From Paracoccus sp. MA (GTDB lineage Bacteria > Pseudomonadota > Alphaproteobacteria > Rhodobacterales > Rhodobacteraceae): DNA of 64,000 nucleotides. This document shows, piece by piece, positions 1-64,000 of this stretch. Each line of letters opens with the position of its first letter. Within the stretch, counting starts at the first letter, position 1. Both the position numbers and the translations under genes were made by a program. The notes beneath the pieces were generated by a model. That model ran no database searches, was not told where the DNA came from, and saw only the letters and a list, made by a program, of their open reading frames with translations. The DNA is taken from assembly GCF_020990385.1 (NCBI RefSeq), contig NZ_CP087599.1, positions 186,001 through 250,000 of the forward strand, given 5' to 3'.

Positions 1-59
1 TCCTCGGGCCCGTCGATCCGGTAATGCATCGCCCCCCAGGGTCGCATCAGAACTTGCAT
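1..59 (-). CDS. pcaD: 3-oxoadipate enol-lactonase, N-terminal fragment
   Basis: The reverse strand from 59 reads MQVLMRPWGAMHYRIDGPE and runs off the window edge. A short start followed by an LHYRIDGP-like segment is how PcaD alpha/beta-hydrolases of the beta-ketoadipate pathway begin; the enzyme hydrolyses 3-oxoadipate enol-lactone in the cytoplasm. A good ribosome binding site (GAGGAG) lies seven bases before this ATG. The gene diverges from a PcaQ-type LysR regulator, the usual arrangement for pcaDCHGB operons. Only 19 codons are visible, so the call leans on context. Confidence 0.6.
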   Translation of the reverse strand, partial: MQVLMRPWGAMHYRIDGPE

Positions 60-126
60 GGCAACTCCTCTCTCACCCATAATCTGCCACAGCCTGTTCC
101 GGGCGAAAAATGCTAAATGAGCGATC

Positions 127-150
127 ATGTATAATCATTCAATTATGCAT
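127..150. promoter_or_regulatory. Palindrome in the pcaQ/pcaD divergent promoter
   Basis: A 24-bp inverted repeat has 9-base arms (ATGTATAAT and ATTATGCAT, one mismatched pair) around a 6-base spacer. It covers both possible pcaQ start codons (127 and 145). Its AT-rich, T-N11-A-like layout fits a LysR operator, so it could autoregulate pcaQ or control pcaD, whose start is 68 bases away. Seen directly as a palindrome; the role is inferred. Confidence 0.45.
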
Positions 151-1047
151 CCGGCGATCAAGCTGCGCCATATCCGCGCCTTTCTGGACATCGCGGCCGA
201 GGGCGGGCTGTCCGCCGTCGCCCGCCGGCAAGGCATCACCCAGCCGGCGCTGTCGCGCACCCTGGCCGAGCTGGAGACGCTGCTGGGGCAGCGGCTGTTC
301 CTGCGCCAGGGGCGGCGGCTGGTGCTGACCGAACAGGGCGCGCTGTTTCGCCACCACGCCGCCCATGCCCTGCAGGCGCTGGAGGCGGGCGCGGCGGCGT
401 TGCGGCCGGGGACCAGCGGCACGATCCGGGTGGGCGTGCTGCCCACGGTGGCGACGCGGTTCTTTCCGCAGGTGGTGCTGCGGCTGCGGCAGATCCTGCC
501 CGACGTGATGCTGGCGGTCGAGACCGGGCCGCATCACTACCTGATCCGCATGCTGCGCGCCGGCAGCATCGACCTGATGATCGGCCGCCTGCCCAGCCCC
601 TCGGAAATGGCGGGGCTGAGCTTCGATCACCTTTACGAGGAGGATGTCGTGCTGGTGGCGCGCGCCGGCCATCCCGCAGCCGGCCGGCCGGCCGCCGAGG
701 CGCTGCGCGAGGCGCCGCTGATCCTGCCGCCGGCGACGGCGCTGATCCGCGCCTCGGTCGATGCCTATCTGGTCTCGCTGGGGCTGGCCAGCGTCCGGCC
801 GCTGGTCGAGACGGTGTCGCTGGCGCTGGGGCGGGGGATCTGCCTGGCCTCGGACAGCCTGTGGTTCATCTCACGCGGGGTGGTGCTGGACGAGGTCGAG
901 CGCGGCCTGCTGGTCGAGTTCCCCACCGGGGCAAGGTTCCTCTCCGGCGCGGTCGGCATGACCCGCCGGCAGGCCGCCGCGACGCCGGGCCTTGCCACGC
1001 TGGAACAGGTGGCGCGCCAGATCGCCGGCCGGGCGGCGGGCGGCTGA
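127..1047 (+). CDS. pcaQ: LysR-family regulator, PcaQ-like
   Basis: LysR-type activator of about 306 residues. The N-terminal winged helix reads IKLRHIRAFLDIAAEGGLSA and continues through TQPALSRTLAELE, the PcaQ pattern. A substrate-binding domain follows from about residue 90. PcaQ proteins activate protocatechuate-degradation (pca) operons in response to beta-ketoadipate-pathway intermediates. The gene is divergent from the pcaD start at 59 and convergent with pobR, whose end is 21 bases away. The start is uncertain: ATG 127 has a weak GAGCG site, and an in-frame ATG at 145 (MHPAIK) fits homologs equally well. Both overlap the 127-150 palindrome. Confidence 0.82.
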   Translation: MYNHSIMHPAIKLRHIRAFLDIAAEGGLSAVARRQGITQPALSRTLAELETLLGQRLFLRQGRRLVLTEQGALFRHHAAHALQALEAGAAALRPGTSGTIRVGVLPTVATRFFPQVVLRLRQILPDVMLAVETGPHHYLIRMLRAGSIDLMIGRLPSPSEMAGLSFDHLYEEDVVLVARAGHPAAGRPAAEALREAPLILPPATALIRASVDAYLVSLGLASVRPLVETVSLALGRGICLASDSLWFISRGVVLDEVERGLLVEFPTGARFLSGAVGMTRRQAAATPGLATLEQVARQIAGRAAGG

Positions 1048-1068
1048 CGGCCCGATTGGTGCCAGCGG

Positions 1069-1926
1069 TCAGGCCACGGTCATGAAGGGCCGGCGATAGG
1101 CGCTTGGCGTCGTGCCGCGCAAAAGCCGGAACCGGCGCGAGAAATGCGCCGGGTCGTGAAAGCCCAGCCGATAGCCGATCTCGGCCACCGGCAGCTGGGT
1201 AAAGGCCAGCAGGCGGCAGGCCTCGGCCATCACCAGCCCCTCGATATGGCGCGAGGCGCTGACCCCCGCCGCCTCGCGGCACAGCCGGTTCAGATGGCCG
1301 GGCGTGATCGCCAGCGCGCGGGCATAGTCGCCGGGCCGCCAGCCCTCGGCCATATGCGCCGCGACCAGCGCCGCCAGCCGCTGCAGCCGCTGCGGGCTGC
1401 CGCCGACCGTCTCGGCCGAGGCCGCGCGGTCGAGCTCGCAAAGCGCGGTCAGAAGGGCATGCGACAGCGCCGCCAGCAGCGGCCCGCGATAGGCGCCATG
1501 ACCGGCGAAGGCGTCGGAGAGCTGGCCGATCAGCGCCAGCAGCCCCTCGTCCAGCGCACCGAAGAACGGGCGCGACAGGTGCCGGCCGATCTCGGCCGAG
1601 GCGGCCTGCAAGCCGGCGGCGACGCTCAGCGGAAAGGACAGCACCATGCCCTCGCTGCCCTTGCGGAAGCGGAAACCATGCACGACCAGCGCCGGCACGA
1701 ACAGGAATTGCCCGTCATGCAGACGTGCGACATCGCCGTCCAGCATCACCTGCGCCTCGCCCTGCCGCATGGCGAAGACCTGCATCATCTCGCGATGGCG
1801 ATGCGGCGAGATCGCCCAGTCGTGCAGACGCGCCCGGTCCCAGATCCGCTCGCAATGGATCACGTCCGGGAAGGCGGCGGTCTCGCCGAACAGGTTGAAG
1901 ACCGGGATGGGGCCGGGCGCGCTCAT
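1069..1926 (-). CDS. pobR: AraC-family regulator of 4-hydroxybenzoate catabolism
   Basis: AraC-type regulator of about 285 residues with an N-terminal cupin-like sensing domain (IPVFNLFGE, HRHREMMQVF) and a C-terminal double helix-turn-helix (CRLLAFTQLPVAEIGYRLGF, then FSRRFR near the end). It diverges from pobA, so it is very likely PobR, the activator that responds to 4-hydroxybenzoate. The ATG at 1926 gives the family-like start MSAPGPIPVF; an in-frame ATG at 1962 would add 12 residues. The 93-base gap to pobA must hold both promoters. Confidence 0.82.
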   Translation of the reverse strand: MSAPGPIPVFNLFGETAAFPDVIHCERIWDRARLHDWAISPHRHREMMQVFAMRQGEAQVMLDGDVARLHDGQFLFVPALVVHGFRFRKGSEGMVLSFPLSVAAGLQAASAEIGRHLSRPFFGALDEGLLALIGQLSDAFAGHGAYRGPLLAALSHALLTALCELDRAASAETVGGSPQRLQRLAALVAAHMAEGWRPGDYARALAITPGHLNRLCREAAGVSASRHIEGLVMAEACRLLAFTQLPVAEIGYRLGFHDPAHFSRRFRLLRGTTPSAYRRPFMTVA

Positions 1927-2019
1927 GCACGATTCATACAAGTCTTTGCCGTCCGCGTCCATTCATCGCCGCCCGCCCGCCGCCTATGCTGCAGGTCAGG
2001 GAAACAAGCGGACATCGTC

Positions 2020-3189
2020 ATGGACACTCAGGTCGTCATCATCGGCGGCGGGCCTTCGGGGCTGCTGCTCTCGCAGCTTCTGAACCGCGCCGGCATCGCC
2101 ACGGTCATCCTGGAACGCGCCAGCCGCGAGCATGTGCTGTCACGCATCCGCGCCGGCATCCTGGAATGGGGCAGCGTCGAACTGCTGCGCGAGGCCGGGG
2201 TCGGCGCCCGCATGGATGCCGAGGGCATCCCGCATGACGGCGCCTGGTTCACCGATGCCGACCTGATGGTGCATGTCGATTTCAAGGCGCTGACCGGCAG
2301 GCAGGTCATGGTCTATGGCCAGACCGAGGTCACGCATGACCTCTACGACGCGCAGGACGCCATGGGCACGACCATCCTGCACGGCGTCGAGGATGTGCGC
2401 ATCCTCGACCTCGACGGGCCGCAGGCGGCGGTGGAATACACGCAGGGCGGCCGGCGCCACCGCCTGAGCTGCGCCTATGTCGCGGGCTGCGACGGCTTTC
2501 ACGGCGTCTCGCGCAGGACCATCCCCGAGGATCGGCGCCGCGAATTCGAGCGGGTCTATCCCTTCGGCTGGCTGGGCATCCTGTCGCGCACGCCGCCGGT
2601 CGCCGACGAGCTGATCTATGCCAATTCGCCGCATGGCTTCGCGCTGGCCTCGATGCGCAACCACAATCTCGTGCGCTATTACGTGCAGGTGCCGCTGAGC
2701 GACCGGGTCGAGGACTGGCCCGACGACCGCTTCTGGGCCGCGTTCCGCCGCCGCATCCCCGCCCAGGCCGCGGCGCGGCTGGTCACCGGCCCCTCGATCG
2801 AGAAATCCGTCGCGCCGCTGCGCAGCTTCGTCTCGGAACCGCTGCGCTGGGGCCGGCTGTTCCTGGTGGGCGATGCCGCGCATATCGTGCCGCCGACCGG
2901 GGCCAAGGGGCTGAACCTGGCGGTGTCGGACGTGTTCTACCTGCATCAGGCGCTGATTGCGGCGCTGAAGCAGGGCGATCAGGCAGGGCTCGACGCCTAT
3001 TCCGACCGCGCGCTGGCGCGGATCTGGAAGGCCATGCGCTTCAGCTGGCAGATGACCATGATGCTGCACCGTTTCGACGGCGAGGACGGCTTCGCCGCGC
3101 AGATGCGCCGCGCCACCCTGGCGCATCTGGCGGAATCCGACACCGCGCGCCGCGAACTGGCCGAAAACTACGTCGGCCTGCCCTATTGA
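2020..3189 (+). CDS. pobA: 4-hydroxybenzoate 3-monooxygenase
   Basis: FAD-dependent aromatic hydroxylase of 389 residues, the usual PobA length (about 390). It converts 4-hydroxybenzoate to protocatechuate with NADPH and O2 in the cytoplasm, feeding the pca pathway at the left edge. It shows the dinucleotide-binding GGGPSG at residues 9-14, the SRIRAGILEWGSVELL segment typical of PobA, the CDGFHG motif, and the FAD-binding GDAAHIVPPTGAKGLNLA near the C terminus. The open frame extends upstream, but ATG 2020 is the only start giving the standard N terminus. The site before it is weak (GGAAAC). Confidence 0.93.
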   Translation: MDTQVVIIGGGPSGLLLSQLLNRAGIATVILERASREHVLSRIRAGILEWGSVELLREAGVGARMDAEGIPHDGAWFTDADLMVHVDFKALTGRQVMVYGQTEVTHDLYDAQDAMGTTILHGVEDVRILDLDGPQAAVEYTQGGRRHRLSCAYVAGCDGFHGVSRRTIPEDRRREFERVYPFGWLGILSRTPPVADELIYANSPHGFALASMRNHNLVRYYVQVPLSDRVEDWPDDRFWAAFRRRIPAQAAARLVTGPSIEKSVAPLRSFVSEPLRWGRLFLVGDAAHIVPPTGAKGLNLAVSDVFYLHQALIAALKQGDQAGLDAYSDRALARIWKAMRFSWQMTMMLHRFDGEDGFAAQMRRATLAHLAESDTARRELAENYVGLPY

Positions 3190-3455
3190 GCTGGCCGCCG
3201 GGCCGGGAAGGCGCAGCGCGATGAACAGCGCCGCGAAGTCGCAATCCTCGCGGAAGGCGGGATAAAGGATCGCGCCCGACATGATGGCCGCGCCGCTCGA
3301 ACATCAGCGCGGTGCGCATCCAGTCGTGGTCGCGCAGGAACAGGTTGCGGCGTTCGAAGATCGGCAGATGCGGCAGCAGCGGGGCGCCGCCCGCGACCAC
3401 CCGGACCGGGTTGCCGCAGGCATGGCTGTCGATGCAGAAGAAGCGGTGGCGCAGG
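3190..3455 (-). pseudogene. 4-hydroxyproline 2-epimerase / proline racemase remnant
   Basis: Reverse-strand frames carry the family N terminus in two pieces. One frame reads FFCIDSHACGNPVRVVAGG and later HDWMRTALMFERRGHH. After a one-base shift another frame continues MSGAILYPAFREDCDFAALF. Intact enzymes have CIDAHTCGNPVRVV and MFEPRGHDMMSGAILYP in one frame and run to about 330 residues. Here only about 85 residues survive, with a frameshift near 3285, and similarity stops where pobA ends. This is a dead fragment of a hydroxyproline-catabolic gene. Domain identity is clear by eye; exact borders are approximate. Confidence 0.72.
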
Positions 3456-3599
3456 GAACGTCCTCGTGAAGGGGTTGGCGGTTGCTCGATTCCGGCCCGC
3501 CGCTCCCGAATCGCCAGCGTGGCCTTGGCGGCGGCAGTCTTTTCGGATCGAGGAAGGCGCGATAGATGCGGGTCGGTTCGAAATCCACCGCGGGCCGGG

Positions 3600-3748
3600 C
3601 GAAGGGCGGGAGAGCCCGAATTCCTCGGCCGGTTCCTGCTCGTCGATCATGGCCCCGGGCGCGATCTCCATGGCCAGGATGCGGCGGCGCAACGCATCCG
3701 CACACCCTTGCGATCGGTCGTCGCGGCCGCAGGCTTCTGCGCCGTCAT
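3600..3748 (-). pseudogene. GntR-family regulator N-terminal remnant
   Basis: An ATG at 3748 opens MTAQKPAAATTDRKGVRMR. After a frame change the sequence continues LRRRILAMEIAPGAMIDEQE and PAEEFGLSRP, the GntR winged-helix N terminus (LRRRILxGEIAPGxxIDExxLAEEFGVSRTPVREAL). The frame is lost after SRP and no recognition helix or effector domain follows. It lies just upstream of the epimerase remnant in the same orientation, so the pair probably came from one hydroxyproline-utilisation locus. Bases 3456-3599 between them hold no recognisable domain. Confidence 0.62.
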
Positions 3749-3802
3749 GGACGGATCTTCCCGATCATCTGCAGCCAAAACGCCGCCCTTTCTGCAAATC
3801 TT

Positions 3803-3814
3803 TTGTAGATACAA
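3803..3814. promoter_or_regulatory. GntR-type operator candidate left beside the GntR remnant
   Basis: TTGTAGATACAA is a palindrome with 5-base arms around GA, the TTGTA-nn-TACAA form bound by FCD-type GntR regulators. It lies in an AT-rich stretch (3790-3845) 55 bases upstream of the decayed GntR start, where the promoter of that lost locus should be. A second TTGTAG occurs at 3825-3830. It may be a relic or may now serve a homologous regulator elsewhere. Confidence 0.42.
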
Positions 3815-3928
3815 TGGCTATTCTTTGTAGCATATCAATATGCTCCGCCATGGCTGCGCAGCAGGCCGCGCCTGTGCGCGGCCTTGCTCGATTCTCGAAC
3901 CCGGACGACACATCCGCCGCGGCCCTTC

Positions 3929-4342
3929 CTACCTCTGGGACGAGAAATTGGTCTTGAGATAGGTCAGGATCAGCGCCCTGGTCTCCTCATCGGGCTCGAC
4001 CATGCCCTGCTCCTCGACCATCCAGGCCCACAGCTCGTCCCAGCGATGGTCGGTGACGCGCTGCTGCTTGATGATCTCGGTCGAATGGCAGGCGACGCAT
4101 TGGTAATAGGTCTCCTCGGCGCCCTCGCCGTCGGGCAGGCCGCCGAATTCCTCGTTCCCCGCCCGCGCCTCGCCCGCATCCGCCTTGGCACGGATCGCCG
4201 TCATCGGGTCGAGCGGATTCGCGCCGGCCGGCCGGCCCGCCAGCGCCTGCATCGGATCGGGCCGCACCTCGGCCGCAGCCAGCCCGGCCCCCAGCACCAG
4301 CACGGCCAGAGCGGCGGCAAATGTCTTGATGATTCTGGACAT
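3929..4342 (-). CDS. sorB: Cytochrome c subunit of sulfite dehydrogenase
   Basis: Small exported c-type cytochrome of 137 residues. It has an N-terminal signal peptide (IIKTFAAALAVLVLGAGLAA) and one haem site CVACH; the later WDELWAWM and YLKTNF segments resemble SorB-type cytochromes. It should accept electrons from SorA in the periplasm and pass them to the respiratory chain. The ATG at 4342 has a GAGGGG site and lies 13 bases after the sorA stop, so the two are cotranscribed. It is the last gene of the leftward sulfonate operon. Confidence 0.8.
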   Translation of the reverse strand: MSRIIKTFAAALAVLVLGAGLAAAEVRPDPMQALAGRPAGANPLDPMTAIRAKADAGEARAGNEEFGGLPDGEGAEETYYQCVACHSTEIIKQQRVTDHRWDELWAWMVEEQGMVEPDEETRALILTYLKTNFSSQR

Positions 4343-4354
4343 CGCGGCCACCCC

Positions 4355-5638
4355 TCACGCGACCGCGACCAGCGCGATGCGGTGCTGGATGTTGTTGGCA
4401 TAGCCGCGCGGGTTCCAGGCCGGGGACAGCGGCGGCTGGCCGATGCCATCCTGGTCGGTGGCCCGCGCCCAGACCTCGTAATAGCCATGCTGCGGCAGGG
4501 TCAGCTGCGCGCGCCAGCGCTGCCAGGCAAAGCGGTTCGGCGGCGGCTCCAGCGCGGCCTCCTGCCAGGTCTGGCCGAAATCCAGCGAGACATGCACCGA
4601 GGCGACGTCGCCCTTGCCGCACCAGGCATGGCCGCGCACCTCGACCGTCTCGCCCGCCTTCACCTCGGTCCCGGTCTCGGGGAAGGTGACGATGGACTTC
4701 ACCGGCATCTCGGTCAGCACCACCATGTCCTGCTCGGGCACCTCGGTGCCGGGCGCGACAGGATAGGCCGGGATGCGATAGGAATCGCCGGTCATCTTGG
4801 CGCCGTCATGCTCCCTGTCGCGGACCCGGATGCGGTTGAGGTATTTCTGCGAGACCGAGGCCGGATAGCCCGGCACCACCAGCCGCAGCGGAAAGCCGTG
4901 CAGCGCCGGCAGCGGCTCGCCGTTCATCGCCCAGGCAATGATCGCATCCTCCTCCAGCGCCTTTTCGATCGGCACGCCGCGCGAGATGACCTCCTGCTCC
5001 TCGTCGCCGCTCAGATGCACGTCGTTGCCGTAATGCCCGGTATAGACGGCGCTGTCCTTGACGCCCGCCGCCTTCAGCACGTCGGCCAGCCGCACGCCGG
5101 TCCATTCCGGGCAGCCGACCGCGCCGACGGTCCATTGGTTGCCCGAGGTGCCGGGCTGGAAGAAGGCCCGGCCATTGCCGCCGCATTCGATCACCAGCCG
5201 CCGGGTGACGGTCTCGAAGCGCGCCTTCAGCGCGTCGATGGTCAGCTCCAGCGGCGTCTCGACCTCGCCGTCGACGGTCAGCGTCCAGCCCTCGGCGTCC
5301 TGGTCCAGCGCCGTCTGCGGGACAAGGCCGTTCATGCGGATGAACAGCCGTTCATAGGGCGTGATGTCGTCGTCCAGCAGATGCGCCGGGGTCTCGGCAT
5401 TCAGCGGCCGGTCGCCCAGCACCACCAGCCCCTGCTTGCCCGCCATCAGGTCGAGGCCGGTGTCCTGGGCCAGCGCAGCGGGCACGAAGCCTGCGGGCAG
5501 GTTGCGCTCGAACGGGACGGCCATGCCCAGGATGGTCCCCAGCGCCGTCAGGCCGGTCCTGCCGAGAAAGCGACGCCGCGCGGGGTCCGTCGCATCCGCG
5601 GCGCGGGGGGTTTCAGGGTTTCCAGGCTGTTCGGTCAT
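4355..5638 (-). CDS. sorA: Sulfite dehydrogenase, molybdopterin subunit (SorA-like)
   Basis: Sulfite-oxidase-family protein of 427 residues. It has a Tat signal (RRRFLGRTGL at 21-30), the molybdopterin domain with the Mo-ligand cysteine in RRLVIECGGNGR (Cys152), and a C-terminal Mo-co dimerisation domain. With SorB it oxidises sulfite to sulfate in the periplasm. ATG 5638 is chosen over 5659 because a strong GAGGAGGAG site precedes it. SoxC is the closest alternative, but no other sox genes are present and a dedicated c-type cytochrome follows, as in sorAB. In this operon it detoxifies sulfite released by Xsc. Confidence 0.82.
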   Translation of the reverse strand: MTEQPGNPETPRAADATDPARRRFLGRTGLTALGTILGMAVPFERNLPAGFVPAALAQDTGLDLMAGKQGLVVLGDRPLNAETPAHLLDDDITPYERLFIRMNGLVPQTALDQDAEGWTLTVDGEVETPLELTIDALKARFETVTRRLVIECGGNGRAFFQPGTSGNQWTVGAVGCPEWTGVRLADVLKAAGVKDSAVYTGHYGNDVHLSGDEEQEVISRGVPIEKALEEDAIIAWAMNGEPLPALHGFPLRLVVPGYPASVSQKYLNRIRVRDREHDGAKMTGDSYRIPAYPVAPGTEVPEQDMVVLTEMPVKSIVTFPETGTEVKAGETVEVRGHAWCGKGDVASVHVSLDFGQTWQEAALEPPPNRFAWQRWRAQLTLPQHGYYEVWARATDQDGIGQPPLSPAWNPRGYANNIQHRIALVAVA

Positions 5639-5702
5639 GGCTTCTCCTCCTCTTGGCACGCCCTTTCGGACGCGGCCGGCTGCTTGCGATTGCGGGGCCG
5701 AT

Positions 5703-5714
5703 CACCGATCGGTG
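5703..5714. repeat. Perfect 12-bp palindrome between pta and sorA
   Basis: CACCGATCGGTG reads the same on both strands and sits in the 154-base gap between the pta stop and the sorA start. It could be a regulator site for separate control of sorAB or part of an RNA hairpin. No clear -35/-10 pair is visible nearby, so the role is open. Confidence 0.3.
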
Positions 5715-5792
5715 GCCCGGGTTGAAACGTAACGCGCCAGGATCGAAAAACGTGCAATCATGGGGCAAAATCCGGTTCCGGCTCCGCGCGGC

Positions 5793-6752
5793 TCATATTT
5801 GAGTTTGCATGGCGGTTATTGCTGTTGCATTGACGATATCGTTGACGGAGCATCCTCTGGAGAGGTCGTTTGCTGGTTTGGCGAGGCCCTGGAGGATGGG
5901 TCCGATGGCGATGAGGCCGCCCAGGCGCTGGGCGATCTTGTAGCCGATATTGCCCGAGGCCAGGTCGGGAAAGACGAAGACGTTCGGCCGGCCGGTCAGG
6001 CGGCTTGCCGGGGCCTTCCTCGCCCGGATCGCCTCGTCCAGCGCCGCGTCGAACTGCAGCTCGCCGTCGACCTCCAGATCCGGGGCGGCGGCGCGGATCA
6101 GCGCCAGCGCCTCGCGCAGCCGCCCCAGGCTGGGATGATCGGCCGAGCCGGCGGTCGAGAAGGACAAGAGCGCCACCCGCGGCGTCTCGGCCAGGAGCCG
6201 CCGGCAGCTCTCGGCCGCCGACAGCGCGATGGCGGCGAGCTCGGCCGCGTCGGGCTGGATCACCAGCCCGCAATCGGCAAAGATCATGCCGCCCCGGACC
6301 GGCGCCCCGGGCCCGCAGGACAGCATCAGGAAGAAGCTCGACACGATCCCGGCATCGGGGGCCCGGCCGATGACCTGCAGGGCCGCGCGCACCGTGTCGG
6401 CGGTGGTGGCGACCGCGCCGCCCACCGTGCCGTCGGCCTGGCCCAGCCGCACCCGCATCGCCGCCTGGCGGATCGGGTCGCGCATCTCGGAAAGCGCGCG
6501 TTCGGCGGTCATGCCCTTGGCGGCGCGCAGCCGGTGCCAGTGGTCGGCCAGCTCGGCCAGGTCGGGCGCGCCCGCCGGGTCTATGCGGCCCACGCCGGGG
6601 ATCTCGGGCCCGCCCAGCAGGGTGACGCGGGCCAGCCCCTCGGCCACCAGCCGGCGGGCGGCCTCGGCGACGCGCGGGTCCCCGCCCTCGGGCAGGATGA
6701 TGTGGCGGTCCAGGGCCTTCGCGGCCTCGTGGATGCGCTCGAGCGGTTTCAT
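5793..6752 (-). CDS. pta: Phosphate acetyltransferase (short form)
   Basis: Phosphate acetyl/butyryl transferase of 319 residues, the short catalytic form. It begins KPLERIHEAAKALDRHIILPEGGDPRV and ends with the conserved NDLSRGCSVNDIV segment. It converts acetyl phosphate made by Xsc into acetyl-CoA, linking sulfonate cleavage to central metabolism. It lies directly downstream of the exporter gene (stop 6757, start 6752) and in the same operon as xsc, the arrangement of taurine- and isethionate-degrading proteobacteria. The start has a G-rich site (GGGGGTAG). Confidence 0.9.
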   Translation of the reverse strand: MKPLERIHEAAKALDRHIILPEGGDPRVAEAARRLVAEGLARVTLLGGPEIPGVGRIDPAGAPDLAELADHWHRLRAAKGMTAERALSEMRDPIRQAAMRVRLGQADGTVGGAVATTADTVRAALQVIGRAPDAGIVSSFFLMLSCGPGAPVRGGMIFADCGLVIQPDAAELAAIALSAAESCRRLLAETPRVALLSFSTAGSADHPSLGRLREALALIRAAAPDLEVDGELQFDAALDEAIRARKAPASRLTGRPNVFVFPDLASGNIGYKIAQRLGGLIAIGPILQGLAKPANDLSRGCSVNDIVNATAITAMQTQI

Positions 6753-6756
6753 GGCA

Positions 6757-7773
6757 CTACCCCCAGAAATGCAGGCCGGCGACGACGAAGACGCCCAGGA
6801 ACACGGTCTCGGCCACGATCAGCGCGATGGCGCCGCCCCCGACCTCGAGCATCCTGCCGAGCGAGGTCTTGATGCCGACCGCGGCGATCGAGATCAGCAG
6901 CGCCCAGCGGGAAAGCTGCCCGGCAAGCGCCGAGACCGGCTGCGGGATCAGCCCGGCGCTGTTCAGCGCCGCCAGCGCCAGGAAGCCCAGCACGAAGCCC
7001 GGCAAGAGCGGCGGCGCCTTGCCGCCCCCGGCATCGGCCAGCCCGCGCGCCCGGATCGCCAGCGAGAAGCACAGCACCACCGGCGCCAGCATCGAGACGC
7101 GGATCAGCTTGACCAGCGTCGCGGTCTCGCCGGCCTCGGGGCCGACCGAGAAGCCGGCGCCGACCACCTGGGCCACGTCGTGGATGGTGCCGCCCAAAAA
7201 GACGCCGCTGTCGCGCGCCGTGAAGCCGAAGGCGTTCGACAGCATCGGGTAGAGCACCATGGCCAGGGTCGAGAGCACGGTGACCGAGAGCACGGTGAAG
7301 ACCAGGTCGCGCTCGGATTTCTCGTGCCGGGGCAGGACCGCGGCGATGGCCATGGCCGCCGAGGCGCCGCAGATCGCCACCGCGCCGCCGGTCAGCAGCG
7401 CGAAGCGCCAGCCGCGGCCGACGAGGCGGGTGGCGAGGAGCGCGAAGAGGATGGTCAGCACCACCCCCGCGACCACCAGCGCGATGGCGCGCGGCCCCAG
7501 CCCGCTCAGCATCTCGACCGAGATCCGCGCGCCGAGCAGCGCCACCCCGAGCCGCAGCACGGTGCGGGCGGTGAAGGCGATGCCGGGCGCGGTGCGGGTG
7601 CCCTCCTCGGCCAGGAAGTTCAGCGCCAGGCCCAGGAGCAGCGCCAGCAGCATGGCCGGGGCGCCGTAATGGTCCGACAGGAACTGCGCCGTGGCCGCGA
7701 CCAGCGCCGAGACCGCGAAGCCCGGGAAGGCCTCGCCGAGCAGGCTGCGCGAAGGGATCAGGGTGGTCATCAT
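6757..7773 (-). CDS. YeiH/UPF0324-family putative sulfite/sulfate exporter
   Basis: Polytopic membrane protein of about 338 residues with roughly ten hydrophobic segments and the family hallmarks GGAVAICGASAAMAIAAV and GTIHDVAQVVGAG. This family is annotated as putative sulfate exporter and recurs beside xsc. By position it should remove sulfite or sulfate made in the cytoplasm, delivering sulfite to periplasmic SorAB. The frame opens with GTG at 7782, with ATGs at 7773 and 7770; ATG 7773 is taken. Substrate and direction are inferred from context. Confidence 0.78.
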   Translation of the reverse strand: MMTTLIPSRSLLGEAFPGFAVSALVAATAQFLSDHYGAPAMLLALLLGLALNFLAEEGTRTAPGIAFTARTVLRLGVALLGARISVEMLSGLGPRAIALVVAGVVLTILFALLATRLVGRGWRFALLTGGAVAICGASAAMAIAAVLPRHEKSERDLVFTVLSVTVLSTLAMVLYPMLSNAFGFTARDSGVFLGGTIHDVAQVVGAGFSVGPEAGETATLVKLIRVSMLAPVVLCFSLAIRARGLADAGGGKAPPLLPGFVLGFLALAALNSAGLIPQPVSALAGQLSRWALLISIAAVGIKTSLGRMLEVGGGAIALIVAETVFLGVFVVAGLHFWG

Positions 7774-7907
7774 CGTCGTCACCGGGATGCGGGGATGGGG
7801 CCGGGGCGGGGGCCGCGCCGGGTCGTCGTCGGAAGGGCGTCATGCGCCCCGGGAGAGGGCCTCATGGGCGGGTGTGTCCGGCGGTCCTGCGGTCCTTCCC
7901 GGCCGCC

Positions 7908-7990
7908 GAGGGGGGCGCTGCCCCCCTCGCGCTTGCCCGGCCCCCTCGACGGGGCCCGGCAAGCGCCCCCCGGAGTATTTGGGAAACGGT
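7908..7990. repeat. Intergenic hairpin element with 'GGAGTATTT' flank
   Basis: The 250-base gap between xsc and the exporter holds two hairpins in a row: 8-base GC arms at 7908-7928 (loop CGCTG) and 16-base arms with one mismatch at 7929-7966 (GCGCTTGCC... paired with ...GGCAAGCGC). CCCCCCGGAGTATTTGGGAA follows. A related stretch, AAATATCCACGGGGG next to a G/C hairpin, occurs at 42344-42380. I recall this pattern as an abundant intergenic element in Rhodobacteraceae. It may end or stabilise transcripts between xsc and the downstream genes. Confidence 0.6.
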
Positions 7991-8031
7991 GAAAGCCAGG
8001 GGGCGCCGGCGCCCTGCGCCGCCTTTCCGCG

Positions 8032-9813
8032 TCAGGCCGCGCCCTTTTGCGGGCGCATGTCGGCCGGGTCGATGCCGGCCACCACCACCGGCTTCTTCAT
8101 CGCGTCGCGGCGGAAGGGCTCGCCCAGCTCCTGGTTCAGCAGCACCTCGATGAAGGTGGTCTCGCCGTCCCGCATCTGCCGCTCGACCGCCTCGTGCAGG
8201 GCCGCGGTCAGCTCCTCCTGCGACTTGACCTGCACGCCGACGAGCCCGCAGGCCCGGGCGATGCCGGCATAGGAGGTGTCGCGGTCGAGCTCGGTGCCGA
8301 CGAAGTTGTTGTCGTACCACAGCGTCGTGTTGCGCTTTTCCGCGCCCCATTGGTAGTTGCGGAAGATCACCATGGTGATCGCCGGCCAGTCCGCGCGCCC
8401 GCAGGCGGTCATCTCGTTCATCGAGATGCCGAAGGCGCCGTCGCCGGCAAAGCCGATCACCGGCACCTCGGGATTGCCGATCTTGGCGCCCAGGATCGCC
8501 GGGAAGCCGTAGCCGCAGGGACCGAAGAGCCCCGGCGCCAGGTATTTGCGCCCGGCCTCGAAGCTTGGATAGGCATTGCCGATGGCGCAGTTGTTGCCGA
8601 TGTCCGAGCTGACGATCGCCTCCTTCGGCACCGCCTGCATGATCGCCCGCCAGGCCTGGCGCGGGCTCATCAGCCCGGCGTCGCGGACCCGCGCCTCGGC
8701 GTTCCATTCGGTGCCCGGATCGTCCTCCTCGTGGTCGAGGCTCGAAAGCTCCTGCGCCCAGCGGGACTTGGTCTGCGCGATGAGATCCTTGCGTTCCTGC
8801 CGTCCGGCATCGCCCGCCGCGGGGGCGAGCTGCGCCAGGACGGCGCGCGCCACCTTGGCCGCATCGCCCTGGATGCCCACCGTGACCTTCTTGGTCAGGC
8901 CGATGCGGTCGGCATTGATGTCGACCTGGATGATCCTGGCCTCCTTCGGCCAGTAGTCGATGCCGTAGCCCGGCAGGGTCGAGAACGGGTTCAATCGCGT
9001 CCCCAGCGCCAGCACCACATCGGCCTTCTGGATGATCTCCATCCCGGCCTTCGAGCCGTTGTAGCCCAGCGGCCCCATGGCCAGCGGGTGGCTGCCCGGG
9101 AAGCTGTCATTGTGCTGGTAATTGCTGCAGACCGGCGCATCCAGCCGCTCGGCCAGCTTCACCAGATCCGGGATCGCCCCCGACAGCACCACCCCGGCGC
9201 CCGACAGGATGACCGGGAAGCTGGCCTCGCTGAGCAGCCTTGCCGCCTCGGCCACCGCCTGCTCGCCGCCCGCGGGCCGCTCGAAGGCCACCACCTGCGG
9301 CAGTTCCACGTCGATCACCTGGGTCCAGAAGTCGCGCGGGATGTTGATCTGCGCCGGCGCCGAGTTGCGCCAGGCCTGCATGATCACCCGGTTCAGCACC
9401 TCGGGGATGCGGCTCGCGTCGCGCACCTCCTCCTGGTAGCAGACGCAATCGGCAAAGAGCCGCATCTGCTCCATCTCCTGGAAGCCGCCCTGGCCGATGG
9501 TCCGGTTCGCCGCCTGCGGCGTCACCAGCAGAAGCGGCGTGTGGTTCCAGTAGGCGGTCTTCACCGGCGTCACGAAGCCCGTCACCCCGGGGCCGTTCTG
9601 CGCGATCGCCATCGACATCTTGCCGGTCGAGCGCGTGAACCCGTCCGCCATCAGACCCGCATTCGTCTCATGCGCGCAATCCCAGAACCTGATCCCAGCC
9701 TTCGGAAACAGATCCGACACAGGCATCATCGCAGAGCCGATGATCCCGAAAGCATGCTCGATCCCGTGAAGCTGCAATACCTTAACAAAAGATTCCTCAG
9801 TCGTCATTCGCAT
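8032..9813 (-). CDS. xsc: Sulfoacetaldehyde acetyltransferase
   Basis: Thiamine-diphosphate enzyme of 593 residues, the normal Xsc length. It cleaves sulfoacetaldehyde with phosphate to acetyl phosphate and sulfite, the desulfonation step. The N terminus TTEESFVKVLQLHGIEHAFG and IIGSAMMPVSDLFP are diagnostic of Xsc against acetolactate synthases. The ThDP motif GDGAFGISMNEMTACGRADW and the glutamate of AHETNAGLMADG are present. ATG 9813 has GAGGA seven bases upstream; ATG 9807 is a close alternative. It follows iseJ by 17 bases and is the shared endpoint for both sulfonate modules here. Confidence 0.95.
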   Translation of the reverse strand: MRMTTEESFVKVLQLHGIEHAFGIIGSAMMPVSDLFPKAGIRFWDCAHETNAGLMADGFTRSTGKMSMAIAQNGPGVTGFVTPVKTAYWNHTPLLLVTPQAANRTIGQGGFQEMEQMRLFADCVCYQEEVRDASRIPEVLNRVIMQAWRNSAPAQINIPRDFWTQVIDVELPQVVAFERPAGGEQAVAEAARLLSEASFPVILSGAGVVLSGAIPDLVKLAERLDAPVCSNYQHNDSFPGSHPLAMGPLGYNGSKAGMEIIQKADVVLALGTRLNPFSTLPGYGIDYWPKEARIIQVDINADRIGLTKKVTVGIQGDAAKVARAVLAQLAPAAGDAGRQERKDLIAQTKSRWAQELSSLDHEEDDPGTEWNAEARVRDAGLMSPRQAWRAIMQAVPKEAIVSSDIGNNCAIGNAYPSFEAGRKYLAPGLFGPCGYGFPAILGAKIGNPEVPVIGFAGDGAFGISMNEMTACGRADWPAITMVIFRNYQWGAEKRNTTLWYDNNFVGTELDRDTSYAGIARACGLVGVQVKSQEELTAALHEAVERQMRDGETTFIEVLLNQELGEPFRRDAMKKPVVVAGIDPADMRPQKGAA

Positions 9814-9830
9814 GGCTGTTTCCTCGTCCT

Positions 9831-11483
9831 TCAGGCGGCTTTGTCGATACCGGCGCGGGGTCCCGCGCCGGTTTCGGCGCGACGGTCGTCAAGGACCATG
9901 CGCGCCAGCTTGGCGCCGATCATCATCGCGGGCGCATTGGTGTTGCCCGAGACGATCTCGGGCATGATCGAGCAATCGGCCACCCGCAGGCCGCGGATGC
10001 CGCGCACCCGCAGACGCGGGTCCACCACGGCGCGCGCGTCCGCGCCCATGCGGCAGGTGCCGGTTGGGTGGTAGATCGTGGTCGAGTTCATCCGCGCCCA
10101 GGCCAGCACCTCGTCATAGCCCTGCACCTTGGCGGTTGGCCGGAACTCCTCGGAAATGGCGGATTTCAGCGGCTCGGTGCGCGCCAGCTTGCGGGCGATC
10201 TCGATGCCGGCGACCAGCGTGTCGCGGTCGGTCTGAGTGGCCAGGTAGTTCGGCTCGATCAGCGGCGCCTCCAGCGGATCGGCCGAGCGCAGCGTGATGG
10301 TGCCGCGGCTTTCCGGGCGCAGCTGGCAGACCGATTGCGTGAAGGCCGAGAAGGGATGCACCCCCTCGCCGGGGCTGTCGGCAGACCAGGGCTGGATGTG
10401 GAACTGGATGTCGGGCGTCGCCAGCCCCGGCCGGGTGCGCAGGAAGCCGAAGACCAGGCTGGCCGCCATGGTCATCGGCCCGCTGCGGAACAGCGCGTAT
10501 TCCAGCCCGATCCGCGCCTTGTTCATCAGGCTGCGCACCTCGTCGTTCAGCGTCGCCTCGCGGCATTTGAACACCAGCCGGGCCTGCAGGTGGTCCTGCA
10601 GGTTGCGGCCGACCTCGGGCGCGTCATGGGCGACCGCGATGCCGTGGTCGCGCAGATGCGCGGCATCGCCCACGCCCGAGAGCATCAGGATCTGCGGCGA
10701 GCCGATGGCGCCGGCACACAGGATCACCTCGCGCGCGGCGCGGATCACCTGGCGGCTGCCGTCGGGGCGCCGGATCTCGACCCCGGTGGCGCGGCCCTGC
10801 TCGATCACCACGCGGCGCACCTGGGCGTTGGTGACGACCCGCAGGTTCTGCCGGTGGCGGATCGGCTTGAGGAAGGCGACCGCCGCCGAGCAGCGCCGGC
10901 CCTTGTCCACGGTCAGCTGGAAATGGCCGACGCCGTCCTGCACCGGGCCGTTGTAATCGGGGTTGTAGGGGATGCCGTTGGCCTTGGCCGCCTCGATCCA
11001 CAATTCGCAGATGCGGCGGCGCAGGCGCGGGTCCGAGACCTGCAAGGCGCCATGCGTGCCGCGCCCCTCGCCCTCGCCGCGCTGAAAGGTTTCCAACTCC
11101 TCGAAGATCGGGCCGACCTCGCGCCAGGACCAGCCCTCGTTGCCCATCTGCGCCCAGTGGTCGTAATCCTCGCGCTGGCCGCGGACATAGAGCAGCCCGT
11201 TCAGCGAGGACGAGCCGCCCAGAACCTTGCCGCGCGGCCAGTGCAGCGAACGGCCGTTCAGCCCCGGATCGGGCTCGGTCTCGTAGCACCAGTCGAAGTC
11301 CGGGTTATGCATGGTGCGGAAATAGCCGACCGGGATATGGATCCAGGGGCTCGAGTCGCGGTTGCCGGCTTCCAGCAGGGTGACGCGGATCGCGGGATCG
11401 GCGGACAGCCGGTTGGCGACGACGCAGCCCGCCGAACCCGCGCCCACGACCACATAATCCGGCAACTCTGATTCATGGCTCAT
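9831..11483 (-). CDS. iseJ: GMC-family dehydrogenase, probable isethionate dehydrogenase
   Basis: FAD-dependent GMC oxidoreductase of 550 residues. It has the N-terminal ADP-binding fold (VVVGAGSAGCVVANRLS, ending LLEAG), the GMC signature around GKVLGGSSSLNGLLYVRG, and the catalytic His/Asn region HPTGTCRMG and SGNTNAPAMMIG. By sequence alone it could be a choline- or alcohol-dehydrogenase-like protein. Its place between an xsc gene and an MHS-type transporter, with a divergent IclR regulator, matches the isethionate gene set of Cupriavidus necator, where IseJ oxidises isethionate to sulfoacetaldehyde. No betaine-synthesis genes are nearby. An AAGGGA site precedes the ATG. Confidence 0.78.
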   Translation of the reverse strand: MSHESELPDYVVVGAGSAGCVVANRLSADPAIRVTLLEAGNRDSSPWIHIPVGYFRTMHNPDFDWCYETEPDPGLNGRSLHWPRGKVLGGSSSLNGLLYVRGQREDYDHWAQMGNEGWSWREVGPIFEELETFQRGEGEGRGTHGALQVSDPRLRRRICELWIEAAKANGIPYNPDYNGPVQDGVGHFQLTVDKGRRCSAAVAFLKPIRHRQNLRVVTNAQVRRVVIEQGRATGVEIRRPDGSRQVIRAAREVILCAGAIGSPQILMLSGVGDAAHLRDHGIAVAHDAPEVGRNLQDHLQARLVFKCREATLNDEVRSLMNKARIGLEYALFRSGPMTMAASLVFGFLRTRPGLATPDIQFHIQPWSADSPGEGVHPFSAFTQSVCQLRPESRGTITLRSADPLEAPLIEPNYLATQTDRDTLVAGIEIARKLARTEPLKSAISEEFRPTAKVQGYDEVLAWARMNSTTIYHPTGTCRMGADARAVVDPRLRVRGIRGLRVADCSIMPEIVSGNTNAPAMMIGAKLARMVLDDRRAETGAGPRAGIDKAA

Positions 11484-11564
11484 GATTTCATCCCTTGCGG
11501 GGCGGTTGCGCCCCCGAATTCCTGAAGGTCGCGGGCGGCCCGGGGCGGGCCGCCCGGCATGTGC

Positions 11565-12872
11565 TCAGCGGCGCTCGCGCCGGCCGATGAGAATGGCGCA
11601 GAGCATCGAGACCAGCCCGGCAAAGACCACATAGGCGCAAAGCCAGAACGGATCGTTGTCGTTCGCCGCCATCAGCCAGGTGGCGATCATCGGCGTGATG
11701 CCCGAGGCGAAGATGCCCGAGAACTGGTAGACGAAGGACACGCCGGTATAGCGCACGCTGGGATCGAACAGGTCCGAGAACAGCGCCGCCTCGGGGCCGT
11801 AGCACATCGGGTAGACGATGCCGAAGGGCAGCACGATGCCCAGCACCACCAGCAGCGGATCGCCCGAGGACATCAGCGCAAAGGCCGGGAACACGCTCAG
11901 CGCCAGCAGGGCCGAGCCCATCGCATAGGTCCGCGGCCGCCCGACCCGGTCCGACAGCCGGCCGAAGAACGGGATGCAGACCACCATCACGATGGCCGCG
12001 CCGCAGACCGTCCATAGCGCGAAGGACCGCTCCATCCCCACATATTTCGTGAGGTAGAGGATCGAGAACACCGCAAAGACGTTGAAGAACACGCCGTCGA
12101 TATAGCGCGCACCCATGCCCAGCGTGACATTGCCCGGATAGCGCTTGATCATGTCGACGAAGGGCAGGCCCTGGTCCTTGGCCCGCGATGCCGCCTTGGC
12201 CTTCTTGAACTCGGGGCTTTCGCCGATATTGCTGCGGATCCAGGTGCCCAGCAGCACCAGCACGATCGAGGCGACGAAAGCGGTGCGCCAGCCCCAGGCC
12301 ATGAAGGCCTCGTCCGGCAGCATGGTCAAGAGCGCCATCACGCCCGAGGCCATGAACAGGCCCAGCGACAGGCCGATCTGCGGGATCGAGGCGTAGAAGC
12401 CGCGCTTGTGCTCGGGCGCGAATTCATAGGCCATCAGCACCGCCCCGCCCCATTCGCCGCCGATGCCGATGCCCTGCGCCACCCGCAGCAGCAAAAGCAG
12501 GATCGGCGCCAGGATGCCGATCTGGTCATAGGTCGGCAAAAGGCCGATCAGCACGGTGGCGCCGCCCATCAGCAACAGCGTGATGACCAGCATGGTCTTG
12601 CGGCCGATGCGGTCGCCGAAATGGCCGAAGACCAGCCCGCCCAGCGGCCGGGCGACGAAGCCCACCGCGAAGGTCGCATAGGCCAGCAGCACCGAGATCG
12701 TCGGGTCGTCGGCCGGAAAATACAGCTTGTTGAAGACGATGCCGGCGACGACGCCGTAAAGAAAGAAATCGTACCACTCGATGGTCGATCCCACGAGGCT
12801 TGCGAAGACCACCTTCTTGACATCGTGCTCCCGGTCGCCAAACGCGTTGGCGCCAGCGGTTGTGACCGCCAT
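11565..12872 (-). CDS. iseU: MHS-type major facilitator, probable isethionate importer
   Basis: Major-facilitator protein of 435 residues with about 12 transmembrane segments and metabolite:H+ symporter hallmarks (GSTIEWYDFFLYG, FGHFGDRIGRKTML, QGIGIGGEWGGAV). It opens the leftward iseU-iseJ-xsc-exporter-pta-sorAB run and diverges from an IclR regulator, so it probably brings isethionate into the cell. A GGGAGG site lies before the ATG. MHS carriers also move other small acids, and the substrate is assigned from the neighbours. Confidence 0.75.
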   Translation of the reverse strand: MAVTTAGANAFGDREHDVKKVVFASLVGSTIEWYDFFLYGVVAGIVFNKLYFPADDPTISVLLAYATFAVGFVARPLGGLVFGHFGDRIGRKTMLVITLLLMGGATVLIGLLPTYDQIGILAPILLLLLRVAQGIGIGGEWGGAVLMAYEFAPEHKRGFYASIPQIGLSLGLFMASGVMALLTMLPDEAFMAWGWRTAFVASIVLVLLGTWIRSNIGESPEFKKAKAASRAKDQGLPFVDMIKRYPGNVTLGMGARYIDGVFFNVFAVFSILYLTKYVGMERSFALWTVCGAAIVMVVCIPFFGRLSDRVGRPRTYAMGSALLALSVFPAFALMSSGDPLLVVLGIVLPFGIVYPMCYGPEAALFSDLFDPSVRYTGVSFVYQFSGIFASGITPMIATWLMAANDNDPFWLCAYVVFAGLVSMLCAILIGRRERR

Positions 12873-13096
12873 GACATCCTCCCTGATGCTGCGACGTTGT
12901 TCGATTGTTCAGCTGTGCCCCGGCAAACTCCTCCTTTTGCCGGCGGACCCACGTTGCCCCAGCCTGCCGAGTCATGTCAAAGTATTTTTGGTAGTACTGC
13001 TCTCATTTTTATATATCCATGTTTCACAGCCGGCGGTTGGAGCGGCGCCGGCAACCATGTAGAGTCGGGTCGGGTAAACGACGGAAACAGCCGATC
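12873..13096. promoter_or_regulatory. Divergent iseU/iseR promoter region
   Basis: A 224-base gap between the leftward iseU and the rightward IclR gene. The AT-rich core is 12975-13022. It contains AGTATTTTTGGTAGTACT (12981-12998), with short AGTA/TACT arms, next to ATTTTTATATATCC, a plausible -10 area. This is where an IclR regulator should bind to control both directions. No strong palindrome is visible, so the operator call is tentative. Confidence 0.4.
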
Positions 13097-13861
13097 ATGA
13101 CGAGTATCCAGGACAAGTCCGCCCTGCCGCCGAGCTTCCGGAATCTGCAGATTCTCGAGGTTCTTGCCAGCGAGGGCCGGCCCCTGACCGCGACCGAGAT
13201 CAACGCCTCGCTGAACCTGCCGGTGCCGACCATCCACCGGCTGGTCGGCAATCTGGAAGCCGAGGGCTTCCTGAGCCGCGACATCGACGGGCGCAGCTAT
13301 CAGCCGGGGCCGAAGCTGCGGCAGATGATGCAGGGCGTGATCCGCTTCTGGCACCAGAACCTGCCGCAGCGCGACGTGTTGATTCGGCTGAACCAGCGCC
13401 TGGGCGAGACCTGCAACCTGTCGATCCCCGACGGCGACGCGATGCTCTATATCGACCGGGTCGAGACGCATTGGCCGCTGCGCATCCAGCTTCACATCGG
13501 CTCGCGCGTGCCGCTGCACGCCACGGCGGCGGGCAAGCTCGCCCTGTCGCAGATCAACGACGGCAGGCTGGAACGCTATCTGAAACGCGCCGAGCTGCGG
13601 GCCTATACGGCGCAGACACTCACCGATCCGGACCGGCTGCGCGAAGAGCTGCGCCAGATCCGGCAGCAGGGCTATTCGACCGATACCGGGGAATTCGTGC
13701 CCGGCATGATCGCCATGGCCGTGCCGGTGCTGGACCGCTCGGGGCAGATGATCGCCACCGTGTCCTTCCACGCCCCGGTGCAGCGGCTGACCCTGGACGA
13801 GGGGCTGAAATACCTGCCCGACCTGCGCGCGGCGGCCGAGGAACTGGCCGAGTTGATGTGA
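13097..13861 (+). CDS. iseR: IclR-family regulator of isethionate genes
   Basis: IclR-type regulator of 254 residues. The N-terminal helix-turn-helix spans FRNLQILEVLASEGRPLTAT to TIHRLVGNLEAEGFL; the effector domain follows with LHATAAGKLALS and GYSTDTGEFVPGMIAMAVPV. ATG 13097 is preferred over the upstream 13019 start because it places the helix-turn-helix normally and has a GGAAA site. It diverges from iseU, the position of iseR in isethionate clusters. It is convergent with sauR, with only six bases between the stops, joining the two sulfonate modules tail to tail. Confidence 0.78.
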   Translation: MTSIQDKSALPPSFRNLQILEVLASEGRPLTATEINASLNLPVPTIHRLVGNLEAEGFLSRDIDGRSYQPGPKLRQMMQGVIRFWHQNLPQRDVLIRLNQRLGETCNLSIPDGDAMLYIDRVETHWPLRIQLHIGSRVPLHATAAGKLALSQINDGRLERYLKRAELRAYTAQTLTDPDRLREELRQIRQQGYSTDTGEFVPGMIAMAVPVLDRSGQMIATVSFHAPVQRLTLDEGLKYLPDLRAAAEELAELM

Positions 13862-13867
13862 GGGGCG

Positions 13868-14896
13868 TCAGGGCCGGATCATCTCGGCGGCGATGCCGGT
13901 GCTGGTGCGCATGATCAGCTCCAGCTCGGCGCGGCTGCGAATCATGAAATCGGCATCCGGGCGCCCGATCGCCTCGACGATGGCCTGCCCGGCCGAAATG
14001 CCGATCTGCTGCGCCGGGATCCGCACCGTGGTCAGCGCCGGCTCCATCTGCGCCGAGCCGGCGAAATCGCCGATGCCGATCACCGACAGGCTGGCGGGGA
14101 TCGCGATCCCCAGCCGTGCCGCCGCGTAGATGGCCCCCTGCGCGATCACGTCATTGGCGCAAAGCAAGGCGCTCGGCCGGTCCTCGCCGGCCAGCAGCTC
14201 CAGGCAGGCGGCCTTGGCCTGGGCGATGCTGTAGGGCACCTCGACCTGCCAGCGGTCCTGCAATTCGATCCCGGCGGCGCGGAACACCGCCGTCGCCGCC
14301 GTCTTGCGGTCCCGCGCCCGGTCGTTGTCGAAGGTGGCGGGAAAGACCATGCCGATGCGGCGATGTCCCAGCGCCACCAGATGCTCGGCCGCCAGCCGCC
14401 CCGCCTCGCGATTGTCCACGCCGATGCAGGGCAGCGGCGAATCCGCCAGGTAGTTCCAGATCGCCAGCAGCGGCACGCGCTGCTCGGCGATCAGCCGGAA
14501 GGTGCCGGGGCTGTGGTCCAGCCCGACCACCGCCAGCGCATCGACCCGGTGCTCCAGCAGCTTGCGGACCAGCCGGTATTCGCTGTCCAGGTCGTAGCCA
14601 TGCGAGGCCAGCAGCAGGGTGAAGCCCTGCGCGCTGACCGTGTCGTTGAAGGCCTGCACCACCTCGGCGAAGATGGTATTGGCGACGGTCGGCACCACCA
14701 GCCCGATGGTGGCGCTGCGCTTGCCGTGCATGGCCTGCGCGGCGCGGTTGCGGATATAGCCGGATTTCTCGACCGCCAGCTCGACCTTCTTGCGGGTCGC
14801 CGGATGCACCAGGTCGGGGTGATTCATCACCCGCGACACCGTGGCAGGTGAAACGCCTGCAAGCTTTGCGACGAAAACAATATCGGGCTTAATCAT
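13868..14896 (-). CDS. sauR: LacI-family regulator of sulfoacetate genes
   Basis: LacI-type regulator of 342 residues. The N-terminal HTH reads VFVAKLAGVSPATVSRVMNH, the hinge helix follows (NRAAQAMHGKRSATIG), then a periplasmic-binding-protein-like effector domain. It diverges from the sauS-sauT genes, the position of SauR in Cupriavidus necator, so it most likely responds to sulfoacetate or a derivative. ATG 14896 is used; the longer frame would need a TTG at 14923. A strong inverted repeat lies between it and sauS. Confidence 0.8.
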   Translation of the reverse strand: MIKPDIVFVAKLAGVSPATVSRVMNHPDLVHPATRKKVELAVEKSGYIRNRAAQAMHGKRSATIGLVVPTVANTIFAEVVQAFNDTVSAQGFTLLLASHGYDLDSEYRLVRKLLEHRVDALAVVGLDHSPGTFRLIAEQRVPLLAIWNYLADSPLPCIGVDNREAGRLAAEHLVALGHRRIGMVFPATFDNDRARDRKTAATAVFRAAGIELQDRWQVEVPYSIAQAKAACLELLAGEDRPSALLCANDVIAQGAIYAAARLGIAIPASLSVIGIGDFAGSAQMEPALTTVRIPAQQIGISAGQAIVEAIGRPDADFMIRSRAELELIMRTSTGIAAEMIRP

Positions 14897-14935
14897 CGGA
14901 TTTTCTGGATATAATTTTATCAATCATGGGAGTTA

Positions 14936-14963
14936 ATGAAAACATTTGCAAGACTGTTTTCAT
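14936..14963. promoter_or_regulatory. Probable SauR operator
   Basis: Perfect 8-base arms ATGAAAAC and GTTTTCAT flank a 12-base spacer containing TTGCAAG. It sits 40 bases upstream of the LacI-type sauR start, 140 bases before sauS, in the only AT-rich stretch of the gap. One site could control both directions. Binding by SauR is inferred from position and symmetry. Confidence 0.62.
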
Positions 14964-15102
14964 CGCCTAAGGTCGAAGATCACGGCAAGAGGAAGCCGTG
15001 CCAGACCAACATTGCAGACATGGTGAGACCCGGTTTCCCGGGCCGCTGATCCATTCACCTTCCCGGCGGGCAGCCTGCCGGGAACCGGAGCAAGTGACAG
15101 GT

Positions 15103-16512
15103 ATGAACATCTCGAACGATATTCTCTCGGTCGACGCGGCGATGGCGCGGGCGCGCAGCGCGCAGGCCGGATACGAGGCGCGGGGCAGCCAGCGCCGCTA
15201 TGACCGCGCCGCCCTGGCCGCCGGCTGGGCGATCATGCAGCCCGAGCGCAACCGGCAACTGGCCGAGCTGGCGGTCCGCAGCACCGGGCTTGGCAATGTC
15301 GCCGACAAGATCGTCAAGAATCACCGCAAGACCCTGGGCCTTTTGCGCGACATCCGCGGCGTGGCCACGCATGGCATCCTGTCCGACGACCCCGAGACCG
15401 GCATCACCGAGATCGCCCGGCCCATCGGCGTGATCGGCGCGGTGGTGCCCTCGACCAACCCGGCGGCGACGCCCGCGAACAACATCATCAACGCGCTGAA
15501 ATGCGGCAATGCCATCCTGCTGTCGCCCTCGCCCAAGGGCGTGGCCTGCTGCGAGATGCTGCTGGGCTTCATCCACGCCGAATTCGACCGCATCGGCGAG
15601 GATCGCGACCTCGTGCAGATGCTGCCGGGCCAGGGCAGCAAGGCCAAGACCCAGCGCCTGCTGGAGACCGCCGACCTGGTGGTGGTGACCGGCAGCCAGG
15701 ACAACGTGCGCCGCGCCTATGAAAGCGGCACCCCAGCCATCGGCGTCGGCGCCGGCAATGTCGCGGTGATCGTGGACGAAACCGCCGACCTGGCGGCGGC
15801 GGCCGGCAAGATCGCCGCCTCGAAGACCTTCGACAGCGCCACCTCCTGCTCGTCGGAAAACGCGCTGATCGTGGTCGATGCGGTCTACGACGCCTTCCTG
15901 GCCGCGCTGGCGGCCGAGGGCGGTGCGGTGCTGCCGCCGTCCGAGGCGACGGGCATCGTTGCCCGGCTCTGGCAGGACGGGCACATGAACCGCGAGATCA
16001 TCGCCCAGGATGCCGCGGTGATGATCGACAAGCTGGGACTGGCCGGCAAGGTCCCGACCGGCACCCGTCTGATCGCGGTCGAGACCGAGGGCATCGGTCC
16101 CGATCATCCGCTGTCGGGCGAAAAGCTCAGCCGCATCGCCGCGCTCTACCGCGCCCGCGATTTCGGCCATGCGGCCGAGCTGGCGCGGCGCATCCTGCTG
16201 CATCAGGGGGCGGGCCATTCGGTCGGGCTGCATTCGCGCGACACCGGCCGCCCGATCTGGCTGGGCCGCGAATTGCCGGTCTGCCGGGTCATCGTCAACC
16301 AGGCGCATTGCTTCGCCACCGGCGGCGCCTTCGACAACGGGCTGCCCTTCTCGCTGTCGATGGGCTGCGGCAGCTGGGGCGGCAATTCCATCGACGCCAA
16401 CCTGAACTGGCGGCATTTCATGCAGCGCACCCGCGTCGTGCGGCCGATCCCGCCGCGCGAGCCGGCGCTGGACGAGATCTTTGGCGACTACTGGCAGGAG
16501 GTCGGGCAATGA
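15103..16512 (+). CDS. sauS: Sulfoacetaldehyde dehydrogenase (acylating)
   Basis: CoA-acylating aldehyde dehydrogenase of 469 residues. It reduces sulfoacetyl-CoA to sulfoacetaldehyde with NAD(P)H. It shows PIGVIGAVVPSTNPAATPAN and the catalytic cysteine region SATSCSSENALIV, plus C-terminal QAHCFATGG. Acetaldehyde dehydrogenases of the PduP/AdhE group are its relatives; the AMP-ligase next door and divergent LacI regulator point to SauS. ATG 15103 starts MNISNDILSVDAAM; the longer frame from 14998 is not family-like. The stop overlaps the sauT start (ATGA). Confidence 0.87.
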   Translation: MNISNDILSVDAAMARARSAQAGYEARGSQRRYDRAALAAGWAIMQPERNRQLAELAVRSTGLGNVADKIVKNHRKTLGLLRDIRGVATHGILSDDPETGITEIARPIGVIGAVVPSTNPAATPANNIINALKCGNAILLSPSPKGVACCEMLLGFIHAEFDRIGEDRDLVQMLPGQGSKAKTQRLLETADLVVVTGSQDNVRRAYESGTPAIGVGAGNVAVIVDETADLAAAAGKIAASKTFDSATSCSSENALIVVDAVYDAFLAALAAEGGAVLPPSEATGIVARLWQDGHMNREIIAQDAAVMIDKLGLAGKVPTGTRLIAVETEGIGPDHPLSGEKLSRIAALYRARDFGHAAELARRILLHQGAGHSVGLHSRDTGRPIWLGRELPVCRVIVNQAHCFATGGAFDNGLPFSLSMGCGSWGGNSIDANLNWRHFMQRTRVVRPIPPREPALDEIFGDYWQEVGQ

Positions 16513-18035
16513 GGCTGGACCCGCACCATCCGCCGCAAGGCACCGTCCGCGACTGGCTCGACATCCGCGCCGCCGTGCGGGGCGACACCACCAGCCACAT
16601 CTTCCCCGGCGACGGCGGCGCGCTGACCTGGCGCGAGTTGCGGGACGAGGCCGCCCGCATCGCCGGGCACCTGGCCGGGCTGGGCCTGTCCTGCGGCGAC
16701 AGCGTGGCGCTGATGATGCCCAACGGCCGCAATGCGGTGCTGGGCCTGTTCGGCGCGCTCTACGGCGGCTTTCGCGCCACGTTGATCAACCTGGTCGCCG
16801 GGGCCGAGGCCGTCGGCTATGCGCTGTCGCATTCCGGCGCCCGGGCGCTGCTGCTGGATCCGGGCCAGCGCGGGCTGCTCGACAGCGCGCTGGCCGCCCA
16901 TCCCGTCGAGCCCATGGTCATCGAGGCCGGGGACGGCTTCGGCTGGCCCGCTGGCTGCGAACCGGCGCCGCCGCATCCGCATGGCGCGGGGCACGACGCG
17001 CTGCTGATGTATACCTCGGGCACCACCGGCCGGCCCAAGGGCGTGCTGCACAGCCATGCCAGCCTGCTGGCCGGCGGTTGGACCACCGCGCTGGCGCATG
17101 AGCTTTGCCCCGAGGACCGGGCGCTCTGCGTGCTGCCGGTCTATCACATCAACGGGCTTTGCGTGACCATCCTGGCGCCGCTGCTCTCGGGCGGCTCGGT
17201 GGTGGTCTGCGAGCGTTTCTCGGCCAGCCAGTTCTGGGGCCTTTGCGAGCGGCACGGGGCCAGCTGGTTCTCGGTCGTGCCGACGATCATCTCGCATCTG
17301 CTGCATGGCGAGGGCGCGCCGTCGCCCGAGGCCCGGGCGCGGCTGCGCTTCGGCCGCTCGGCCTCGGCGGCGCTGGCGCCCGAGGTGCAGTCGGGCTTCG
17401 AGCGCCGCTTCGGCATTCCCATCGTCGAGACCATGGGCCTGACCGAGACCGCGGCGCAGATCCTGTCGAACCCGCTGCCGCCGGGCCAGCGCAAGATCGG
17501 CTCGCCCGGCCGGGCGGTGGGCAACCAGGTGGCGATCCTGTCGCCCGACCTGCGTCCGCTGCCGCCGGGCGCCGAGGGCGAGATCGCAGTGCGCGGGCCC
17601 AATGTCATGCGCGGCTATCTGGGCGACCCGGTCGCGACCGCCGCCGCGCTGACCGCGGACGGCTGGCTGCGCACCGGCGACCTGGGCCGGATGGACGCGG
17701 AGGGTTACGTCTTCGTCACCGGCCGCCTGAAGGAGCTGATCATCAAGGGCGGCGAAAACATCGCCCCGCGCGAGATCGACGAGGCGCTTTACACCCATCC
17801 CGACGTGATCGAGGCCGCGGCCTTTGCCCGCAAATGCGCCCGCTATGGCGAGCGGGTCGAGGCGGCCGTCACCCTGCGCCCCGGCTCGGCGCTGCAGCCG
17901 CCCGAGCTGATCTCGATCTGCCAGCAGCGGCTGGGGGCGTTCAAGTCGCCCGAGGTGATCCACCTGCTGGCCGAGCTGCCCAAGGGCCCCTCGGGCAAGA
18001 TCCAGCGCCTGAAGCTGGCGCAACTGACGCAATAG
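16509..18035 (+). CDS. sauT: Sulfoacetate-CoA ligase (AMP-forming)
   Basis: Acyl-CoA synthetase of 508 residues. It activates sulfoacetate with ATP and CoA to sulfoacetyl-CoA, the substrate of SauS. Adenylation motifs are clear: MYTSGTTGRPKGVLHSHAS, the GLTETAAQ segment, WLRTGDLGRMDAEGYV, and the C-terminal lysine in PKGPSGKIQRLKL. The start codon overlaps the sauS stop by four bases, so translation is coupled. Related ligases act on malonate or oxalate; the substrate comes from the sauRSTU order. Confidence 0.85.
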   Translation: MRLDPHHPPQGTVRDWLDIRAAVRGDTTSHIFPGDGGALTWRELRDEAARIAGHLAGLGLSCGDSVALMMPNGRNAVLGLFGALYGGFRATLINLVAGAEAVGYALSHSGARALLLDPGQRGLLDSALAAHPVEPMVIEAGDGFGWPAGCEPAPPHPHGAGHDALLMYTSGTTGRPKGVLHSHASLLAGGWTTALAHELCPEDRALCVLPVYHINGLCVTILAPLLSGGSVVVCERFSASQFWGLCERHGASWFSVVPTIISHLLHGEGAPSPEARARLRFGRSASAALAPEVQSGFERRFGIPIVETMGLTETAAQILSNPLPPGQRKIGSPGRAVGNQVAILSPDLRPLPPGAEGEIAVRGPNVMRGYLGDPVATAAALTADGWLRTGDLGRMDAEGYVFVTGRLKELIIKGGENIAPREIDEALYTHPDVIEAAAFARKCARYGERVEAAVTLRPGSALQPPELISICQQRLGAFKSPEVIHLLAELPKGPSGKIQRLKLAQLTQ

Positions 18036-18191
18036 CGCCCCCAGGGCAGGAAGGAGGTGTGATTCCCAAGAACCCGGCCCGGCGTCCGGAGCCCAAAGAC
18101 CCGTCGGAGGAGGGCGGGACTTCAACAGGGGACCCCGCAACGGGCCGCAAACGGACGTGCCAACACATCCAGCATAATCCAGGGAGGAGAC

Positions 18192-19505
18192 ATGCTAAGG
18201 CTTACCCGATTCAGGACGACGGACCGGGTTCTGTTCGTCATCTGCCTGATGTATCTGGTCACCTATATCGACCGGGTCAACATCAGCACCGCCGCCCCCG
18301 CCATGCAGGCCGAACTGGGCCTGACGAATTTCGAGCTGGGGCTGGCGTTTTCCGCTTTCGCCTATCCCTATGCGCTGTTCCAGATCCTTGGCGGCCGTCT
18401 GGGCGACCGGCTGGGGCCGCACAAGACGCTGATCATCTGCGGCACGGTCTGGTCGGCCGCGACGGTGATGATCGGCTTCGTCGAGGGCGCGGTGTCGCTG
18501 ATCATCGCGCGCGTGCTTCTGGGCATGGGCGAAGGCTCGGCCTTTCCGACCGCCACCCGGGCGCTCTCGAACTGGATGCCGGCCGAAAAGCGCGGCTTCG
18601 CGCAGGGCATCACCCATGCCTTCGCGCGCTTCGGCAATGCGCTGACCCCGCCGCTGATCGCCTTCCTGATCATCGCGCTGTCCTGGCGGCATGCCTTTGT
18701 CATCGTCGGCCTGATCAGCTTCCTGTGGGTGGCGCTGTGGTGGTGGTATTTCCGCGACGATCCCCGCAGCCACAAGGGCATCACGCCCGAAGAACTGGAG
18801 GCCCTGCCCGACCAGAAGATCGTGGGCGAGCGCAAGACCCTGCCCTGGGGCCGGCTGCTCAAGCGCATGTTGCCGGTGACGATCACCGATTTCTGCTATG
18901 GCTGGACGCTGTGGCTGTTCCTGAACTGGATCCCGTCCTATTTCCTGCACCAGCACGAGCTGGACCTGAAGAAATCCGCCATCTTCGCGGCCGGCGTCTT
19001 CCTGGCCGGGGTGGTGGGCGACCTGGCGGGCGGCTGGCTCAGCGACGGCATCCTGCGCCGCACCGGCAACGTGTCGCTGGCGCGGATCAGCGTCATCATC
19101 CTGGGCTTCCTTGGCGCCTTCGCCTGCATGCTGCCGGTGATGTTCTCGACCGATCTGGTCACCGTGGCGATCAGCCTCAGCGCGGCCTTCTTCTTCGCCG
19201 AGTTGATCGTGGCGCCGATCTGGGCCACGCCGATGGATATCGCGCCGCAATATTCCGGCACCGCCAGCGGCTTCATGAACTTCGGCTTCGGGCTGGCCGG
19301 GATGATCTCGCCCATCGTCTTCGGGCTGATCATCGATCTGACCGGGCGCTGGGACCTGCCCTTCGCGGCCTCGCTGGTCCTGCTGCTGGTGGGCGCGGCC
19401 TGCGCGCTGCTGATCCGCCCGGACCGCCCGTTCCGCGACGATCCCGCCGATGACGACGAAGGTCTCGGATGCGATCCGCAGCTGGCCGCCGCGGTGTCGA
19501 AATGA
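18192..19505 (+). CDS. sauU: ACS-type major facilitator, probable sulfoacetate importer
   Basis: Major-facilitator protein of 437 residues with 12 predicted membrane segments and anion:cation symporter hallmarks (YLVTYIDRVNISTAAPAM, GGRLGDRLGPHKTL, GEGSAFPTATRALSNWMP). It is the last gene of the sauSTU run, 156 bases after sauT, with a strong GGGAGGAG site and a rho-independent terminator right after the stop. By position it is SauU, the sulfoacetate transporter. The longer gap to sauT may hold its own promoter, but none is obvious. Confidence 0.8.
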   Translation: MLRLTRFRTTDRVLFVICLMYLVTYIDRVNISTAAPAMQAELGLTNFELGLAFSAFAYPYALFQILGGRLGDRLGPHKTLIICGTVWSAATVMIGFVEGAVSLIIARVLLGMGEGSAFPTATRALSNWMPAEKRGFAQGITHAFARFGNALTPPLIAFLIIALSWRHAFVIVGLISFLWVALWWWYFRDDPRSHKGITPEELEALPDQKIVGERKTLPWGRLLKRMLPVTITDFCYGWTLWLFLNWIPSYFLHQHELDLKKSAIFAAGVFLAGVVGDLAGGWLSDGILRRTGNVSLARISVIILGFLGAFACMLPVMFSTDLVTVAISLSAAFFFAELIVAPIWATPMDIAPQYSGTASGFMNFGFGLAGMISPIVFGLIIDLTGRWDLPFAASLVLLLVGAACALLIRPDRPFRDDPADDDEGLGCDPQLAAAVSK

Positions 19506-19507
19506 CG

Positions 19508-19539
19508 AAAGGGGCCTGCCCCGGCGGCAGGCCCCTTTT
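19508..19539 (+). terminator. Rho-independent terminator after sauU
   Basis: A 13-base stem AAAGGGGCCTGCC / GGCAGGCCCCTTT with loop CCGGC, ending in TTTT, begins two bases after the sauU stop. The A-tract on the left arm makes it usable from both sides, which fits the convergent ABC genes whose last stop is at 19552. Confidence 0.9.
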
Positions 19540-19551
19540 CCCGGCCGGCCG

Positions 19552-20502
19552 TCAGGCCAGATGGCAGGCGACCGCCTGCCCGGCGGCGACTTCGCGCAGG
19601 GCCGGCATCCGCTGCCGGCAATCCTCGACCGCGATCGGGCAGCGCGAGGCGAAGCGGCAGCCTTTCGGCAGGTTGACCGGGCTGGGCGGGTCGCCCTGCA
19701 GCCGCGCGCCGCCGCCCCGCCGCCGATGCTCGGGCGCGAGCGAGGGCGCGGCGGCGATCAGCGCCTGGGTATAGGGATGGCGCGGCGCGGCGAAGATCTG
19801 CGCCGCCGGCGCCTTTTCCACGATCTGGCCCAGATACATCACCGCGATCTCGTCGCAGATATGGCGCACGACGCCCAGGTCGTGGCTGATGAACAGATAG
19901 GTCAGCCCGGTCTCGCGCTGCAGGCGGCGGATCAGGTTCAGGACTTGCGCCTGCACCGCCACGTCCAGCGCCGAGACCGGCTCGTCGAAGACGATCAGGT
20001 CGGGCTTGGTCGCCAAGGCCCGCGCCAAGCCGATCCGCTGCCGCTGCCCGCCGGAAAACTGGTGCGGGTAAAGCGACTTCAGCTCGGGGCGCAAGCCGAC
20101 CTGGGCCAGCAGCTCCTCGACCCGCGCGTCGCGGCCGGAGGGCTCGCCCAGGCCCAGCAGGTCCATGGGCTGGCGGATGATCCGCCCGACCCGCTCGCGC
20201 GGATTGAGCGACGAGAACGGGTCCTGGAACACCATCTGGAAGCGCGGCCGGGCGCGGCGCAGCTCCTCGCCTTCGATGCGGCTGATGGGCGTGCCGTCCA
20301 GGTCGATCTCGCCGCCGGTGATCGGGGCAAGGCGCATCACCGCCAGCGCCGTGGTGGTCTTGCCCGAGCCGGATTCGCCGACGATGCCCAGCGTCTGGCC
20401 GCGTTGGATGTCGAAGCTAACCCCGTCCACCGCATGGACGGTGCCGCCCTTCGCGGTGGGGAAATGCACCTTGAGGTCGCGGACGGAAAGAAGCTGGGTC
20501 AT
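19552..20502 (-). CDS. Peptide-type ABC transporter ATPase (DppF-like)
   Basis: ABC ATPase of 316 residues with Walker A GESGSGKTT, signature SGGQRQR, Walker B LIVFDEPVSALD, and the C-terminal oligopeptide-ABC extension carrying cysteines (GCRFASRCPIAVEDC). It is the second ATPase of a five-gene importer; its start overlaps the stop of the first ATPase by four bases. With its partner it energises import by the two permeases. The substrate is unknown. Confidence 0.85.
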   Translation of the reverse strand: MTQLLSVRDLKVHFPTAKGGTVHAVDGVSFDIQRGQTLGIVGESGSGKTTTALAVMRLAPITGGEIDLDGTPISRIEGEELRRARPRFQMVFQDPFSSLNPRERVGRIIRQPMDLLGLGEPSGRDARVEELLAQVGLRPELKSLYPHQFSGGQRQRIGLARALATKPDLIVFDEPVSALDVAVQAQVLNLIRRLQRETGLTYLFISHDLGVVRHICDEIAVMYLGQIVEKAPAAQIFAAPRHPYTQALIAAAPSLAPEHRRRGGGARLQGDPPSPVNLPKGCRFASRCPIAVEDCRQRMPALREVAAGQAVACHLA

Positions 20503-21488
20503 GCCGGGACCTCGCGGGATTCAAGCTGGATGCAGGCGGCCGAATGGTCGCCGGTCATGGCGATATGGCGGGGCTGGGCGGCGTGGCAGGCGTCGACGGC
20601 CAGCGGGCAGCGCGGCGCGAAGGCGCAGCCGCGGCCCAGGTCGGTCAGCGCCGGCACGATGCCGGGGATTTCCGGCAGATCGGCATCCGGGTCGGCATCG
20701 ACGCGCGGGATGCTGGCCAGCAGGCCGCGCGTATAGGGATGGCCGGGATCGTCCAGCACCGCATCGGCCGGGCCGCGCTCGATGACGCGGCCGGCATACA
20801 TGACCGCGACCTTGTCGGCCATTTCCGCCACCGCGCCCATGTCATGGGTGATCAGGACGATGGCGGTGCCGGTCTTTTGCCGCAGCTCGTCCAGCAGGCC
20901 GAATATCTGCGCCTGCACGGTCACGTCCAGCGCCGTCGTCGGCTCGTCCGCGATCAGCAGCTTCGGCTCGCAGGACAGCGCCATGGCGATCATCACCCGC
21001 TGGCGCATGCCGCCGGAAAGCTGGTGCGGATAGGCACGCGCGCGCAGTTCCGGCTCGGGGATGCCGACGGCGCGCAGCATGTCCACGGCGCGGGCGAAGG
21101 CGGCCTTGGGGCTGACCTTCTGGTGCAGGCGCACCGCCTCGGCGATCTGCTCGCCGCAGGTGAAGACCGGATTGAGCGAGGTCATCGGCTCCTGGAAGAT
21201 CATCGCAATGTCGCCGCCGCGGATCTTGCGCATCTCGGACTGGCGCAGCTTGGTCAGGTCGCGGCCCTGGAACAGGATGCTGCCGCCGACCACCTTGCCG
21301 GGGGGCGAGGGGATCAGGCCCAGCACCGACAGCGCGGTCATGCTCTTGCCGCAGCCGGATTCGCCGACGATGGCCAGCAGCTCGCCCGGGGCGACGCTGA
21401 AGGACACGTCGTCCAGCACATGGGCCACGCCGCGCCTTGTGGCGAAATCGACCTTGAGGTTGCGGATGTCCAGAACGGGTTCGGTCAT
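20499..21488 (-). CDS. Peptide-type ABC transporter ATPase (DppD-like)
   Basis: ABC ATPase of 329 residues with Walker [14 protein letters not shown]-loop [14 protein letters not shown], signature [11 protein letters not shown], and Walker [13 protein letters not shown]. The C terminus has the cysteine-bearing oligopeptide extension ([15 protein letters not shown]). It lies three bases after the DppC-like permease and overlaps the DppF-like gene, so the operon is translationally tight. Confidence 0.85.
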
Positions 21489-21491
21489 GGC

Positions 21492-22370
21492 TCAGCGCTC
21501 CCTCATCCGGGGGTTGAAGGCGTCGTTCAGCCCGTCGCCGACCAGGCTGACGCCCAGCACGGTCAGGAAGATCATCGCCCCGGGCAGCGTCACCACCCAC
21601 CAGGCGTCCAGCAGGTATTCCCGGCCCGAGCCGATCATCAGCCCCCAGGACATGACGTTCGGGTCCGAGAGGCCGAGGAAGCTGAGCCCGGCCTCGAACA
21701 GGATCGCCATGCCGATGGTCAGCGTGGCCGAGACGATCAGCGGCGGCAGGGCGTTGGGCAGGATCACGCGCCAGATGATGTTGCCGTTGCCCGCGCCGAT
21801 GGCGCGCATGGCGCTGACATATTCCAGCGTGCGGATGCGGCGGAACTCGGATCGGGTCAGCCGCGCGGTCTGCGGCCAGCTGACGATGCCGATGGCCAGC
21901 GCCACGTTCACCAGCGTCGGCTGGAACAGCGTGACGACCACCATGGCGAACAGCAGCGGCGGCAGGACCTGGAAAAACTCGGTGACGCGCATCAGCATGT
22001 CGTCGACGAGGCCGCCGTAGAAGCCGGCATAGGCGCCGATCAGCACGCCGATCAGCATGGTGATCAGTGCCGCGGCAAAGCCCACGGCCAGGGTGGCGCT
22101 GCCGCCCTCGATCAGCCCGGCCAGGATGTCGCGGCCGAGATTGTCGGTGCCCAGGGGGATGGTGGCCTCTTCGCCCGGCGGCGTCAGCGGTGCCCAGACG
22201 ATCTCGAATGGGTCGACCTGATAGAGGAAGGGGCCGGCAAAGGTCATCAGGATGACCAGCCCCAACAGCGCCAGGCCCAGCATGGCCGAGGGGCTGCGGC
22301 GAAAGATGTCCCAGGCTTCGGCCATGGGACCGCGGGCGGCTGGAACCGTGGTTCTGGCGGGCGCGGTCAT
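21492..22370 (-). CDS. Peptide-type ABC permease (DppC-like)
   Basis: Inner-membrane permease of 292 residues with the OppC-type N-terminal helix ([20 protein letters not shown]) and the BPD family loop ([20 protein letters not shown], then [10 protein letters not shown]). About six membrane segments are visible. It starts three bases after the DppB-like gene and pairs with it to form the channel. Confidence 0.85.
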
Positions 22371-22373
22371 GAC

Positions 22374-23345
22374 TCAGCGACCTCCGGCAAGGCGCGGGTC
22401 CAGCAGGCGCGACACGAAGTCGGTCAGCAGGTTCGCGATGATGACGATCAGGGTGGAGAAGAACAGGATGCCCAGCACGGTCGGATAGTCGCGCGCCAGG
22501 ATCGACTGGAAGGCCAGCGTGCCCAGGCCCGGCCAGCTGAACACCGTCTCGACCAGCACGGCGCCCGAGATGATGGCGCCGAACTGCATGCCCGCGACGG
22601 TCACGACCGGCAGAAGCGCGTTGCGGAAGGCGTGGCGGCCGAAGACCTGCCGCTCGCTGACGCCCTTGGCGCGGGCGGTGCGGATATAGTCGGCGCCCAG
22701 CACTTCCAGCATCGAGGCGCGGGTCAGCCGGCTGTATTGCGCCAGATAGACCAGCCCAAGCGTCAGCGCCGGCAGCACAAGATGATGGGCGATGTCCAGC
22801 GCCCGGACCAGCGGGCCGCCCTGTTTCACCACGTCGATCATGCCGGCGATGGGAAACAGCGGGATGGTGGCGCCGAACAGGATCACCAGCATCAGCCCGG
22901 TCCAGAACACCGGCGCCGAATAGCCGACCAGCGACAGCACCGTGACCACCGCCGAGGCGATGCCGCGCGGGTTGCGCGAGGCGAGCATCCCGAGCCGCGT
23001 GCCAACGATCAGCGCGAAACCCAGCGCGGTCGCCACCAGAAGCAGCGTCGGTCCCAGCCGCGACAGGATCAGATCGACCACCGGGCGGTTGTAGAAATAG
23101 GACATGCCCAGGTCGCCCTGCAGCGCGCGGCCCAGATACAGCGCCAGCTGCGTCGGCAGCGGCTTGTCGAGCCCGTATTGCTGGCGGATCGCGGCCATGA
23201 CCTCGGCGCTGGCGCCGCCCATCTCGCCGGCGATGACCTCGGCCGGGTCGCCGGGGGCGAGCTGGATCAGCAGGAAGTTCAGGACAAGGACAGCAAGGAT
23301 CAGGGCGGCCGCATAAAGCAGCTGCCGCAGGATAGGTCGAAACAT
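22374..23345 (-). CDS. Peptide-type ABC permease (DppB-like)
   Basis: Inner-membrane permease of 323 residues. It has the DppB N terminus (LRQLLYAAALILAVLVLNFL, LAPGDPA) and the coupling loop DYIRTARAKGVSERQVFGRH. About six membrane segments are visible. It lies 18 bases after the binding-protein gene in the same operon. Confidence 0.86.
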   Translation of the reverse strand: MFRPILRQLLYAAALILAVLVLNFLLIQLAPGDPAEVIAGEMGGASAEVMAAIRQQYGLDKPLPTQLALYLGRALQGDLGMSYFYNRPVVDLILSRLGPTLLLVATALGFALIVGTRLGMLASRNPRGIASAVVTVLSLVGYSAPVFWTGLMLVILFGATIPLFPIAGMIDVVKQGGPLVRALDIAHHLVLPALTLGLVYLAQYSRLTRASMLEVLGADYIRTARAKGVSERQVFGRHAFRNALLPVVTVAGMQFGAIISGAVLVETVFSWPGLGTLAFQSILARDYPTVLGILFFSTLIVIIANLLTDFVSRLLDPRLAGGR

Positions 23346-23363
23346 CGGGATTGCCTCCGCCGG

Positions 23364-24956
23364 TTACTGCTTCAGCCAGACCTCATCCATCGGCCCCATC
23401 GCGCCCCAGATCGAGACGGGCGGGTTCTGCACGGCCTGCGAATAGACCGTGTGATAGGGCACTTCGTTGATGAAATGGATCGGGATGTCGGTGGTGATCT
23501 GCTTGAACGCCTGGGCGTAAAGGTCTTTGCGCTTGGCCAGGTCCGGCTCGACCCCCGCTTCGTTCATCAGCTGGTCCACGCCTTCGTTGCAATATTGCTG
23601 GGTGTTGGACCAGATGATCCCCTCGCGGATGTTCGAGCACAGATAGGTCCGGTTCACGCCGATCACCGGGTCGCCCCAGTTGAACACCTGATCCATGGTC
23701 ATGTCGAAGTCATACGAGGCCACGCGCTGCGCCCAGGTCGGGAAATCGGGCGAGGCGCGCACGGCGACCTCGACCCCGACCTTGGCCAGCGCCGCCTTGA
23801 CATATTCGGCGATGGCGCGCTGCTGTTCCTCGTTGTCGGGGATGTAGTCGATGCGCAGCTTCAGCGTCTTGCCGCCCTCGCCGAAACCCGCCTCGGCCAG
23901 CAGGGCCTTGGACTTGTCGAGGTCGAAGTCGTAATGCTCGACCTCCTCGGTAAAGAAGGGGCTGCCCTGCACGACCGGCTCGATCGCGGGCTTCGACAGG
24001 CCGGAATGCAGCGCCTTGGTGATGAAATTGCGGTCGATGGCATGGGCGATGGCCTGACGCACGCGCACATCCGACAGTCCGGGGCTTTTGGTGTTGAAGG
24101 CCAGCCAGTTCACCGGGCCGATGCCGGCATAGCCCTGATCGGTCACGGTCAGGCCGCCGGACTTCTGCAGCCGCCGGATCAGCCGGGTCGAGTCGAGCAG
24201 CGGGAACATCTGTGCCTCGCCCGATTCCAGCGCCAGCACGCCCGAGTTGGCGTCCTGGTATTGCCGGATCACGATGCGGTCCAGATAGGGCTTCCCCTCC
24301 AGGAAGAAGCCGTCATAGCGTTCAAGGATGATGTGCTGGCCCGGCTCGAAGGCAGTCACCTTGAACGGGCCCGAGCCCACGGGCAGATTGTTCTTGGGGT
24401 TCGACTTGATGTCCTGGCCGTCGTCGAAGACATGCTTCGGCAGGATCGGCGTCAGCGCCGAGGACAGCACCAGCAGGATCGCCGGATGCGGCTGCTTCAT
24501 GCGGATCACCACGGTCTGCGGATCGGGCGCCTCGAAGGCCTCGACCGGTTCCAGCATGCTGGAAAACGGGTGGTTCTCCTTGACCACGCCCAGCGACCAG
24601 ATCACGTCCTCGGCGGTGATCGGCTGGCCGTCGTGGAAGGTGGCGCCGCCGCGCAGCTTCAGCGTCAGCACCTTGCTGTCATCGCTGAACTCCCAGCTTT
24701 CGGCCAGGTAGGGCTGCGGGGTGAAATCCTCGCCATAGCGCAGCAGCGTGGCGAAGATCTGCGCCGCCGGCACGCCGGTGGCGATGCCCGATTGCACGGC
24801 GGCGTTCAGGTGGCGCGGCTTCTGCACCGAGGCCACGACCAGCGTGCCGCCCTGCTGCGCCTCTTGCGCAGAAAGCGCGGGGGCGGTGGCGATCGCGGCC
24901 AGCGCCACGGCACCGGCCAGCAGGAAACGACGCGAAAAGGCGGGGGGAAGGGTCAT
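23364..24956 (-). CDS. ABC substrate-binding protein, family 5
   Basis: Periplasmic solute-binding protein of 530 residues. The signal peptide includes a twin-arginine-like SRRFLLAGAVALAAI and ends near ALSAQEA. Family 5 features follow: GGTLVVASVQKPRHLNAAVQ at the mature N terminus and LTLKLRGGATFHDGQPITAEDVIWS. It leads the importer operon; a GGAGAA site precedes the ATG. Family 5 proteins bind peptides, nickel, opines or sugars, and nothing here fixes the ligand. Confidence 0.84.
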   Translation of the reverse strand: MTLPPAFSRRFLLAGAVALAAIATAPALSAQEAQQGGTLVVASVQKPRHLNAAVQSGIATGVPAAQIFATLLRYGEDFTPQPYLAESWEFSDDSKVLTLKLRGGATFHDGQPITAEDVIWSLGVVKENHPFSSMLEPVEAFEAPDPQTVVIRMKQPHPAILLVLSSALTPILPKHVFDDGQDIKSNPKNNLPVGSGPFKVTAFEPGQHIILERYDGFFLEGKPYLDRIVIRQYQDANSGVLALESGEAQMFPLLDSTRLIRRLQKSGGLTVTDQGYAGIGPVNWLAFNTKSPGLSDVRVRQAIAHAIDRNFITKALHSGLSKPAIEPVVQGSPFFTEEVEHYDFDLDKSKALLAEAGFGEGGKTLKLRIDYIPDNEEQQRAIAEYVKAALAKVGVEVAVRASPDFPTWAQRVASYDFDMTMDQVFNWGDPVIGVNRTYLCSNIREGIIWSNTQQYCNEGVDQLMNEAGVEPDLAKRKDLYAQAFKQITTDIPIHFINEVPYHTVYSQAVQNPPVSIWGAMGPMDEVWLKQ

Positions 24957-25062
24957 CTGGTTCTCCGTGTTGGGCGCGCGCCGAATTCTGCGTTGACGCT
25001 GCGTCCTTATGGATCGGTCATCGGCAGGCTTTGCGGCAAATGCATTTTTGCGCCCGAATTCC

Positions 25063-26007
25063 TCAGAAATCCTGTGGAAGGTAGGGCCGCACGAAGGCGC
25101 GGTCGAATTCGCCGCGCATCGCCTGCATCTCGCAAGTGGCGATGATCGCTTCGCAAACCGGGGTCAGCTGCACGTCGCGCCGGGTCAGAACCCCGGCGCG
25201 CGGCGCGTCGTGCTCGCCGGCCAGCGGCAGGCGCACCAGGTCGCCGCGGGCATAGGTCTGCTTGCTCATCGGGCGGATGTTGAAGATGCCGTAGCACATG
25301 CCGGCCGCGATCAGCGCCCGCATCATGTCGGTCGAGCGCGCCGAATAGACCACGTTCGGCTTGAGCCCGCGCGTCGCGAACAGGTCCATCAGGTAGCGCC
25401 GCGACAGGTCCAGGTCCAGCACCACCAGCGGCTCGGGCGCCAGCTGCTCCAGCGTGACGAAGCGGCCGCTGGCCAGCGGATGCGCCGCCGGCAGCGCGGC
25501 ATGGGGGTGGCCGACGAAAAGCGGCAGGAATCGATAGGCCAGCTCGTTCATCAGCCCGTAGCAGAAGGCGAAATCGGCGTCGCCCGTATCGACGGCACGC
25601 ACCACCTCCTCCCAGTTGCCCTCCATCACCTCGATCATCAGGTTCGGATAGCGTTCGCGCACCTCGCACAGGATCGTGGGCAGCAGGATCGGCGCCAGCG
25701 GCGTGAAGCAGGCGATGCGGGCGGTGCCGTCGATGCGCTGCTCCAGGTCGGCGATCTTGCCGTCGAAGCGCGCCTGCGCCACCAGCAGCAGCCGGATCTC
25801 GTCGATGATCTTGCGCCCGAAGCTCGTTGGCCCGATCCCGCGCGAGGGCACGCGGGCAAAGACCGGCTGGCCCAGCTGCGCCTCGACATGGTCGATGGCG
25901 GCGGCGATGGACGAGGGCGAGACCGCCAGCGCCTCGGCCGCGGCGGTGATCGACTGGTGCCGCTCGGCCGCCTCGATATAGCGCAGGTGCTTCAGGGTGT
26001 AATGCAT
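25063..26007 (-). CDS. LysR-family regulator
   Basis: LysR-type regulator of 314 residues with an N-terminal helix-turn-helix (TLKHLRYIEAAERHQSITAA through AIDHVEAQLGQPVF) and an effector domain. ATG 26007 is chosen because GAGGGT lies just upstream; the 26055 start would add an unlike N terminus. It diverges from the amidohydrolase gene (105-base gap) and lies upstream of the ABC operon, so it may control either or both. The ligand is unknown. Confidence 0.82.
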   Translation of the reverse strand: MHYTLKHLRYIEAAERHQSITAAAEALAVSPSSIAAAIDHVEAQLGQPVFARVPSRGIGPTSFGRKIIDEIRLLLVAQARFDGKIADLEQRIDGTARIACFTPLAPILLPTILCEVRERYPNLMIEVMEGNWEEVVRAVDTGDADFAFCYGLMNELAYRFLPLFVGHPHAALPAAHPLASGRFVTLEQLAPEPLVVLDLDLSRRYLMDLFATRGLKPNVVYSARSTDMMRALIAAGMCYGIFNIRPMSKQTYARGDLVRLPLAGEHDAPRAGVLTRRDVQLTPVCEAIIATCEMQAMRGEFDRAFVRPYLPQDF

Positions 26008-26112
26008 CCGACCCTCAGGAAAATAGCGGAAATCCCGCGCAATTATGCATTTCACGCAGGATGTTTGTCACGGCTAATCTGCCCGCGACGCCGCATCCGA
26101 CGGAGAAATTGC

Positions 26113-27747
26113 ATGATCCCGACCGTTTTTTCAGCACGCCGCATCATCACCATGGACCCGTCGCGGCCCGAGGCGACGCATGTGATGGTGTCCCATGACG
26201 GGCGCATCCTTGCCGTCGGCGGCCCCGAGGACATGCAGGACCGGGGCGAGCTGCACCACGACGACCGATTCGCCGACAAGGTGCTGATGCCCGGTTTCGT
26301 CGAGGGCCATGCCCATATGATGGAAGGCTCGGTCTGGCGCTTCACCTATCTGGGGCATTACGACCGCGTGGCCCCGGACGGGCGGCTGTGGCAGGGCGTC
26401 ACCAGCACCAACGCGCTGGTCCAGCGCCTGCGCGACCGCGCCGAGGAACTGGGGGACGGGCCCGTCGTCGGCTGGGGCTTCGATCCGCTTTTCGTGCCGG
26501 GCGACCGGCTGTCGCGGCTGGACCTCGACCGGGTCTCGACCACGCGGCCGGTGGTGGTGCTGCATTCCAACATGCACCTGCTGACCGCCAACAGCGTGGC
26601 GCTGGACCTGGCCGGCTATGACGAGAACACCGACGTGCCCGGCGTCATCCACACCGAGGACGGCGAATTGCACGGCGAGCTGCATGAGATGGGCGCCATG
26701 TTCCCGGTCATGCGCCGGGTCGGCGCCAGCTTCCGCGCCATGGGCGGCGATCCCGAGGCGATCTGGAACTTCGCGCGCTCGGCCTGCCGGGCGGGGGTCA
26801 CCACCTCGACCGACCTGCTGAACGAGCTGGCCGAGGAGACGCTGGCCGACCTGTTCGCCACCACGGCCGAGGCCGGCTATCCCTTGCGGCTGGTGCCGAT
26901 GCTGTCGGCCATGGCGCTGCCACCCGCGGCGGTGGCGGCGCGGGCGAAGGAGCTGCGGGCGCGCTCGACCGACCGGGTGCGGCTGGGCGGGGTCAAGATC
27001 GTCACCGACGGCTCGATCCAGGGCTTCACCGCGCAACTGCTGGCCCCGGGCTATCATCGCGGCACCGACAACGGCATCTGGAACATCGCCCCCGAGGCGC
27101 TGAACGCCATGGTGGACGATCTGAACCGCCAGGGCATCCAGATGCATATCCATGTCAACGGCGACGGCGCCAGCCTTGCCGCCATCGAGGCGCTGGAGGC
27201 GGCGCTGGCCGGGCATTTCCGCCCCGACCACCGCCATGTGCTGCAACATTGCCAGATGGCCGACCGGGCGCAACTGCGCCGCATCGCCGCGCTGCAATGC
27301 TGCGTGAACCTGTTCGCCAACCACCTGTATTATTTCGGCGACAAGCATTACGAGATCACCATCGGCCCCGAGCGCGCCTGCCGCATGAACCCCTGCGCCA
27401 GCGCGCTGGAGATGGGCATTCCGCTGGCCATCCATTCCGACGCGCCGATCACGCCGCTGGCGCCGCTGGTCACCGCCTGGTGCGCGGTCAATCGCCGAAC
27501 CGACAGCGGCCGGCAGCTGGGCACGTCCGAGCGCATCCCGCTGGAGGCGGCGCTTTACGCCATCACCCTGGGCGCCGCCCATACGCTGAAGCTGGACGGC
27601 GAGCTCGGCTCGGTCGAGGTCGGCAAGCGCGCCGATTTCGCCGTGCTCGAGGACGATCCGCATACCCTCGGCCCCGAGCACCTGCGCGAGGTCCGGGTCT
27701 GGGGCACCGTCTTCGGCGGCAGGCCGGTCGCGGCCGGGTCGTTCTGA
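26113..27747 (+). CDS. YtcJ-like amidohydrolase
   Basis: Metal-dependent hydrolase of 544 residues in the amidohydrolase superfamily, cytoplasmic. The metal-binding HxH is in PGFVEGHAHMMEG (His66, His68); later metal ligands are likely in MHIHVNGDG and VLQHCQM, and the catalytic aspartate in IHSDAPITPL. The C-terminal beta region LDGELGSVEVGKRADFAVLE is typical of these deacetylases. ATG 26113 follows a GGAGA site. The next gene, a COG0523 GTPase, begins two bases after its stop, suggesting a metal-delivery partner. The neighbouring importer may supply its substrate. Confidence 0.8.
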   Translation: MIPTVFSARRIITMDPSRPEATHVMVSHDGRILAVGGPEDMQDRGELHHDDRFADKVLMPGFVEGHAHMMEGSVWRFTYLGHYDRVAPDGRLWQGVTSTNALVQRLRDRAEELGDGPVVGWGFDPLFVPGDRLSRLDLDRVSTTRPVVVLHSNMHLLTANSVALDLAGYDENTDVPGVIHTEDGELHGELHEMGAMFPVMRRVGASFRAMGGDPEAIWNFARSACRAGVTTSTDLLNELAEETLADLFATTAEAGYPLRLVPMLSAMALPPAAVAARAKELRARSTDRVRLGGVKIVTDGSIQGFTAQLLAPGYHRGTDNGIWNIAPEALNAMVDDLNRQGIQMHIHVNGDGASLAAIEALEAALAGHFRPDHRHVLQHCQMADRAQLRRIAALQCCVNLFANHLYYFGDKHYEITIGPERACRMNPCASALEMGIPLAIHSDAPITPLAPLVTAWCAVNRRTDSGRQLGTSERIPLEAALYAITLGAAHTLKLDGELGSVEVGKRADFAVLEDDPHTLGPEHLREVRVWGTVFGGRPVAAGSF

Positions 27748-27749
27748 CC

Positions 27750-28691
27750 ATGGCCGCGCCGCTGCCCGTCAACCTGCTCTGCGGCTATCTGGGCGCGGGC
27801 AAGACCACGCTGCTGAACCGGCTGCTGGACCGGCAGGGCGAGCGCATTCTGGTCATGGTCAACGATTTCGGCGACATCGCGGTCGATGCGGCACTGATCG
27901 CCGGCCGCTCGGCCGACACGATCCAGCTCAGCAACGGCTGCATCTGCTGCTCGATGGGCGGCGGGCTGTTCGACGCCTTCGAGCGGGCGCTGAGCCTTCG
28001 CGACCGGGTGGACCGGCTGGTGATCGAGGCCAGCGGCGTGGCCGAGCCGCAGCGGCTGGCCGCCTTTGCCCTGGCCGAGCCCGAGCTGGACTGCCGGGCG
28101 GTGGTGGCGGTTGTCGATCCGCAAAGCCTGGCCGAGCGGCTGGCCGATCCCCGGATCGGCAGGGTTGCGGAAAGCCAGATCCGCGGCGCCGACGCCGTGT
28201 TCCTGTCGCGCGCCGACATCGCCGGCCGCGCTGCGCTGCGCCGCGCGGCGCGGCTGGTCGCCCGGCTCAACCCGCTGGCCAGCCAGCATCTGGCGGTGGA
28301 CGGCGGCTTCATGCAGGCCTTGGCGACGCCCCATGACGGCCGCAGCCTAGTGGCCCTGGCCCCGGACCGCGACCATGGTCGGCTGTTCGCCAGCCGCATC
28401 ATCGGGATTTCCCCACCCCCGGACCGCGAAGGGCTGGCCGCAATCATCGCGCGGCATGGGCGCGCCATCCACCGCTTGAAGGGCTATGTCCGCCTGCCCG
28501 ACGCGGAGCGCCCGCATCTGCTGCAGCTGGCCGCGGGCGTGCTGGCGCTGGAACCGGCCGAGGCGCCCGAAGGCATGGCCATGAACCGGCTGGTCGCCAT
28601 CGCGCCGGATGCAGAGGCTCTGGCGCGGCTGGCCGCCGAGCTCGAAGGGTTCGGCATCTCCTTCGGCACGAACTCCTTGGCGCGCCGCTGA
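27750..28691 (+). CDS. COG0523 (CobW-like) GTPase no. 1
   Basis: G3E-family GTPase of 313 residues with Walker A GYLGAGKT (12-19), the metal-binding GCICC (63-67), and a CobW C-terminal domain. COG0523 proteins use GTP to place metals, often zinc, cobalt or nickel, into client proteins. It is separated from the zinc-starvation island by more than 20 kb and follows the amidohydrolase by two bases, so its client may be that enzyme. No His-rich loop is seen. Confidence 0.83.
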   Translation: MAAPLPVNLLCGYLGAGKTTLLNRLLDRQGERILVMVNDFGDIAVDAALIAGRSADTIQLSNGCICCSMGGGLFDAFERALSLRDRVDRLVIEASGVAEPQRLAAFALAEPELDCRAVVAVVDPQSLAERLADPRIGRVAESQIRGADAVFLSRADIAGRAALRRAARLVARLNPLASQHLAVDGGFMQALATPHDGRSLVALAPDRDHGRLFASRIIGISPPPDREGLAAIIARHGRAIHRLKGYVRLPDAERPHLLQLAAGVLALEPAEAPEGMAMNRLVAIAPDAEALARLAAELEGFGISFGTNSLARR

Positions 28692-28839
28692 TGCGCGCCT
28701 TCGCCGGTTCCCGGCAGAAACCAGGCCAGCAGCCCGGCCAGCGTCGACGCCATGGCTCTCCGTCAGGCCGCCCAGGATCGCCGTCGCGACGAATTCCGGC
28801 TCGGCCTGCTTGCCGGGAAGCAGCGGAGCAAGGATATCG

Positions 28840-29400
28840 AAAATGGTCGGGCTCGGCATCCACCGCGAACTGCCGCAGCAGGCGATGCGATGCACCGCAC
28901 CCGCCCCTTGCCGGGCAACTTGCGACGGCGGCAGTGCGTCGAAGTCGATCTTCGACATGCCGAGGAGGATTTCGACATGACGATCCGCATCTCCGCCGCG
29001 CCTTCGGACAAGTCCACCATCTGGCGCAAGATCGGCCCGGTCAAACGCCTGCTGGTCGCGGCACCAGGCAGGCCGCATGCCGAGGTCCAGCATCCCAGCG
29101 AATTGTCGCCCGGCGATTGCCCGGCCTATAGCGCCGGCACCCACCGGGAAAGCGGGCTTTGCGGGGCGGTCCATCAGCGCCAATGATGGCGATCTGCCGG
29201 CGCATAGGCCGATGGCGCGGGCGTGGTGCTGTTGCCGGATTTCATCCGGGCGGAACACTTGTGCAGCGGCCGATCGGGGCCGATCCTGCCCGACTGGACG
29301 CCGCCGCAGATGTCGCGCCAGTCGAGTGCATGGCTCTGCAAGCCCCCGGGCAGCATGGCTCCGGTGCGATCTCGAAGATGGCGCGGGGCGTCCGCCGGAT
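28840..29400 (+). pseudogene. LysR-family regulator remnant (effector domain only)
   Basis: Forward frames carry a LysR effector domain in broken pieces. VEVDLRHAEEDFDMTIRIS and STIWRKIGPVKRLLVAAPG, then HPSELSPGDCPAYSAGTH, lie in one frame ending at 29186. A shifted frame continues GVVLLPDFIRAEHLCSGRSG and ILPDWTPP. Intact LysR proteins have these in order as ...FDLAIRI...VRRVLVASPAYL...HPADLAAHDCL...GIALLPDFI...GRLVPVLPDW. The DNA-binding domain is missing and at least one frameshift is present. Borders are approximate. Bases 28692-28840 hold nothing I recognise. Confidence 0.7.
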
Positions 29401-29462
29401 TTCCGCGGCTCGCGACCGGTCGCCACCGGGTGAAGGGCCGGGACAAGCCGCCGCGGCGAGGT

Positions 29463-29945
29463 TCAGAAGGAAAGGGTGAAATGCTCTCCCATATCCGGCT
29501 TGTCGCCGGTGACCTTGGACTTCGCGATCTGATAGAGGAAGGACAGGCTGCCGCCCGTCAGCCAGACCTCGGCCTCGGCAAGATCGAAGCGCAGAAGCTG
29601 GACATCCTCGTCCTGCCGGCCGTCCTCGAACCAGCTTGCGGCCACGGCGTTCCACAGCTCGTCAAGCTTGGCGCGGTCGTCGGACAGGGCCAGCGTGCCG
29701 TGGATCCGGGCAAAGAGCCCTTTCCCCTCGTCGCCGACCACATGCACGGCCTCCTTGCCGCCAACGGCCAGCGAGCGGGCCAGATCCGTCCCCTTGGCGG
29801 TGATGAACCACAGCCTGCCCGCTTCGGCTTCGGCATAATGCGACATGGGCACAAGCCGCGCGTCCTGGATCAAGCCCAGCATGCCGGAGTTGATGCCGCC
29901 GAGCCGGCTCCAGAATTTCTCGACGTGGTCGTCATGATCGGTCAT
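29463..29945 (-). CDS. General-stress protein, pyridoxamine-phosphate-oxidase fold
   Basis: Protein of 160 residues resembling general stress protein 26: VEKFWSRLGGINSGMLGLIQ, RLWFITAKGTDLARSL, and a C-terminal WLTGGSLSFLYQIAKSKVTG. These split-barrel proteins bind FMN or FAD and are stress-linked; the reaction is unknown. The ATG at 29945 has AGGAGG seven bases upstream; the longer frame to 29975 is less likely. Confidence 0.78.
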   Translation of the reverse strand: MTDHDDHVEKFWSRLGGINSGMLGLIQDARLVPMSHYAEAEAGRLWFITAKGTDLARSLAVGGKEAVHVVGDEGKGLFARIHGTLALSDDRAKLDELWNAVAASWFEDGRQDEDVQLLRFDLAEAEVWLTGGSLSFLYQIAKSKVTGDKPDMGEHFTLSF

Positions 29946-30017
29946 GCTCGCCTCCTGTTCATGCCGGTCCAACACAATGCGCCGGGAAATGTTCCTGAAG
30001 ATGCATCGGGCTGGAAT

Positions 30018-31154
30018 CTACTCAAGCCGGCGATCATCCTCATGCGGTTGTTTGCCGCGAGGCTTCGCCATGCGGATCAAGGCGTGCAGGGCCAGCGCCC
30101 CGGCCAGCAGAAGCTCATGGCGGGGCGAGCCTTCCGCCGAGGCGCCGGACGCCCCATCCGCGCCGTTCCCGCCTTCGCCGTTCGGATGCGCTGTTCCGGG
30201 CGGGGGCGTGTCCGCCTTGACGGCGCCGCGCAGGCCCATGGGCTGCGGTGCGCCGGCCGTCGTGTCGCGTGCGGTCTGCTGTTCGATCTCGGCATTCAGT
30301 TCGGCGCCGGCCAGGATCACATAGGCCGACAGCCAGAGCCAGGTCAGCAGGATCACCACCCCGGCCAGCGTTCCGTAGGTTTCGGTATAGCTGCCGAAAT
30401 TGCTGGCATAGAGCGAAAATCCGAAGGATGCGGCGATCCAGACGCAGACGGCCAGCGCCGCACCCAGGCTGAGCCAGCGCCATTGCGCCGCCTTGCGGGA
30501 CGGGCCGAACCGATAGACCACCGCCAGCCCCAGCACCGCAAAGCCTGCAAGGATCGGCCAGGCGATGCACGAGATCGCCGCCTGCACCCTTCCGCCGAGA
30601 TGCAGCAGATCGGCGGCCAGGGGCAGCACCACGATCAGGCCGATCGCGACGATCAAGCCCACCATCAGCGCCAGCGTCAAGGCGAAGCCGGTCAGGTAGA
30701 GCATCGGCAGGCTGCGTGTCTCGTCTTCGTCATAGGCGATGTTCAGCCCCTCGATCAGCGTCATCACCCCTTTCATCGCGCCGTAAACTGCGATCCCCAG
30801 GCCCGAGACCGCGACGAGCCCGGTGCCGGTCCCGCCATCGGTGACCTTGACGAGCTGGTCTCGGATGATCGCCGCGGCATCGGGGGGCAGGAAGGCGAAT
30901 ATCCGCTCCATGGTGCTGCCCAGATCGGCGGGATCGAGGATCAGGCCGGAAATCGCCACCAGCGCCGCGATGGCCGGGAAGATGGCGACCAGCCCATAGA
31001 AGGCGATACCTGCCGCCACCACGCCGACATGGTCTTCGGCGATTTCGGACCGGACCCGCCGGAATATCTGCCGCCAGCCGTTCCTTGGAATTTCGGCGGG
31101 AGTGTCCGCGCCATGGCCCAGATCGTCGGTCGGCCTGTCGGGAGGGATCGGCAT
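30018..31154 (-). CDS. YihY/BrkB-family membrane protein
   Basis: Integral membrane protein of 378 residues with six or more hydrophobic segments and the family signature EDHVGVVAAGIAFYGLVAIF near the N terminus, then TYGTLAGVVILLTWLWLSAY and ILAGAELNAEIE. The C-terminal 80 residues are polar and low-complexity. YihY/BrkB proteins are inner-membrane proteins of unsettled function, not ribonuclease BN as once annotated. An AAGGG site precedes the ATG. Confidence 0.85.
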   Translation of the reverse strand: MPIPPDRPTDDLGHGADTPAEIPRNGWRQIFRRVRSEIAEDHVGVVAAGIAFYGLVAIFPAIAALVAISGLILDPADLGSTMERIFAFLPPDAAAIIRDQLVKVTDGGTGTGLVAVSGLGIAVYGAMKGVMTLIEGLNIAYDEDETRSLPMLYLTGFALTLALMVGLIVAIGLIVVLPLAADLLHLGGRVQAAISCIAWPILAGFAVLGLAVVYRFGPSRKAAQWRWLSLGAALAVCVWIAASFGFSLYASNFGSYTETYGTLAGVVILLTWLWLSAYVILAGAELNAEIEQQTARDTTAGAPQPMGLRGAVKADTPPPGTAHPNGEGGNGADGASGASAEGSPRHELLLAGALALHALIRMAKPRGKQPHEDDRRLE

Positions 31155-31219
31155 GAAAGGCCCTTGTAAGACGCGGATGACTGAATTTCAACGCAAAGGG
31201 ACGGGCACGGATCCGCCGG

Positions 31220-31774
31220 TCAGCGCGGCTGCGCGCTGCCGCCCTCAAGCTCGGCAATGATGGCGCCGCAGAAGGCTTCCAGGTCGTCCGGGCTGCGCGA
31301 GGTGATGATGCGCTCGTCCGATACCACCTGGCTGTCGGTCCAGATGCCGCCCGCATTCACCAGATCCGTGCGGATGGACTTGTAAGAGGTCACCTTGCGG
31401 TCCTCGACCAGATCCGCCTCGACCAGCAGCCAGGGCCCGTGGCAGATCGCCGCGACGATCTTGCCCTCGTCGTGAAAGCGCCGCACCAGATCGACCGCGC
31501 CGGCCTCGAGGCGCAGCTTGTCGGGGTTGATCTGGCCGCCCGGCAGCACGATCGCGTCATAGCCCGACGCATCGACCGAGGACAAATCCAGATCGACCTG
31601 GACCCTCTGCCCCCAATCCTCGCCCTGCCAGCCGCGAATGCTTTCTCCGTCGGGCGAGGCGATCTCGACCGTCGCGCCTGCCTCGCGCAGCCGGTCGCGC
31701 GGCACTTCCAGTTCGGATTGCTCGAACCCGTCGGTGGCGAGGATGAGAATCCTGGCATCGGCCATCTTCGGCAT
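31220..31774 (-). CDS. DJ-1/PfpI-family protein
   Basis: Protein of 184 residues of the class I glutamine-amidotransferase-like fold. It shows ILILATDGFEQSELEVPRD with the catalytic glutamate and the nucleophile-elbow cysteine in AAICHGPWLL. PfpI/YhbO-type proteins act as deglycases or stress-protective hydrolases in the cytoplasm. ATG 31774 (MPKMADARIL) has an AGGAAAGGA site; the frame upstream is not family-like. It lies with other stress genes. Confidence 0.85.
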   Translation of the reverse strand: MPKMADARILILATDGFEQSELEVPRDRLREAGATVEIASPDGESIRGWQGEDWGQRVQVDLDLSSVDASGYDAIVLPGGQINPDKLRLEAGAVDLVRRFHDEGKIVAAICHGPWLLVEADLVEDRKVTSYKSIRTDLVNAGGIWTDSQVVSDERIITSRSPDDLEAFCGAIIAELEGGSAQPR

Positions 31775-32059
31775 GTCGTCGTCCTTTCCTGTTGCAGGTT
31801 TCACGCCTTCAGCAGCATGGGGCCAACAACAGGGAAACGGGCGGGATGTTCCTGGCGGGCCGGCCAGCGGACCGGACAAGCCGGCCGATTGCACCGCAAG
31901 CCTTCGGCTACCGACCTTTCAGGGCCGGGTGCGGGTCAGGCTGCTTTCGCGGCCAGAAAAGACGTCTTTTGCCCTCCGATCCGGGACCGAACCGCCCGGT
32001 CGGGCGCCTGATGCGGCCTCCGGGATGGGCGAGGCCCCGCCGCCGGCATTGCCTCCGCC
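31775..32059. other. Intergenic, nothing recognised
   Basis: 285 bases between the PfpI-like start and the end of the large secreted-protein gene. No coding frame with family similarity, clear hairpin or palindrome was found. It should hold the PfpI promoter. Confidence 0.5.
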
Positions 32060-34876
32060 CTATCTCAAGTCGCCCCAGAGCACTTGCCAGCCCTCGTTCC
32101 CGGGGATGAAAAGCGCCTCCTGAACCTCCAGCCGGGCGGCCCTCTCTCCGAAGGTGCCGATGAAATCCTCAAGATTCATGCGGGCGCCGCCGGGGCCGAA
32201 AAACTGTATCTCCTGCTGGAAATAGCATCGAAACCCCCCGGCGTCGGGAGAGCAGGATATCTTGGTGACCGAGACCAGCTCGGACGCAAAGCCCTTTTGC
32301 CCCGTCCAGACCGCCGGCATGGTCAGGCACTCGATCCCGCGCGCCGGACTGTTGCCGATGGCCGCGACCCCCTGCAGGCAGTCGTCCTCGATCTGCGAGA
32401 TCGTCGCGTTCACCTCGCGCACGCGGTCCAGCGCGAACCGGGCGATATCCTCGGCACGCGGCTCGTCCCGGCCGGGATTGCGGCTGTTGTCGGTGATGAT
32501 GATCGCGCGCCACTCGGCATGTTCCAGAGCCGCCTTGTAGACCGCACCATATTCGGGCAGGCGCTGCATCGCCGCCTCGTCGAGATATTGCGCGGCAGCG
32601 GCCCGGACCGCCTCTTTCGCGCCGCGACCGGAGGGGGCATCCGCCAGCAGTTTCCGGAAAGCTTCCAGCACGGCCGGATCGCTTTCGATCACGCTGCGGC
32701 GAAGAAAGAGCGGCTGGATGCGGGGCCGGAGATCGGCACCGAAATGCTCGTGCACCGCCTCGACGACCGGCCCAAGCGCAGCACCGATCCGCCGGGCATC
32801 CGCAAGGCCCTGCAACGAGGCCGGCAAGGTATCGACCTCGGCCATCAGCGCGGTCACGTATTCGTCGCTTATCTTCAGGGCAGGAGGCGCGATGCGATCA
32901 TGCAGCTCTTGCCGCGCGTCAGGCAGGATATCCTCATCCGCGATGCGCCCGGCCAGCCGGAAAAGCTGGTCGAGGGCGCCGTCTTCCCGGCTGCCGGCGG
33001 AAAGTCCGGGCAGGTCGCGGTCGATATCGGCCCGCAGGATATCGGTGCGGATCTGACGCGCGCGAAGCGCCAGCCCCGCGTCAAGCCCGGCGATCTGCCG
33101 CGCCGAAAGCTCCCGCGCGCGATCCCGGGCCCCGGCCTTCAGCTGCTCGATCCGGGCGAGGGAAGCCGCCGTGCTGGAAAGCGCCTGCGCCTCGTCCAGC
33201 GCGGCCTCGGCCCAACGCGAGGATTCCGCCACATCGGTCAGGCGCTTAACCATTTCCCGATAGCCCCTCTGGTGCCCGATCACTTGCGCGCCGGCAAAGC
33301 CCACGTCGGCCATGCCCTGTCCCTGCTCGCAATCCTCGCGGATGAAACGGGCCAGCGCCCTGCGCTCCTCGTCGCTCAGAAGGGCGAAGGGCAGGCCGAA
33401 CACCGGCTCGAACTTCGCGTCGGTGAAGGCCTCTGCCAGCTCGCGCTGCAGATTGGCGATCACCGTCCCGCGCATGTCCTTGCCTTCGGAATAGGGGGTG
33501 ATCCATTCCTGCAAGACCGCGCATTGCGCCTCGCGCGAGCGCGCCGCCGCCAGCGTTCCCCCCAGCGGTTCGGGAAAGATCACCGGCGGCGTTTCACCGG
33601 CGACGACGGCATCGGCAAGCCCGCCCTCGGACCGCTGCAAGACCAGCACACTTGTCTTGGGCCCCGGCGGCGTGCCCGGCTTGAGCGAGGCGGCCACGGC
33701 GAAATCGCCCGACCGGATCAGCGCCACAAGCTCAAGCCCGCCGGCCGGGGTTTCCGACACCAGATAGGCGCCGGCCTTGGCGAACGGCCCGACCGGGCCG
33801 GAACTGTGCCGCCGGACATCGTCTTGCGAAATCTCGAAGGCGCGCTGGCCAAGCGGCAGCATCAGCTGCCATCCGTTCAGCTCTCCCACCGGCGCCAGGA
33901 CAAGATGCAGCTTGCTGCGCCGCTCCACGGGCAGATGCGCCGGGGCGCCGAGGCGAAGCTCGCCGAAGCCCCCGGCCCGGCCGTTCCGCAGCTCGAAATG
34001 CATGGCGATGGCGCCGTTCTGCTGTTCCGCCGTGCCGACCCAGCTGCCGGTCATGCTGTCGGGCAGGGGCGGCACAGCGGCGGGGCCGGCATAGGTCAGG
34101 CTGACCTTGTCGCAGCCGCGCATATTAACCGGGCCGCTCAGCGACTGGCCATCGACGGCGAGGGACAGGCCGTTGATCTGGAACCGCGGGCCGCCGGGGG
34201 AAAGGCTGCCGAGCCCGGCCAGCTCCAGCCGCCCCTCGGCGCTTTGCCCGCCCAGTATCGTGCGCTGCTCGGCGGGCACGCCGCCCTGCTGGTTGGCCAC
34301 ATGCACCCGCGCATCCGCCGCGACGCGATCACCGTCGGTCAGGATCACCGCCTCGATCGGGTGCGACAGCGTGGTCTTGCGCTGGCCGCGGCAGATCACC
34401 TCTCCTTTCCAGCGCCCGGCCGGCGGGCCCATGGTCGGCGGCACGGGCTCGCTGTTGGCGTCCTCCAGCCGCACGGCCATCCCTTCCGCCGAGGCGCCGA
34501 GGAACCTGTCGTTCAGGGCGCAGCCCTCCATCTCGCCCTCGATGACGGCGCCGCCGTCGCGGGTCCTGCCGCTCAGCGCAAGGGCCTCGACGCCCGGCGG
34601 GCGCTCGATCCAGTCGCGCGGCTGCAGCCGGAAGCCGTCCGCGCCGCCGCGGCCCATGACCTTGTAGGCGCCCTTGAGCGCACGGCCGCCTGTCCCGATC
34701 TCGAACGAAAAGGTGCCCGAGATGATGCCGTTTCCCGCCTGCTCGGTTTCCAGCGTGAACTGCGCGCCGCCAAGCGCATTGCAGGCATAGGTGCCCGACC
34801 ATCGCCCGGCCAAGGGTTCGGCCAGCGCAAGGGCCGGCCCGAACAGGAACGCGAGGGTCAGAAGGATACGGGCCAT
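32060..34876 (-). CDS. Large secreted protein with three N-terminal repeats, unknown function
   Basis: A 938-residue protein with a signal peptide (ARILLTLAFLFGPALALA, cleavage near 19). Three related blocks follow, each opening with a tryptophan motif: LAGRWSGTYAC (22-32), PAGRWKGEVIC (152-162) and MTGSWVGTA (275-283). Blocks one and two each have a second cysteine about 90 residues later (EGC119, RGC254), suggesting a disulfide per block. The C-terminal half (about 480-938) is mostly helical with many acidic and arginine residues and few cysteines until CSPDAGGFRC. I do not recognise the family. ATG 34876 gives the signal peptide; the 34942 start does not. Confidence 0.7.
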   Translation of the reverse strand: MARILLTLAFLFGPALALAEPLAGRWSGTYACNALGGAQFTLETEQAGNGIISGTFSFEIGTGGRALKGAYKVMGRGGADGFRLQPRDWIERPPGVEALALSGRTRDGGAVIEGEMEGCALNDRFLGASAEGMAVRLEDANSEPVPPTMGPPAGRWKGEVICRGQRKTTLSHPIEAVILTDGDRVAADARVHVANQQGGVPAEQRTILGGQSAEGRLELAGLGSLSPGGPRFQINGLSLAVDGQSLSGPVNMRGCDKVSLTYAGPAAVPPLPDSMTGSWVGTAEQQNGAIAMHFELRNGRAGGFGELRLGAPAHLPVERRSKLHLVLAPVGELNGWQLMLPLGQRAFEISQDDVRRHSSGPVGPFAKAGAYLVSETPAGGLELVALIRSGDFAVAASLKPGTPPGPKTSVLVLQRSEGGLADAVVAGETPPVIFPEPLGGTLAAARSREAQCAVLQEWITPYSEGKDMRGTVIANLQRELAEAFTDAKFEPVFGLPFALLSDEERRALARFIREDCEQGQGMADVGFAGAQVIGHQRGYREMVKRLTDVAESSRWAEAALDEAQALSSTAASLARIEQLKAGARDRARELSARQIAGLDAGLALRARQIRTDILRADIDRDLPGLSAGSREDGALDQLFRLAGRIADEDILPDARQELHDRIAPPALKISDEYVTALMAEVDTLPASLQGLADARRIGAALGPVVEAVHEHFGADLRPRIQPLFLRRSVIESDPAVLEAFRKLLADAPSGRGAKEAVRAAAAQYLDEAAMQRLPEYGAVYKAALEHAEWRAIIITDNSRNPGRDEPRAEDIARFALDRVREVNATISQIEDDCLQGVAAIGNSPARGIECLTMPAVWTGQKGFASELVSVTKISCSPDAGGFRCYFQQEIQFFGPGGARMNLEDFIGTFGERAARLEVQEALFIPGNEGWQVLWGDLR

Positions 34877-35410
34877 GACCTTACTCGGAAACCGATCTTC
34901 GGCCATCCTGAGAGGAAGCGGGGACCATGTCGACTTGTCCAAATGGATCAGATTGGTGGTCGGGGCCCGTCATTCGGCAGCGGTCCCGACGGGCGGCCTC
35001 GTCGCCTTGCCCTCTGGCCGGCTGCCGGGCGAGGGCAGCACCTTCGCCCCGAGAGGCCGGCAGCGGTTCGCCCGCCCCGCGACGCGATGGAAAGCCGGCG
35101 CCGGTCGATCCAGAGCTGCCGCAAACCCGGCGCCGGCAAGGGCTGGACCGTGGCCGGCATGGCCCGTCCCCCGAAAGGCCGGGCCTGGTCCTGCTGGCGG
35201 CGGGTTTGTTCCGGTGCCTGGCGGTGGTCCGAAGCCTGCGGAACAATAAGCCGCATCAAAGGTTATGCACGCATAACGTGTTCGAGGATCGCCCGCTTTG
35301 CGTTGCGCTGCCAGAAGCGCAGGCATGGATGCACAAGATTTATTGAGTTATTTCACCGGAATTTCCCAGTCATGCCGCAGGCGTTCTTCCATAAGGCCAG
35401 GAGAAGGACG
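34877..35410. other. 534-base intergenic region
   Basis: Divergent gap between the 938-residue secreted protein and the CAP lipoprotein. Open frames on both strands look like composition artefacts with no family similarity. It holds one strong palindrome (35262-35277, listed separately) and an AT-rich stretch 35330-35360 (AAGATTTATTGAGTTATTTC) that could be the promoter of the CAP gene. Confidence 0.5.
35262..35277. promoter_or_regulatory. Perfect 7-base-arm palindrome upstream of the CAP lipoprotein
   Basis: GTTATGCACGCATAAC has perfect 7-base arms around AC and stands out in GC-rich surroundings, 134 bases before the CAP gene start. The GTTAT...ATAAC ends recall Fur/Zur-type boxes, but the core differs from the two operators at 51993 and 56269. 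The binding protein is unknown. Confidence 0.42.
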
Positions 35411-35956
35411 ATGCCGCATGCATTCCCGCACAACCCCCGCGCGACGATGATGGCTTGCATACTGGTTGCCGCCTGCACGCCCCCGGACGCCCGGGATCCC
35501 GTCAAGGACCACGACGTGCAGGCATCACCGCCGGGAGAGGTCGAATGCAGCGCCCCCAGCGCGGCGGTCATCGGCTCCGGCCTGGCCGCAACCAACAGCG
35601 CCCGCATCCAGGCCGGCCTGCCTCCGGTCAGCGCCAACGCCCTGCTGGCCCGCGCCGCCGCCGAGCATGCCTGCGACATGGCCCGCCGGGGCCGGATGAC
35701 CCATGCCGGCAGCCGCAGCAGCGGGCCGGCGCAAAGGATCAAGACGCTGGGATATTCGCCCCGGATCACCGCCGAGAACATTGCCGCCGGCCCTTACGGG
35801 GTCGATCAGGTGCTGCGGGAATGGAACGGCTCCAGCGGACACCGCGCCAACATCCTGATTCCGCAGGTCCGGCAATTCGGCATCGGCCATGCGACGGGCT
35901 CGGATGGCCGGACCCGGTTCTGGTCGGCCATCTATGCCGCGCCCAGCGGAAGATGA
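35411..35956 (+). CDS. CAP-domain (SCP/PR-1) lipoprotein
   Basis: Protein of 181 residues. The N terminus has a short hydrophobic run with a lipobox-like MMACILVAACTPPD, so it is probably lipid-anchored. The CAP domain follows: IQAGLPPVSANALLARAAAE, then the histidine motifs CDMARRGRMTHAGS and ITAENIAAG, and SSGHRANILIPQVRQFGIGH. Bacterial CAP proteins are extracytoplasmic and mostly of unknown role. ATG 35411 follows an AGAAGGA site. Confidence 0.8.
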   Translation: MPHAFPHNPRATMMACILVAACTPPDARDPVKDHDVQASPPGEVECSAPSAAVIGSGLAATNSARIQAGLPPVSANALLARAAAEHACDMARRGRMTHAGSRSSGPAQRIKTLGYSPRITAENIAAGPYGVDQVLREWNGSSGHRANILIPQVRQFGIGHATGSDGRTRFWSAIYAAPSGR

Positions 35957-36249
35957 GGGACGCGGCGGGGCCATGCCCCCCGCACCGCAGGCGCATCTCG
36001 CGGCTCTCCTCGTCGCGCCTCCCCCTTTGTCATGCGGCGGATGAGCGCCATGGAGGCCCGGGCGCGAGACGCGCATGGGCCGGCGTCCGACCCGCCTCTT
36101 CCTGAACAGCTGCCCCGGTTTTCTCGAAGACAGCAGCGGATGAACGAGGCGGCGGACATCGGCCACCGCACCCCGAAAGCGGGAAACAGCGGTTACGCCC
36201 CCCGGAGGCAGCGCGGGAACAGGGTTTCGATCCGGGCTTGCCTTCGGCC
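35957..36249. other. Intergenic, nothing recognised
   Basis: About 290 bases between convergent genes. Open frames here lack starts with binding sites and show no family features. No strong terminator was found. Confidence 0.5.
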
Positions 36250-36657
36250 TCACTCCGCGGTCGCTATGCTGGCAAAGCACCGGGCCAATGCGGCAGGCGC
36301 GCCCTGGTCGGTCGCCCATTTGACGACCTCGGCAGCCTCGGACGGATCGGCCATCCCGCCCCAGATGCCGTAGAACATCTGCTTGCCGCCCCGTTCCTGA
36401 TACAGGAAGTAACCCACGCCGTCCGCATCGGGGATTTCCGCGCCGACGATGGTCCACGCGCCCTGCCGCAGGACATCGTCGACGGCGATCTGCGAAGCGG
36501 GGGGCGGCTCGGTCAGCGCGCCGGTGACGAAGGCGCGGAAGGCATTCCTGCCCGCGTCGTCCTGGATACGGCCGACCCCGTCGCAGGCCTCGGAAGCCTG
36601 CGCGACCTGCGGGATGAGAAGAGCGATGGCGATCCACGAAACCTTGAACGAAGGCAT
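36250..36657 (-). CDS. Small secreted protein, unknown
   Basis: 135 residues with a signal peptide (KVSWIAIALLIPQVAQA, cleavage near 21), then a compact domain with two cysteines (Cys25, and Cys128 in ARCFASI) that could form a disulfide. An AAAGGAT site precedes the ATG. I do not recognise the family; the export signal and good start support it as real. Confidence 0.65.
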   Translation of the reverse strand: MPSFKVSWIAIALLIPQVAQASEACDGVGRIQDDAGRNAFRAFVTGALTEPPPASQIAVDDVLRQGAWTIVGAEIPDADGVGYFLYQERGGKQMFYGIWGGMADPSEAAEVVKWATDQGAPAALARCFASIATAE

Positions 36658-36784
36658 GTCCCAATCCTTTCAATGCAATGATCTCTTCGGGCAGGTTACG
36701 ATAAATTTCCGCCTTGGGGCTGGAAAAACGCGATCCCGGCTTTCAGGATGGATGGGGACGGTGGAAGGATGAAGGAGCCTGGCG

Positions 36785-37354
36785 ATGGATGCTTACGGCC
36801 ATCTTCGCATTCTCGTCAGCATGATCCTGGGGCTGGGGATCACCCGCGTCCTGTCGGGACTGTCGCGGCGCATCCAGTCGCCCGCCCGGACCGAGGGCAT
36901 GCTGGCCCAGACGGTCTGGGCGGTCATCGTCCTGCTGGGCGCGGTGCATTTCTGGTGGTGGGAATTCGGGCTGCGCCGTATCAGCGACTGGCATTTCGGC
37001 GCCTATGTCTTCGTTCTTTGCTATGCCTCGCTGCATTTCGTGATGGCGACGCTGATCTTTCCCGACGCGCTGCCCGACCATGCCGAAAGCGAGAGCTTCT
37101 TCATGCGCCGCCGCCGCTGGTTCTTCGGCGTCTTTGCCCTGACATTCGGCTTCGACCTGTTCGACACGCTGATGAAGGGCAGCGACTATCTTCATGCGTT
37201 GGGCCCCGAATATTTCCTGAGGCTGGCCCTGGGCCTGTCCGTCGCCTTCGCGGCGCTTCGCGCCAGGACCCTGCAACGCGTCGCGCTGATCGGCGCGGTC
37301 TGGCTGGCCTATGACATCAGCTGGATCGTGCGCAGATATGACAGCCTGGGGTGA
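36785..37354 (+). CDS. Five- or six-helix membrane protein, unknown
   Basis: 189 residues, mostly hydrophobic: an N-terminal helix with ILVSMILGLGITRVLSGLSR, then VWAVIVLLGAVHFWWWEFGL, a helix around YVFVLCYASLHFVMATLIF, and two or three more. Charged loops carry arginines, as expected on the cytoplasmic side. The start has AAGGAG eight bases upstream. It looks like a family of small Rhodobacterial membrane proteins without assigned function. Confidence 0.7.
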   Translation: MDAYGHLRILVSMILGLGITRVLSGLSRRIQSPARTEGMLAQTVWAVIVLLGAVHFWWWEFGLRRISDWHFGAYVFVLCYASLHFVMATLIFPDALPDHAESESFFMRRRRWFFGVFALTFGFDLFDTLMKGSDYLHALGPEYFLRLALGLSVAFAALRARTLQRVALIGAVWLAYDISWIVRRYDSLG

Positions 37355-37486
37355 TGGACATGCCCCGGCGCATGCCGCGCGGCCTGCAGCCCGGCGGCGC
37401 CTTTCCGCCAGCGCCTGTTTTCGTGATGCAACCTTGCGCCCCGTTGAGGCTATATGCTTCGCTGGATACTGCTTGGAGCACGAACG

Positions 37487-37906
37487 ATGAAACTGGCGCC
37501 GATACTGATGGCCGCCTTGGTTGTTGCCGCGACGGGCGCCGCGCCGGTCGTGGCCGATCCCGGGCGGAACAACGGCAAGGGCGGTTTCGCGGGTCATCAC
37601 GACCATCGCGGCCACAAGGACAAGCCCCGCACGCAGGCTCGCCATGTTGCCGATTGCCCGCCGGGACTTGCCAAGAAGAACCCGCCCTGCGTTCCGCCGG
37701 GTCAGGTCGGCAAACGCTATGGCACCCGGGTAGGCGACACGCTTCGCATCGGCAATTACACCTTGATCCGCAACCTGGACCGATACGGCCTGGAGCAGCG
37801 CCGGGGGTGGAATTATTATCGGGACGACGACCGGATCTATCGTGTCGACAGCGGCACCCGAAAGATCCTCGCCGTCCTGAACCTGATCGAGGCTTTCTCG
37901 AACTGA
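37487..37906 (+). CDS. RcnB-like secreted protein
   Basis: 139 residues with a signal peptide (KLAPILMAALVVAATGAAP), a His/Gly/Lys-rich stretch (GKGGFAGHHDHRGHKDK), the CPPGLAKKNPPCVPPGQ motif, and a small C-terminal RcnB-like beta domain (GDTLRIGNYTLIRNLDRYGL). RcnB in E. coli is a periplasmic nickel/cobalt homeostasis protein; the His-rich run fits metal binding, but the role here is not shown. ATG 37487 has a GGAGC site. Confidence 0.72.
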   Translation: MKLAPILMAALVVAATGAAPVVADPGRNNGKGGFAGHHDHRGHKDKPRTQARHVADCPPGLAKKNPPCVPPGQVGKRYGTRVGDTLRIGNYTLIRNLDRYGLEQRRGWNYYRDDDRIYRVDSGTRKILAVLNLIEAFSN

Positions 37907-37911
37907 GAAAA

Positions 37912-37928
37912 GCCCGGCAAGCCCGGGC
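37912..37928 (+). terminator. Weak hairpin after the RcnB-like gene
   Basis: GCCCGG and CCGGGC pair across a five-base loop six bases after the stop, flanked by AA on the left and CTT on the right. There is no U-tract, so termination strength is doubtful. Confidence 0.4.
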
Positions 37929-38504
37929 CTTGGCGCCAGCCGCCGGCGCAGCGGGCGGCTGATCGGCCCCGGTGGCGGCACGCTGTCCCGGCCCTCTGGA
38001 TGGCGGTCGCGACAGACGGCCCCGTTCGCAAGCAGGATCCTCTCGCCCGAAGCGGTTCCGGCGCCCGGCGCCGGTCGCATGAGGCGGATGGCCGAAGGCC
38101 ACCGAGCCGATGCGCCCCTTCGTCCGGACAGGGTTGGTGCAGATAAAGGTCCCCGCAGGGCAGATCGGCCAGCTCCTGCAAAGGAATGAAGGGCGCCCGA
38201 TCCCGGCCGGGCGGGCGCATGCGCTGCGCGACCCGGTGCGGGGCAGGTCCTCCATATCGGCCATTGCTGGCTGAACGCCACCCATCCGCCGCCCCTGGAC
38301 CGACAGCCCGACCCGACCGGGGCATGGGCTTACTGTCCGCGCCGCGCCTGGTGGAAGCCTGTGCTCTGCCCCCGCCGATCTTTGGAATGGAGATCAGACC
38401 TCCGCAAGGCGATCCTGTGGCCGCATCGGGCAGCTTTCGATGCCGTGCGGGCCGGGCAGCCATTCCGGCCCGGCCCGCCCGACCGCCAGCACAGGAGCAC
38501 CGCC
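37929..38504. other. 576-base intergenic region before the sfnB genes
   Basis: Long GC-rich gap. Frames on both strands extend through it but have no recognisable domain, and no palindrome or AT-rich promoter stood out. The promoter of the sfnB operon should lie at its right end, before the AGGAG site at 38492. Confidence 0.45.
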
Positions 38505-39734
38505 ATGACCTTTCACCCCGCGAAAATCCCGGCAGATCCCGGCAAGCCCGTCGTGCCGGCCCTGATCGAGACGCGGGAACAGGCGCTTCAGGCGGCACGG
38601 CAGCTGGCGGCCGACTGGGCCCCCAAGGCGGCCGAGCGCGACCGACACCGCATCCTGCCGCATCACGAGATCGCCGCCTTCACCGCCTCGGGCCTTGGCG
38701 CGATCACCGTGCCGCGCGACTGGGGCGGGCCGGGGCTGGACCATGTGACCCTGGCCGAGGTGTTCGAGATCCTCTGCGCCGCCGACAGTTCGGTCGGCCA
38801 GATCCCGCAGAACCATTTCGGCGTCATCCAGCTGCTCTCCGAGGCGGGCAGCCCGGAGCAGAAGGCGCGCTGGTTCGCCGACATCCTTGCCGGCGCCCGC
38901 ATCGGCAATGCCGGGCCGGAGAAAAGCCGCAAACCCGTCACCCATAACGCCACCGGGCTGAGCCGCAGCCCCGAAGGCCTGCGGCTGAACGGCCACCGCT
39001 TCTATTCCACGGGGGCGATGTTCGCGCATTGGATCCCGACCCGCGCCGCCGACGAGCAGGGCCGCCCGGTCCAGGTCTGGGTGGCGCGCGACGCGCCCGG
39101 CGTGCAGGTGGTCGACGACTGGTCCAGCTTCGGCCAGCGCACCACCGCCTCGGGCAGCGTGATCTTTCGCGACGTGCCGGTGGCCGAGGACCAGATCATC
39201 CCGGTCTGGCAGCGCGCCGAGGTGCCGGGACTGGCCGGCCCCGTCTCGCAGCTGATCCAGGCCGCCATCGACAGCGGCATCGCCATCGGCGCGCTGGACG
39301 AGGCGGTCCGCTTCATCCGCGACAAGTCGCGGCCCTGGGTGGATTCCGGCGTCGCCCGGGCCCAGGACGACCCCTATGTCATCGGCGATATCGGGCGGTT
39401 GCAGGTCGACCTGTGGGCCGCGCGCGCCGTCCTGCACGACGCCGCGCGCCTGCTCGACGACATCGCCGCGGGCGAAGTCACCGCCGAGGCCAGCGCCCGC
39501 GCCTCGGTCGCCGTGGCCGAGGCCAAGATCCTGACCACGGAAATCGCCCTGAATGCCGCAGAAAAGCTGTTCGAGCTGGCCGGCTCGGCCGCGACACGCG
39601 AAGGCCCGAACCTGGGGCGGATCTGGCGCAATGCCCGCACCCATACGCTGCACGATCCCGTGCGCTGGAAACATCACCTGCTGGGCAACTGGCACCTGAA
39701 CGGCGCCCTGCCCGCCCGCCATCAATGGAACTGA
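38505..39734 (+). CDS. SfnB-family flavin oxidoreductase, copy 1
   Basis: Acyl-CoA-dehydrogenase-fold protein of 409 residues of the SfnB sulfur-acquisition group. Key stretches are FTASGLGAITVPRDWGGPGL, SVGQIPQNHFGVIQLL, FYSTGAMFAHWIPT and the C-terminal RNARTHTLHDPVRWKHH. It probably uses FMNH2 and O2 on organosulfur compounds in the cytoplasm, as the DszC-like relatives do; the substrate is unknown. An AGGAG site lies upstream. The next gene, two bases on, is a paralog in the same family. Confidence 0.8.
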   Translation: MTFHPAKIPADPGKPVVPALIETREQALQAARQLAADWAPKAAERDRHRILPHHEIAAFTASGLGAITVPRDWGGPGLDHVTLAEVFEILCAADSSVGQIPQNHFGVIQLLSEAGSPEQKARWFADILAGARIGNAGPEKSRKPVTHNATGLSRSPEGLRLNGHRFYSTGAMFAHWIPTRAADEQGRPVQVWVARDAPGVQVVDDWSSFGQRTTASGSVIFRDVPVAEDQIIPVWQRAEVPGLAGPVSQLIQAAIDSGIAIGALDEAVRFIRDKSRPWVDSGVARAQDDPYVIGDIGRLQVDLWAARAVLHDAARLLDDIAAGEVTAEASARASVAVAEAKILTTEIALNAAEKLFELAGSAATREGPNLGRIWRNARTHTLHDPVRWKHHLLGNWHLNGALPARHQWN

Positions 39735-39736
39735 GC

Positions 39737-40936
39737 ATGAAGACCGCATCTCCTCCGCAGGGCGTGCATGTGATCGCCTCGGATGCCGAGGCCATCGAGG
39801 CCGCCCGCCGCCTTGCCGCCGCATTCGCGCCCGGCGCCTCGGACCGCGACCGCGATCGACGGCTGCCCTGGCAGCAGCTCGACGCCTTTACCGCCTCGGG
39901 GCTCTGGGGCATCACCGTGCCGCGCGAACATGGCGGCGCGGCGGTTTCGGCCGTCACGCTGGCGCGCGTCATCGCCATCGTCGCGGCGGCCGACGGGTCG
40001 CTGGCGCAGATCCCGCAGAACCATTTCTATGCGCTCGAGGTGCTGCGCAGCGGCGGCAGCCCGGAACAGCGCGCCTTCTTCGACGGGCTGGCGCTGTCGG
40101 GGCACCGCTTCGGCAATGCGCTGGCGGAAATCGGCGCCCGCGACTTCCAGCGCCGCACCCGGCTGCTGCGCCAGGGCGACCGGCTGCTGGTGCAGGGCGA
40201 CAAGTTCTATTGCACCGGCGCCATCTATGCGCATTGGATCCCGACGCTGGTCGTGGACGAGGACGACCGCCAGCAACTGGTCTTCATCCCGCGCGAGGCG
40301 CCGGGCGTCACCGTCACCGACGACTGGGACGGCTTCGGGCAGCGCACCACCGGCTCGGGCTCGGTCGCGTTCCGGCAGGTCGAGGTGCGGCCGGAATGGG
40401 TCGTCCCCTTCCAGTCCAGTTTCGAGCGCCCGACGCCCATCGGCCCGCTGGCGCAGATCATGCACGCGGCCATCGACCTCGGCATCGGCCAGGGCGCGTT
40501 TGCCGCCACCCTGCCCTTCATCCGCGACCGCGCCCGGCCATGGATCGACGCCGGGGTCGAACGCGCGGCAGACGACCCGCTGCTGGTCGCCGGCCTGGGC
40601 GAGGTCTCGGTCCGGCTGCGTGCGGCCGAGGCGCTCGTGGACCGCGCCGGCCGCGCCGTGGACGAGGCCATCGCCGACCCGACGGAATTCACCGTGGCGC
40701 AGGCCTCGCTGGCGGTGGCCGCGGCGCGCGCGCTGACGACGACGGCAGGGCTGCTCGCCGCCTCGAAGCTGTTCGAGCTGACCGGCACCTCGGCCACCTT
40801 CGCCGAGGACAACCTGGACCGCCACTGGCGCAATGTGCGCACCCATACGCTGCACGACCCGGTGCGCTGGAAATACCACGCCATCGGCAACCACAGCCTG
40901 AACGGCGTCAACCCGCCGCGACACGGAGCGATCTGA
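39737..40936 (+). CDS. SfnB-family flavin oxidoreductase, copy 2
   Basis: 399-residue paralog of the preceding protein, sharing FTASGLWGITVPREHGGAAV, IPQNHFYALEVL, FYCTGAIYAHWIPT and RNVRTHTLHDPVRWKYH. The two differ in the N terminus and in the 120-140 region (here ARDFQRRTRLL), so they may be specialised for different substrates. ATG 39737 lies two bases after the first copy's stop, and the downstream monooxygenase begins right after its own stop. Confidence 0.8.
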   Translation: MKTASPPQGVHVIASDAEAIEAARRLAAAFAPGASDRDRDRRLPWQQLDAFTASGLWGITVPREHGGAAVSAVTLARVIAIVAAADGSLAQIPQNHFYALEVLRSGGSPEQRAFFDGLALSGHRFGNALAEIGARDFQRRTRLLRQGDRLLVQGDKFYCTGAIYAHWIPTLVVDEDDRQQLVFIPREAPGVTVTDDWDGFGQRTTGSGSVAFRQVEVRPEWVVPFQSSFERPTPIGPLAQIMHAAIDLGIGQGAFAATLPFIRDRARPWIDAGVERAADDPLLVAGLGEVSVRLRAAEALVDRAGRAVDEAIADPTEFTVAQASLAVAAARALTTTAGLLAASKLFELTGTSATFAEDNLDRHWRNVRTHTLHDPVRWKYHAIGNHSLNGVNPPRHGAI

Positions 40937-42328
40937 ATGGCCCGCACGGACAAGCGCCTTGGCAAGCATATCATCGTCAACGCCTTCAACATGAACTGCG
41001 TGGGCCATATCAACCACGGGCAATGGACGCATCCGCGCGACCGTTCCGCGGATTACATCCGGCTGGACTATTGGACCGGGCTGGCGCGCACGCTGGAGCG
41101 GGGCCTGTTCGACGGGCTGTTCCTGGCCGACATCCTGGGCACCTACGACATCTATGGCGGCGGCGTCGACCTGACGCTGCGCGAGTCGGTGCAGCTGCCG
41201 GTGAACGACCCGATCCTGCTGGTCTCGGCCATGGCGGCGGTGACGCAGAACCTTGGCTTCGGCGTCACGGTGAACGTCAACCAGGAGGCGCCCTATACCT
41301 TTGCCCGCCGCATCTCGACCCTCGACCACCTGACCGGGGGACGGATCGGCTGGAACATCGTCACCGGCTATCTGGACAGCGCCGCCCGCGCGGTCGGGCG
41401 CGACGGCCTGACCGGCCACGACCTGCGCTATGACCAGGCGGACGAATATCTCGACGTGCTCTACAAGCTGTGGGAGGGGTCCTGGGACGACGACGCGGTG
41501 ATCCGCGACCGCGACGCCCGTGTCTATGCCGACCCGGCCAAGGTGCGGCGGATTGTGCATCACGGCCGCTTCTACGACGTCGAGGGCTGGCACCTCAGCG
41601 AACCCTCGCCCCAGCGCACGCCGGTGCTGTTCCAGGCCGGCACCTCGGGGCGCGGCCAGCAATTCGCGGCGCGGCATGCGGAATGCGTCTTCATCTCGGC
41701 CCCGGACAAGGCGCTGGCCCGCAAGGCCTCGCGCAGCATCCGGGAGGCGGTGGTCGCCGCCGGCCGCCGCCCCGAGGACGTCAAGGTCATCCTCGGCATC
41801 AATGTCGTGACCGACCACAACGCCGCCGCCGCGCAGGAGAAGCTGGCCGAATACCGCGCCCATTCCAGCCCCGAGGCGGGGCTGGCGCATTTCGCCGCCT
41901 CGACCGGCATCGACTTTGCCCGCTACGGCCTCGACGACCCCATCCCCTATGGCCCGACCAACGCGATCCAGTCGGCGGCGACGCTGGCCGAAAGCCGGGG
42001 CTGGACCAAGCGCGACCTCCTAGGCCAGCTGGCGCTTGGCGGGCGCTATCCGCTGGCCGTGGGCGACCCGGCCGAGGTCGCGGACGAACTGGAATCCTGG
42101 ATCCGCGAGGGCGAGATCGACGGCTTCAACCTGACCCGGCTGGTCACCCCCGAAACCTACGAGGATTTCGCCGACCTGATCGTGCCGGAATTGCAGGACC
42201 GCGGCAGCTACAAGACCGGATATGCCCAAGGGACGCTGCGCCGCAAGCTGTTCGGCCAGGGCGACAGGCTGCCCGAACGCCACAGCGCCCAGGCCTTTCG
42301 CCCGGCAGCCGCCTTGGCGGCCGAATAG
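40937..42328 (+). CDS. NtaA/SnaA/DszA-family FMN-dependent monooxygenase
   Basis: 463-residue flavin monooxygenase with a bacterial-luciferase-like TIM barrel. It shows HIIVNAFNMNCVGHINHGQW, GLFDGLFLADILGTYDIYGG and GGRIGWNIVTGYLDSAAR. The DmoA (dimethylsulfide) and DszA (sulfone) enzymes of this family cleave C-S bonds using FMNH2 from a separate reductase; an MsuE-like reductase is 6.6 kb away. It is cotranscribed with the two SfnB-like genes and probably acts with them on one or more organosulfur compounds. Confidence 0.82.
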   Translation: MARTDKRLGKHIIVNAFNMNCVGHINHGQWTHPRDRSADYIRLDYWTGLARTLERGLFDGLFLADILGTYDIYGGGVDLTLRESVQLPVNDPILLVSAMAAVTQNLGFGVTVNVNQEAPYTFARRISTLDHLTGGRIGWNIVTGYLDSAARAVGRDGLTGHDLRYDQADEYLDVLYKLWEGSWDDDAVIRDRDARVYADPAKVRRIVHHGRFYDVEGWHLSEPSPQRTPVLFQAGTSGRGQQFAARHAECVFISAPDKALARKASRSIREAVVAAGRRPEDVKVILGINVVTDHNAAAAQEKLAEYRAHSSPEAGLAHFAASTGIDFARYGLDDPIPYGPTNAIQSAATLAESRGWTKRDLLGQLALGGRYPLAVGDPAEVADELESWIREGEIDGFNLTRLVTPETYEDFADLIVPELQDRGSYKTGYAQGTLRRKLFGQGDRLPERHSAQAFRPAAALAAE

Positions 42329-42359
42329 GCTTCTTTCTTGGGAAAATATCCACGGGGGT

Positions 42360-42387
42360 ATGGGGGCAGTCAGCCCCCATTTCCTTT
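42360..42387. terminator. Bidirectional terminator between the DszA-like gene and metI
   Basis: Stem ATGGGGGC / GCCCCCAT (8 bases) with loop AGTCA, followed by TTCCTTT. It sits between convergent stops at 42328 and 42393. The AAATATCCACGGGGG just before it links it to the element at 7908-7990. Confidence 0.75.
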
Positions 42388-42392
42388 CCCGA

Positions 42393-43049
42393 TCAGCGCG
42401 CCCGCAGCCGGCGCACCGCGTAATCGCCGGTGAACTGCACGGCCGAGACCAGCAGGATCAGGATGGCGATGACCACCAGCATCACCGTGGTGTCGAAGCG
42501 CTGGTAGCCATAGCGGATGGCCACGTCGCCCAGCCCCCCGGCGCCGACCGCCCCCGCCATGGCGGATGCGCCGATCATCGTCACCACCGTGATGGTGAAG
42601 CCGCCGATGATGCCCGGCAGCGCCTCGGGCAGCAGGACATGGCGCACGATGTCGAGGCGGCGGCAGCCGATGGATTGCGCCGCCTCGATCAGCCCGGAAT
42701 CGACCTCGCGCAGCGAGACCTCGGCGATGCGGGCGAAGAAGGGCGTCGCCGAAACCGCCAGCGGCACGATCGCCGCCCAGACCCCGATCGTGGTGCCGGC
42801 GACCAGCCGGGTGAACGGGATCAGCGCCACCAGCAGCACGATGAAGGGCACGGCGCGAAAGCCGTTGACCACCGTGCCGACGATGCGGTTCAGCCGGGGC
42901 GCCGGAAAGATGCCGCCCGGTCCCGAGGTGACCAGGAACACCGCCAGCGGAATCCCCACCAGCACCGCGATCCCGGCCGAGACCGAGACCATCAGCACCG
43001 TATCCCAGAATGCCTGTTGCAGGCGATCAATCATCTGAGGCGTCAACAT
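42393..43049 (-). CDS. metI: MetI-like ABC permease
   Basis: 218-residue inner-membrane permease with five membrane segments, resembling Met[21 protein letters not shown], then [31 protein letters not shown] in the coupling loop, and [20 protein letters not shown]. Its start at 43049 lies 23 bases inside the metN end, so the genes are coupled. It is the last gene of a leftward MetQQNI-type operon. Confidence 0.85.
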
Positions 43050-44163
43050 ATCCCAATATCCTTGTCTGATCGGCCAGCGGGGCCAGCGCCTCGGGCGCAA
43101 CGCCCGGCCCCAGCGCCACAAGCAGCTTGCCGATGGAATGGCCCTGGATGCGTTCCAGCTGCGAGCTGACCAGCCGCAGCCGGCCCCGCCCCGCCCCTTG
43201 CCCCGTCACGGCGGCAAGCTGGCCAAGGTCCGGGGCGTTGCGGCCCAGAAAGCTCAGCTCGACCAGCGTTTCGTCGCCCGCCCCGTGCCGCTTGTCGCGC
43301 AGGCGCTGGACCAGGTCCTCGGGCAGGCCGTGCTGCAGGGGCTGCAGCAGCGCCTGCGTCGCGGCATGGTTCGGCGCGCCGAACACCTGCCAGACCGGGC
43401 CCTGTTCGGCGATCCGCCCGGCCTCGAGCACCACGACGCGGTCGCAGATCTCGCGGATCACGCTCATCTCATGGGTGATGAGCACCACGGTCAGGCCCAG
43501 CCGCCGGTTGATGTCGCGCAACAGCCGCAGGATCGAAACCGTCGTTTCCGGGTCCAGCGCCGAGGTCGCCTCGTCGCAGAGCAGGATCTCGGGGCGGCTG
43601 ACCAGTGCGCGGGCGATGCCGACGCGTTGCTTCTGGCCGCCGGACAGGCGCGAGGGATAGGTATCGCCCTTGCCCGTCAGGCCGACCAGCTCCAGCGCCT
43701 GGTCGACGCGGCGGGCGATCTCGCCCCCGGGCAGGCCGGCCACGCGCAGCGGCAGCGCCACATTGCCCCGCACGGTCTTGGCCGAGAGCAGGTTGAAATG
43801 CTGGAACACCATGCCGACGCGGCGGCGCAGCGCCACCAGCCCTGCCTCGTCCAGCGCGGCGATATCCTCGCCATCGACCAGCACGCGGCCGGTGCTGGGC
43901 CGCTCCAGCCGGTTGATGGTGCGCAAGAGGCTGGACTTGCCCGCCCCCGAGCGGCCGATGATGCCGAAGATCTCGCCCGCGCGGATGTCGAGGTCGATCC
44001 CCGCCAGCGCCTGCACCTGCCCCGCCGACGAGGCATAGCTCTTGCCCAGGGCTTCGAAGCGCACGGTCCCCGCCTTGCGCAGCGCCGGGGTGGCGGCCGC
44101 GGCGGCCGGGGCCAGCTCGGTCACCGCGCTCCGCCGGCCCAGATTTGCAGCCAGGCCCGTCAT
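43027..44163 (-). CDS. metN: MetN-like ABC ATPase with NIL domain
   Basis: 378-residue ATPase with Walker [19 protein letters not shown], signature [14 protein letters not shown], Walker [15 protein letters not shown] and a C-terminal NIL regulatory domain (about 290-378). The NIL domain is characteristic of methionine-type importers and gives feedback control there. The first 35 residues are an extension rich in alanine. ATG 44163 overlaps the preceding metQ stop (TGATG). The adjacent sulfonate and sulfone genes suggest the importer serves sulfur supply, with methionine or another organosulfur compound as ligand. Confidence 0.86.
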
Positions 44164-44963
44164 CAGCCTTGCCACGCGAGGATATACAGCTTGTCGCTGT
44201 CGGCGAAGGAATGGCGCACCTGATCCTTGACCGCCTGCGACTGCTGGAACAGCGCGATGAACTGCGCGATGCGCGGGTCATCCTTGTTGTCGGCGCGGGA
44301 CACGAAGCTGACGGCGAATTGCTTGTCCTCGATGCCGGAATAGGCCAGTCCCGAGGTCGGATCAAAGGCTCCCGCCGCGACGATGAAATGCGGATAGCCC
44401 TGCGCCAGATCCACGTCGCCGGTGATGCGCACAAGCTGCGGCCCCTCGACCTCGGTGAATTTCAGCGCCCGCGGGTTTTCGGTGATATCGTCCAGCGTGC
44501 CTAGAAAGCCCACGCCCTCGCGCAGCTTGATGAGGCCGGATTTCTCCAGCAGCAGCAAGCCGCGCCCCTGATTGACCGGGTCGTTCGCGATGGCGACGGT
44601 GCCGCCCTGCGGGATCTCGTCAACGCTCTTGTGGCGCAGGGAATAAAGGCCGAGATTGGCCAGGATGCCCTGCCCCACCACCTCGAAATCATAGCCGCGT
44701 TCCTTTTCGGCATTCTCGAGGAAGGGCTGGTGCTGGAAGAAGTTCAGGTCGATGTCGCCGCTGGCCAGCGCGGAATTGGGCGTGGTCCAGTCGCTGAATT
44801 CGATCACCTCGACCTCCAGCCCCTTGGCCTTGGCCTCCTCGGCGGCGACGTTCACGGCATCGCCATAGGCGCCCGGCACGACGCCGATCTTCAGCGCCTC
44901 GGCCGAGGCGGACAGCCCGGCCAGCGACAGCGCGGCGGCAAGGGCGAATGTCACGAGTTTCAT
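44163..44963 (-). CDS. metQ: MetQ-like substrate-binding protein, copy 1
   Basis: 266-residue NlpA/MetQ-family protein. The signal peptide ([19 protein letters not shown]) has no lipobox cysteine, unlike most MetQ lipoproteins, so it is likely soluble. Family features: [60 protein letters not shown] site precedes ATG 44963. It lies between a second, similar binding protein and metN. Confidence 0.83.
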
Positions 44964-44973
44964 TCCTGTCTCC

Positions 44974-45807
44974 TTATTGGGTCTTGGCCGCTGCCAGCCA
45001 GGGCAGCGAGTAAAGCACCGGGTTATGGGCATTCGAGGCGTCGATCTGGTCGCGCACGGCCTGAGATTGCTGATAGATGCGGATGAAGCCGGCGATCTCG
45101 GGATCGTCGGAATTGTCGGTCCGGGTCACGAAGCGGATGGCGAAATGCGTGTCGTCCAGCCCGGAATAGATCAGCGCCTTGCCCGCGAAATCGCCGCGTC
45201 CGGCATTGACGTAATGGGCCGGATAGCCCTGCGCCAGATCGACATCCGACACGGCGCGGACCAACTGCGGCCCCTCGACCTCGACGAATTTCAGCCCTTT
45301 TGGATTGTCGGCGATGTCGTCCAGCGTCGCCTTCCAGCCCACGCCGGGACGCAGCGCGATCAGCCCGGCGGTCTGCAGCAGCGCAAGGCCCCGCCCCTGG
45401 TTCACCGGGTCGCTGGCCACCGCCACGCGCGCGCCGTCCGGCAGTTGGTCAAGCCGGTCGTATCGTTCCGAATAAAGCCCGATATTGGGCAGGATTCCCA
45501 GCGCGACCGAGGTCAGGTCATAGCCGGTTTCCTGGACGGCATTGTCCAGAAAAGCCTGGTGCTGGAAATAGTTGGCATCCAGATCGCCATTCTCCAGCGC
45601 CAGGTTGGGCGTGGTCCAGTCGCTGAACTCGACAACCTCGACCTCCAGCCCCTGGGCCTTGGCCTCCTCGGCGGCGACGTTGATCGAATCGGCAAGCGCG
45701 CCGGGCGTCACGCCGATCCTGACCCCGGCCGGCGCCGGGCCGGCCAACAGCATCAGCGCGGCGACCGTGACAGGGATGCGCGTTCTCCACCTCGTTGCTG
45801 AACTCAT
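44974..45807 (-). CDS. MetQ-like substrate-binding protein, copy 2
   Basis: 277-residue paralog of copy 1 in the same operon, sharing [20 protein letters not shown] and [14 protein letters not shown]. Its signal peptide (RIPVTVAALMLLAGPAPA) also lacks a lipobox. The two ligand-binding proteins feed one permease pair, suggesting two related ligands. ATG 45807 has an AGAGGA site; the long upstream frame to 46143 is not real protein. Confidence 0.83.
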   Translation of the reverse strand: MSSATRWRTRIPVTVAALMLLAGPAPAGVRIGVTPGALADSINVAAEEAKAQGLEVEVVEFSDWTTPNLALENGDLDANYFQHQAFLDNAVQETGYDLTSVALGILPNIGLYSERYDRLDQLPDGARVAVASDPVNQGRGLALLQTAGLIALRPGVGWKATLDDIADNPKGLKFVEVEGPQLVRAVSDVDLAQGYPAHYVNAGRGDFAGKALIYSGLDDTHFAIRFVTRTDNSDDPEIAGFIRIYQQSQAVRDQIDASNAHNPVLYSLPWLAAAKTQ

Positions 45808-46287
45808 GGCTGATCCTCTGCGGCCAAAAAACGATAATTCTGATCGTCTTTTGCTACGCCGCCAGCCATCCTGCGGCCATTCCAAAGGTCGTGCTGCTGG
45901 GAGAGCATCGTTCTCTTTCCCCCGGCAGCGACGCAGGCCCGGTTCCCCGGCCGGGCATGGAGGAAGCGCGGCAGACCGGCCGCGGCTGTGGCGCCGCGCC
46001 AGTCCGGGTCCGGCGGCGCAGGGCCGACCCGGCGAATCCGGCCGGACCCATGGGCGCCGTTCTTCCGCGGGACGCCCGAGGCTTCCGCGCCGGGCAGAGA
46101 ATATCAGTCCCCCAGCCACCGCTCGCATAGCGAATTTTTCCAAATCGGCGGCAGGAAATGCCGGTTTCAGCCCAAATTCCTGTCGCGCCCTAAATCACTA
46201 TATACTTGGTCGTATTTAAGTGTTTTCCTGAGGCGCGAGAAGACCGGCATCCGCTGCCCGGCCGTGATATCAGCAAAGGACTCCGAC
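45808..46287. promoter_or_regulatory. Divergent promoter region, metQ operon / ssuD operon
   Basis: 480 bases between the leftward binding-protein operon and the rightward ssuD operon. Two AT-rich spots stand out: 45826-45850, with an ACGAT/ATCGT repeat next to metQ copy 2, and 46195-46225 (ACTATATACTTGGTCGTATT) near ssuD, which could hold a -10 region. A sulfur-starvation regulator of the CysB/Cbl type is expected; none is encoded in the window. Confidence 0.45.
45831..45847. promoter_or_regulatory. LysR-type operator candidate upstream of the metQ operon
   Basis: ACGATAATTCTGATCGT has perfect 5-base arms around 7 bases, flanked by A- and T-runs that extend the symmetry with a bulge. It contains an ATAAT...GAT core of the T-N11-A type bound by LysR proteins such as CysB or Cbl. 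It ends 24 bases before the ATG at 45807. Confidence 0.45.
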
Positions 46288-47475
46288 ATGAGCATCCCTA
46301 CTCCCGACAAGATCCGCGTGCTCTGGTTCCTGCCGACGCATGGCGACAGCCGCTATCTTGGCACGGCCGACGGCGGCCGGGCGGTCAACCTGCCCTATCT
46401 GCGCCAGGTGGCGCAAGCCGCCGATTCCCTGGGTTATTACGGCGTGCTGCTGCCCACCGGCCGCAGCTGCGAGGACAGTTGGGTCACGGCGGCGGCGCTG
46501 GCCTCGCAGACCGAAAAGCTGCGCTTTCTGGTCGCGGTGCGGCCGGGGCTGCAATCGCCGACGCTGGCCGCGCGCATGACCGCGACGCTGGACCGGCTGT
46601 CGGGCGGGCGGCTGCTGATCAACGTGGTCACCGGCGGCGATCCGGTCGAGAACGCCGGCGACGGTATCCACCTGAACCATGCCGAGCGTTACGAGGTGAC
46701 CGAGGAATTCCTGAACGTCTACAAGGCCCTGCTGGCCGGCGAAACCGTGAACCACCACGGCAGGCACCTGAAGATCGAAGACGGCAAGCTGCTGTTCCCG
46801 CCGCTGCAGGAAAACGGCCCGCCGCTGTATTTCGGCGGCTCGTCGGAAGCGGCGAGCAAGGTGGCGTCGCGGCAGATCGACAAATACCTGACCTGGGGCG
46901 AGCCGCCGGCCCAGGTGCGCGACAAGATCGAATCCGTGCGCCGGCTGGCCGCGACCGAGGGCCGCGAGGTCAGCTTCGGCATCCGGCTGCATGTCATCGT
47001 GCGCGACACCAATGCCGAGGCCTGGCAGGCCGCCGAACAGCTGATCAGCCGGCTGGACGACGCCACCATAGCCAAGGCGCAGGAGACCTTCGCACGGATG
47101 GATTCGGTCGGGCAGGCGCGCATGGCGGCGCTGCATGGCGGGCGCCGCGACAAGCTGGAGATCAGCCCGAACCTCTGGGCCGGCGTCGGTCTGGTGCGGG
47201 GCGGGGCCGGCACGGCACTGGTCGGCGATGCCGAAACCGTGGCCGAGCGCATCGACGAATACCGGCGCATCGGCATCGATACCTTCATCCTCTCGGGCTA
47301 TCCGCATCTGGAGGAAGCCTACAGCTTCGGCGAACGCGTCCTGCCCCTGCTGCCGCTGGACCACCCGCTGCCGCAGGCCAGCCTTGCGGCCAACATGGGC
47401 CCCTTCGGCGAGACGATCGGCAACGACCATCGCCCGGCCCCGCCCGCGCCACGTCTTGCCGTAGCCGGAGGCTGA
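46288..47475 (+). CDS. ssuD: FMNH2-dependent alkanesulfonate monooxygenase
   Basis: 395-residue luciferase-fold monooxygenase (SsuD of E. coli has 381). It cleaves alkanesulfonates to sulfite and aldehyde with FMNH2 and O2. Family stretches: [50 protein letters not shown] and [26 protein letters not shown] precedes the ATG. It opens a three-gene operon ending in an FMN reductase that can supply FMNH2. Sulfur is presumably used for assimilation, in contrast to the carbon-source sulfonate route at 4-19 kb. Confidence 0.92.
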
Positions 47476-47479
47476 GACC

Positions 47480-48937
47480 ATGACCGCGATCCAGAACCCC
47501 CTGCGCATCGTCATTCTGGGCGGCGGCTTCACCGGCGCCTCGCTGGCATGGCAGCTGGCGCGGATGCGGCTGCCGGTGCGCCTGACCGTGGTCGAGCCGC
47601 GGCCGGAACTGGGCCGCGGGCTGGCCTATTCCGCCACCGACCCGGCGCACCGGCTGAACGTGCCGGCGCATCGCATGTCGATTGACCCCGAGAACCGCAG
47701 CGATTTCGCGGACTGGCTGGCAGAGAATCCGGACCTGCCGGACCCGCAGGCGACGGCGCCGAATGGCGATCTCTATGTCCAGCGCGCGCTGTTCGGCCGC
47801 TATGTCGCCGAGCGGCTGGCGCCGCACCTGGCCTCGGGCGCGGTGCGCCATATCCGGGCGCGGGTCAGCGATGTGGCGCATGGCGCGAACGGCGATCTTT
47901 TGCTGCTGCTTTCCGACGACAACCGCATCCACGCCGACCTGCTGGTGCTGGCCAGCGGCCATCCCGCCCCTGCCCTGCCCCGGCCCCTGGCCGGACTGGC
48001 CGGCAGCAGCCTGCTGGTCGCCGATCCGGGCGATGCCGAGGCGCTGGCCGCCGTGCCGCAGCAGGCGCGGGTGCTCATCCTGGGCGCCGGGCTCAGCGCC
48101 GCCGACGCCGTCGCCACGCTGGACCGCCAGGGCCATGCCGGGCAGATCACCTGCCTGTCGCGGCGCGGGCTGCAAGCCCGTGGCCAGGGCGCGGCCGAGC
48201 ATGACAGCCAGGCCGATTTCACCGCCCCGCCCGCGCGGCGCGTCTCGGACCTGCTGCGCCGGGTGCGCCATGCCATCGTCGACGATCAAGCGCGCGGCAA
48301 CGGCTGGCACGCCACCTTCTGGCGGCTGCGGGCACAGGCCCCGCAGATCTGGGCGGCGCTGGACATGACCGAGCGGCGGCGCTTCCTGCGCCACCTGCGC
48401 GTCTGGTGGGACGTGCACCGCTATCGCCTTGCCCCGCAGACCGAGGCCGTGCTGGCCCGGCTGACCGATCAGAGCCGGCTGGAATTCGTCGCCGGGCATC
48501 TTCTGGACGCGGCGAGGCGCGGCGGCGGCGTGGATGTCCGCTGGCGTCCGCGCGGCCGGTCCCAGCCGCAGCAGGCGCATTTCGACCGCATCATCGTCAC
48601 CACCGGCCCCGCGCAGGACCGATGTATCGACGCCAACCCGGCGCTTGGCGCATTGGCGCGGCTGGGGCTGATCGTGCCCTGTCCGCTGGGCCTGGGCCTT
48701 GCCACCACAGAGATCTGCCGGGCGCTGGATGCGCAGGGACGCGCCAGCAACCGCATCCTCATCGCCGGCCCGCTGGCCCGGGGCCATCTGGGAGAGCTGA
48801 CCGGGGCACCGGAATGCGCCTCCCAGACCAGCCAGATCGCGCGCGAGATCGCCCGCCATGCCCTGCTGGGCCCCATCCTGCACCCGGCGGCGGCACGACC
48901 CGCCGTCGCCGCCGGCCACAGGCCGCCTCTGTCCTGA
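47480..48937 (+). CDS. FAD/NAD(P)-binding protein within the ssuD operon
   Basis: 485-residue protein of the NAD_binding_9 / HI0933-like FAD group. It shows an N-terminal dinucleotide fold (RIVILGGGFTGASLAWQLAR), SIDPENRSDFADWL and a second dinucleotide motif VLILGAGLSAADAVATL. An ornithine- or amino-acid-hydroxylase-like layout is possible. Its operon position between ssuD and the FMN reductase suggests a role in sulfonate or thiol oxidation, but no reaction can be named. A GGAGG site precedes the ATG four bases after the ssuD stop. Confidence 0.72.
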   Translation: MTAIQNPLRIVILGGGFTGASLAWQLARMRLPVRLTVVEPRPELGRGLAYSATDPAHRLNVPAHRMSIDPENRSDFADWLAENPDLPDPQATAPNGDLYVQRALFGRYVAERLAPHLASGAVRHIRARVSDVAHGANGDLLLLLSDDNRIHADLLVLASGHPAPALPRPLAGLAGSSLLVADPGDAEALAAVPQQARVLILGAGLSAADAVATLDRQGHAGQITCLSRRGLQARGQGAAEHDSQADFTAPPARRVSDLLRRVRHAIVDDQARGNGWHATFWRLRAQAPQIWAALDMTERRRFLRHLRVWWDVHRYRLAPQTEAVLARLTDQSRLEFVAGHLLDAARRGGGVDVRWRPRGRSQPQQAHFDRIIVTTGPAQDRCIDANPALGALARLGLIVPCPLGLGLATTEICRALDAQGRASNRILIAGPLARGHLGELTGAPECASQTSQIAREIARHALLGPILHPAAARPAVAAGHRPPLS

Positions 48938-48969
48938 CCCTTCGGGACTGCACAGAACAGGAGATCATC

Positions 48970-49554
48970 ATGACCGCCCTGACCATCACCGGCTTTGCCG
49001 GCAGCTTTTCCGCCCCCTCGCGCAGCCGCGCCCTGGTCCAGGCCGCCGTGGATCTGGCCGCCGACCGCTTCGGCGCCGTCGGCCATGTCTTCGATCTTGC
49101 CGATCTGGGCCCGTCTCTGGGCCATGCTCGCCACATCAGCGACCTCGACCCAGAGGCGCTGTCGCATCTCACCGAGCTGATCCATGCCGATGCGCTGGTG
49201 ATCGCAAGCCCGGTCCACAAGGGCAGCTATGCCGGGCTGTTCAAGCATGTCCTCGACCTGCTGGATCCCCCCATGCTGGCCGGCAAGCCGGTGCTTCTGG
49301 CCGCGACCGGCGGCGGCGACCGCCATGCGCTGGTGATCGAACACCAGCTGCGGCCGCTGATGGCCTTTTTCGAGGCGCAGACCCTGGCCACCGGAGTCTA
49401 TGTCGCCGACCGCGAATTCACCGGCGGCAAGCTGGCCGACGATGCCGCCCATACCCGGCTGGGCCGGGCGGTGGACCAGTTCGCCCCCTTCCTGTCGCCC
49501 TATACCGTCCCCCAGCCCTCCGCCGCGCCCCCGCCGGTGCTGCAGGCCTTCTGA
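48970..49554 (+). CDS. NAD(P)H-dependent FMN reductase, MsuE-like
   Basis: 194-residue flavodoxin-fold reductase: TITGFAGSFSAPSRSRALVQ, DADALVIASPVHKGSYAGLFKH-type motif and LLAATGGGDRHALVIEHQLR. It supplies FMNH2 to two-component monooxygenases such as SsuD here and the DszA/SfnB-like enzymes nearby. ATG 48970 follows AGGAGATC. It is the last gene of the operon; no clear terminator follows in the 195-base gap to the zinc island. Confidence 0.83.
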   Translation: MTALTITGFAGSFSAPSRSRALVQAAVDLAADRFGAVGHVFDLADLGPSLGHARHISDLDPEALSHLTELIHADALVIASPVHKGSYAGLFKHVLDLLDPPMLAGKPVLLAATGGGDRHALVIEHQLRPLMAFFEAQTLATGVYVADREFTGGKLADDAAHTRLGRAVDQFAPFLSPYTVPQPSAAPPPVLQAF

Positions 49555-49749
49555 GAGGCTCCCCAGGCATCCCCGCGCAGGACTCGCAGGACTTGGCTAT
49601 AGTGGTAACGAGCCGCCATCTTCGCCCATGCCGCGGCCGGGCCCTTGCCGGCGCCGGGACAATCCCGGACCCCTATTTCGCCCCGGTCCCGACACCCTCC
49701 CAACACCCGGATGCTGGTCACGAGCAACCAGTATGCCGCGAAGCCCCAG

Positions 49750-50004
49750 CTAGTCAGCCCAGATCCGCGGCGCATCGCGCATCAGCATCCGCGCCTCGAT
49801 CAGGTCGAGGCGTCGGCAGGCGGCCTCGGCATTGCCCGCGGTCTCGGCCATCAGCTTCTGCCACAGGCGCAGCGCCGAAACCGGGCTCCAGGGCAGTGCC
49901 GCCTGCGCCAGCCAACGGCGCAACTCGGGCGGCAGGCGGTCGTATTGCGCGATCGGACAGGGCCGGCGGCGGCGGCGCAGCGAGGTGGCAAGGTTGCCGC
50001 GCAT
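49750..50004 (-). CDS. DUF6525-like small basic protein
   Basis: 84 residues: MRGNLATSLRRRRRPCPIAQ, a YDRLPPELRRWLAQAALPWS core and an acidic end. I recall near-identical short proteins in Rhodobacteraceae as DUF6525; no role is known. Its ATG overlaps the stop of the DUF1826 gene (TGATG), so it is translated with the zinc-starvation genes upstream. Confidence 0.65.
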   Translation of the reverse strand: MRGNLATSLRRRRRPCPIAQYDRLPPELRRWLAQAALPWSPVSALRLWQKLMAETAGNAEAACRRLDLIEARMLMRDAPRIWAD

Positions 50005-50672
50005 CAGTGCAGCCTCCGCGCCTCGGCTGCGGGTTCCGCGGCGGGGTCGAGGGCCAGGAACAGCCGCACCCCGCCGGTTCCGGCGATGGGCGGGGAACGG
50101 TGCAGCAGCGTCGTGACCTCCTCGCCGGGCCACAGCCCGCCGCGCAGGATCGCGGCCTCGCCCGCGCGCATCTCGCCGGCCGGCACGACCTGGCCGCTTT
50201 CGTCCTGCAACCCGAACTGCGTTCCCGGCCCCCGATAGGTGCAAAGCAGCCGCGCGGGCATCTGGTCGACATGGAATTTCCGGCAGGCATCCGTCGTCAC
50301 GGCTTCGAAGCGGAGATGCATCAGCGGATTGCGCATGATCTGCGCCAGCATCAGCGCCAGCGCCCCGATGTCGCTGGCCAGCAGGTCGCGCATCGTCCCG
50401 GCGGGCAGCCCGGACAGGTCGCAGGCGGCATGGATGCAGTTCTCGACCGCGCGGAAATCCACCAGGGCGCGCAGCGCCGGCATCTGGTCAAGCGGGATGC
50501 CCTCGATCCATTCGGCAAAACCGGACGAGAGGCTGCGCCGCCAGATCGCCGCGCCGACCCCCGGCTGGGCAACCTGCTGCAGAACCAGCCCGCTGTCGGA
50601 TTCGAGGATTTCCCGCGCCTCGGCTTGATCGGGGGATGCTCCTTGCGGAGTTGCGGAAACGGTTTCGGTCAT
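50004..50672 (-). CDS. DUF1826-family protein
   Basis: 222 residues. Family-like segments include LDQMPALRALVDFRAVENCI, the histidine site MHLRFEAVTTDACRKFHVDQ and ARLLCTYRGPGTQF, and HRSPPIAGTGGVRLFLALD. The HxD and later His could bind a metal, as in 2OG-like double-stranded beta-helix proteins, but this is my inference. DUF1826 genes commonly sit beside COG0523 genes, as here. The start has GAGGAG 10 bases upstream and lies in the leftward run from the 51993 operator. Confidence 0.7.
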   Translation of the reverse strand: MTETVSATPQGASPDQAEAREILESDSGLVLQQVAQPGVGAAIWRRSLSSGFAEWIEGIPLDQMPALRALVDFRAVENCIHAACDLSGLPAGTMRDLLASDIGALALMLAQIMRNPLMHLRFEAVTTDACRKFHVDQMPARLLCTYRGPGTQFGLQDESGQVVPAGEMRAGEAAILRGGLWPGEEVTTLLHRSPPIAGTGGVRLFLALDPAAEPAAEARRLH

Positions 50673-50753
50673 GCAGCGGCTTCTCCTCTACCTGTATGGT
50701 CCTCTCGTGGACGGGGCAGCCCTGCCCTTCGTCCTTTTCGTCAGCCGCCGCAC

Positions 50754-51977
50754 TCAGGCGACGCGGCGCTGGCCCCATTGCGGAAAGGGATCGGGCAATC
50801 TCGCCCAGGCCTCGGGCGTGAAGTCCCAGGCGTCGACCAGGGCGTCGTCCAGAGCCGTGGTGATGGCCGCAGGGTCCATGCCCGCGCCGATGAACACCAG
50901 TTCCTGACGCCGGTCGCCCCAGGGTTCCTCCCAGTTCTTCGCCACTTCGGCGAGGCTGTCGGGATGGGTCGGCCAGCGTTCGCGCGGCACCGAGGCCCAC
51001 CAGCCGCCCAGCGGCACAACCGAGGAGACGACGCCGGCCAGGCTGAACTCCACCGCCCAGTTCGGGCGGCTTGCGATCCAGAAATGCCCCTTGGCCCGGA
51101 TCACGCCCGGCAACTCGCCGTTGAAGAGGTCGTAGATCTTGCGGGGATGGAACGGCCGCCGCGCCCGGTAGACGAAGGACGAGATGCCGTATTCCTCGGT
51201 CTCGGGCACATGGTCCTGGAACCCGTAAAGCTCTTTCGCCCACATCGGATGCATATGCGCGCGGTCGAAATCGAACAGGCCGGTATCGAAGATCGCATCG
51301 GCCTCGACACGGCCGAAATCCGTCTCGATCAGCTGCGCGTCCGGGTTCAGCGCGCGCACGATCTTGCGCGCCCGGTCCAGCCGCTCGGGTCCCGCATCCG
51401 TCGCCTTGTTCAGCACGATCACATCGGCAAATTCGATCTGGTCGGTCAGCAGGTTGACCAGCGTCCGCTCATCCTCGTCGCCCAGGCTTTCGCCGCGTTC
51501 GGCGATGAAATCGTCGCTGGCGAAGTCGTTGGTCAGGTTGATCGCATCGACGACCGTGACCATCGTGTCCAGCCGCGCCACATCCGACAGGCTGTCGCCG
51601 TTCTCGTCCCGGAAATCGAAGGTCGCGGCGACGGGCAGCGGCTCGGCGATGCCGGTGCCCTCGATCAGCAGGTAGTCGAAGCGGCCCTCCTCGGCCAGCT
51701 TGCGCACCCCTTGCAGCAGGTCGTCGCGCAAGGTGCAGCAGATGCAGCCGTTGGTCATCTCGACCAGCTTTTCCTCGGCCCGGTTCAGCTCGGCCCCCTC
51801 GCGGACCAGATCGGCGTCGATATTCACTTCGGACATGTCGTTGACGATGACCGCGACGCGGCGCCCCTCGCGATTGTTCAGGATATGGTTCAGCAGCGTG
51901 GTCTTTCCGGCGCCCAGAAAGCCCGAAAGGACGGTGACGGGCAGGCGATTGTCGCGGGTTTGCTGGCTGGTCGGCAT
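50754..51977 (-). CDS. COG0523 GTPase no. 2 (ZigA-like)
   Basis: 407-residue G3E GTPase with Walker A GFLGAGKT (19-26), GCICC (77-81) and a long C-terminal domain ([20 protein letters not shown]). This long type resembles ZigA, a zinc metallochaperone induced by zinc limitation in other bacteria. It opens the leftward set COG0523-DUF1826-DUF6525; its ATG is 16 bases from the operator at 51993-52010, so a bound repressor would block transcription here. An ACGAGGA site precedes the ATG. Confidence 0.85.
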
Positions 51978-51992
51978 GGCGTCCTCGTAAAT

Positions 51993-52010
51993 GTAATGTT
52001 ATTACGTTAC
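51993..52010. promoter_or_regulatory. Candidate Zur box, copy 1
   Basis: GTAATGTTATTACGTTAC is an imperfect palindrome (7 of 9 pairs). Its exact reverse complement recurs at 56269-56286. It lies between the leftward COG0523 no. 2 gene and the rightward SnoaL-like/hisI operon, so one site could control both. A partial zur gene is 11.6 kb away. AT-rich GTAAY...RTTAC symmetry fits Fur-superfamily sites. Confidence 0.75.
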
Positions 52011-52087
52011 TCCAATAGCCAGAATCACCGGGACCTGCAATGCCGTTTTCAGGCCGGCCCACCCCGGACAGCGAGGAGAGCAGAGCC

Positions 52088-52540
52088 ATGCTGGAAGATG
52101 TGACGACCAGCCGCGTCCGGGAGGATGCCTTGTTCGAGGCAGCCGCGCGGCCCTATCTGTCGCAGGTGCGCCAGGCCCTGATGCGATGGGCCGAGGTGGT
52201 GTCCCTGGGCCGACTGGAGGATCTGTTGGCGCTTTACGCCACCGATGCCATCCTGGTCCCGACCGTGGCGGACGAGATCGGCGGCCATGCCGAGGAACGC
52301 CGGGCCTATTTCGAAAGCTTCCTCGCCAATCCCAAGCTGCGCTGTCGTATCGACACGCTGCGCAAGCGGATCAGCCACAAGCTGGGCACCGTGGTTGTCG
52401 GCGGGCATTACACCTTCACCTTCGAACGCGACGGCGCGGAACAGACGCTGCCGGCCCGCTACCTGTTCACCTTCGAGGAAATCGACGGGGTCTGGCTGAT
52501 CACCGGGCACCACTCCTCGCGCATGCCATCTTCGTTGTAA
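52088..52540 (+). CDS. SnoaL-like (CaMKII-association-fold) protein
   Basis: 150 residues of the NTF2-like cone fold: LMRWAEVVSLGRLEDLLALY with ATDAILVPTVADEIGGH, LRCRIDTLRKRISHKLGTV and YTFTFERDGAEQTLPARYLF. The motif HHSSRMP near the C terminus could bind a metal. The cone pocket suits a small ligand or dimer contact; no reaction is known. ATG 52088 (GAGGAG upstream) is preferred to 52040. It is the first gene right of the 51993 operator. Confidence 0.68.
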   Translation: MLEDVTTSRVREDALFEAAARPYLSQVRQALMRWAEVVSLGRLEDLLALYATDAILVPTVADEIGGHAEERRAYFESFLANPKLRCRIDTLRKRISHKLGTVVVGGHYTFTFERDGAEQTLPARYLFTFEEIDGVWLITGHHSSRMPSSL

Positions 52541-52558
52541 TTCAAGCACGGAAACACG

Positions 52559-53023
52559 ATGTCGCTCTTTTCCCCCCGCCTCACGGTCGCGCAGGTCGAG
52601 GAAGGCCATGCGCTGGCTCCGAAATTCGATGCCGCAGGGCTGATCCCGGTCATCACCACCGACGCCAGCAGCGGCGAGGTGCTGATGATGGGCGTGATGA
52701 ATGCCGAGGCGCTGACGCGCAGCATCGTAACCGGCGAGGCGCATTACTGGAGCCGTTCGCGGCAATGCCTGTGGCACAAGGGCGCGACCAGCGGATTGAT
52801 CCAGAAGATCGTCGAGATGCGGATCGACGACGATCAGGACGCGATCTGGCTGCGGGTCGAGATCGCCGGGGGCGCAAGCTGCCATGTCGGCTATCGCTCC
52901 TGCTTCTATCGTGCGGTGCCGCTGGGCGGGGACGGTGCGCCACGGCTCGTCTTCACCGAGTCCGAAAAGCTTTTCGATCCGGTTCAGGTCTACGGCGATG
53001 CGCCCAATCCCACGCAGCTCTGA
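52559..53023 (+). CDS. HisI paralog (phosphoribosyl-AMP cyclohydrolase-like) lacking a zinc cysteine
   Basis: 154-residue HisI-type protein, the step-3 cyclohydrolase of histidine synthesis. [16 protein letters not shown] and [10 protein letters not shown] (Cys108, Cys115) are present. The usual metal motif VDCDxDA reads IDDDQDA here (90-95), so the first zinc-ligand cysteine is replaced by aspartate at 91. Zinc-limited bacteria encode HisI2 forms with altered zinc sites. It starts 18 bases after the SnoaL-like gene and its end overlaps the RibD-like start. Confidence 0.85.
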
Positions 53024-53690
53024 TGCGCTCTGGATGGCCCGGGCGCTGGCGCTGGCCCGGCGGATGCGCGGCCATGTCTGGCCCAATCCGCCCGTGGGCT
53101 GCGTGATCGTGAAAGGCGGCACGATCATCGCCGAAGGCGAGACGCAGCCGGGCGGACGGCCCCATGCCGAGCGGGTCGCGCTGAACCGCGCCGGGGCGGC
53201 GGCGCGCGGAGCCACGCTTTATGTCACGTTGGAGCCCTGCTGCCATTGGGGCAGGACCCCGCCCTGCGCCGATGCGATCATTGCTGCCGGGGTGACCCGT
53301 GTCGTTGCCGCGATGCAGGATCCCGATCCCCGCGTAGACGGCGGCGGCTTCGCCCGACTGCGCGCGGCCGGCATCGAGGTGACGGTCGGCGAAGGCGCAG
53401 CTGACGCCGCCGCGATCATGTCCGGCTTCTTGCACCGCACCCGGACCGGAGAGCCGGAACTGATCCTGACCGAACGGGCGGGAGCGGTCCCCGAGGGCGC
53501 CGACGCCCTGCTGGAGACGCGGAGCGGACGGCACGGGCTTCGCCTGCAAGGTTCCCGCCGCATGCCGGGCATGGCTTGCGATCTCAGCCCGGATGGCCTT
53601 CTGCGCCGCCTCGGCGGCCTCGGCCTGACTTCGGTTGCCCTGTGGCGCGACGACCCGCTATCCGCCGCGCTTTCTTCAACGCCTGCATGA
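52998..53690 (+). CDS. RibD-like deaminase, short form
   Basis: 230 residues. The N-terminal deaminase domain of RibD (riboflavin synthesis) is intact: [34 protein letters not shown] (His56, Glu58) and [14 protein letters not shown] (Cys81, Cys90), so the zinc site is retained. The usual reductase domain (RibD is about 370 residues) is missing or reduced to about 80 residues. ATG 52998 overlaps hisI by 26 bases; ATG 53034 would remove the SDALW segment. It may be a housekeeping-like copy or a deaminase with another substrate. Confidence 0.78.
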
Positions 53691-53698
53691 GGATTTGG

Positions 53699-53917
53699 AT
53701 GAACTACATTCCGCAAACCTATGACGAATGGGAACATTGCATCACCGTCAAATGCGGCATCCCGCTGACCCCGGCCTATGTGGCCGGGCGCATCGCCGCG
53801 CTTGAGGACGGGCATGACTTCCACACCCAGAAATTCATCGACCGCTGGGGTCAGGCCCATCACGCGAGGACGCTTGAATGGTTCCGCAAGGCCGCAGGCA
53901 AGCTCGCCGCCGGTTGA
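53699..53917 (+). CDS. Small conserved protein of the zinc island, unknown
   Basis: 72 residues: MNYIPQTYDEWEHCITVKCG, then PLTPAYVAGRIAALED and HDFHTQKFIDRWGQAHHART. Two cysteines (14, 19) and several histidines give a possible metal site. I recall similar short proteins next to COG0523 genes in Rhodobacteraceae. ATG 53687 (MRIWMNY) overlaps the RibD stop and could be the true start; 53699 is used as the conservative choice. Confidence 0.65.
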   Translation: MNYIPQTYDEWEHCITVKCGIPLTPAYVAGRIAALEDGHDFHTQKFIDRWGQAHHARTLEWFRKAAGKLAAG

Positions 53918-53941
53918 CCCGCATTCATTCAGGAAGACACC

Positions 53942-55153
53942 ATGCCGCAGATTCCGGTCACGATTCTCAACGGCTTTCTCGGCGCCGGAAAGACCACGCT
54001 CCTGCAAAGCCTCCTGGTGCAGGCCCGGGGCATGCCGGGCGTGCGGCTTGGCGTCATCGTCAACGAGATGAGCGCGCTTGATGTCGATGGCGCGATCCTC
54101 GACACCAGCGAGGTGATCTCGCGCCGCGACCCGCGCTTTGCCGCCATTCCGGCCGGCAGCATCAGCGACGCGCAGGGGCTGAAGCAGTTCGCCGGCGCCG
54201 TGGACAAAGTGACCGGCGCAGGCGCCACGCATATCCTGATCGAAACCTCGGGCAGCACCCATCCCTGGCCGCTTCTGGAAGCGATCCGCGTGCATCCCGC
54301 CCTGCGGCTGCACGGTTTCCTGTCGGTGGCGGACACGGTGACGCTGGCGCAGGACCACGACCTGGGCCGCGCCATCCTGCCCGCCGCCTCGCACCATCTG
54401 GCCGAGGGTCGGCGCGGGATCGAGAACCTGCTGGCCGAGCAGATCATGTTCGCCAGCCGCATCCTGCTGAGCAAGATGGACCGGGTATCCGGCGAGACGC
54501 TGCGCACTGTCGCGCAGGCGATCCATCCGCTCAACCCCTTCGCCGACATCATGGGGATGCAATGGGGCAATGTCCGGCTGGCCGATGTGCTGGCCCTGCC
54601 GCCCTATGACCATGCGCGCGTCGCCACCCTGGGCGCCGAGCTGACCGACTGGGACCGCAGCCGCGGCACCGCCTCGATGTCCGGGGCCGAAGGCTACCGG
54701 CTCGGCAGCATCGTGATCGCGGACCCCCGCCCCTTTCACCCGCAAAGGCTGTGGAAGGTCTATAACCATTCCCTCGGCACCGGCATCCATCGCAGCAAGG
54801 GCTTCTTCTGGCTGCCTTCGCGCGACCGGCTGCAACTGCTGTGGAACCAGACCGCCGGCAGCATCGGGCTGGAGATCGTCAATTACTGGAAAGTCGCGGC
54901 GCTGGAGGACGACAGCCTGAACCTGCTGCCCGAGGAACGACAAGAGATGCGCCGGCGCCTTGCCGGCATGTCGCCCGAGTTCGGCGACCGGCGTTGCCGG
55001 CTGACCGTGATCGGCGACCGCGACGGGCTGGCGGACTTCGCCGATGCGGTCAGGGGCTGCTTCTGCACCCCTGCAGAGGTCGCGGCGTGGAGGGCGGGCG
55101 AAGCCTTCGACGATCCCTGGCCGGCAAGCACGGCGCGACTGTCGCAGCGATAG
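53942..55153 (+). CDS. COG0523 GTPase no. 3, without the CxCC motif
   Basis: 403-residue G3E-family protein with a normal Walker A (GFLGAGKT, 11-18) and VIVNEMSALDVDGA. Where other members have GCICC it reads AGSISDAQG (71-79), with no cysteine. The C-terminal domain is long (SKGFFWLPSRDRLQLLWNQT) with a C-terminal CFCTPAE. It may bind metal by other residues, or act as a GTP-dependent partner without its own metal site. AGGAAG precedes the ATG. It ends the rightward operon from the 51993 operator. Confidence 0.85.
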   Translation: MPQIPVTILNGFLGAGKTTLLQSLLVQARGMPGVRLGVIVNEMSALDVDGAILDTSEVISRRDPRFAAIPAGSISDAQGLKQFAGAVDKVTGAGATHILIETSGSTHPWPLLEAIRVHPALRLHGFLSVADTVTLAQDHDLGRAILPAASHHLAEGRRGIENLLAEQIMFASRILLSKMDRVSGETLRTVAQAIHPLNPFADIMGMQWGNVRLADVLALPPYDHARVATLGAELTDWDRSRGTASMSGAEGYRLGSIVIADPRPFHPQRLWKVYNHSLGTGIHRSKGFFWLPSRDRLQLLWNQTAGSIGLEIVNYWKVAALEDDSLNLLPEERQEMRRRLAGMSPEFGDRRCRLTVIGDRDGLADFADAVRGCFCTPAEVAAWRAGEAFDDPWPASTARLSQR

Positions 55154-55178
55154 ACCGCCCGGCCCGGCATTGCGCCTT

Positions 55179-56192
55179 TCACCCCGGCCGCGACGTCCCG
55201 AAGCGGTCGCGATAGTCGCGCGGCGTCAGCGAAAACCGGCGCAGGAAGGCCTTGCGCAACTGCTCGTCCGAGGTGAAGCCGCAGCGGAAGGCAATGGCCT
55301 TCAGCGGCAGGTCGCTGTCCAGAAGCAGCGCCTTGGCCCGTTCGCAGCGCGCGCCTTCCAGATAGCTGGCCGGAGTCGTGCCCAGTTCGGCGGCGAACAG
55401 ACGGGTGAAGTTGCGCGGGCTCATCCCGGCGCGGGCGGCCATGTCGGGGATGCGCAAAGGCTGGTGCAGGTTGGCCAGCAGCCAGGACTGGATGTCCCGC
55501 ATCCCCGGCGGGCCGCGCATCTGGCTGGTCAGGGCGGCGCTGAACTGCGACTGCCCTCCCGGCCGCTTGAGATAGATCACCAGGTCGCGCGCCACGGCCA
55601 GCGCCAGGTCGCGGCCGAAATCCTGCTCGACGAAGGCCAGCGCCAGATCGATCGCCGCCGTCACCCCGGCCGAGGTCCACAGGCTGCCGTCCTGCACGAA
55701 GATCGCGTCGGCATCCACGCGGACCCCGGGAAAGCGGCGCTGCAACAGCTCGGCCACGCTCCAATGCGTCGCCGCGCGGCGTCCGTCCAGAACCCCCGCC
55801 GCGGCCAGGAAGAACGACCCCGAGCAGAGCGCCGCGAAGCGTTCCGCCTCGAAGGCCCGCCGGCGGCACCACTCCACCAGCCCGGCTTCCCGCGCCAGCG
55901 CCGCCTGGATGTCCAGCGCACCGGCGACCATGACCGTGGCCAGCGGGCCGGTCTCGGGCAATCCGGTTTCGGCGGCAAGCGTGATCGGCGTATCCGAGGG
56001 GATGGCGCCGGGCCGGGGCGCGGTCAGCACGATGTCGTAGCGGCGCGGATCGCCCCGCTCGGCCAGATGGCGGTTGGCATAGCTGAGCACATTGACCGGC
56101 CCGACCGCCTCCATCGACTTGAAGCCGGGATAGATGACGATATGCACCCGGTGGCTGTCCCTGCCGGGCGCGGCTGGCCCCTGCCCTGTCAT
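55179..56192 (-). CDS. GlxA-type AraC regulator with DJ-1/PfpI-like domain
   Basis: 337 residues. An N-terminal class I amidotransferase-like domain (HIVIYPGFKSMEAVGPVNVL, RFAALCSGSFFLAAAGVL) precedes a C-terminal AraC helix-turn-helix (RIPDMAARAGMSPRNFTRLF, LPLKAIAFRCGFTSDEQLRK). The cysteine in LCSGSF sits at the nucleophile elbow. Such regulators often control catabolic genes. It diverges from the alcohol dehydrogenase and shares the 56269 operator region. ATG 56192 has AGGAAG six bases upstream; 56219 would add 9 residues. Confidence 0.8.
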   Translation of the reverse strand: MTGQGPAAPGRDSHRVHIVIYPGFKSMEAVGPVNVLSYANRHLAERGDPRRYDIVLTAPRPGAIPSDTPITLAAETGLPETGPLATVMVAGALDIQAALAREAGLVEWCRRRAFEAERFAALCSGSFFLAAAGVLDGRRAATHWSVAELLQRRFPGVRVDADAIFVQDGSLWTSAGVTAAIDLALAFVEQDFGRDLALAVARDLVIYLKRPGGQSQFSAALTSQMRGPPGMRDIQSWLLANLHQPLRIPDMAARAGMSPRNFTRLFAAELGTTPASYLEGARCERAKALLLDSDLPLKAIAFRCGFTSDEQLRKAFLRRFSLTPRDYRDRFGTSRPG

Positions 56193-56268
56193 TCGCTTCC
56201 TGTCCCTTGGCCTGAACATCGGGAACCCTGTCCGAAATCGACCGGCCGGACAGGTTCCTGCAGCATCA

Positions 56269-56286
56269 GTAACGTAATAACATTAC
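56269..56286. promoter_or_regulatory. Candidate Zur box, copy 2
   Basis: GTAACGTAATAACATTAC is the exact reverse complement of the 51993-52010 site; with the preceding A the identity is 19 bases. It lies between the GlxA-like regulator (start 56192) and the alcohol dehydrogenase (start 56320), 34 bases from the latter. Two identical 18-mers 4.3 kb apart in divergent promoters are very unlikely to be chance, so one regulator, most likely Zur, should bind both. Confidence 0.78.
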
Positions 56287-56319
56287 GTGATTGGATGCAA
56301 GCCGAGGAGACTGTCCGAG

Positions 56320-57483
56320 ATGAAAACCCGCGCCGCCATCGCCTGGGAACCGAACCGCCCGCTGGAGATCGAGGAAATCGACCTTGAAGGCCCCAGGAAC
56401 GGCGAGGTCCTGGTCCGTATCGTCACCACCAGCCTGTGCCATACCGACATGTTCACCCTGTCGGGCAAGGACCCTGAGGGGTTGTTCCCCGCCATCCTCG
56501 GCCATGAGGGCGTCGGGATCGTCGAAGAGATCGGCCGCGGCGTCACCTCGGTCAAGCCGGGCGATCATGTCATCCCGCTCTACATCCCCGAGGATCCGGA
56601 CTGCCCCGATATCAAATCGGGCAAGACCAATCTGTGCCAGACAATCCGCGAAACGCAGGGCCGCGGCGTCATGCCCGACGGCACTTCACGTTTCTCCTAC
56701 AAGGGCAAGATGATCCATCACTACATGGGCACCAGCACCTTCAGCGAATACACGGTGCTGCCCGAGATCTCGGTGGCGAAGATCTCGACCGAGGCGCCGC
56801 TGGCCAAGGCCAGCGTCATGGGCTGCGCCATTCCGACCGGCATGGGTGCGGTCAGGAACACCGCCAAGGTGGAACCCGGCGCGACGGTGGCGGTCTTCGG
56901 CCTGGGCGCGGTCGGCATGGCGGTGATCCAGGGGGCGAAGATGGTCGGCGCCGGCCGGATCATCGGCATCGACACCAACCCGAACAAGTTCCCGCTGGCC
57001 CGCGGCCTTGGCGCGACCGAGTGCATCAATCCCGCGGATTTCCAGCAGCCTATCCAGCAGCTCATCATCGACATGACCGGCGGCGGTGTAGATTACTCCT
57101 TCGAGTGCATCGGCAACGTCAATGTCATGCGCTCGGCGCTGGAATGCTGCCACAAGGGCTGGGGCGAATGCACGGTGATCGGCGTCGCCGGCGCGGGCGA
57201 AGAGATCGCCACCCGCCCCTTCCAGCTGGTCACCGGCCGGGTCTGGCGCGGCTCGGCCTTTGGCGGCGTGCGCGGGCGCAGCCAGCTGCCCGGCATGGTG
57301 GACGAATGGCTGCGGGGCGATTTCGACGTCGATCCCTATATCACCCACAACATGACGCATGAGCAGATCAATACCGCCTTCGACCTGCTGCATGCGGGCG
57401 AGTCGATCCGCTCGGTCATCCATTACCAGCCGCAGGAAACGATGCGGGTGAACAACCTGCCCGGCAAGATCGTCCCGGCGTAA
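56320..57483 (+). CDS. Class III alcohol dehydrogenase paralog without structural zinc site
   Basis: 387-residue S-(hydroxymethyl)glutathione dehydrogenase-like enzyme. The catalytic zinc ligands are kept: SLCHTD (Cys40), LGHEGVG (His62), and MGCAIPTG (Cys169); the NAD motif is GLGAVGMAV. The structural-zinc lobe, usually PxCxxCxxCxxxxTNLC, reads [18 protein letters not shown] (90-107): two of four cysteines are gone (Asp92, Ile98). It may work with one zinc per subunit, sparing zinc, with formaldehyde-glutathione or another alcohol as substrate. ATG 56320 has a GAGGAG site and follows the operator by 33 bases. Confidence 0.88.
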
Positions 57484-57498
57484 GCCGATGAAGCAATT

Positions 57499-57523
57499 CC
57501 CCGGGCATCTTGCATGTCCGGGG
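57499..57523. terminator. Hairpin after the alcohol dehydrogenase
   Basis: CCCCGG and CCGGGG pair, with an inner CAT/ATG extension across CTTGC, 15 bases after the stop. No U-tract follows. It sits between convergent genes (stops 57483 and 57582), which fits a terminator. Confidence 0.5.
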
Positions 57524-57581
57524 GTCGCCTGCGCCCGAAGCCGGCCGGCGGGACTATCATCGCGCGATGTCCTGCCCGGAG

Positions 57582-57755
57582 CTAGGGGGACGGAACCATG
57601 CCGTTCAGATAAAGCGACAGGGCATGCGCCGCCGCCCGGGCCTCGACATCCAGGGTCGCGCGTTCCGCGGCTTCATCGACCAGGTGGGCCTTGGGGCCGC
57701 TTTCTGCGCATCCTCCAAGGAGCGCGAGAACAAGGACGGTGCTGGCAATTCGCAT
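57582..57755 (-). CDS. Small lipoprotein, unknown
   Basis: 57 residues: a signal segment MRIASTVLVLALLGGC with a good lipobox (LGGC, cysteine 16), then ESGPKAHLVDEAAERATLD and a C-terminal helix ending YLNGMVPSP. An AAGAGAG site precedes the ATG. It is about 100 bases after the thioredoxin-reductase-like gene at the end of the zur operon. I do not recognise it. Confidence 0.58.
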   Translation of the reverse strand: MRIASTVLVLALLGGCAESGPKAHLVDEAAERATLDVEARAAAHALSLYLNGMVPSP

Positions 57756-57856
57756 TGGCGCTCTCTTGTCTGGTTGAATGTTTGCTGCCGCTACCGCAGC
57801 TGTCGCCGGATACCGAAGCGGCGCCGTCCCGTAGGAGCAACTTCGCCGCTTATCCG

Positions 57857-58738
57857 TCAGAACACCAGCGAACGATGCATCTGCGCCCCGGCCCAAGCCC
57901 CGTCCCCCACGGCAAGCGAGACCGAATGCGGCACCCGCGCCGCATCGCCGCAGGCGAAGGCGCCGGGCACCGTGGTCTCCTTCGCCGCATCGGTGCGGAT
58001 CTGGGTGCCGAAGGGGGTCTCCTCCAGTTCGCAGCCCAGGCTTTCGGCCAGCGGCGAGGCCGGGACATTGCGGCCGGCGGTGAACAGCCCGGCAAAACCC
58101 AGGCGGCGCCCGTCGGCCAGCACCACCTCGGCCTCGCCGTCCAGCCGCACGACCGGCGCCGTCTCGACCCCGACGCCCCGGGCGGCAAGGTCGGCCAGGG
58201 CCGCCGCATCCGGCGTCACCGCGCCATTGGTGAACAGCGTGACCTCGCCCCATTCCGGCAGAAGCTGCGCCTGGTGCAGCGCCATCGGCCCGCTGGCCAG
58301 CAAGCCGATCCGGCCGCGGTCCAGTTCGTAGCCGTGGCAATAGGGGCAATGGAACACGGTCCTGCCCCACCGCTCGGCCAGCCCCGGAATGTCCGGCAGA
58401 ATGTCGCGGACGCCGACGGCGAAGAGCAGGCGCCTGCCGTCATGGCCGGAGCCGTCCTCCAGGGTAACGCGGAACTCCTCTCTTTGCCCGGCGGCATCGA
58501 CGGCTGTCGCGTCGATCCAGGTCAGGCTCGGATAGCGCAGAAGCTGCTCGCGCGCGGTCGCCCAGATCACCGCCGGGTCGACGCCGTCCTGTCCCAGGAA
58601 GCCATGCGAATGGCTGGCGAAGCGATTGCGCCGCCGGCCCGCATCGACGATCAGGACCGAGCGTCGCGCCCGCAGAAGCTGCAGCGCCGCCGCCATCCCG
58701 GCGTAGCTGCCGCCAATGACGATGACGTCCTGTTTCAT
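57857..58738 (-). CDS. Thioredoxin-reductase-like flavoprotein
   Basis: 293 residues with FAD motif VIVIGGSYAGMAAALQLL, an active-site pair CPYC in FHCPYCHGYELD, and the FAD-binding C-terminal FACGDAARVPHSVSLAVGDG. Such short TrxR-like enzymes reduce a thiol protein or small disulfide with NAD(P)H. Its start overlaps the stop of COG0523 no. 4 (ATGA), so it is coupled to it. It may keep cysteine-rich metal-site proteins reduced; this is an inference. Confidence 0.8.
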   Translation of the reverse strand: MKQDVIVIGGSYAGMAAALQLLRARRSVLIVDAGRRRNRFASHSHGFLGQDGVDPAVIWATAREQLLRYPSLTWIDATAVDAAGQREEFRVTLEDGSGHDGRRLLFAVGVRDILPDIPGLAERWGRTVFHCPYCHGYELDRGRIGLLASGPMALHQAQLLPEWGEVTLFTNGAVTPDAAALADLAARGVGVETAPVVRLDGEAEVVLADGRRLGFAGLFTAGRNVPASPLAESLGCELEETPFGTQIRTDAAKETTVPGAFACGDAARVPHSVSLAVGDGAWAGAQMHRSLVF

Positions 58739-59898
58739 GACTCTCTCCTTGTCCTGCCGGGCCCCGGCCCCGGGCGGCCCATCAACCGAAGGGCCTGCCG
58801 CCCTGCTTGAATGCCTGGAACGCCATGGCGAGAAACAGGCTGAGGCTTGCCCGAAAGCGCCTCGAATTCGGCCCGGATGGCGCCCTCGTCGAGATTGGTG
58901 CCGATGATCACCAGCCGGCTTGCGGCTTGTCCCTGCGGCCAGCCCTCCAGCCGCATGATCGGATAGAGCCGATGCTGCACGGCATGGATCAGCGCCGGTG
59001 CAGAGGGATCGTCCTGAAGCGCGACCAATCCCTTGATCCGCAAGAGCCCGTTGCCCCGCGTCGTGGTCAGCCGCATGAGGAACTGCCGCAGCGCGCGTTC
59101 ATCGACCGGATCGTCGCGGACAAGCGGGATGGCGACGACGTTCCCATGCCGGTTCAGGTCGTGGAAATGGCCGCCATGGCCGTGACCATGGTCATGGCTC
59201 GCTTCCGCCGCCAGCCAGGCCTCGACCCCCTCGCCCTTGCCGAAAGCGGAATAGCTGGCAGGTTCGAGCAGCGCGGCCGGTCGGAACGAGGGATCGGTTC
59301 CGTCATGAATCCTCAGGCCCGGGTTGAGTCGCTTCAGCTTTTCCGGCCAATCGCCCGCCGGTGCCACGTCGGTCCTGGTCAGAACGACATGATCGGCGAA
59401 GGCGATCTGGCGAAGGCTTTCGGGATGGCTGTCCAGTGCCGCGCCGATGCCCTGGACATCGACGACCGTGATCACGCCCGACAACCGAAACGCCCGCGCC
59501 ACCGCGTGATCGCGCAGCGACATGGCCGCCACCCCGCCGGGGATCAGGCTGTTGATGATCGGCGCCGGATCGGCCAGCCCCGGCGTCTCGACGATGACGC
59601 GCGAAAATGGCGGCAGGCTGCCATCGCGGCGGCCCACGAGCAGCTCATCCAGGGATGAGCGCAGGTCGCTGCCGACGGTGCAGCAGATGCAGCCGGTGGT
59701 GGTGACCACCGGCCGCTCCCGCCCCTCGCGGACCAGATCGTGATCGACGGATACCAGGCCGAACTCGTTAATGATCAGGGCCGTATCGTGGAAGGCGGGA
59801 TTCTCGAGGATGCGGTTCAGCAGCGTGGTCTTGCCCGCACCCAGAAAGCCGGTGAGGAGGAAGACGGGAAGCTGTTCGATGGTGATGCCGGGTTTCAT
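58735..59898 (-). CDS. COG0523 GTPase no. 4, with His-rich loop
   Basis: 387-residue G3E GTPase with Walker A GFLGAGKT (17-24), GCICC (69-73) and a His-rich stretch HDHGHGHGGHFHD (235-247) that could bind several zinc ions. The C-terminal domain is typical (GLLRIKGLVALQDDPSAPAL, HRLYPIMRLEGWP). Such loops are known in COG0523 metal chaperones and in zinc/nickel storage. ATG 59898 overlaps the upstream 50-residue ORF stop; GAGGAT precedes it. Confidence 0.86.
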   Translation of the reverse strand: MKPGITIEQLPVFLLTGFLGAGKTTLLNRILENPAFHDTALIINEFGLVSVDHDLVREGRERPVVTTTGCICCTVGSDLRSSLDELLVGRRDGSLPPFSRVIVETPGLADPAPIINSLIPGGVAAMSLRDHAVARAFRLSGVITVVDVQGIGAALDSHPESLRQIAFADHVVLTRTDVAPAGDWPEKLKRLNPGLRIHDGTDPSFRPAALLEPASYSAFGKGEGVEAWLAAEASHDHGHGHGGHFHDLNRHGNVVAIPLVRDDPVDERALRQFLMRLTTTRGNGLLRIKGLVALQDDPSAPALIHAVQHRLYPIMRLEGWPQGQAASRLVIIGTNLDEGAIRAEFEALSGKPQPVSRHGVPGIQAGRQALRLMGRPGPGPGRTRRES

Positions 59899-60047
59899 GC
59901 GGATATCCTCGCCTCGATCTTCGGTAAATCCTCGGCCGGATGCGGCAGCCGTGGCCGAACCAGGGCGGCAGCCAGCTGATAGGCCCGCACAGGGCCGATC
60001 ATGCCGCCCGACACGCCGCGCGGCTGGATGCTGCGGCGCGCCCTCAT
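59895..60047 (-). CDS. 50-residue ORF coupled between cysS and COG0523 no. 4
   Basis: Starts with ATG 60047 overlapping the cysS stop (ATGA) and ends with TGA overlapping the COG0523 start (ATGA). It reads [15 protein letters not shown], then [19 protein letters not shown]. The IGPVRAYQL core vaguely recalls the N terminus of YidD, but the YidD cysteines are absent. Two exact 4-base overlaps in a gene-dense operon suggest it is translated. Function unknown. Confidence 0.55.
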
Positions 60048-61402
60048 CCGCCTTGCCCCACAAGCGGGGGATCTTCGACCGCGATGCCAAGCCCCAACAG
60101 CTCGTCGCGGATACGGTCGGCCGTGGCGAAATCGCGGCCGGCACGGGCGGCGGCGCGTTCGTCCCGCAGCGCATCGATGCGGGCCACGTCTTTCTGGTCC
60201 GTCTGGCACGCGGCCAGTTCCGCCTGCCAGTCGCGCTCGGTCCTTTGCAGCAGGCCAAGCTCCGCCCCGGCCTCGACCAGGGCGGCGACATAGCGCGGCC
60301 TGAGTTCGGGATCGACCGAGCGCGCCGTGGTGGCCAGCACGAAAAGCTCGGCCAGCGCCGCCGGCGTGTTCAGATCGTCGTCCAGCGCGGCGCGGAAACG
60401 GGCCAGCAGCGGGCTGTCCCGGCACAGCCGCAGATCGCCCGGCCCGTCGCCGATGGCGACGTAAAGCCGGGAAAGCGTCCTGACCGCCTGCGGCAGCGTT
60501 TGTGCCGTCCAGCCCAGTGGCTGCCGGTAATGCGCCGAGAGCAGCGCCAGCCGCACCGCCTCGCCCGGCGCCTGCCCCAACAGGTCGCGCAGCAAGAGCA
60601 CATTGCCGAGCGACTTCGACATCTTCCGCCCCTCGACCGTGACGAAGCCGTTATGGATCCAGAAGCGCGCGCGGGTGCCTTGCGCGATCTCGTTCTCATG
60701 GTGCGGGAATTGCAGGTCCACGCCCCCGCCGTGGATGTCGATGGGATTGCCCAGGTGATGCTCGATCATCGCCGAGCATTCGATATGCCAGCCGGGGCGC
60801 CCCCGACCCCAGGGGCTGTCCCAGCCGGGCTGGCTGGCGTCCGAGGGCTTCCACAGCACGAAATCCGCCGGATCGCGCTTGAAGGGCGCGACCTCGACCC
60901 GCGCGCCGGCGATCATTTCGTCGCGCTTGCGCCGCGAGAGCATGCCGTAATCGGCAAAGGAGGGCACATGATAGAGCACATGGCCCTCGGCCTCATAGGC
61001 GTGCCCCGCCGCCAGCAGGCGCCGGATCAGGTCGATGATCTGCGGAATATGATCCGTCACCTTTGGCTCGATGCCGGGCGGCCGCACCCCCAGCGCCGCC
61101 ATGTCGGCGTGATAGGCGGCGGTGAAGCGTTCGGTGATCGCTGCGATCGGAACACCCGCGGCCGCCGCCGCCGCGTTGATCTTGTCGTCCACGTCGGTCA
61201 GGTTGCGGGCATAGATCACCCGCCCGAAATGCCGTTCCAGCACCCGCACCAGCACGTCGAAGACCACGGCGGGGCGGGCATTGCCGATATGGGCGTAGTC
61301 ATAAACCGTCGGGCCGCATACATACATGCGGACCTCGCGTGGATTGCGGGGGACGAAGGGCTGTTTCTCGCCGCCCAGGCTGTTGGTGAGATATAGGGTC
61401 AT
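60044..61402 (-). CDS. cysS: Cysteinyl-tRNA synthetase paralog
   Basis: 452-residue class I synthetase charging cysteine onto tRNA. Zinc ligands appear intact: [10 protein letters not shown] (Cys29), the WHIECSAM cysteine and the [13 protein letters not shown]is/Glu. Motifs AHIGNARP (HIGH-like) and [10 protein letters not shown] (KMSKS) are present. It is probably a second copy, since a zinc-island locus is an unusual place for the essential gene. Zinc-regulated CysS paralogs occur in other bacteria. ATG 61402 (MTLYLTN) gives the standard N terminus. Confidence 0.85.
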
Positions 61403-61451
61403 CTGTCGTCTCTGTGTGGAAAATGCGGGATCGGTTGCGCGGGGACGGGCC

Positions 61452-62594
61452 TCAACAGAGGCATTTGTCGGCATCGCAACAGGTCGGATCGTCCAGATAC
61501 ATGTTGTTGGCGCGATAGAGTTCCAGCGCCGAGGTGTCAGCCCCGACCCGTCCTGCAATGGCGCGGGCGACCACAGCGAAACGCTGGCGAAACTTGTAGA
61601 TGAAGCAGAAAAGATGGCCGTTATGCGACACCTCGGGCCCGACCAGGAACAGGCCCGGCAATTCGGTGGATTCGTCCTGCGGCGTCAGCAGCGGCAGGCC
61701 GGTTTCGTCATAGTCGAACCAGCCCGAGACCGGCGCCGTGCCGCTGGCAAAACCCGTGGCCAGGATCGGCGCATGGGACGAAAGCCAGCTGCGCCCGTCG
61801 CCCGCAAGGATGCGGATGCCGCCCGGCTCCTCTTCCAGCGCGACGACCTCGGCGCCGTCGATCAGCGTGATGGCGCCGCCCTTCATCGCCACGTCCAGCC
61901 GCTGGCGGGTAAAGGGCGACAGGGCGCGGCTGGGGTCCTTGTCGCGGTCCTGCCAGGGCGCCGCCCCGCGTTCCAGCACCGTCACCCGCTTGCCCGCGCG
62001 GGCAAGTCCAAGCGCCGCGTCGATGCCGCTTTCATAGCCGCCGATGACGAAGACCTCGTCGCCCGGCACATCCTGCCAGCGGCCGACCGCGGCGTAGTGG
62101 CGGGCAAGTTCCGCACCGATCAGCCCCCCATCCGAAGGGGTGCCGAACTGGCCGCAGGCCCAGATCACGAAATCCGCGCCGATCTCGCCGCGATCCGTGC
62201 GCAGGACGAGCCCTTCGCCATGCGGCTCCAGCCCCAGCACCTCGATGCCGCATGCGACGTTCAGCCCGAAGGCCAGCGCCGCCTGCTCCAGATATTGGGC
62301 GTAGCGTCCGCCGTCGGGATGCTCGCGCTTCAGCGACCAGCCGGGCGAGCTGTCATAGCTGATCGCGTTCAGGTCGGTCAGGCCGAAGACATTGACGGGA
62401 AAGGACGGCGTCAGCAGCCGCGTGCCCGAGGGCCAGCGCAGGAAGCTTTGCCCGATCCGGCCGCGTTCCAGCACCCAGACATCGGGGATCGCCAGGTCGC
62501 GCAGCACCCGCGCCACGCCCAGACCCGCCGGCCCCGCCCCGACGATGGCCACGGTGACGTGATCGGGGATGCGACGGTCTTCGGACAGGCTCAT
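61452..62594 (-). CDS. Flavoprotein monooxygenase-like protein with cysteine-rich tail
   Basis: 380 residues, two dinucleotide folds: [20 protein letters not shown] (FAD) and [20 protein letters not shown] (NADP). It ends with CCDADKCLC, four cysteines that could form a metal or thiol site. The layout recalls flavin monooxygenases or NAD(P)H-dependent oxidoreductases; the substrate is unknown. Its start overlaps the COG0523 no. 5 stop (ATG 62594, stop 62591), so the two are coupled. Confidence 0.75.
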
Positions 62595-63661
62595 GGCGTC
62601 ACCTCGGCGGAAAGATAGCCGACGGGCAGCACATGCTCGGACACGGCAACGGAGTTCAGGGCGGAGAAGAGATCCCGCAGCTCGGGATCGGTGAAGTCGC
62701 GCAGGATCAGCACCAGCTTCGAGCGGCGATCCTCGCCCTGCCAGTCGGTCAGCAGGACCGGCGGATGAAAGATGTGCTGGACGCCGTGGACCACGAAAGG
62801 ATGCGGCACGCCCTGCAGGTGGATCAACCCCTTGAAGCGCAGCAGATCGGCGCCGCGCTGCGCCATCAGCATCTCCATCCAGAGATCGAAGGCCGTGGCC
62901 GAGATCGGCTCGTCGATCACCCAGGAGACCGAGCGGATCGCGTCCAGATGCCTGAGGGCGTCGAGATCGGCCAGCTTCGGAACCGGAACGGCCTCCTGCC
63001 GCAGCCAGCCCCGCGCCTCGGCCGACTTCATCGTCGGATCGAAGTGCCCCAGCCCGGTCAGCCGTCGGGGGTCGATCCGGCCATGCAGCGCGATCTGGAC
63101 CGGCGCAGCGGCATTCAGCGCCGCGATTTCGCGGCGGGCGCCGGGCTCGTCGGCCTCGGGCAGGTCGGTCTTGGTCAGCAGGACAAGATCGGCCAGGGCA
63201 ACCTGGCGCCTTGCCTCCTCGTGCCGGCGCAGGGTGTCCGGCCCCGTCGCGGCATCGACCGTCGCCACGACGCCATCGGTCACGAAACGCTCGGACAGGT
63301 CCATGCTGGTCAGCAGCGTGTGCAGGATCGGCGCCGGATCGGCCAGGCCGGTGGTCTCGATCATCACCCGGTCGAAGTCCAGCTCGCCCGCCTCGCGCCG
63401 TTCCGCCAACTCGACCAGCGTGTCCAGCAGATCGCCCCGCAAGGCGCAGCACATGCAGCCCGACTGCAGCAAGACCAGAGTCTCGGTCGTCGAGACGACC
63501 AGTTCGTGGTCCAGCCCGATCTCGCCGAATTCGTTGATGATGATGGCCGTGCGGCCGAAATCGCGATGGCGCAGCAGCCCGTTCAGCACCGTGGTCTTGC
63601 CGCTGCCAAGAAAGCCGGTCAGCAGCGTGACGGGAAGAGGCGTCGGGCAAGGGTCCGTCAT
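62591..63661 (-). CDS. COG0523 GTPase no. 5
   Basis: 356-residue G3E GTPase with Walker A GFLGSGKT (16-23) and the metal motif GCMCC (68-72). C-terminal features include LLRFKGLIHLQGVPHPFVVH and HIFHPP. Its start overlaps the zur stop (ATGA), so it is expressed with the zinc regulator, favouring a zinc client. The longer frame to 63727 lies inside zur and is not real. Confidence 0.86.
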   Translation of the reverse strand: MTDPCPTPLPVTLLTGFLGSGKTTVLNGLLRHRDFGRTAIIINEFGEIGLDHELVVSTTETLVLLQSGCMCCALRGDLLDTLVELAERREAGELDFDRVMIETTGLADPAPILHTLLTSMDLSERFVTDGVVATVDAATGPDTLRRHEEARRQVALADLVLLTKTDLPEADEPGARREIAALNAAAPVQIALHGRIDPRRLTGLGHFDPTMKSAEARGWLRQEAVPVPKLADLDALRHLDAIRSVSWVIDEPISATAFDLWMEMLMAQRGADLLRFKGLIHLQGVPHPFVVHGVQHIFHPPVLLTDWQGEDRRSKLVLILRDFTDPELRDLFSALNSVAVSEHVLPVGYLSAEVTP

Positions 63662-64000
63662 GTCCGCCCCGCCCTTATCCGGCCCTGACGCTTGGGGACG
63701 GCGGCGGCATCCCGGCAATCGGCGCAAGTTCCCTGCAATTCGATGACGCGACGTCCGACCTGGAAGCCCAGCGAAGCCGCGCGTTCGGAAAGGACCTCGG
63801 CAAGGCCGGCCAGTTCCAGTTCCACCGTGGCGCCGCAGCTGTTGCAGAGAAAGAAAAGACCGGCATAGCGATCCTGTGGATGCGCCGAGGGGACAAAGGC
63901 GTTGCGCGTCTCGATCCGGCTGATGAACCCCTGCTCCAGCAGAAAGTTGAGCGCCCGATAGGCGGTCGGCGGGGCCAGGGGCCGGCCCAGCCTGTGGCCC
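63658..64000 (-). CDS. zur: Fur-family zinc-uptake regulator, C-terminal part
   Basis: The reverse strand reads PTAYRALNFLLEQGFI at the end of the winged helix, then SRIETRNAF, LFFLCNSCGATVELE and VIELQGTCADCRDA. The two CxxC pairs (LCNSC and TCADC) form the structural zinc site of Fur-family Zur. About 113 C-terminal residues are visible; the N terminus is beyond 64000. The stop overlaps COG0523 no. 5. Zur should bind the operators at 51993 and 56269 when zinc is sufficient. Confidence 0.88.
   Translation of the reverse strand, partial: GHRLGRPLAPPTAYRALNFLLEQGFISRIETRNAFVPSAHPQDRYAGLFFLCNSCGATVELELAGLAEVLSERAASLGFQVGRRVIELQGTCADCRDAAAVPKRQGRIRAGRT

Follow-up and report, generated by a model that had tools for sequence, protein, structure and literature searches.

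The window analysed here is a stretch of 64,000 nucleotides of Paracoccus sp. MA, and its last part holds a compact set of genes in which profile matches identify four G3E/COG0523 proteins, a HisI, a RibD-like deaminase, a CysS, a class III alcohol dehydrogenase (ADH), a DUF1826 protein and a Fur-family zur (Table 1), as listed in a preliminary description. The GlxA/FtrA-type AraC regulator and the two flavoproteins were absent from, or unnamed in, that list. The island had been put at 14 kb, a limit that is ruled out because a Zur box, NicO and DUF1007 genes, another Zur box and aztABCD follow in this order past the window end, adding about 6 kb and giving a span of about 20 kb (C3:235750–255985). 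The azt genes, zigA, adhC2, cysS2 and the second zur (zur2; whole gene, L008:159–665) all lie in this one block of a 0.67-Mb contig. The AztA model is matched at 248.7 bits (cut-off 220) and the AztD model at 397.9 bits, just below its cut-off of 400; the azt genes are 91–96% identical to those of P. versutus. Strand and spacing point to five transcription units in the window, instead of the four operons originally described, and to seven in the whole island. The DUF6525 gene likewise follows that of DUF1826 in five Paracoccus loci. Further paralogs of HisI, CysS, RibD and AdhC are encoded elsewhere in the genome. A fifth COG0523 gene (27717–28691), about 21 kb upstream, was rejected as a member of the island, since it has no box nearby and the window has only two. 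Dipeptide ABC genes are found at 19.5–25 kb of the window.

Table 1. Features of the island within the window (positions are those of the window).
Feature	Position	Strand	Basis or remark
DUF6525 small protein, 84 aa, last gene of zigA unit	49750..50004	-	PF20135, 104.1 bits
DUF1826 protein	50004..50672	-	PF08856, 171.4 bits
COG0523 no. 1, ZigA type, CxCC kept (GCICC)	50754..51977	-	NCBIfam ZigA
Zur box 1, between zigA and hisI2 unit	51993..52010		exact copy
SnoaL/NTF2-like protein	52088..52540	+	PF08332, PF13474
HisI2	52559..53023	+	NCBIfam PRK00051
RibD deaminase half, start codon inferred	53034..53690	+	TIGR00326, profile positions 1–141 of 343
72-aa protein with CxxxxC	53699..53917	+	sequence
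COG0523 no. 2, SISD replaces CxCC, P-loop intact	53942..55153	+	cobW, CobW_C
GlxA/FtrA-type AraC regulator, start codon uncertain	55179..56219	-	DJ-1_PfpI, HTH_18
Zur box 2, between glxA and adhC2	56269..56286		exact copy
AdhC2, class III ADH	56320..57483	+	TIGR02818
Thioredoxin-reductase-like flavoprotein, last gene of predicted zur2 unit	57857..58738	-	PF07992, 76.9 bits
COG0523 no. 3, CxCC kept, His-rich stretch	58735..59898	-	PF02492, PF07683
CysS2	60044..61402	-	TIGR00435
Cys-tailed flavoprotein, C-terminal CC-x(3,4)-C-x(1,2)-C	61452..62594	-	PF13738, 285.3 bits
COG0523 no. 4, CxCC kept (GCMCC)	62591..63661	-	PF02492, PF07683
zur2, Fur-family Zur paralog without sensory site B, 5' part beyond window	63658..64000	-	PF01475

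The 18-bp box GTAACGTAATAACATTAC occurs in two mismatch-free copies in the window, and 100 shuffles gave no match to it within three mismatches. In the 4.47-Mb genome, a degenerate box with up to two mismatches is found at five places, four in the island and one at the chromosomal zur/znuA. No site in the genome matches the reversed control pattern. The four island boxes cover all seven predicted units. A box also stands upstream of zigA in all five other Paracoccus loci examined (two of them P. versutus). The box contains the 15-bp motif of pden1338 as given in Table 7 of PMC5387054. The pden1338 operon of P. denitrificans (ZigA-DUF1826-DUF6525) is orthologous to the zigA unit of the island, and its genes are up 13.2-, 10.6- and 8.6-fold without zinc in the RNA-seq values printed there; a zinc response of azt is published in the same source. 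Purified P. denitrificans Zur binds motif-bearing promoters in EMSA, the printed order of affinity being zur/znuA, aztA, pden1341 and norC, with pden1338 not named (PMC5387054). A contig of P. denitrificans DSM 413 (L045/L060) carries the ZigA/hisI2/COG0523 no. 2 arrangement, including the hisI2 unit, whose tags are expected just below pden1338; PMC5387054 prints 77 of 147 regulated genes, and none of them bears a tag of this unit. The earlier proposal of one zinc-limitation programme for the whole island is well supported as a prediction by the distribution of the boxes, the recurrent zigA box, the presence of aztABCD in the block and the published expression of the orthologous operon and azt (PMC5387054).

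All four island COG0523 proteins contain the Pfam cobW and CobW_C domains. Proteins of this class are regarded as metal chaperones on account of their CxCC motif, which nos. 1, 3 and 4 possess together with the P-loop GTPase domain. No. 1 matches the ZigA equivalog NF038288 at 601.5 bits, just above the cut-off of 600, which nos. 2 (176 bits), 3 (85.1 bits) and 4 (119.1 bits) do not reach. The likeness to the nucleotide-dependent zinc chaperones ZigA and ZNG1 resides in no. 1, by its score, and in nos. 3 and 4, by their CxCC, whereas no. 2 differs in having the GTPase motifs without CxCC. The earlier suggestion that copies are more numerous than at most such loci agrees with the accessible text of Haas et al. 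2009 (PMC2770081), which gives up to three Zur-regulated COG0523 genes in some genomes, compared to four here.

No. 2 belongs to a family of its own. A total of 146 relatives were confirmed, and CxCC is absent from all 80 that were examined (L063, whose match is out of frame, was left out of this count). A tree of 31 of these 80 proteins places the family on one side of a branch with 100/100 support, and the P-loop residues are invariant in the 54 members of the structure alignment. The family occurs in several phyla, often near zinc-sparing genes. Within 6 kb of no. 2, the 80 loci, which are non-independent and for which the counts are lower bounds, include another COG0523 gene in at least 23 cases, a DksA-like gene in at least 18, the Cys-tailed flavoprotein in at least 10, FolE2 in at least seven, a Fur-type gene in at least six, a class III ADH-like gene in at least five and HisI in at least four. 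Relatives of the 72-aa CxxxxC protein, which has no Pfam match, are found in 17 of the 80. The tail of the flavoprotein is present in 12 of 12 aligned proteins, itself included, and PDB 3d1c (a flavin-containing putative monooxygenase; 238.4 bits), a nearly whole-length relative, has a similar C-terminal Cys tail. Two loci in other genera (L038 and L039) contain no island gene besides one weak ABC-ATPase match, and no box within two mismatches. Judged from sequence, no. 2 most likely functions without metal, as a partner either of the CxCC proteins or of two others, the small CxxxxC protein and the Cys-tailed flavoprotein. It is very improbable that no. 2 and Zur2 are functionless, decaying leftovers of duplication. 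Some copies of no. 2 do look damaged, with a broken N-terminus in P. versutus, an altered P-loop (GKAT) in P. ferrooxidans and a stop within the match of L087, and the gene is seldom found, in 4 of 125 Paracoccus genomes and, across the taxonomic family, in 4 of 295 (the copy described here counted both times). However, decay is at odds with the invariant P-loop residues, a fully supported branch that spans several phyla and the excess of third-position changes in zur2, hisI2 and no. 2.

The zinc-enzyme paralogs retain their metal sites to different degrees. HisI2 matches the phosphoribosyl-AMP cyclohydrolase model at 150 bits (cut-off 126) and, aligned to 1zps, has Asp in place of the first of the three zinc cysteines, which we take to be Cys93, Cys109 and Cys116, Cys93 being the one replaced. 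This Asp is present in 11 of 11 proteins examined, itself included, seven of them from 750 plasmid records matching HisI2 and the remaining four being those of the window and of loci in Paracoccus and Pseudogemmobacter. Genes that carry the phosphoribosyl-AMP cyclohydrolase annotation in P. seriniphilus (L050), and a second gene so annotated in each of Phaeobacter (L054) and Thioclava (L055), were dropped because they do not align as HisI. The HisI next to no. 2 in Martelella (L086), the sole one aligned of the four HisI neighbours, keeps the Cys. The RibD copy consists of the deaminase half without a reductase domain, compared to 336 aa for the housekeeping RibD (L033), and retains its zinc motif. 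CysS2 matches the cysteinyl-tRNA synthetase model at 439 bits (cut-off 340) and, aligned to 1li5, keeps the zinc ligands, which we assume to be Cys28, Cys209, His234 and Glu238. Zinc independence of all the paralogs is thereby ruled out, and sparing does not explain CysS2 and the RibD half.

AdhC2 matches the class III ADH model at 646.5 bits (cut-off 543.95) and keeps the catalytic zinc ligands C, H and C. Its four-Cys structural site, at positions read against AdhC1, is D, C, I, C, so that two of the four Cys are lost. The same residues occur in all 12 Paracoccus genomes that have AdhC2, and in Tritonibacter and Sagittula. The glxA gene is divergent from adhC2 in four of five Paracoccus loci. 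GlxA-type regulators often control metabolite responses and AdhC2 scores above the class III cut-off, so that the pair might be a formaldehyde-response unit that merely adjoins the zinc island. We consider this distinctly improbable, given the mismatch-free Zur box that separates glxA from adhC2, the box-like sites within three mismatches at 9 of 11 AdhC2 relatives (none at the other two; scan without shuffle control), and the neighbours of the pair elsewhere, which are znu/zur genes in Sagittula and DUF1826 and COG0523 genes in P. seriniphilus. An unlikely explanation for the whole set is plain dosage, in which the numerous COG0523 genes and the enzyme paralogs serve only to raise protein number and the lost ligands reflect neutral drift in spare copies. 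The intact ligands of CysS2 and the motif of the RibD half are consistent with dosage, and Haas et al. 2009 (PMC2770081, as far as its accessible text goes) read paralogs with intact sites in the same way. The recurrence of identical changes in AdhC2 and HisI2 speaks against drift, as does the third-position bias, which points to purifying selection on hisI2.

Zur2 contains the Fur domain (PF01475) and can be aligned with E. coli Zur across 140 residues. The Cys4 structural site A is kept, as CCCC, and the sensory site B is lost in seven of seven such proteins; in Zur2, Ser, Ser and Tyr stand where the E. coli site B has His77, Cys88 and His96. Its score with the NCBIfam Zur model is 111.5 bits, below the cut-off of 167, and it is 38–46% identical to Zur1-type proteins. 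According to the accessible part of PMC4219657, the C88S mutation of E. coli Zur abolishes DNA binding and repression, while dimers remain; a change of this type occurs naturally in Zur2. Thus, Zur2 most likely does not sense zinc in the manner of Zur1, as far as its residues can tell. Since the island zur is non-canonical, chromosomal Zur1 is a more probable repressor of the island than Zur2. The zur2 gene has a Zur box of its own upstream, and a box within two mismatches is present at three of six relatives. Zur2 is found in 7 and AdhC2 in 12 of 125 Paracoccus genomes, with both in five (hypergeometric 6e-5, relatedness uncorrected). It is conceivable, if doubtful, that Zur2 is an anti-repressor made as zinc falls, forming mixed dimers with Zur1 through the Cys4 site and stripping it from the boxes, so that the island would stay on by positive feedback. 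The zur2 box, the pattern of site A kept and site B lost, and the dimerization of the C88S protein (PMC4219657) would fit such a role. However, mixed dimers are not assured at the observed identity to Zur1, and Zur2 could instead bind the box metal-free or respond to a different signal by way of residues outside site B. More broadly, the copies stripped of metal sites may be working parts under zinc starvation: the cross-phylum no. 2 family would supply the metal-free component of a two-part machine for zinc delivery, in which the metal is held by the Cys-tailed flavoprotein and the 72-aa CxxxxC protein, and the sensor-dead Zur2 would act as the Zur1 anti-repressor. This combined reading is tentative and, taken as a whole, rather unlikely.

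Gene content, boxes, residue changes and their conservation are observed, and the island is very probably a Zur-repressed zinc-sparing and zinc-allocation block. The course in Paracoccus sp. MA, in which repression, the extent of the operons, the saving of zinc, the clients and what no. 2 and Zur2 do are all predictions, would be as follows. With zinc present, chromosomal Zur1 would occupy the four boxes and silence the seven units, which would open together when zinc is absent. AztABCD would then bring zinc in, and the three CxCC GTPases (no. 1 ZigA, nos. 3 and 4) would allot the scarce metal. The second copies of zinc enzymes would step in, some with a lower zinc need (AdhC2 lacking its structural site, HisI2 carrying an altered ligand set, and the RibD zinc half alone), and CysS2 would be an unchanged takeover copy.

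The beta- and gammaproteobacterial Zur-regulated clusters described by Haas et al. 2009 (PMC2770081) resemble the island, in that a single block with Zur boxes combines COG0523 and zur with paralogs of HisI and CysRS, with DUF1826 and with zinc transporters. In the accessible text, CxCC is stated for all COG0523 members and was used to collect them, in contrast to no. 2; the COG0523-like exception, Rv0106, has also lost the GTPase motifs. The HisI paralogs there have conserved sites, whereas HisI2 lacks one zinc Cys, and the nine families given include neither class III ADH nor the RibD half. A Zur box at an ADH gene is no novelty in itself, since a review (PMC6103462) counts adhA and adhP among the enzymes under Zur control and gives zinc-free ADH paralogs as an example. 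Its accessible text names no class III ADH with the combination seen in AdhC2, an intact catalytic zinc site and a lost structural one. The P. denitrificans Zur regulon (PMC5387054) has in common the box, the ZigA-DUF1826-DUF6525 operon, aztABCD and separate zur-znu genes. The island differs in uniting azt, zigA, adhC2, cysS2 and a second zur in a single block, and the accessible text on that regulon does not treat the hisI2–no. 2 unit or a second zur. The features added to the preliminary description are the CxCC-less no. 2 family, a second Zur without the sensory site, the ligand losses of AdhC2 and HisI2, the RibD half, and the Cys-tailed flavoprotein and 72-aa protein recurring in some no. 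2 loci.

The changes in AdhC2 and HisI2 suggest that a zinc enzyme can be thinned one ligand set at a time, rather than replaced whole. The no. 2 family, naturally conserved without CxCC but with the GTPase motifs and often found in zinc-starvation loci, separates the GTPase from the metal site, so that the function of CxCC, and with it the chaperone theory, can be tested directly. The Zur2 proteins, as natural losses of site B of the kind that abolishes repression in E. coli Zur, provide the same opening for zinc sensing.

The zinc-related block begins at 49750, as the preliminary description had it, and runs on beyond the window limit at which that description ended it, to C3:255985, giving an island of 20.2 kb on a contig of 671,525 bp (C3) in a genome of 4.47 Mb assembled as three contigs. 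The window itself corresponds to C3:186001-250000. The gene set named there is present by sequence and by Pfam and NCBIfam models, and the genes beyond zur2 (encoding the second Zur, Zur2) are, in order, a Zur box, NicO-type and DUF1007 genes, a second Zur box and the zinc importer genes aztABCD. The four operons proposed earlier give way to seven transcription units that we infer for the whole block. The closest named plasmid records, from Paracoccus ferrooxidans and P. versutus, cover 41% and 40% of a 14.3-kb query at ~91% identity. In both species (loci L001 and L002, ~11285-11846, minus strand) a second, diverged DUF1007-like stretch lies in pieces next to DUF6525 and is perhaps a broken gene. 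The window also holds a fifth COG0523 gene with CxCC (27717-28691, plus strand), close to dipeptide ABC transporter genes and without a Zur box.

Features of the island and neighbours of the COG0523 no. 2 family (units inferred from strand and gene spacing; neighbour counts are lower bounds)
Feature	Place or occurrence	Basis
Zur box GTAACGTAATAACATTAC, exact	51993-52010	pattern scan
Zur box GTAACGTAATAACATTAC, exact	56269-56286	pattern scan
Zur box GTAACGTAATAACATTAC	25 bp upstream of zur2	pattern scan
Zur box variant GTAATGTAATAACATCAC	between DUF1007 and aztA	pattern scan
Unit zigA-DUF1826-DUF6525		inferred
Unit SnoaL-hisI2-RibD half-72-aa protein-no. 2		inferred
Unit glxA		inferred
Unit adhC2		inferred
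Unit zur2-no. 4-flavoprotein-cysS2-no. 3-TrxR-like		inferred
Unit DUF1007-NicO		inferred
Unit aztABCD		inferred
DksA-like neighbour	at least 18/80 no. 2-family loci
Flavoprotein neighbour	at least 10/80 no. 2-family loci
FolE2 neighbour	at least 7/80 no. 2-family loci
Fur-type neighbour	at least 6/80 no. 2-family loci
Class III ADH-like neighbour	at least 5/80 no. 2-family loci; L081 one only 34% identical to AdhC2
HisI neighbour	at least 4/80 no. 2-family loci

Outside the island, the genome contains one further box-like place, on contig C2 between zur1 and a znuA-like gene (≤2 mismatches, degenerate pattern), and a reversed control pattern gave zero matches genome-wide at ≤2 mismatches. The 15 leading bases of the box are those of the pden1338 motif in Table 7 of PMC5387054. 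That study reports that, without added zinc, pden1338-1340 rise 13.2, 10.6 and 8.6-fold and the azt genes 6.3 to 24.5-fold, and that purified Zur shifts motif-bearing promoters, the zur/znuA DNA strongly only with zinc. On the P. denitrificans DSM 413 contig (L060/L045), the box is flanked by ZigA-DUF1826-DUF6525 and, in the opposite direction, by SnoaL-hisI2-RibD half-72-aa protein-no. 2; a second box past DUF6525 equals the pden1341 motif of PMC5387054. Because of this shared arrangement and the match of the second box, we infer that pden1338-1340 are orthologs of the zigA unit. The tags of the divergent hisI2...no. 2 unit should then lie just below 1338, and none occurs among the 77 rows counted in the tables that PMC5387054 prints for its 147 regulated genes, which is either against regulation of those genes or silent on it. 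In L045 the island is cut short on its right-hand side, and the search for AdhC2 gave no match there. Among five other Paracoccus loci (L001, L002, L045, L046 and L047, two of which, L002 and L047, come from P. versutus), the zigA box is present in all five, the L046 copy one mismatch from consensus; the adhC2 box in 4/4 having adhC2 there, with one mismatch each; and the aztA box in 3/3 whose stretch included azt genes. The azt and zur2 boxes also occur in L052, from the same genome as L046. The single zinc-limitation programme put forward earlier is well supported, and is of a known kind.

Zur2 itself differs from E. coli Zur, with which it aligns over 140 residues. E. coli Zur has a site A of four Cys and a site B of His77, Cys88, His96 and Glu111, and its C88S variant still forms dimers but neither binds DNA nor represses (passages of PMC4219657). 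Zur2 has Ser, Ser, Tyr and Glu at the four site B positions. At E 1e-25, Zur2 matches proteins in 52 of 125 Paracoccus genomes, seven of which, including this one, encode Zur2-type proteins (E values from 1.8e-109 to 3.7e-43, against 1.1e-30 for the next match). In these, both site B His are absent in 7/7 and the Cys in 6/7, the Glu is kept in 5/7, and the Cys4 site is kept in all seven. In the Zur1-type comparison (our own protein, encoded on the chromosome with znu-type genes, plus 13 other loci returned by the search), His, Cys, His and Glu are kept in 13/14, the remaining one having Gln for the second His. In a ZnuA-like chromosomal protein (L009, 3488-4534, minus strand), His-Asp and His-Asn residues alternate over a long stretch. 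Among six relatives, zur2 adjoins a no. 4-like gene in five (45% identity in one, 70-89% in four) and cysS2 in one, and has a box (≤2 mismatches) in three. By eye, and with a less certain alignment, Fur-type genes adjoining hisI2 show a similar site loss in Acetobacter, Gluconobacter and Gemmobacter, but not in Bosea.

COG0523 no. 2 (P0007) has an intact P-loop and reads GSISD where nos. 1, 3 and 4 read GCxCC; it scores 176 bits with the ZigA model, against a cut-off of 600. Relatives were gathered from genome contigs with a seven-sequence alignment (A1); 146 were confirmed and 80 of them kept, and CxCC occurs in 0/80 of a set made up of P0007 and 79 in-frame relatives. Its place is mostly taken by SISS or SISG among Rhodobacterales and enterobacteria, and mostly by VLSS in Planctomycetes and Bacteroidetes. 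His107, Cys352 and Cys373 are nearly invariant in the family alignment. As an extraction control, GCxCC is present in 23/24 other COG0523 proteins of these loci, all but L129_376_1494. A 60-protein tree puts the 31 CxCC-less sequences together on one side of a 100/100 branch whose stem is long (2.33), although the 'CxCC' label took in the L129 exception and the program warned that long branches may meet. Haas et al. 2009 (PMC2770081) place CXCC in all COG0523 members, use it as a collecting criterion, and describe Rv0106 as COG0523-like, with neither a full CXCC nor GTPase motifs; passages of PMC10642216 and PMC9164220 also treat CxCC as the mark of the group, and PMC12208494 wavers between 'typically' and 'like all other studied'.

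The neighbours of no. 2-family genes were surveyed within 6 kb at the 80 loci by clustering predicted ORFs; the counts are lower bounds, and several loci are closely related, including six of Pantoea/Enterobacter/Erwinia type. At least 23/80 have another COG0523 gene (24 proteins, of which the tree groups 17 with ZigA and the other 7 with nos. 3/4 or CobW). FolE2, DksA, Fur and flavoprotein neighbours were named by Pfam from one representative each. The DksA-like representative reads GFCRDTGEPIG...AELSIEAKT at what we take to be the C4 finger position, and would thus lack three of the four finger Cys, although it is still matched by the finger model of Pfam. The 72-aa protein (53699-53917, plus strand) has no Pfam family and has relatives in CxCC-less loci of several phyla; it is found in 17/80 loci, with CxxxxC in 15, all those whose match spans the motif. 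It occurs together with the flavoprotein in five (L062, L091, L092, L122 and L126). The island flavoprotein (P0013; 61452-62594, minus strand) has a PDB relative, 3d1c (238 bits, residues 12-380). Its C-terminal tail, CC-x(3,4)-C-x(1,2)-C, recurs in 12/12 proteins of an alignment that includes P0013 and spans Rhodobacterales, enterobacteria, Planctomycetes and Bacteroidetes; 3d1c has a similar C-terminal Cys tail. Two observations point the other way: the no. 2 loci L038 and L039 contain no island gene except a 26% ABC-ATPase match, and no Zur box (≤2 mismatches); and no. 2 is rare, in 4/125 Paracoccus genomes and 4/295 genomes of the taxonomic family, this one included in both counts.

Zinc ligands are also altered in some enzyme paralogs. 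AdhC2, 60% identical to AdhC1, has D, C, I and C at the structural-zinc positions and retains the catalytic C, H and C, a pattern shared by all 12 of 125 Paracoccus genomes having AdhC2 (E 1e-190). The same pattern also occurs in Tritonibacter, in Sagittula, where adhC2 adjoins znu/zur genes, and in P. seriniphilus, where it adjoins COG0523 and DUF1826 genes; an Azospirillum relative (69%) adjoining fghA has all four structural Cys. A box-like site (≤3 mismatches, scan without shuffle control) lies 5' of adhC2 in 9/11 relatives. Zur regulation of an alcohol dehydrogenase is not new, since PMC6103462 already lists such enzymes. In HisI2, Asp replaces one zinc Cys in 11/11 proteins (self, two Paracoccus and eight others), and HisI of L086 retains it. 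On the plasmids examined, hisI2 lies near various of thrS, zigA, zur, folE and DUF1826, and near ribD in Phaeobacter. CysS2 is 56% identical to CysS1 and retains the zinc ligands, and the RibD copy matches only the zinc-bearing deaminase half of the NCBIfam model, the reductase half being absent. Small proteins of zinc loci called 'phosphoribosyl-AMP cyclohydrolase' (L054 2279-2752, L055 5453-5926, L050 3672-4151) do not align with HisI and are probably misnamed.

In the literature searched, we found no account of such a set of parts with conserved loss of their metal sites; the 2021 COG0523 review may already list CxCC-less clusters. In P. versutus and P. ferrooxidans, no. 2 seems to be disrupted or changed. 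In zur2, hisI2 and no. 2, codon-position changes concentrate at the third position (0.216, 0.160 and 0.500 at positions 1, 2 and 3 for zur2 against L141), which argues against decay of the window copies of these three genes.
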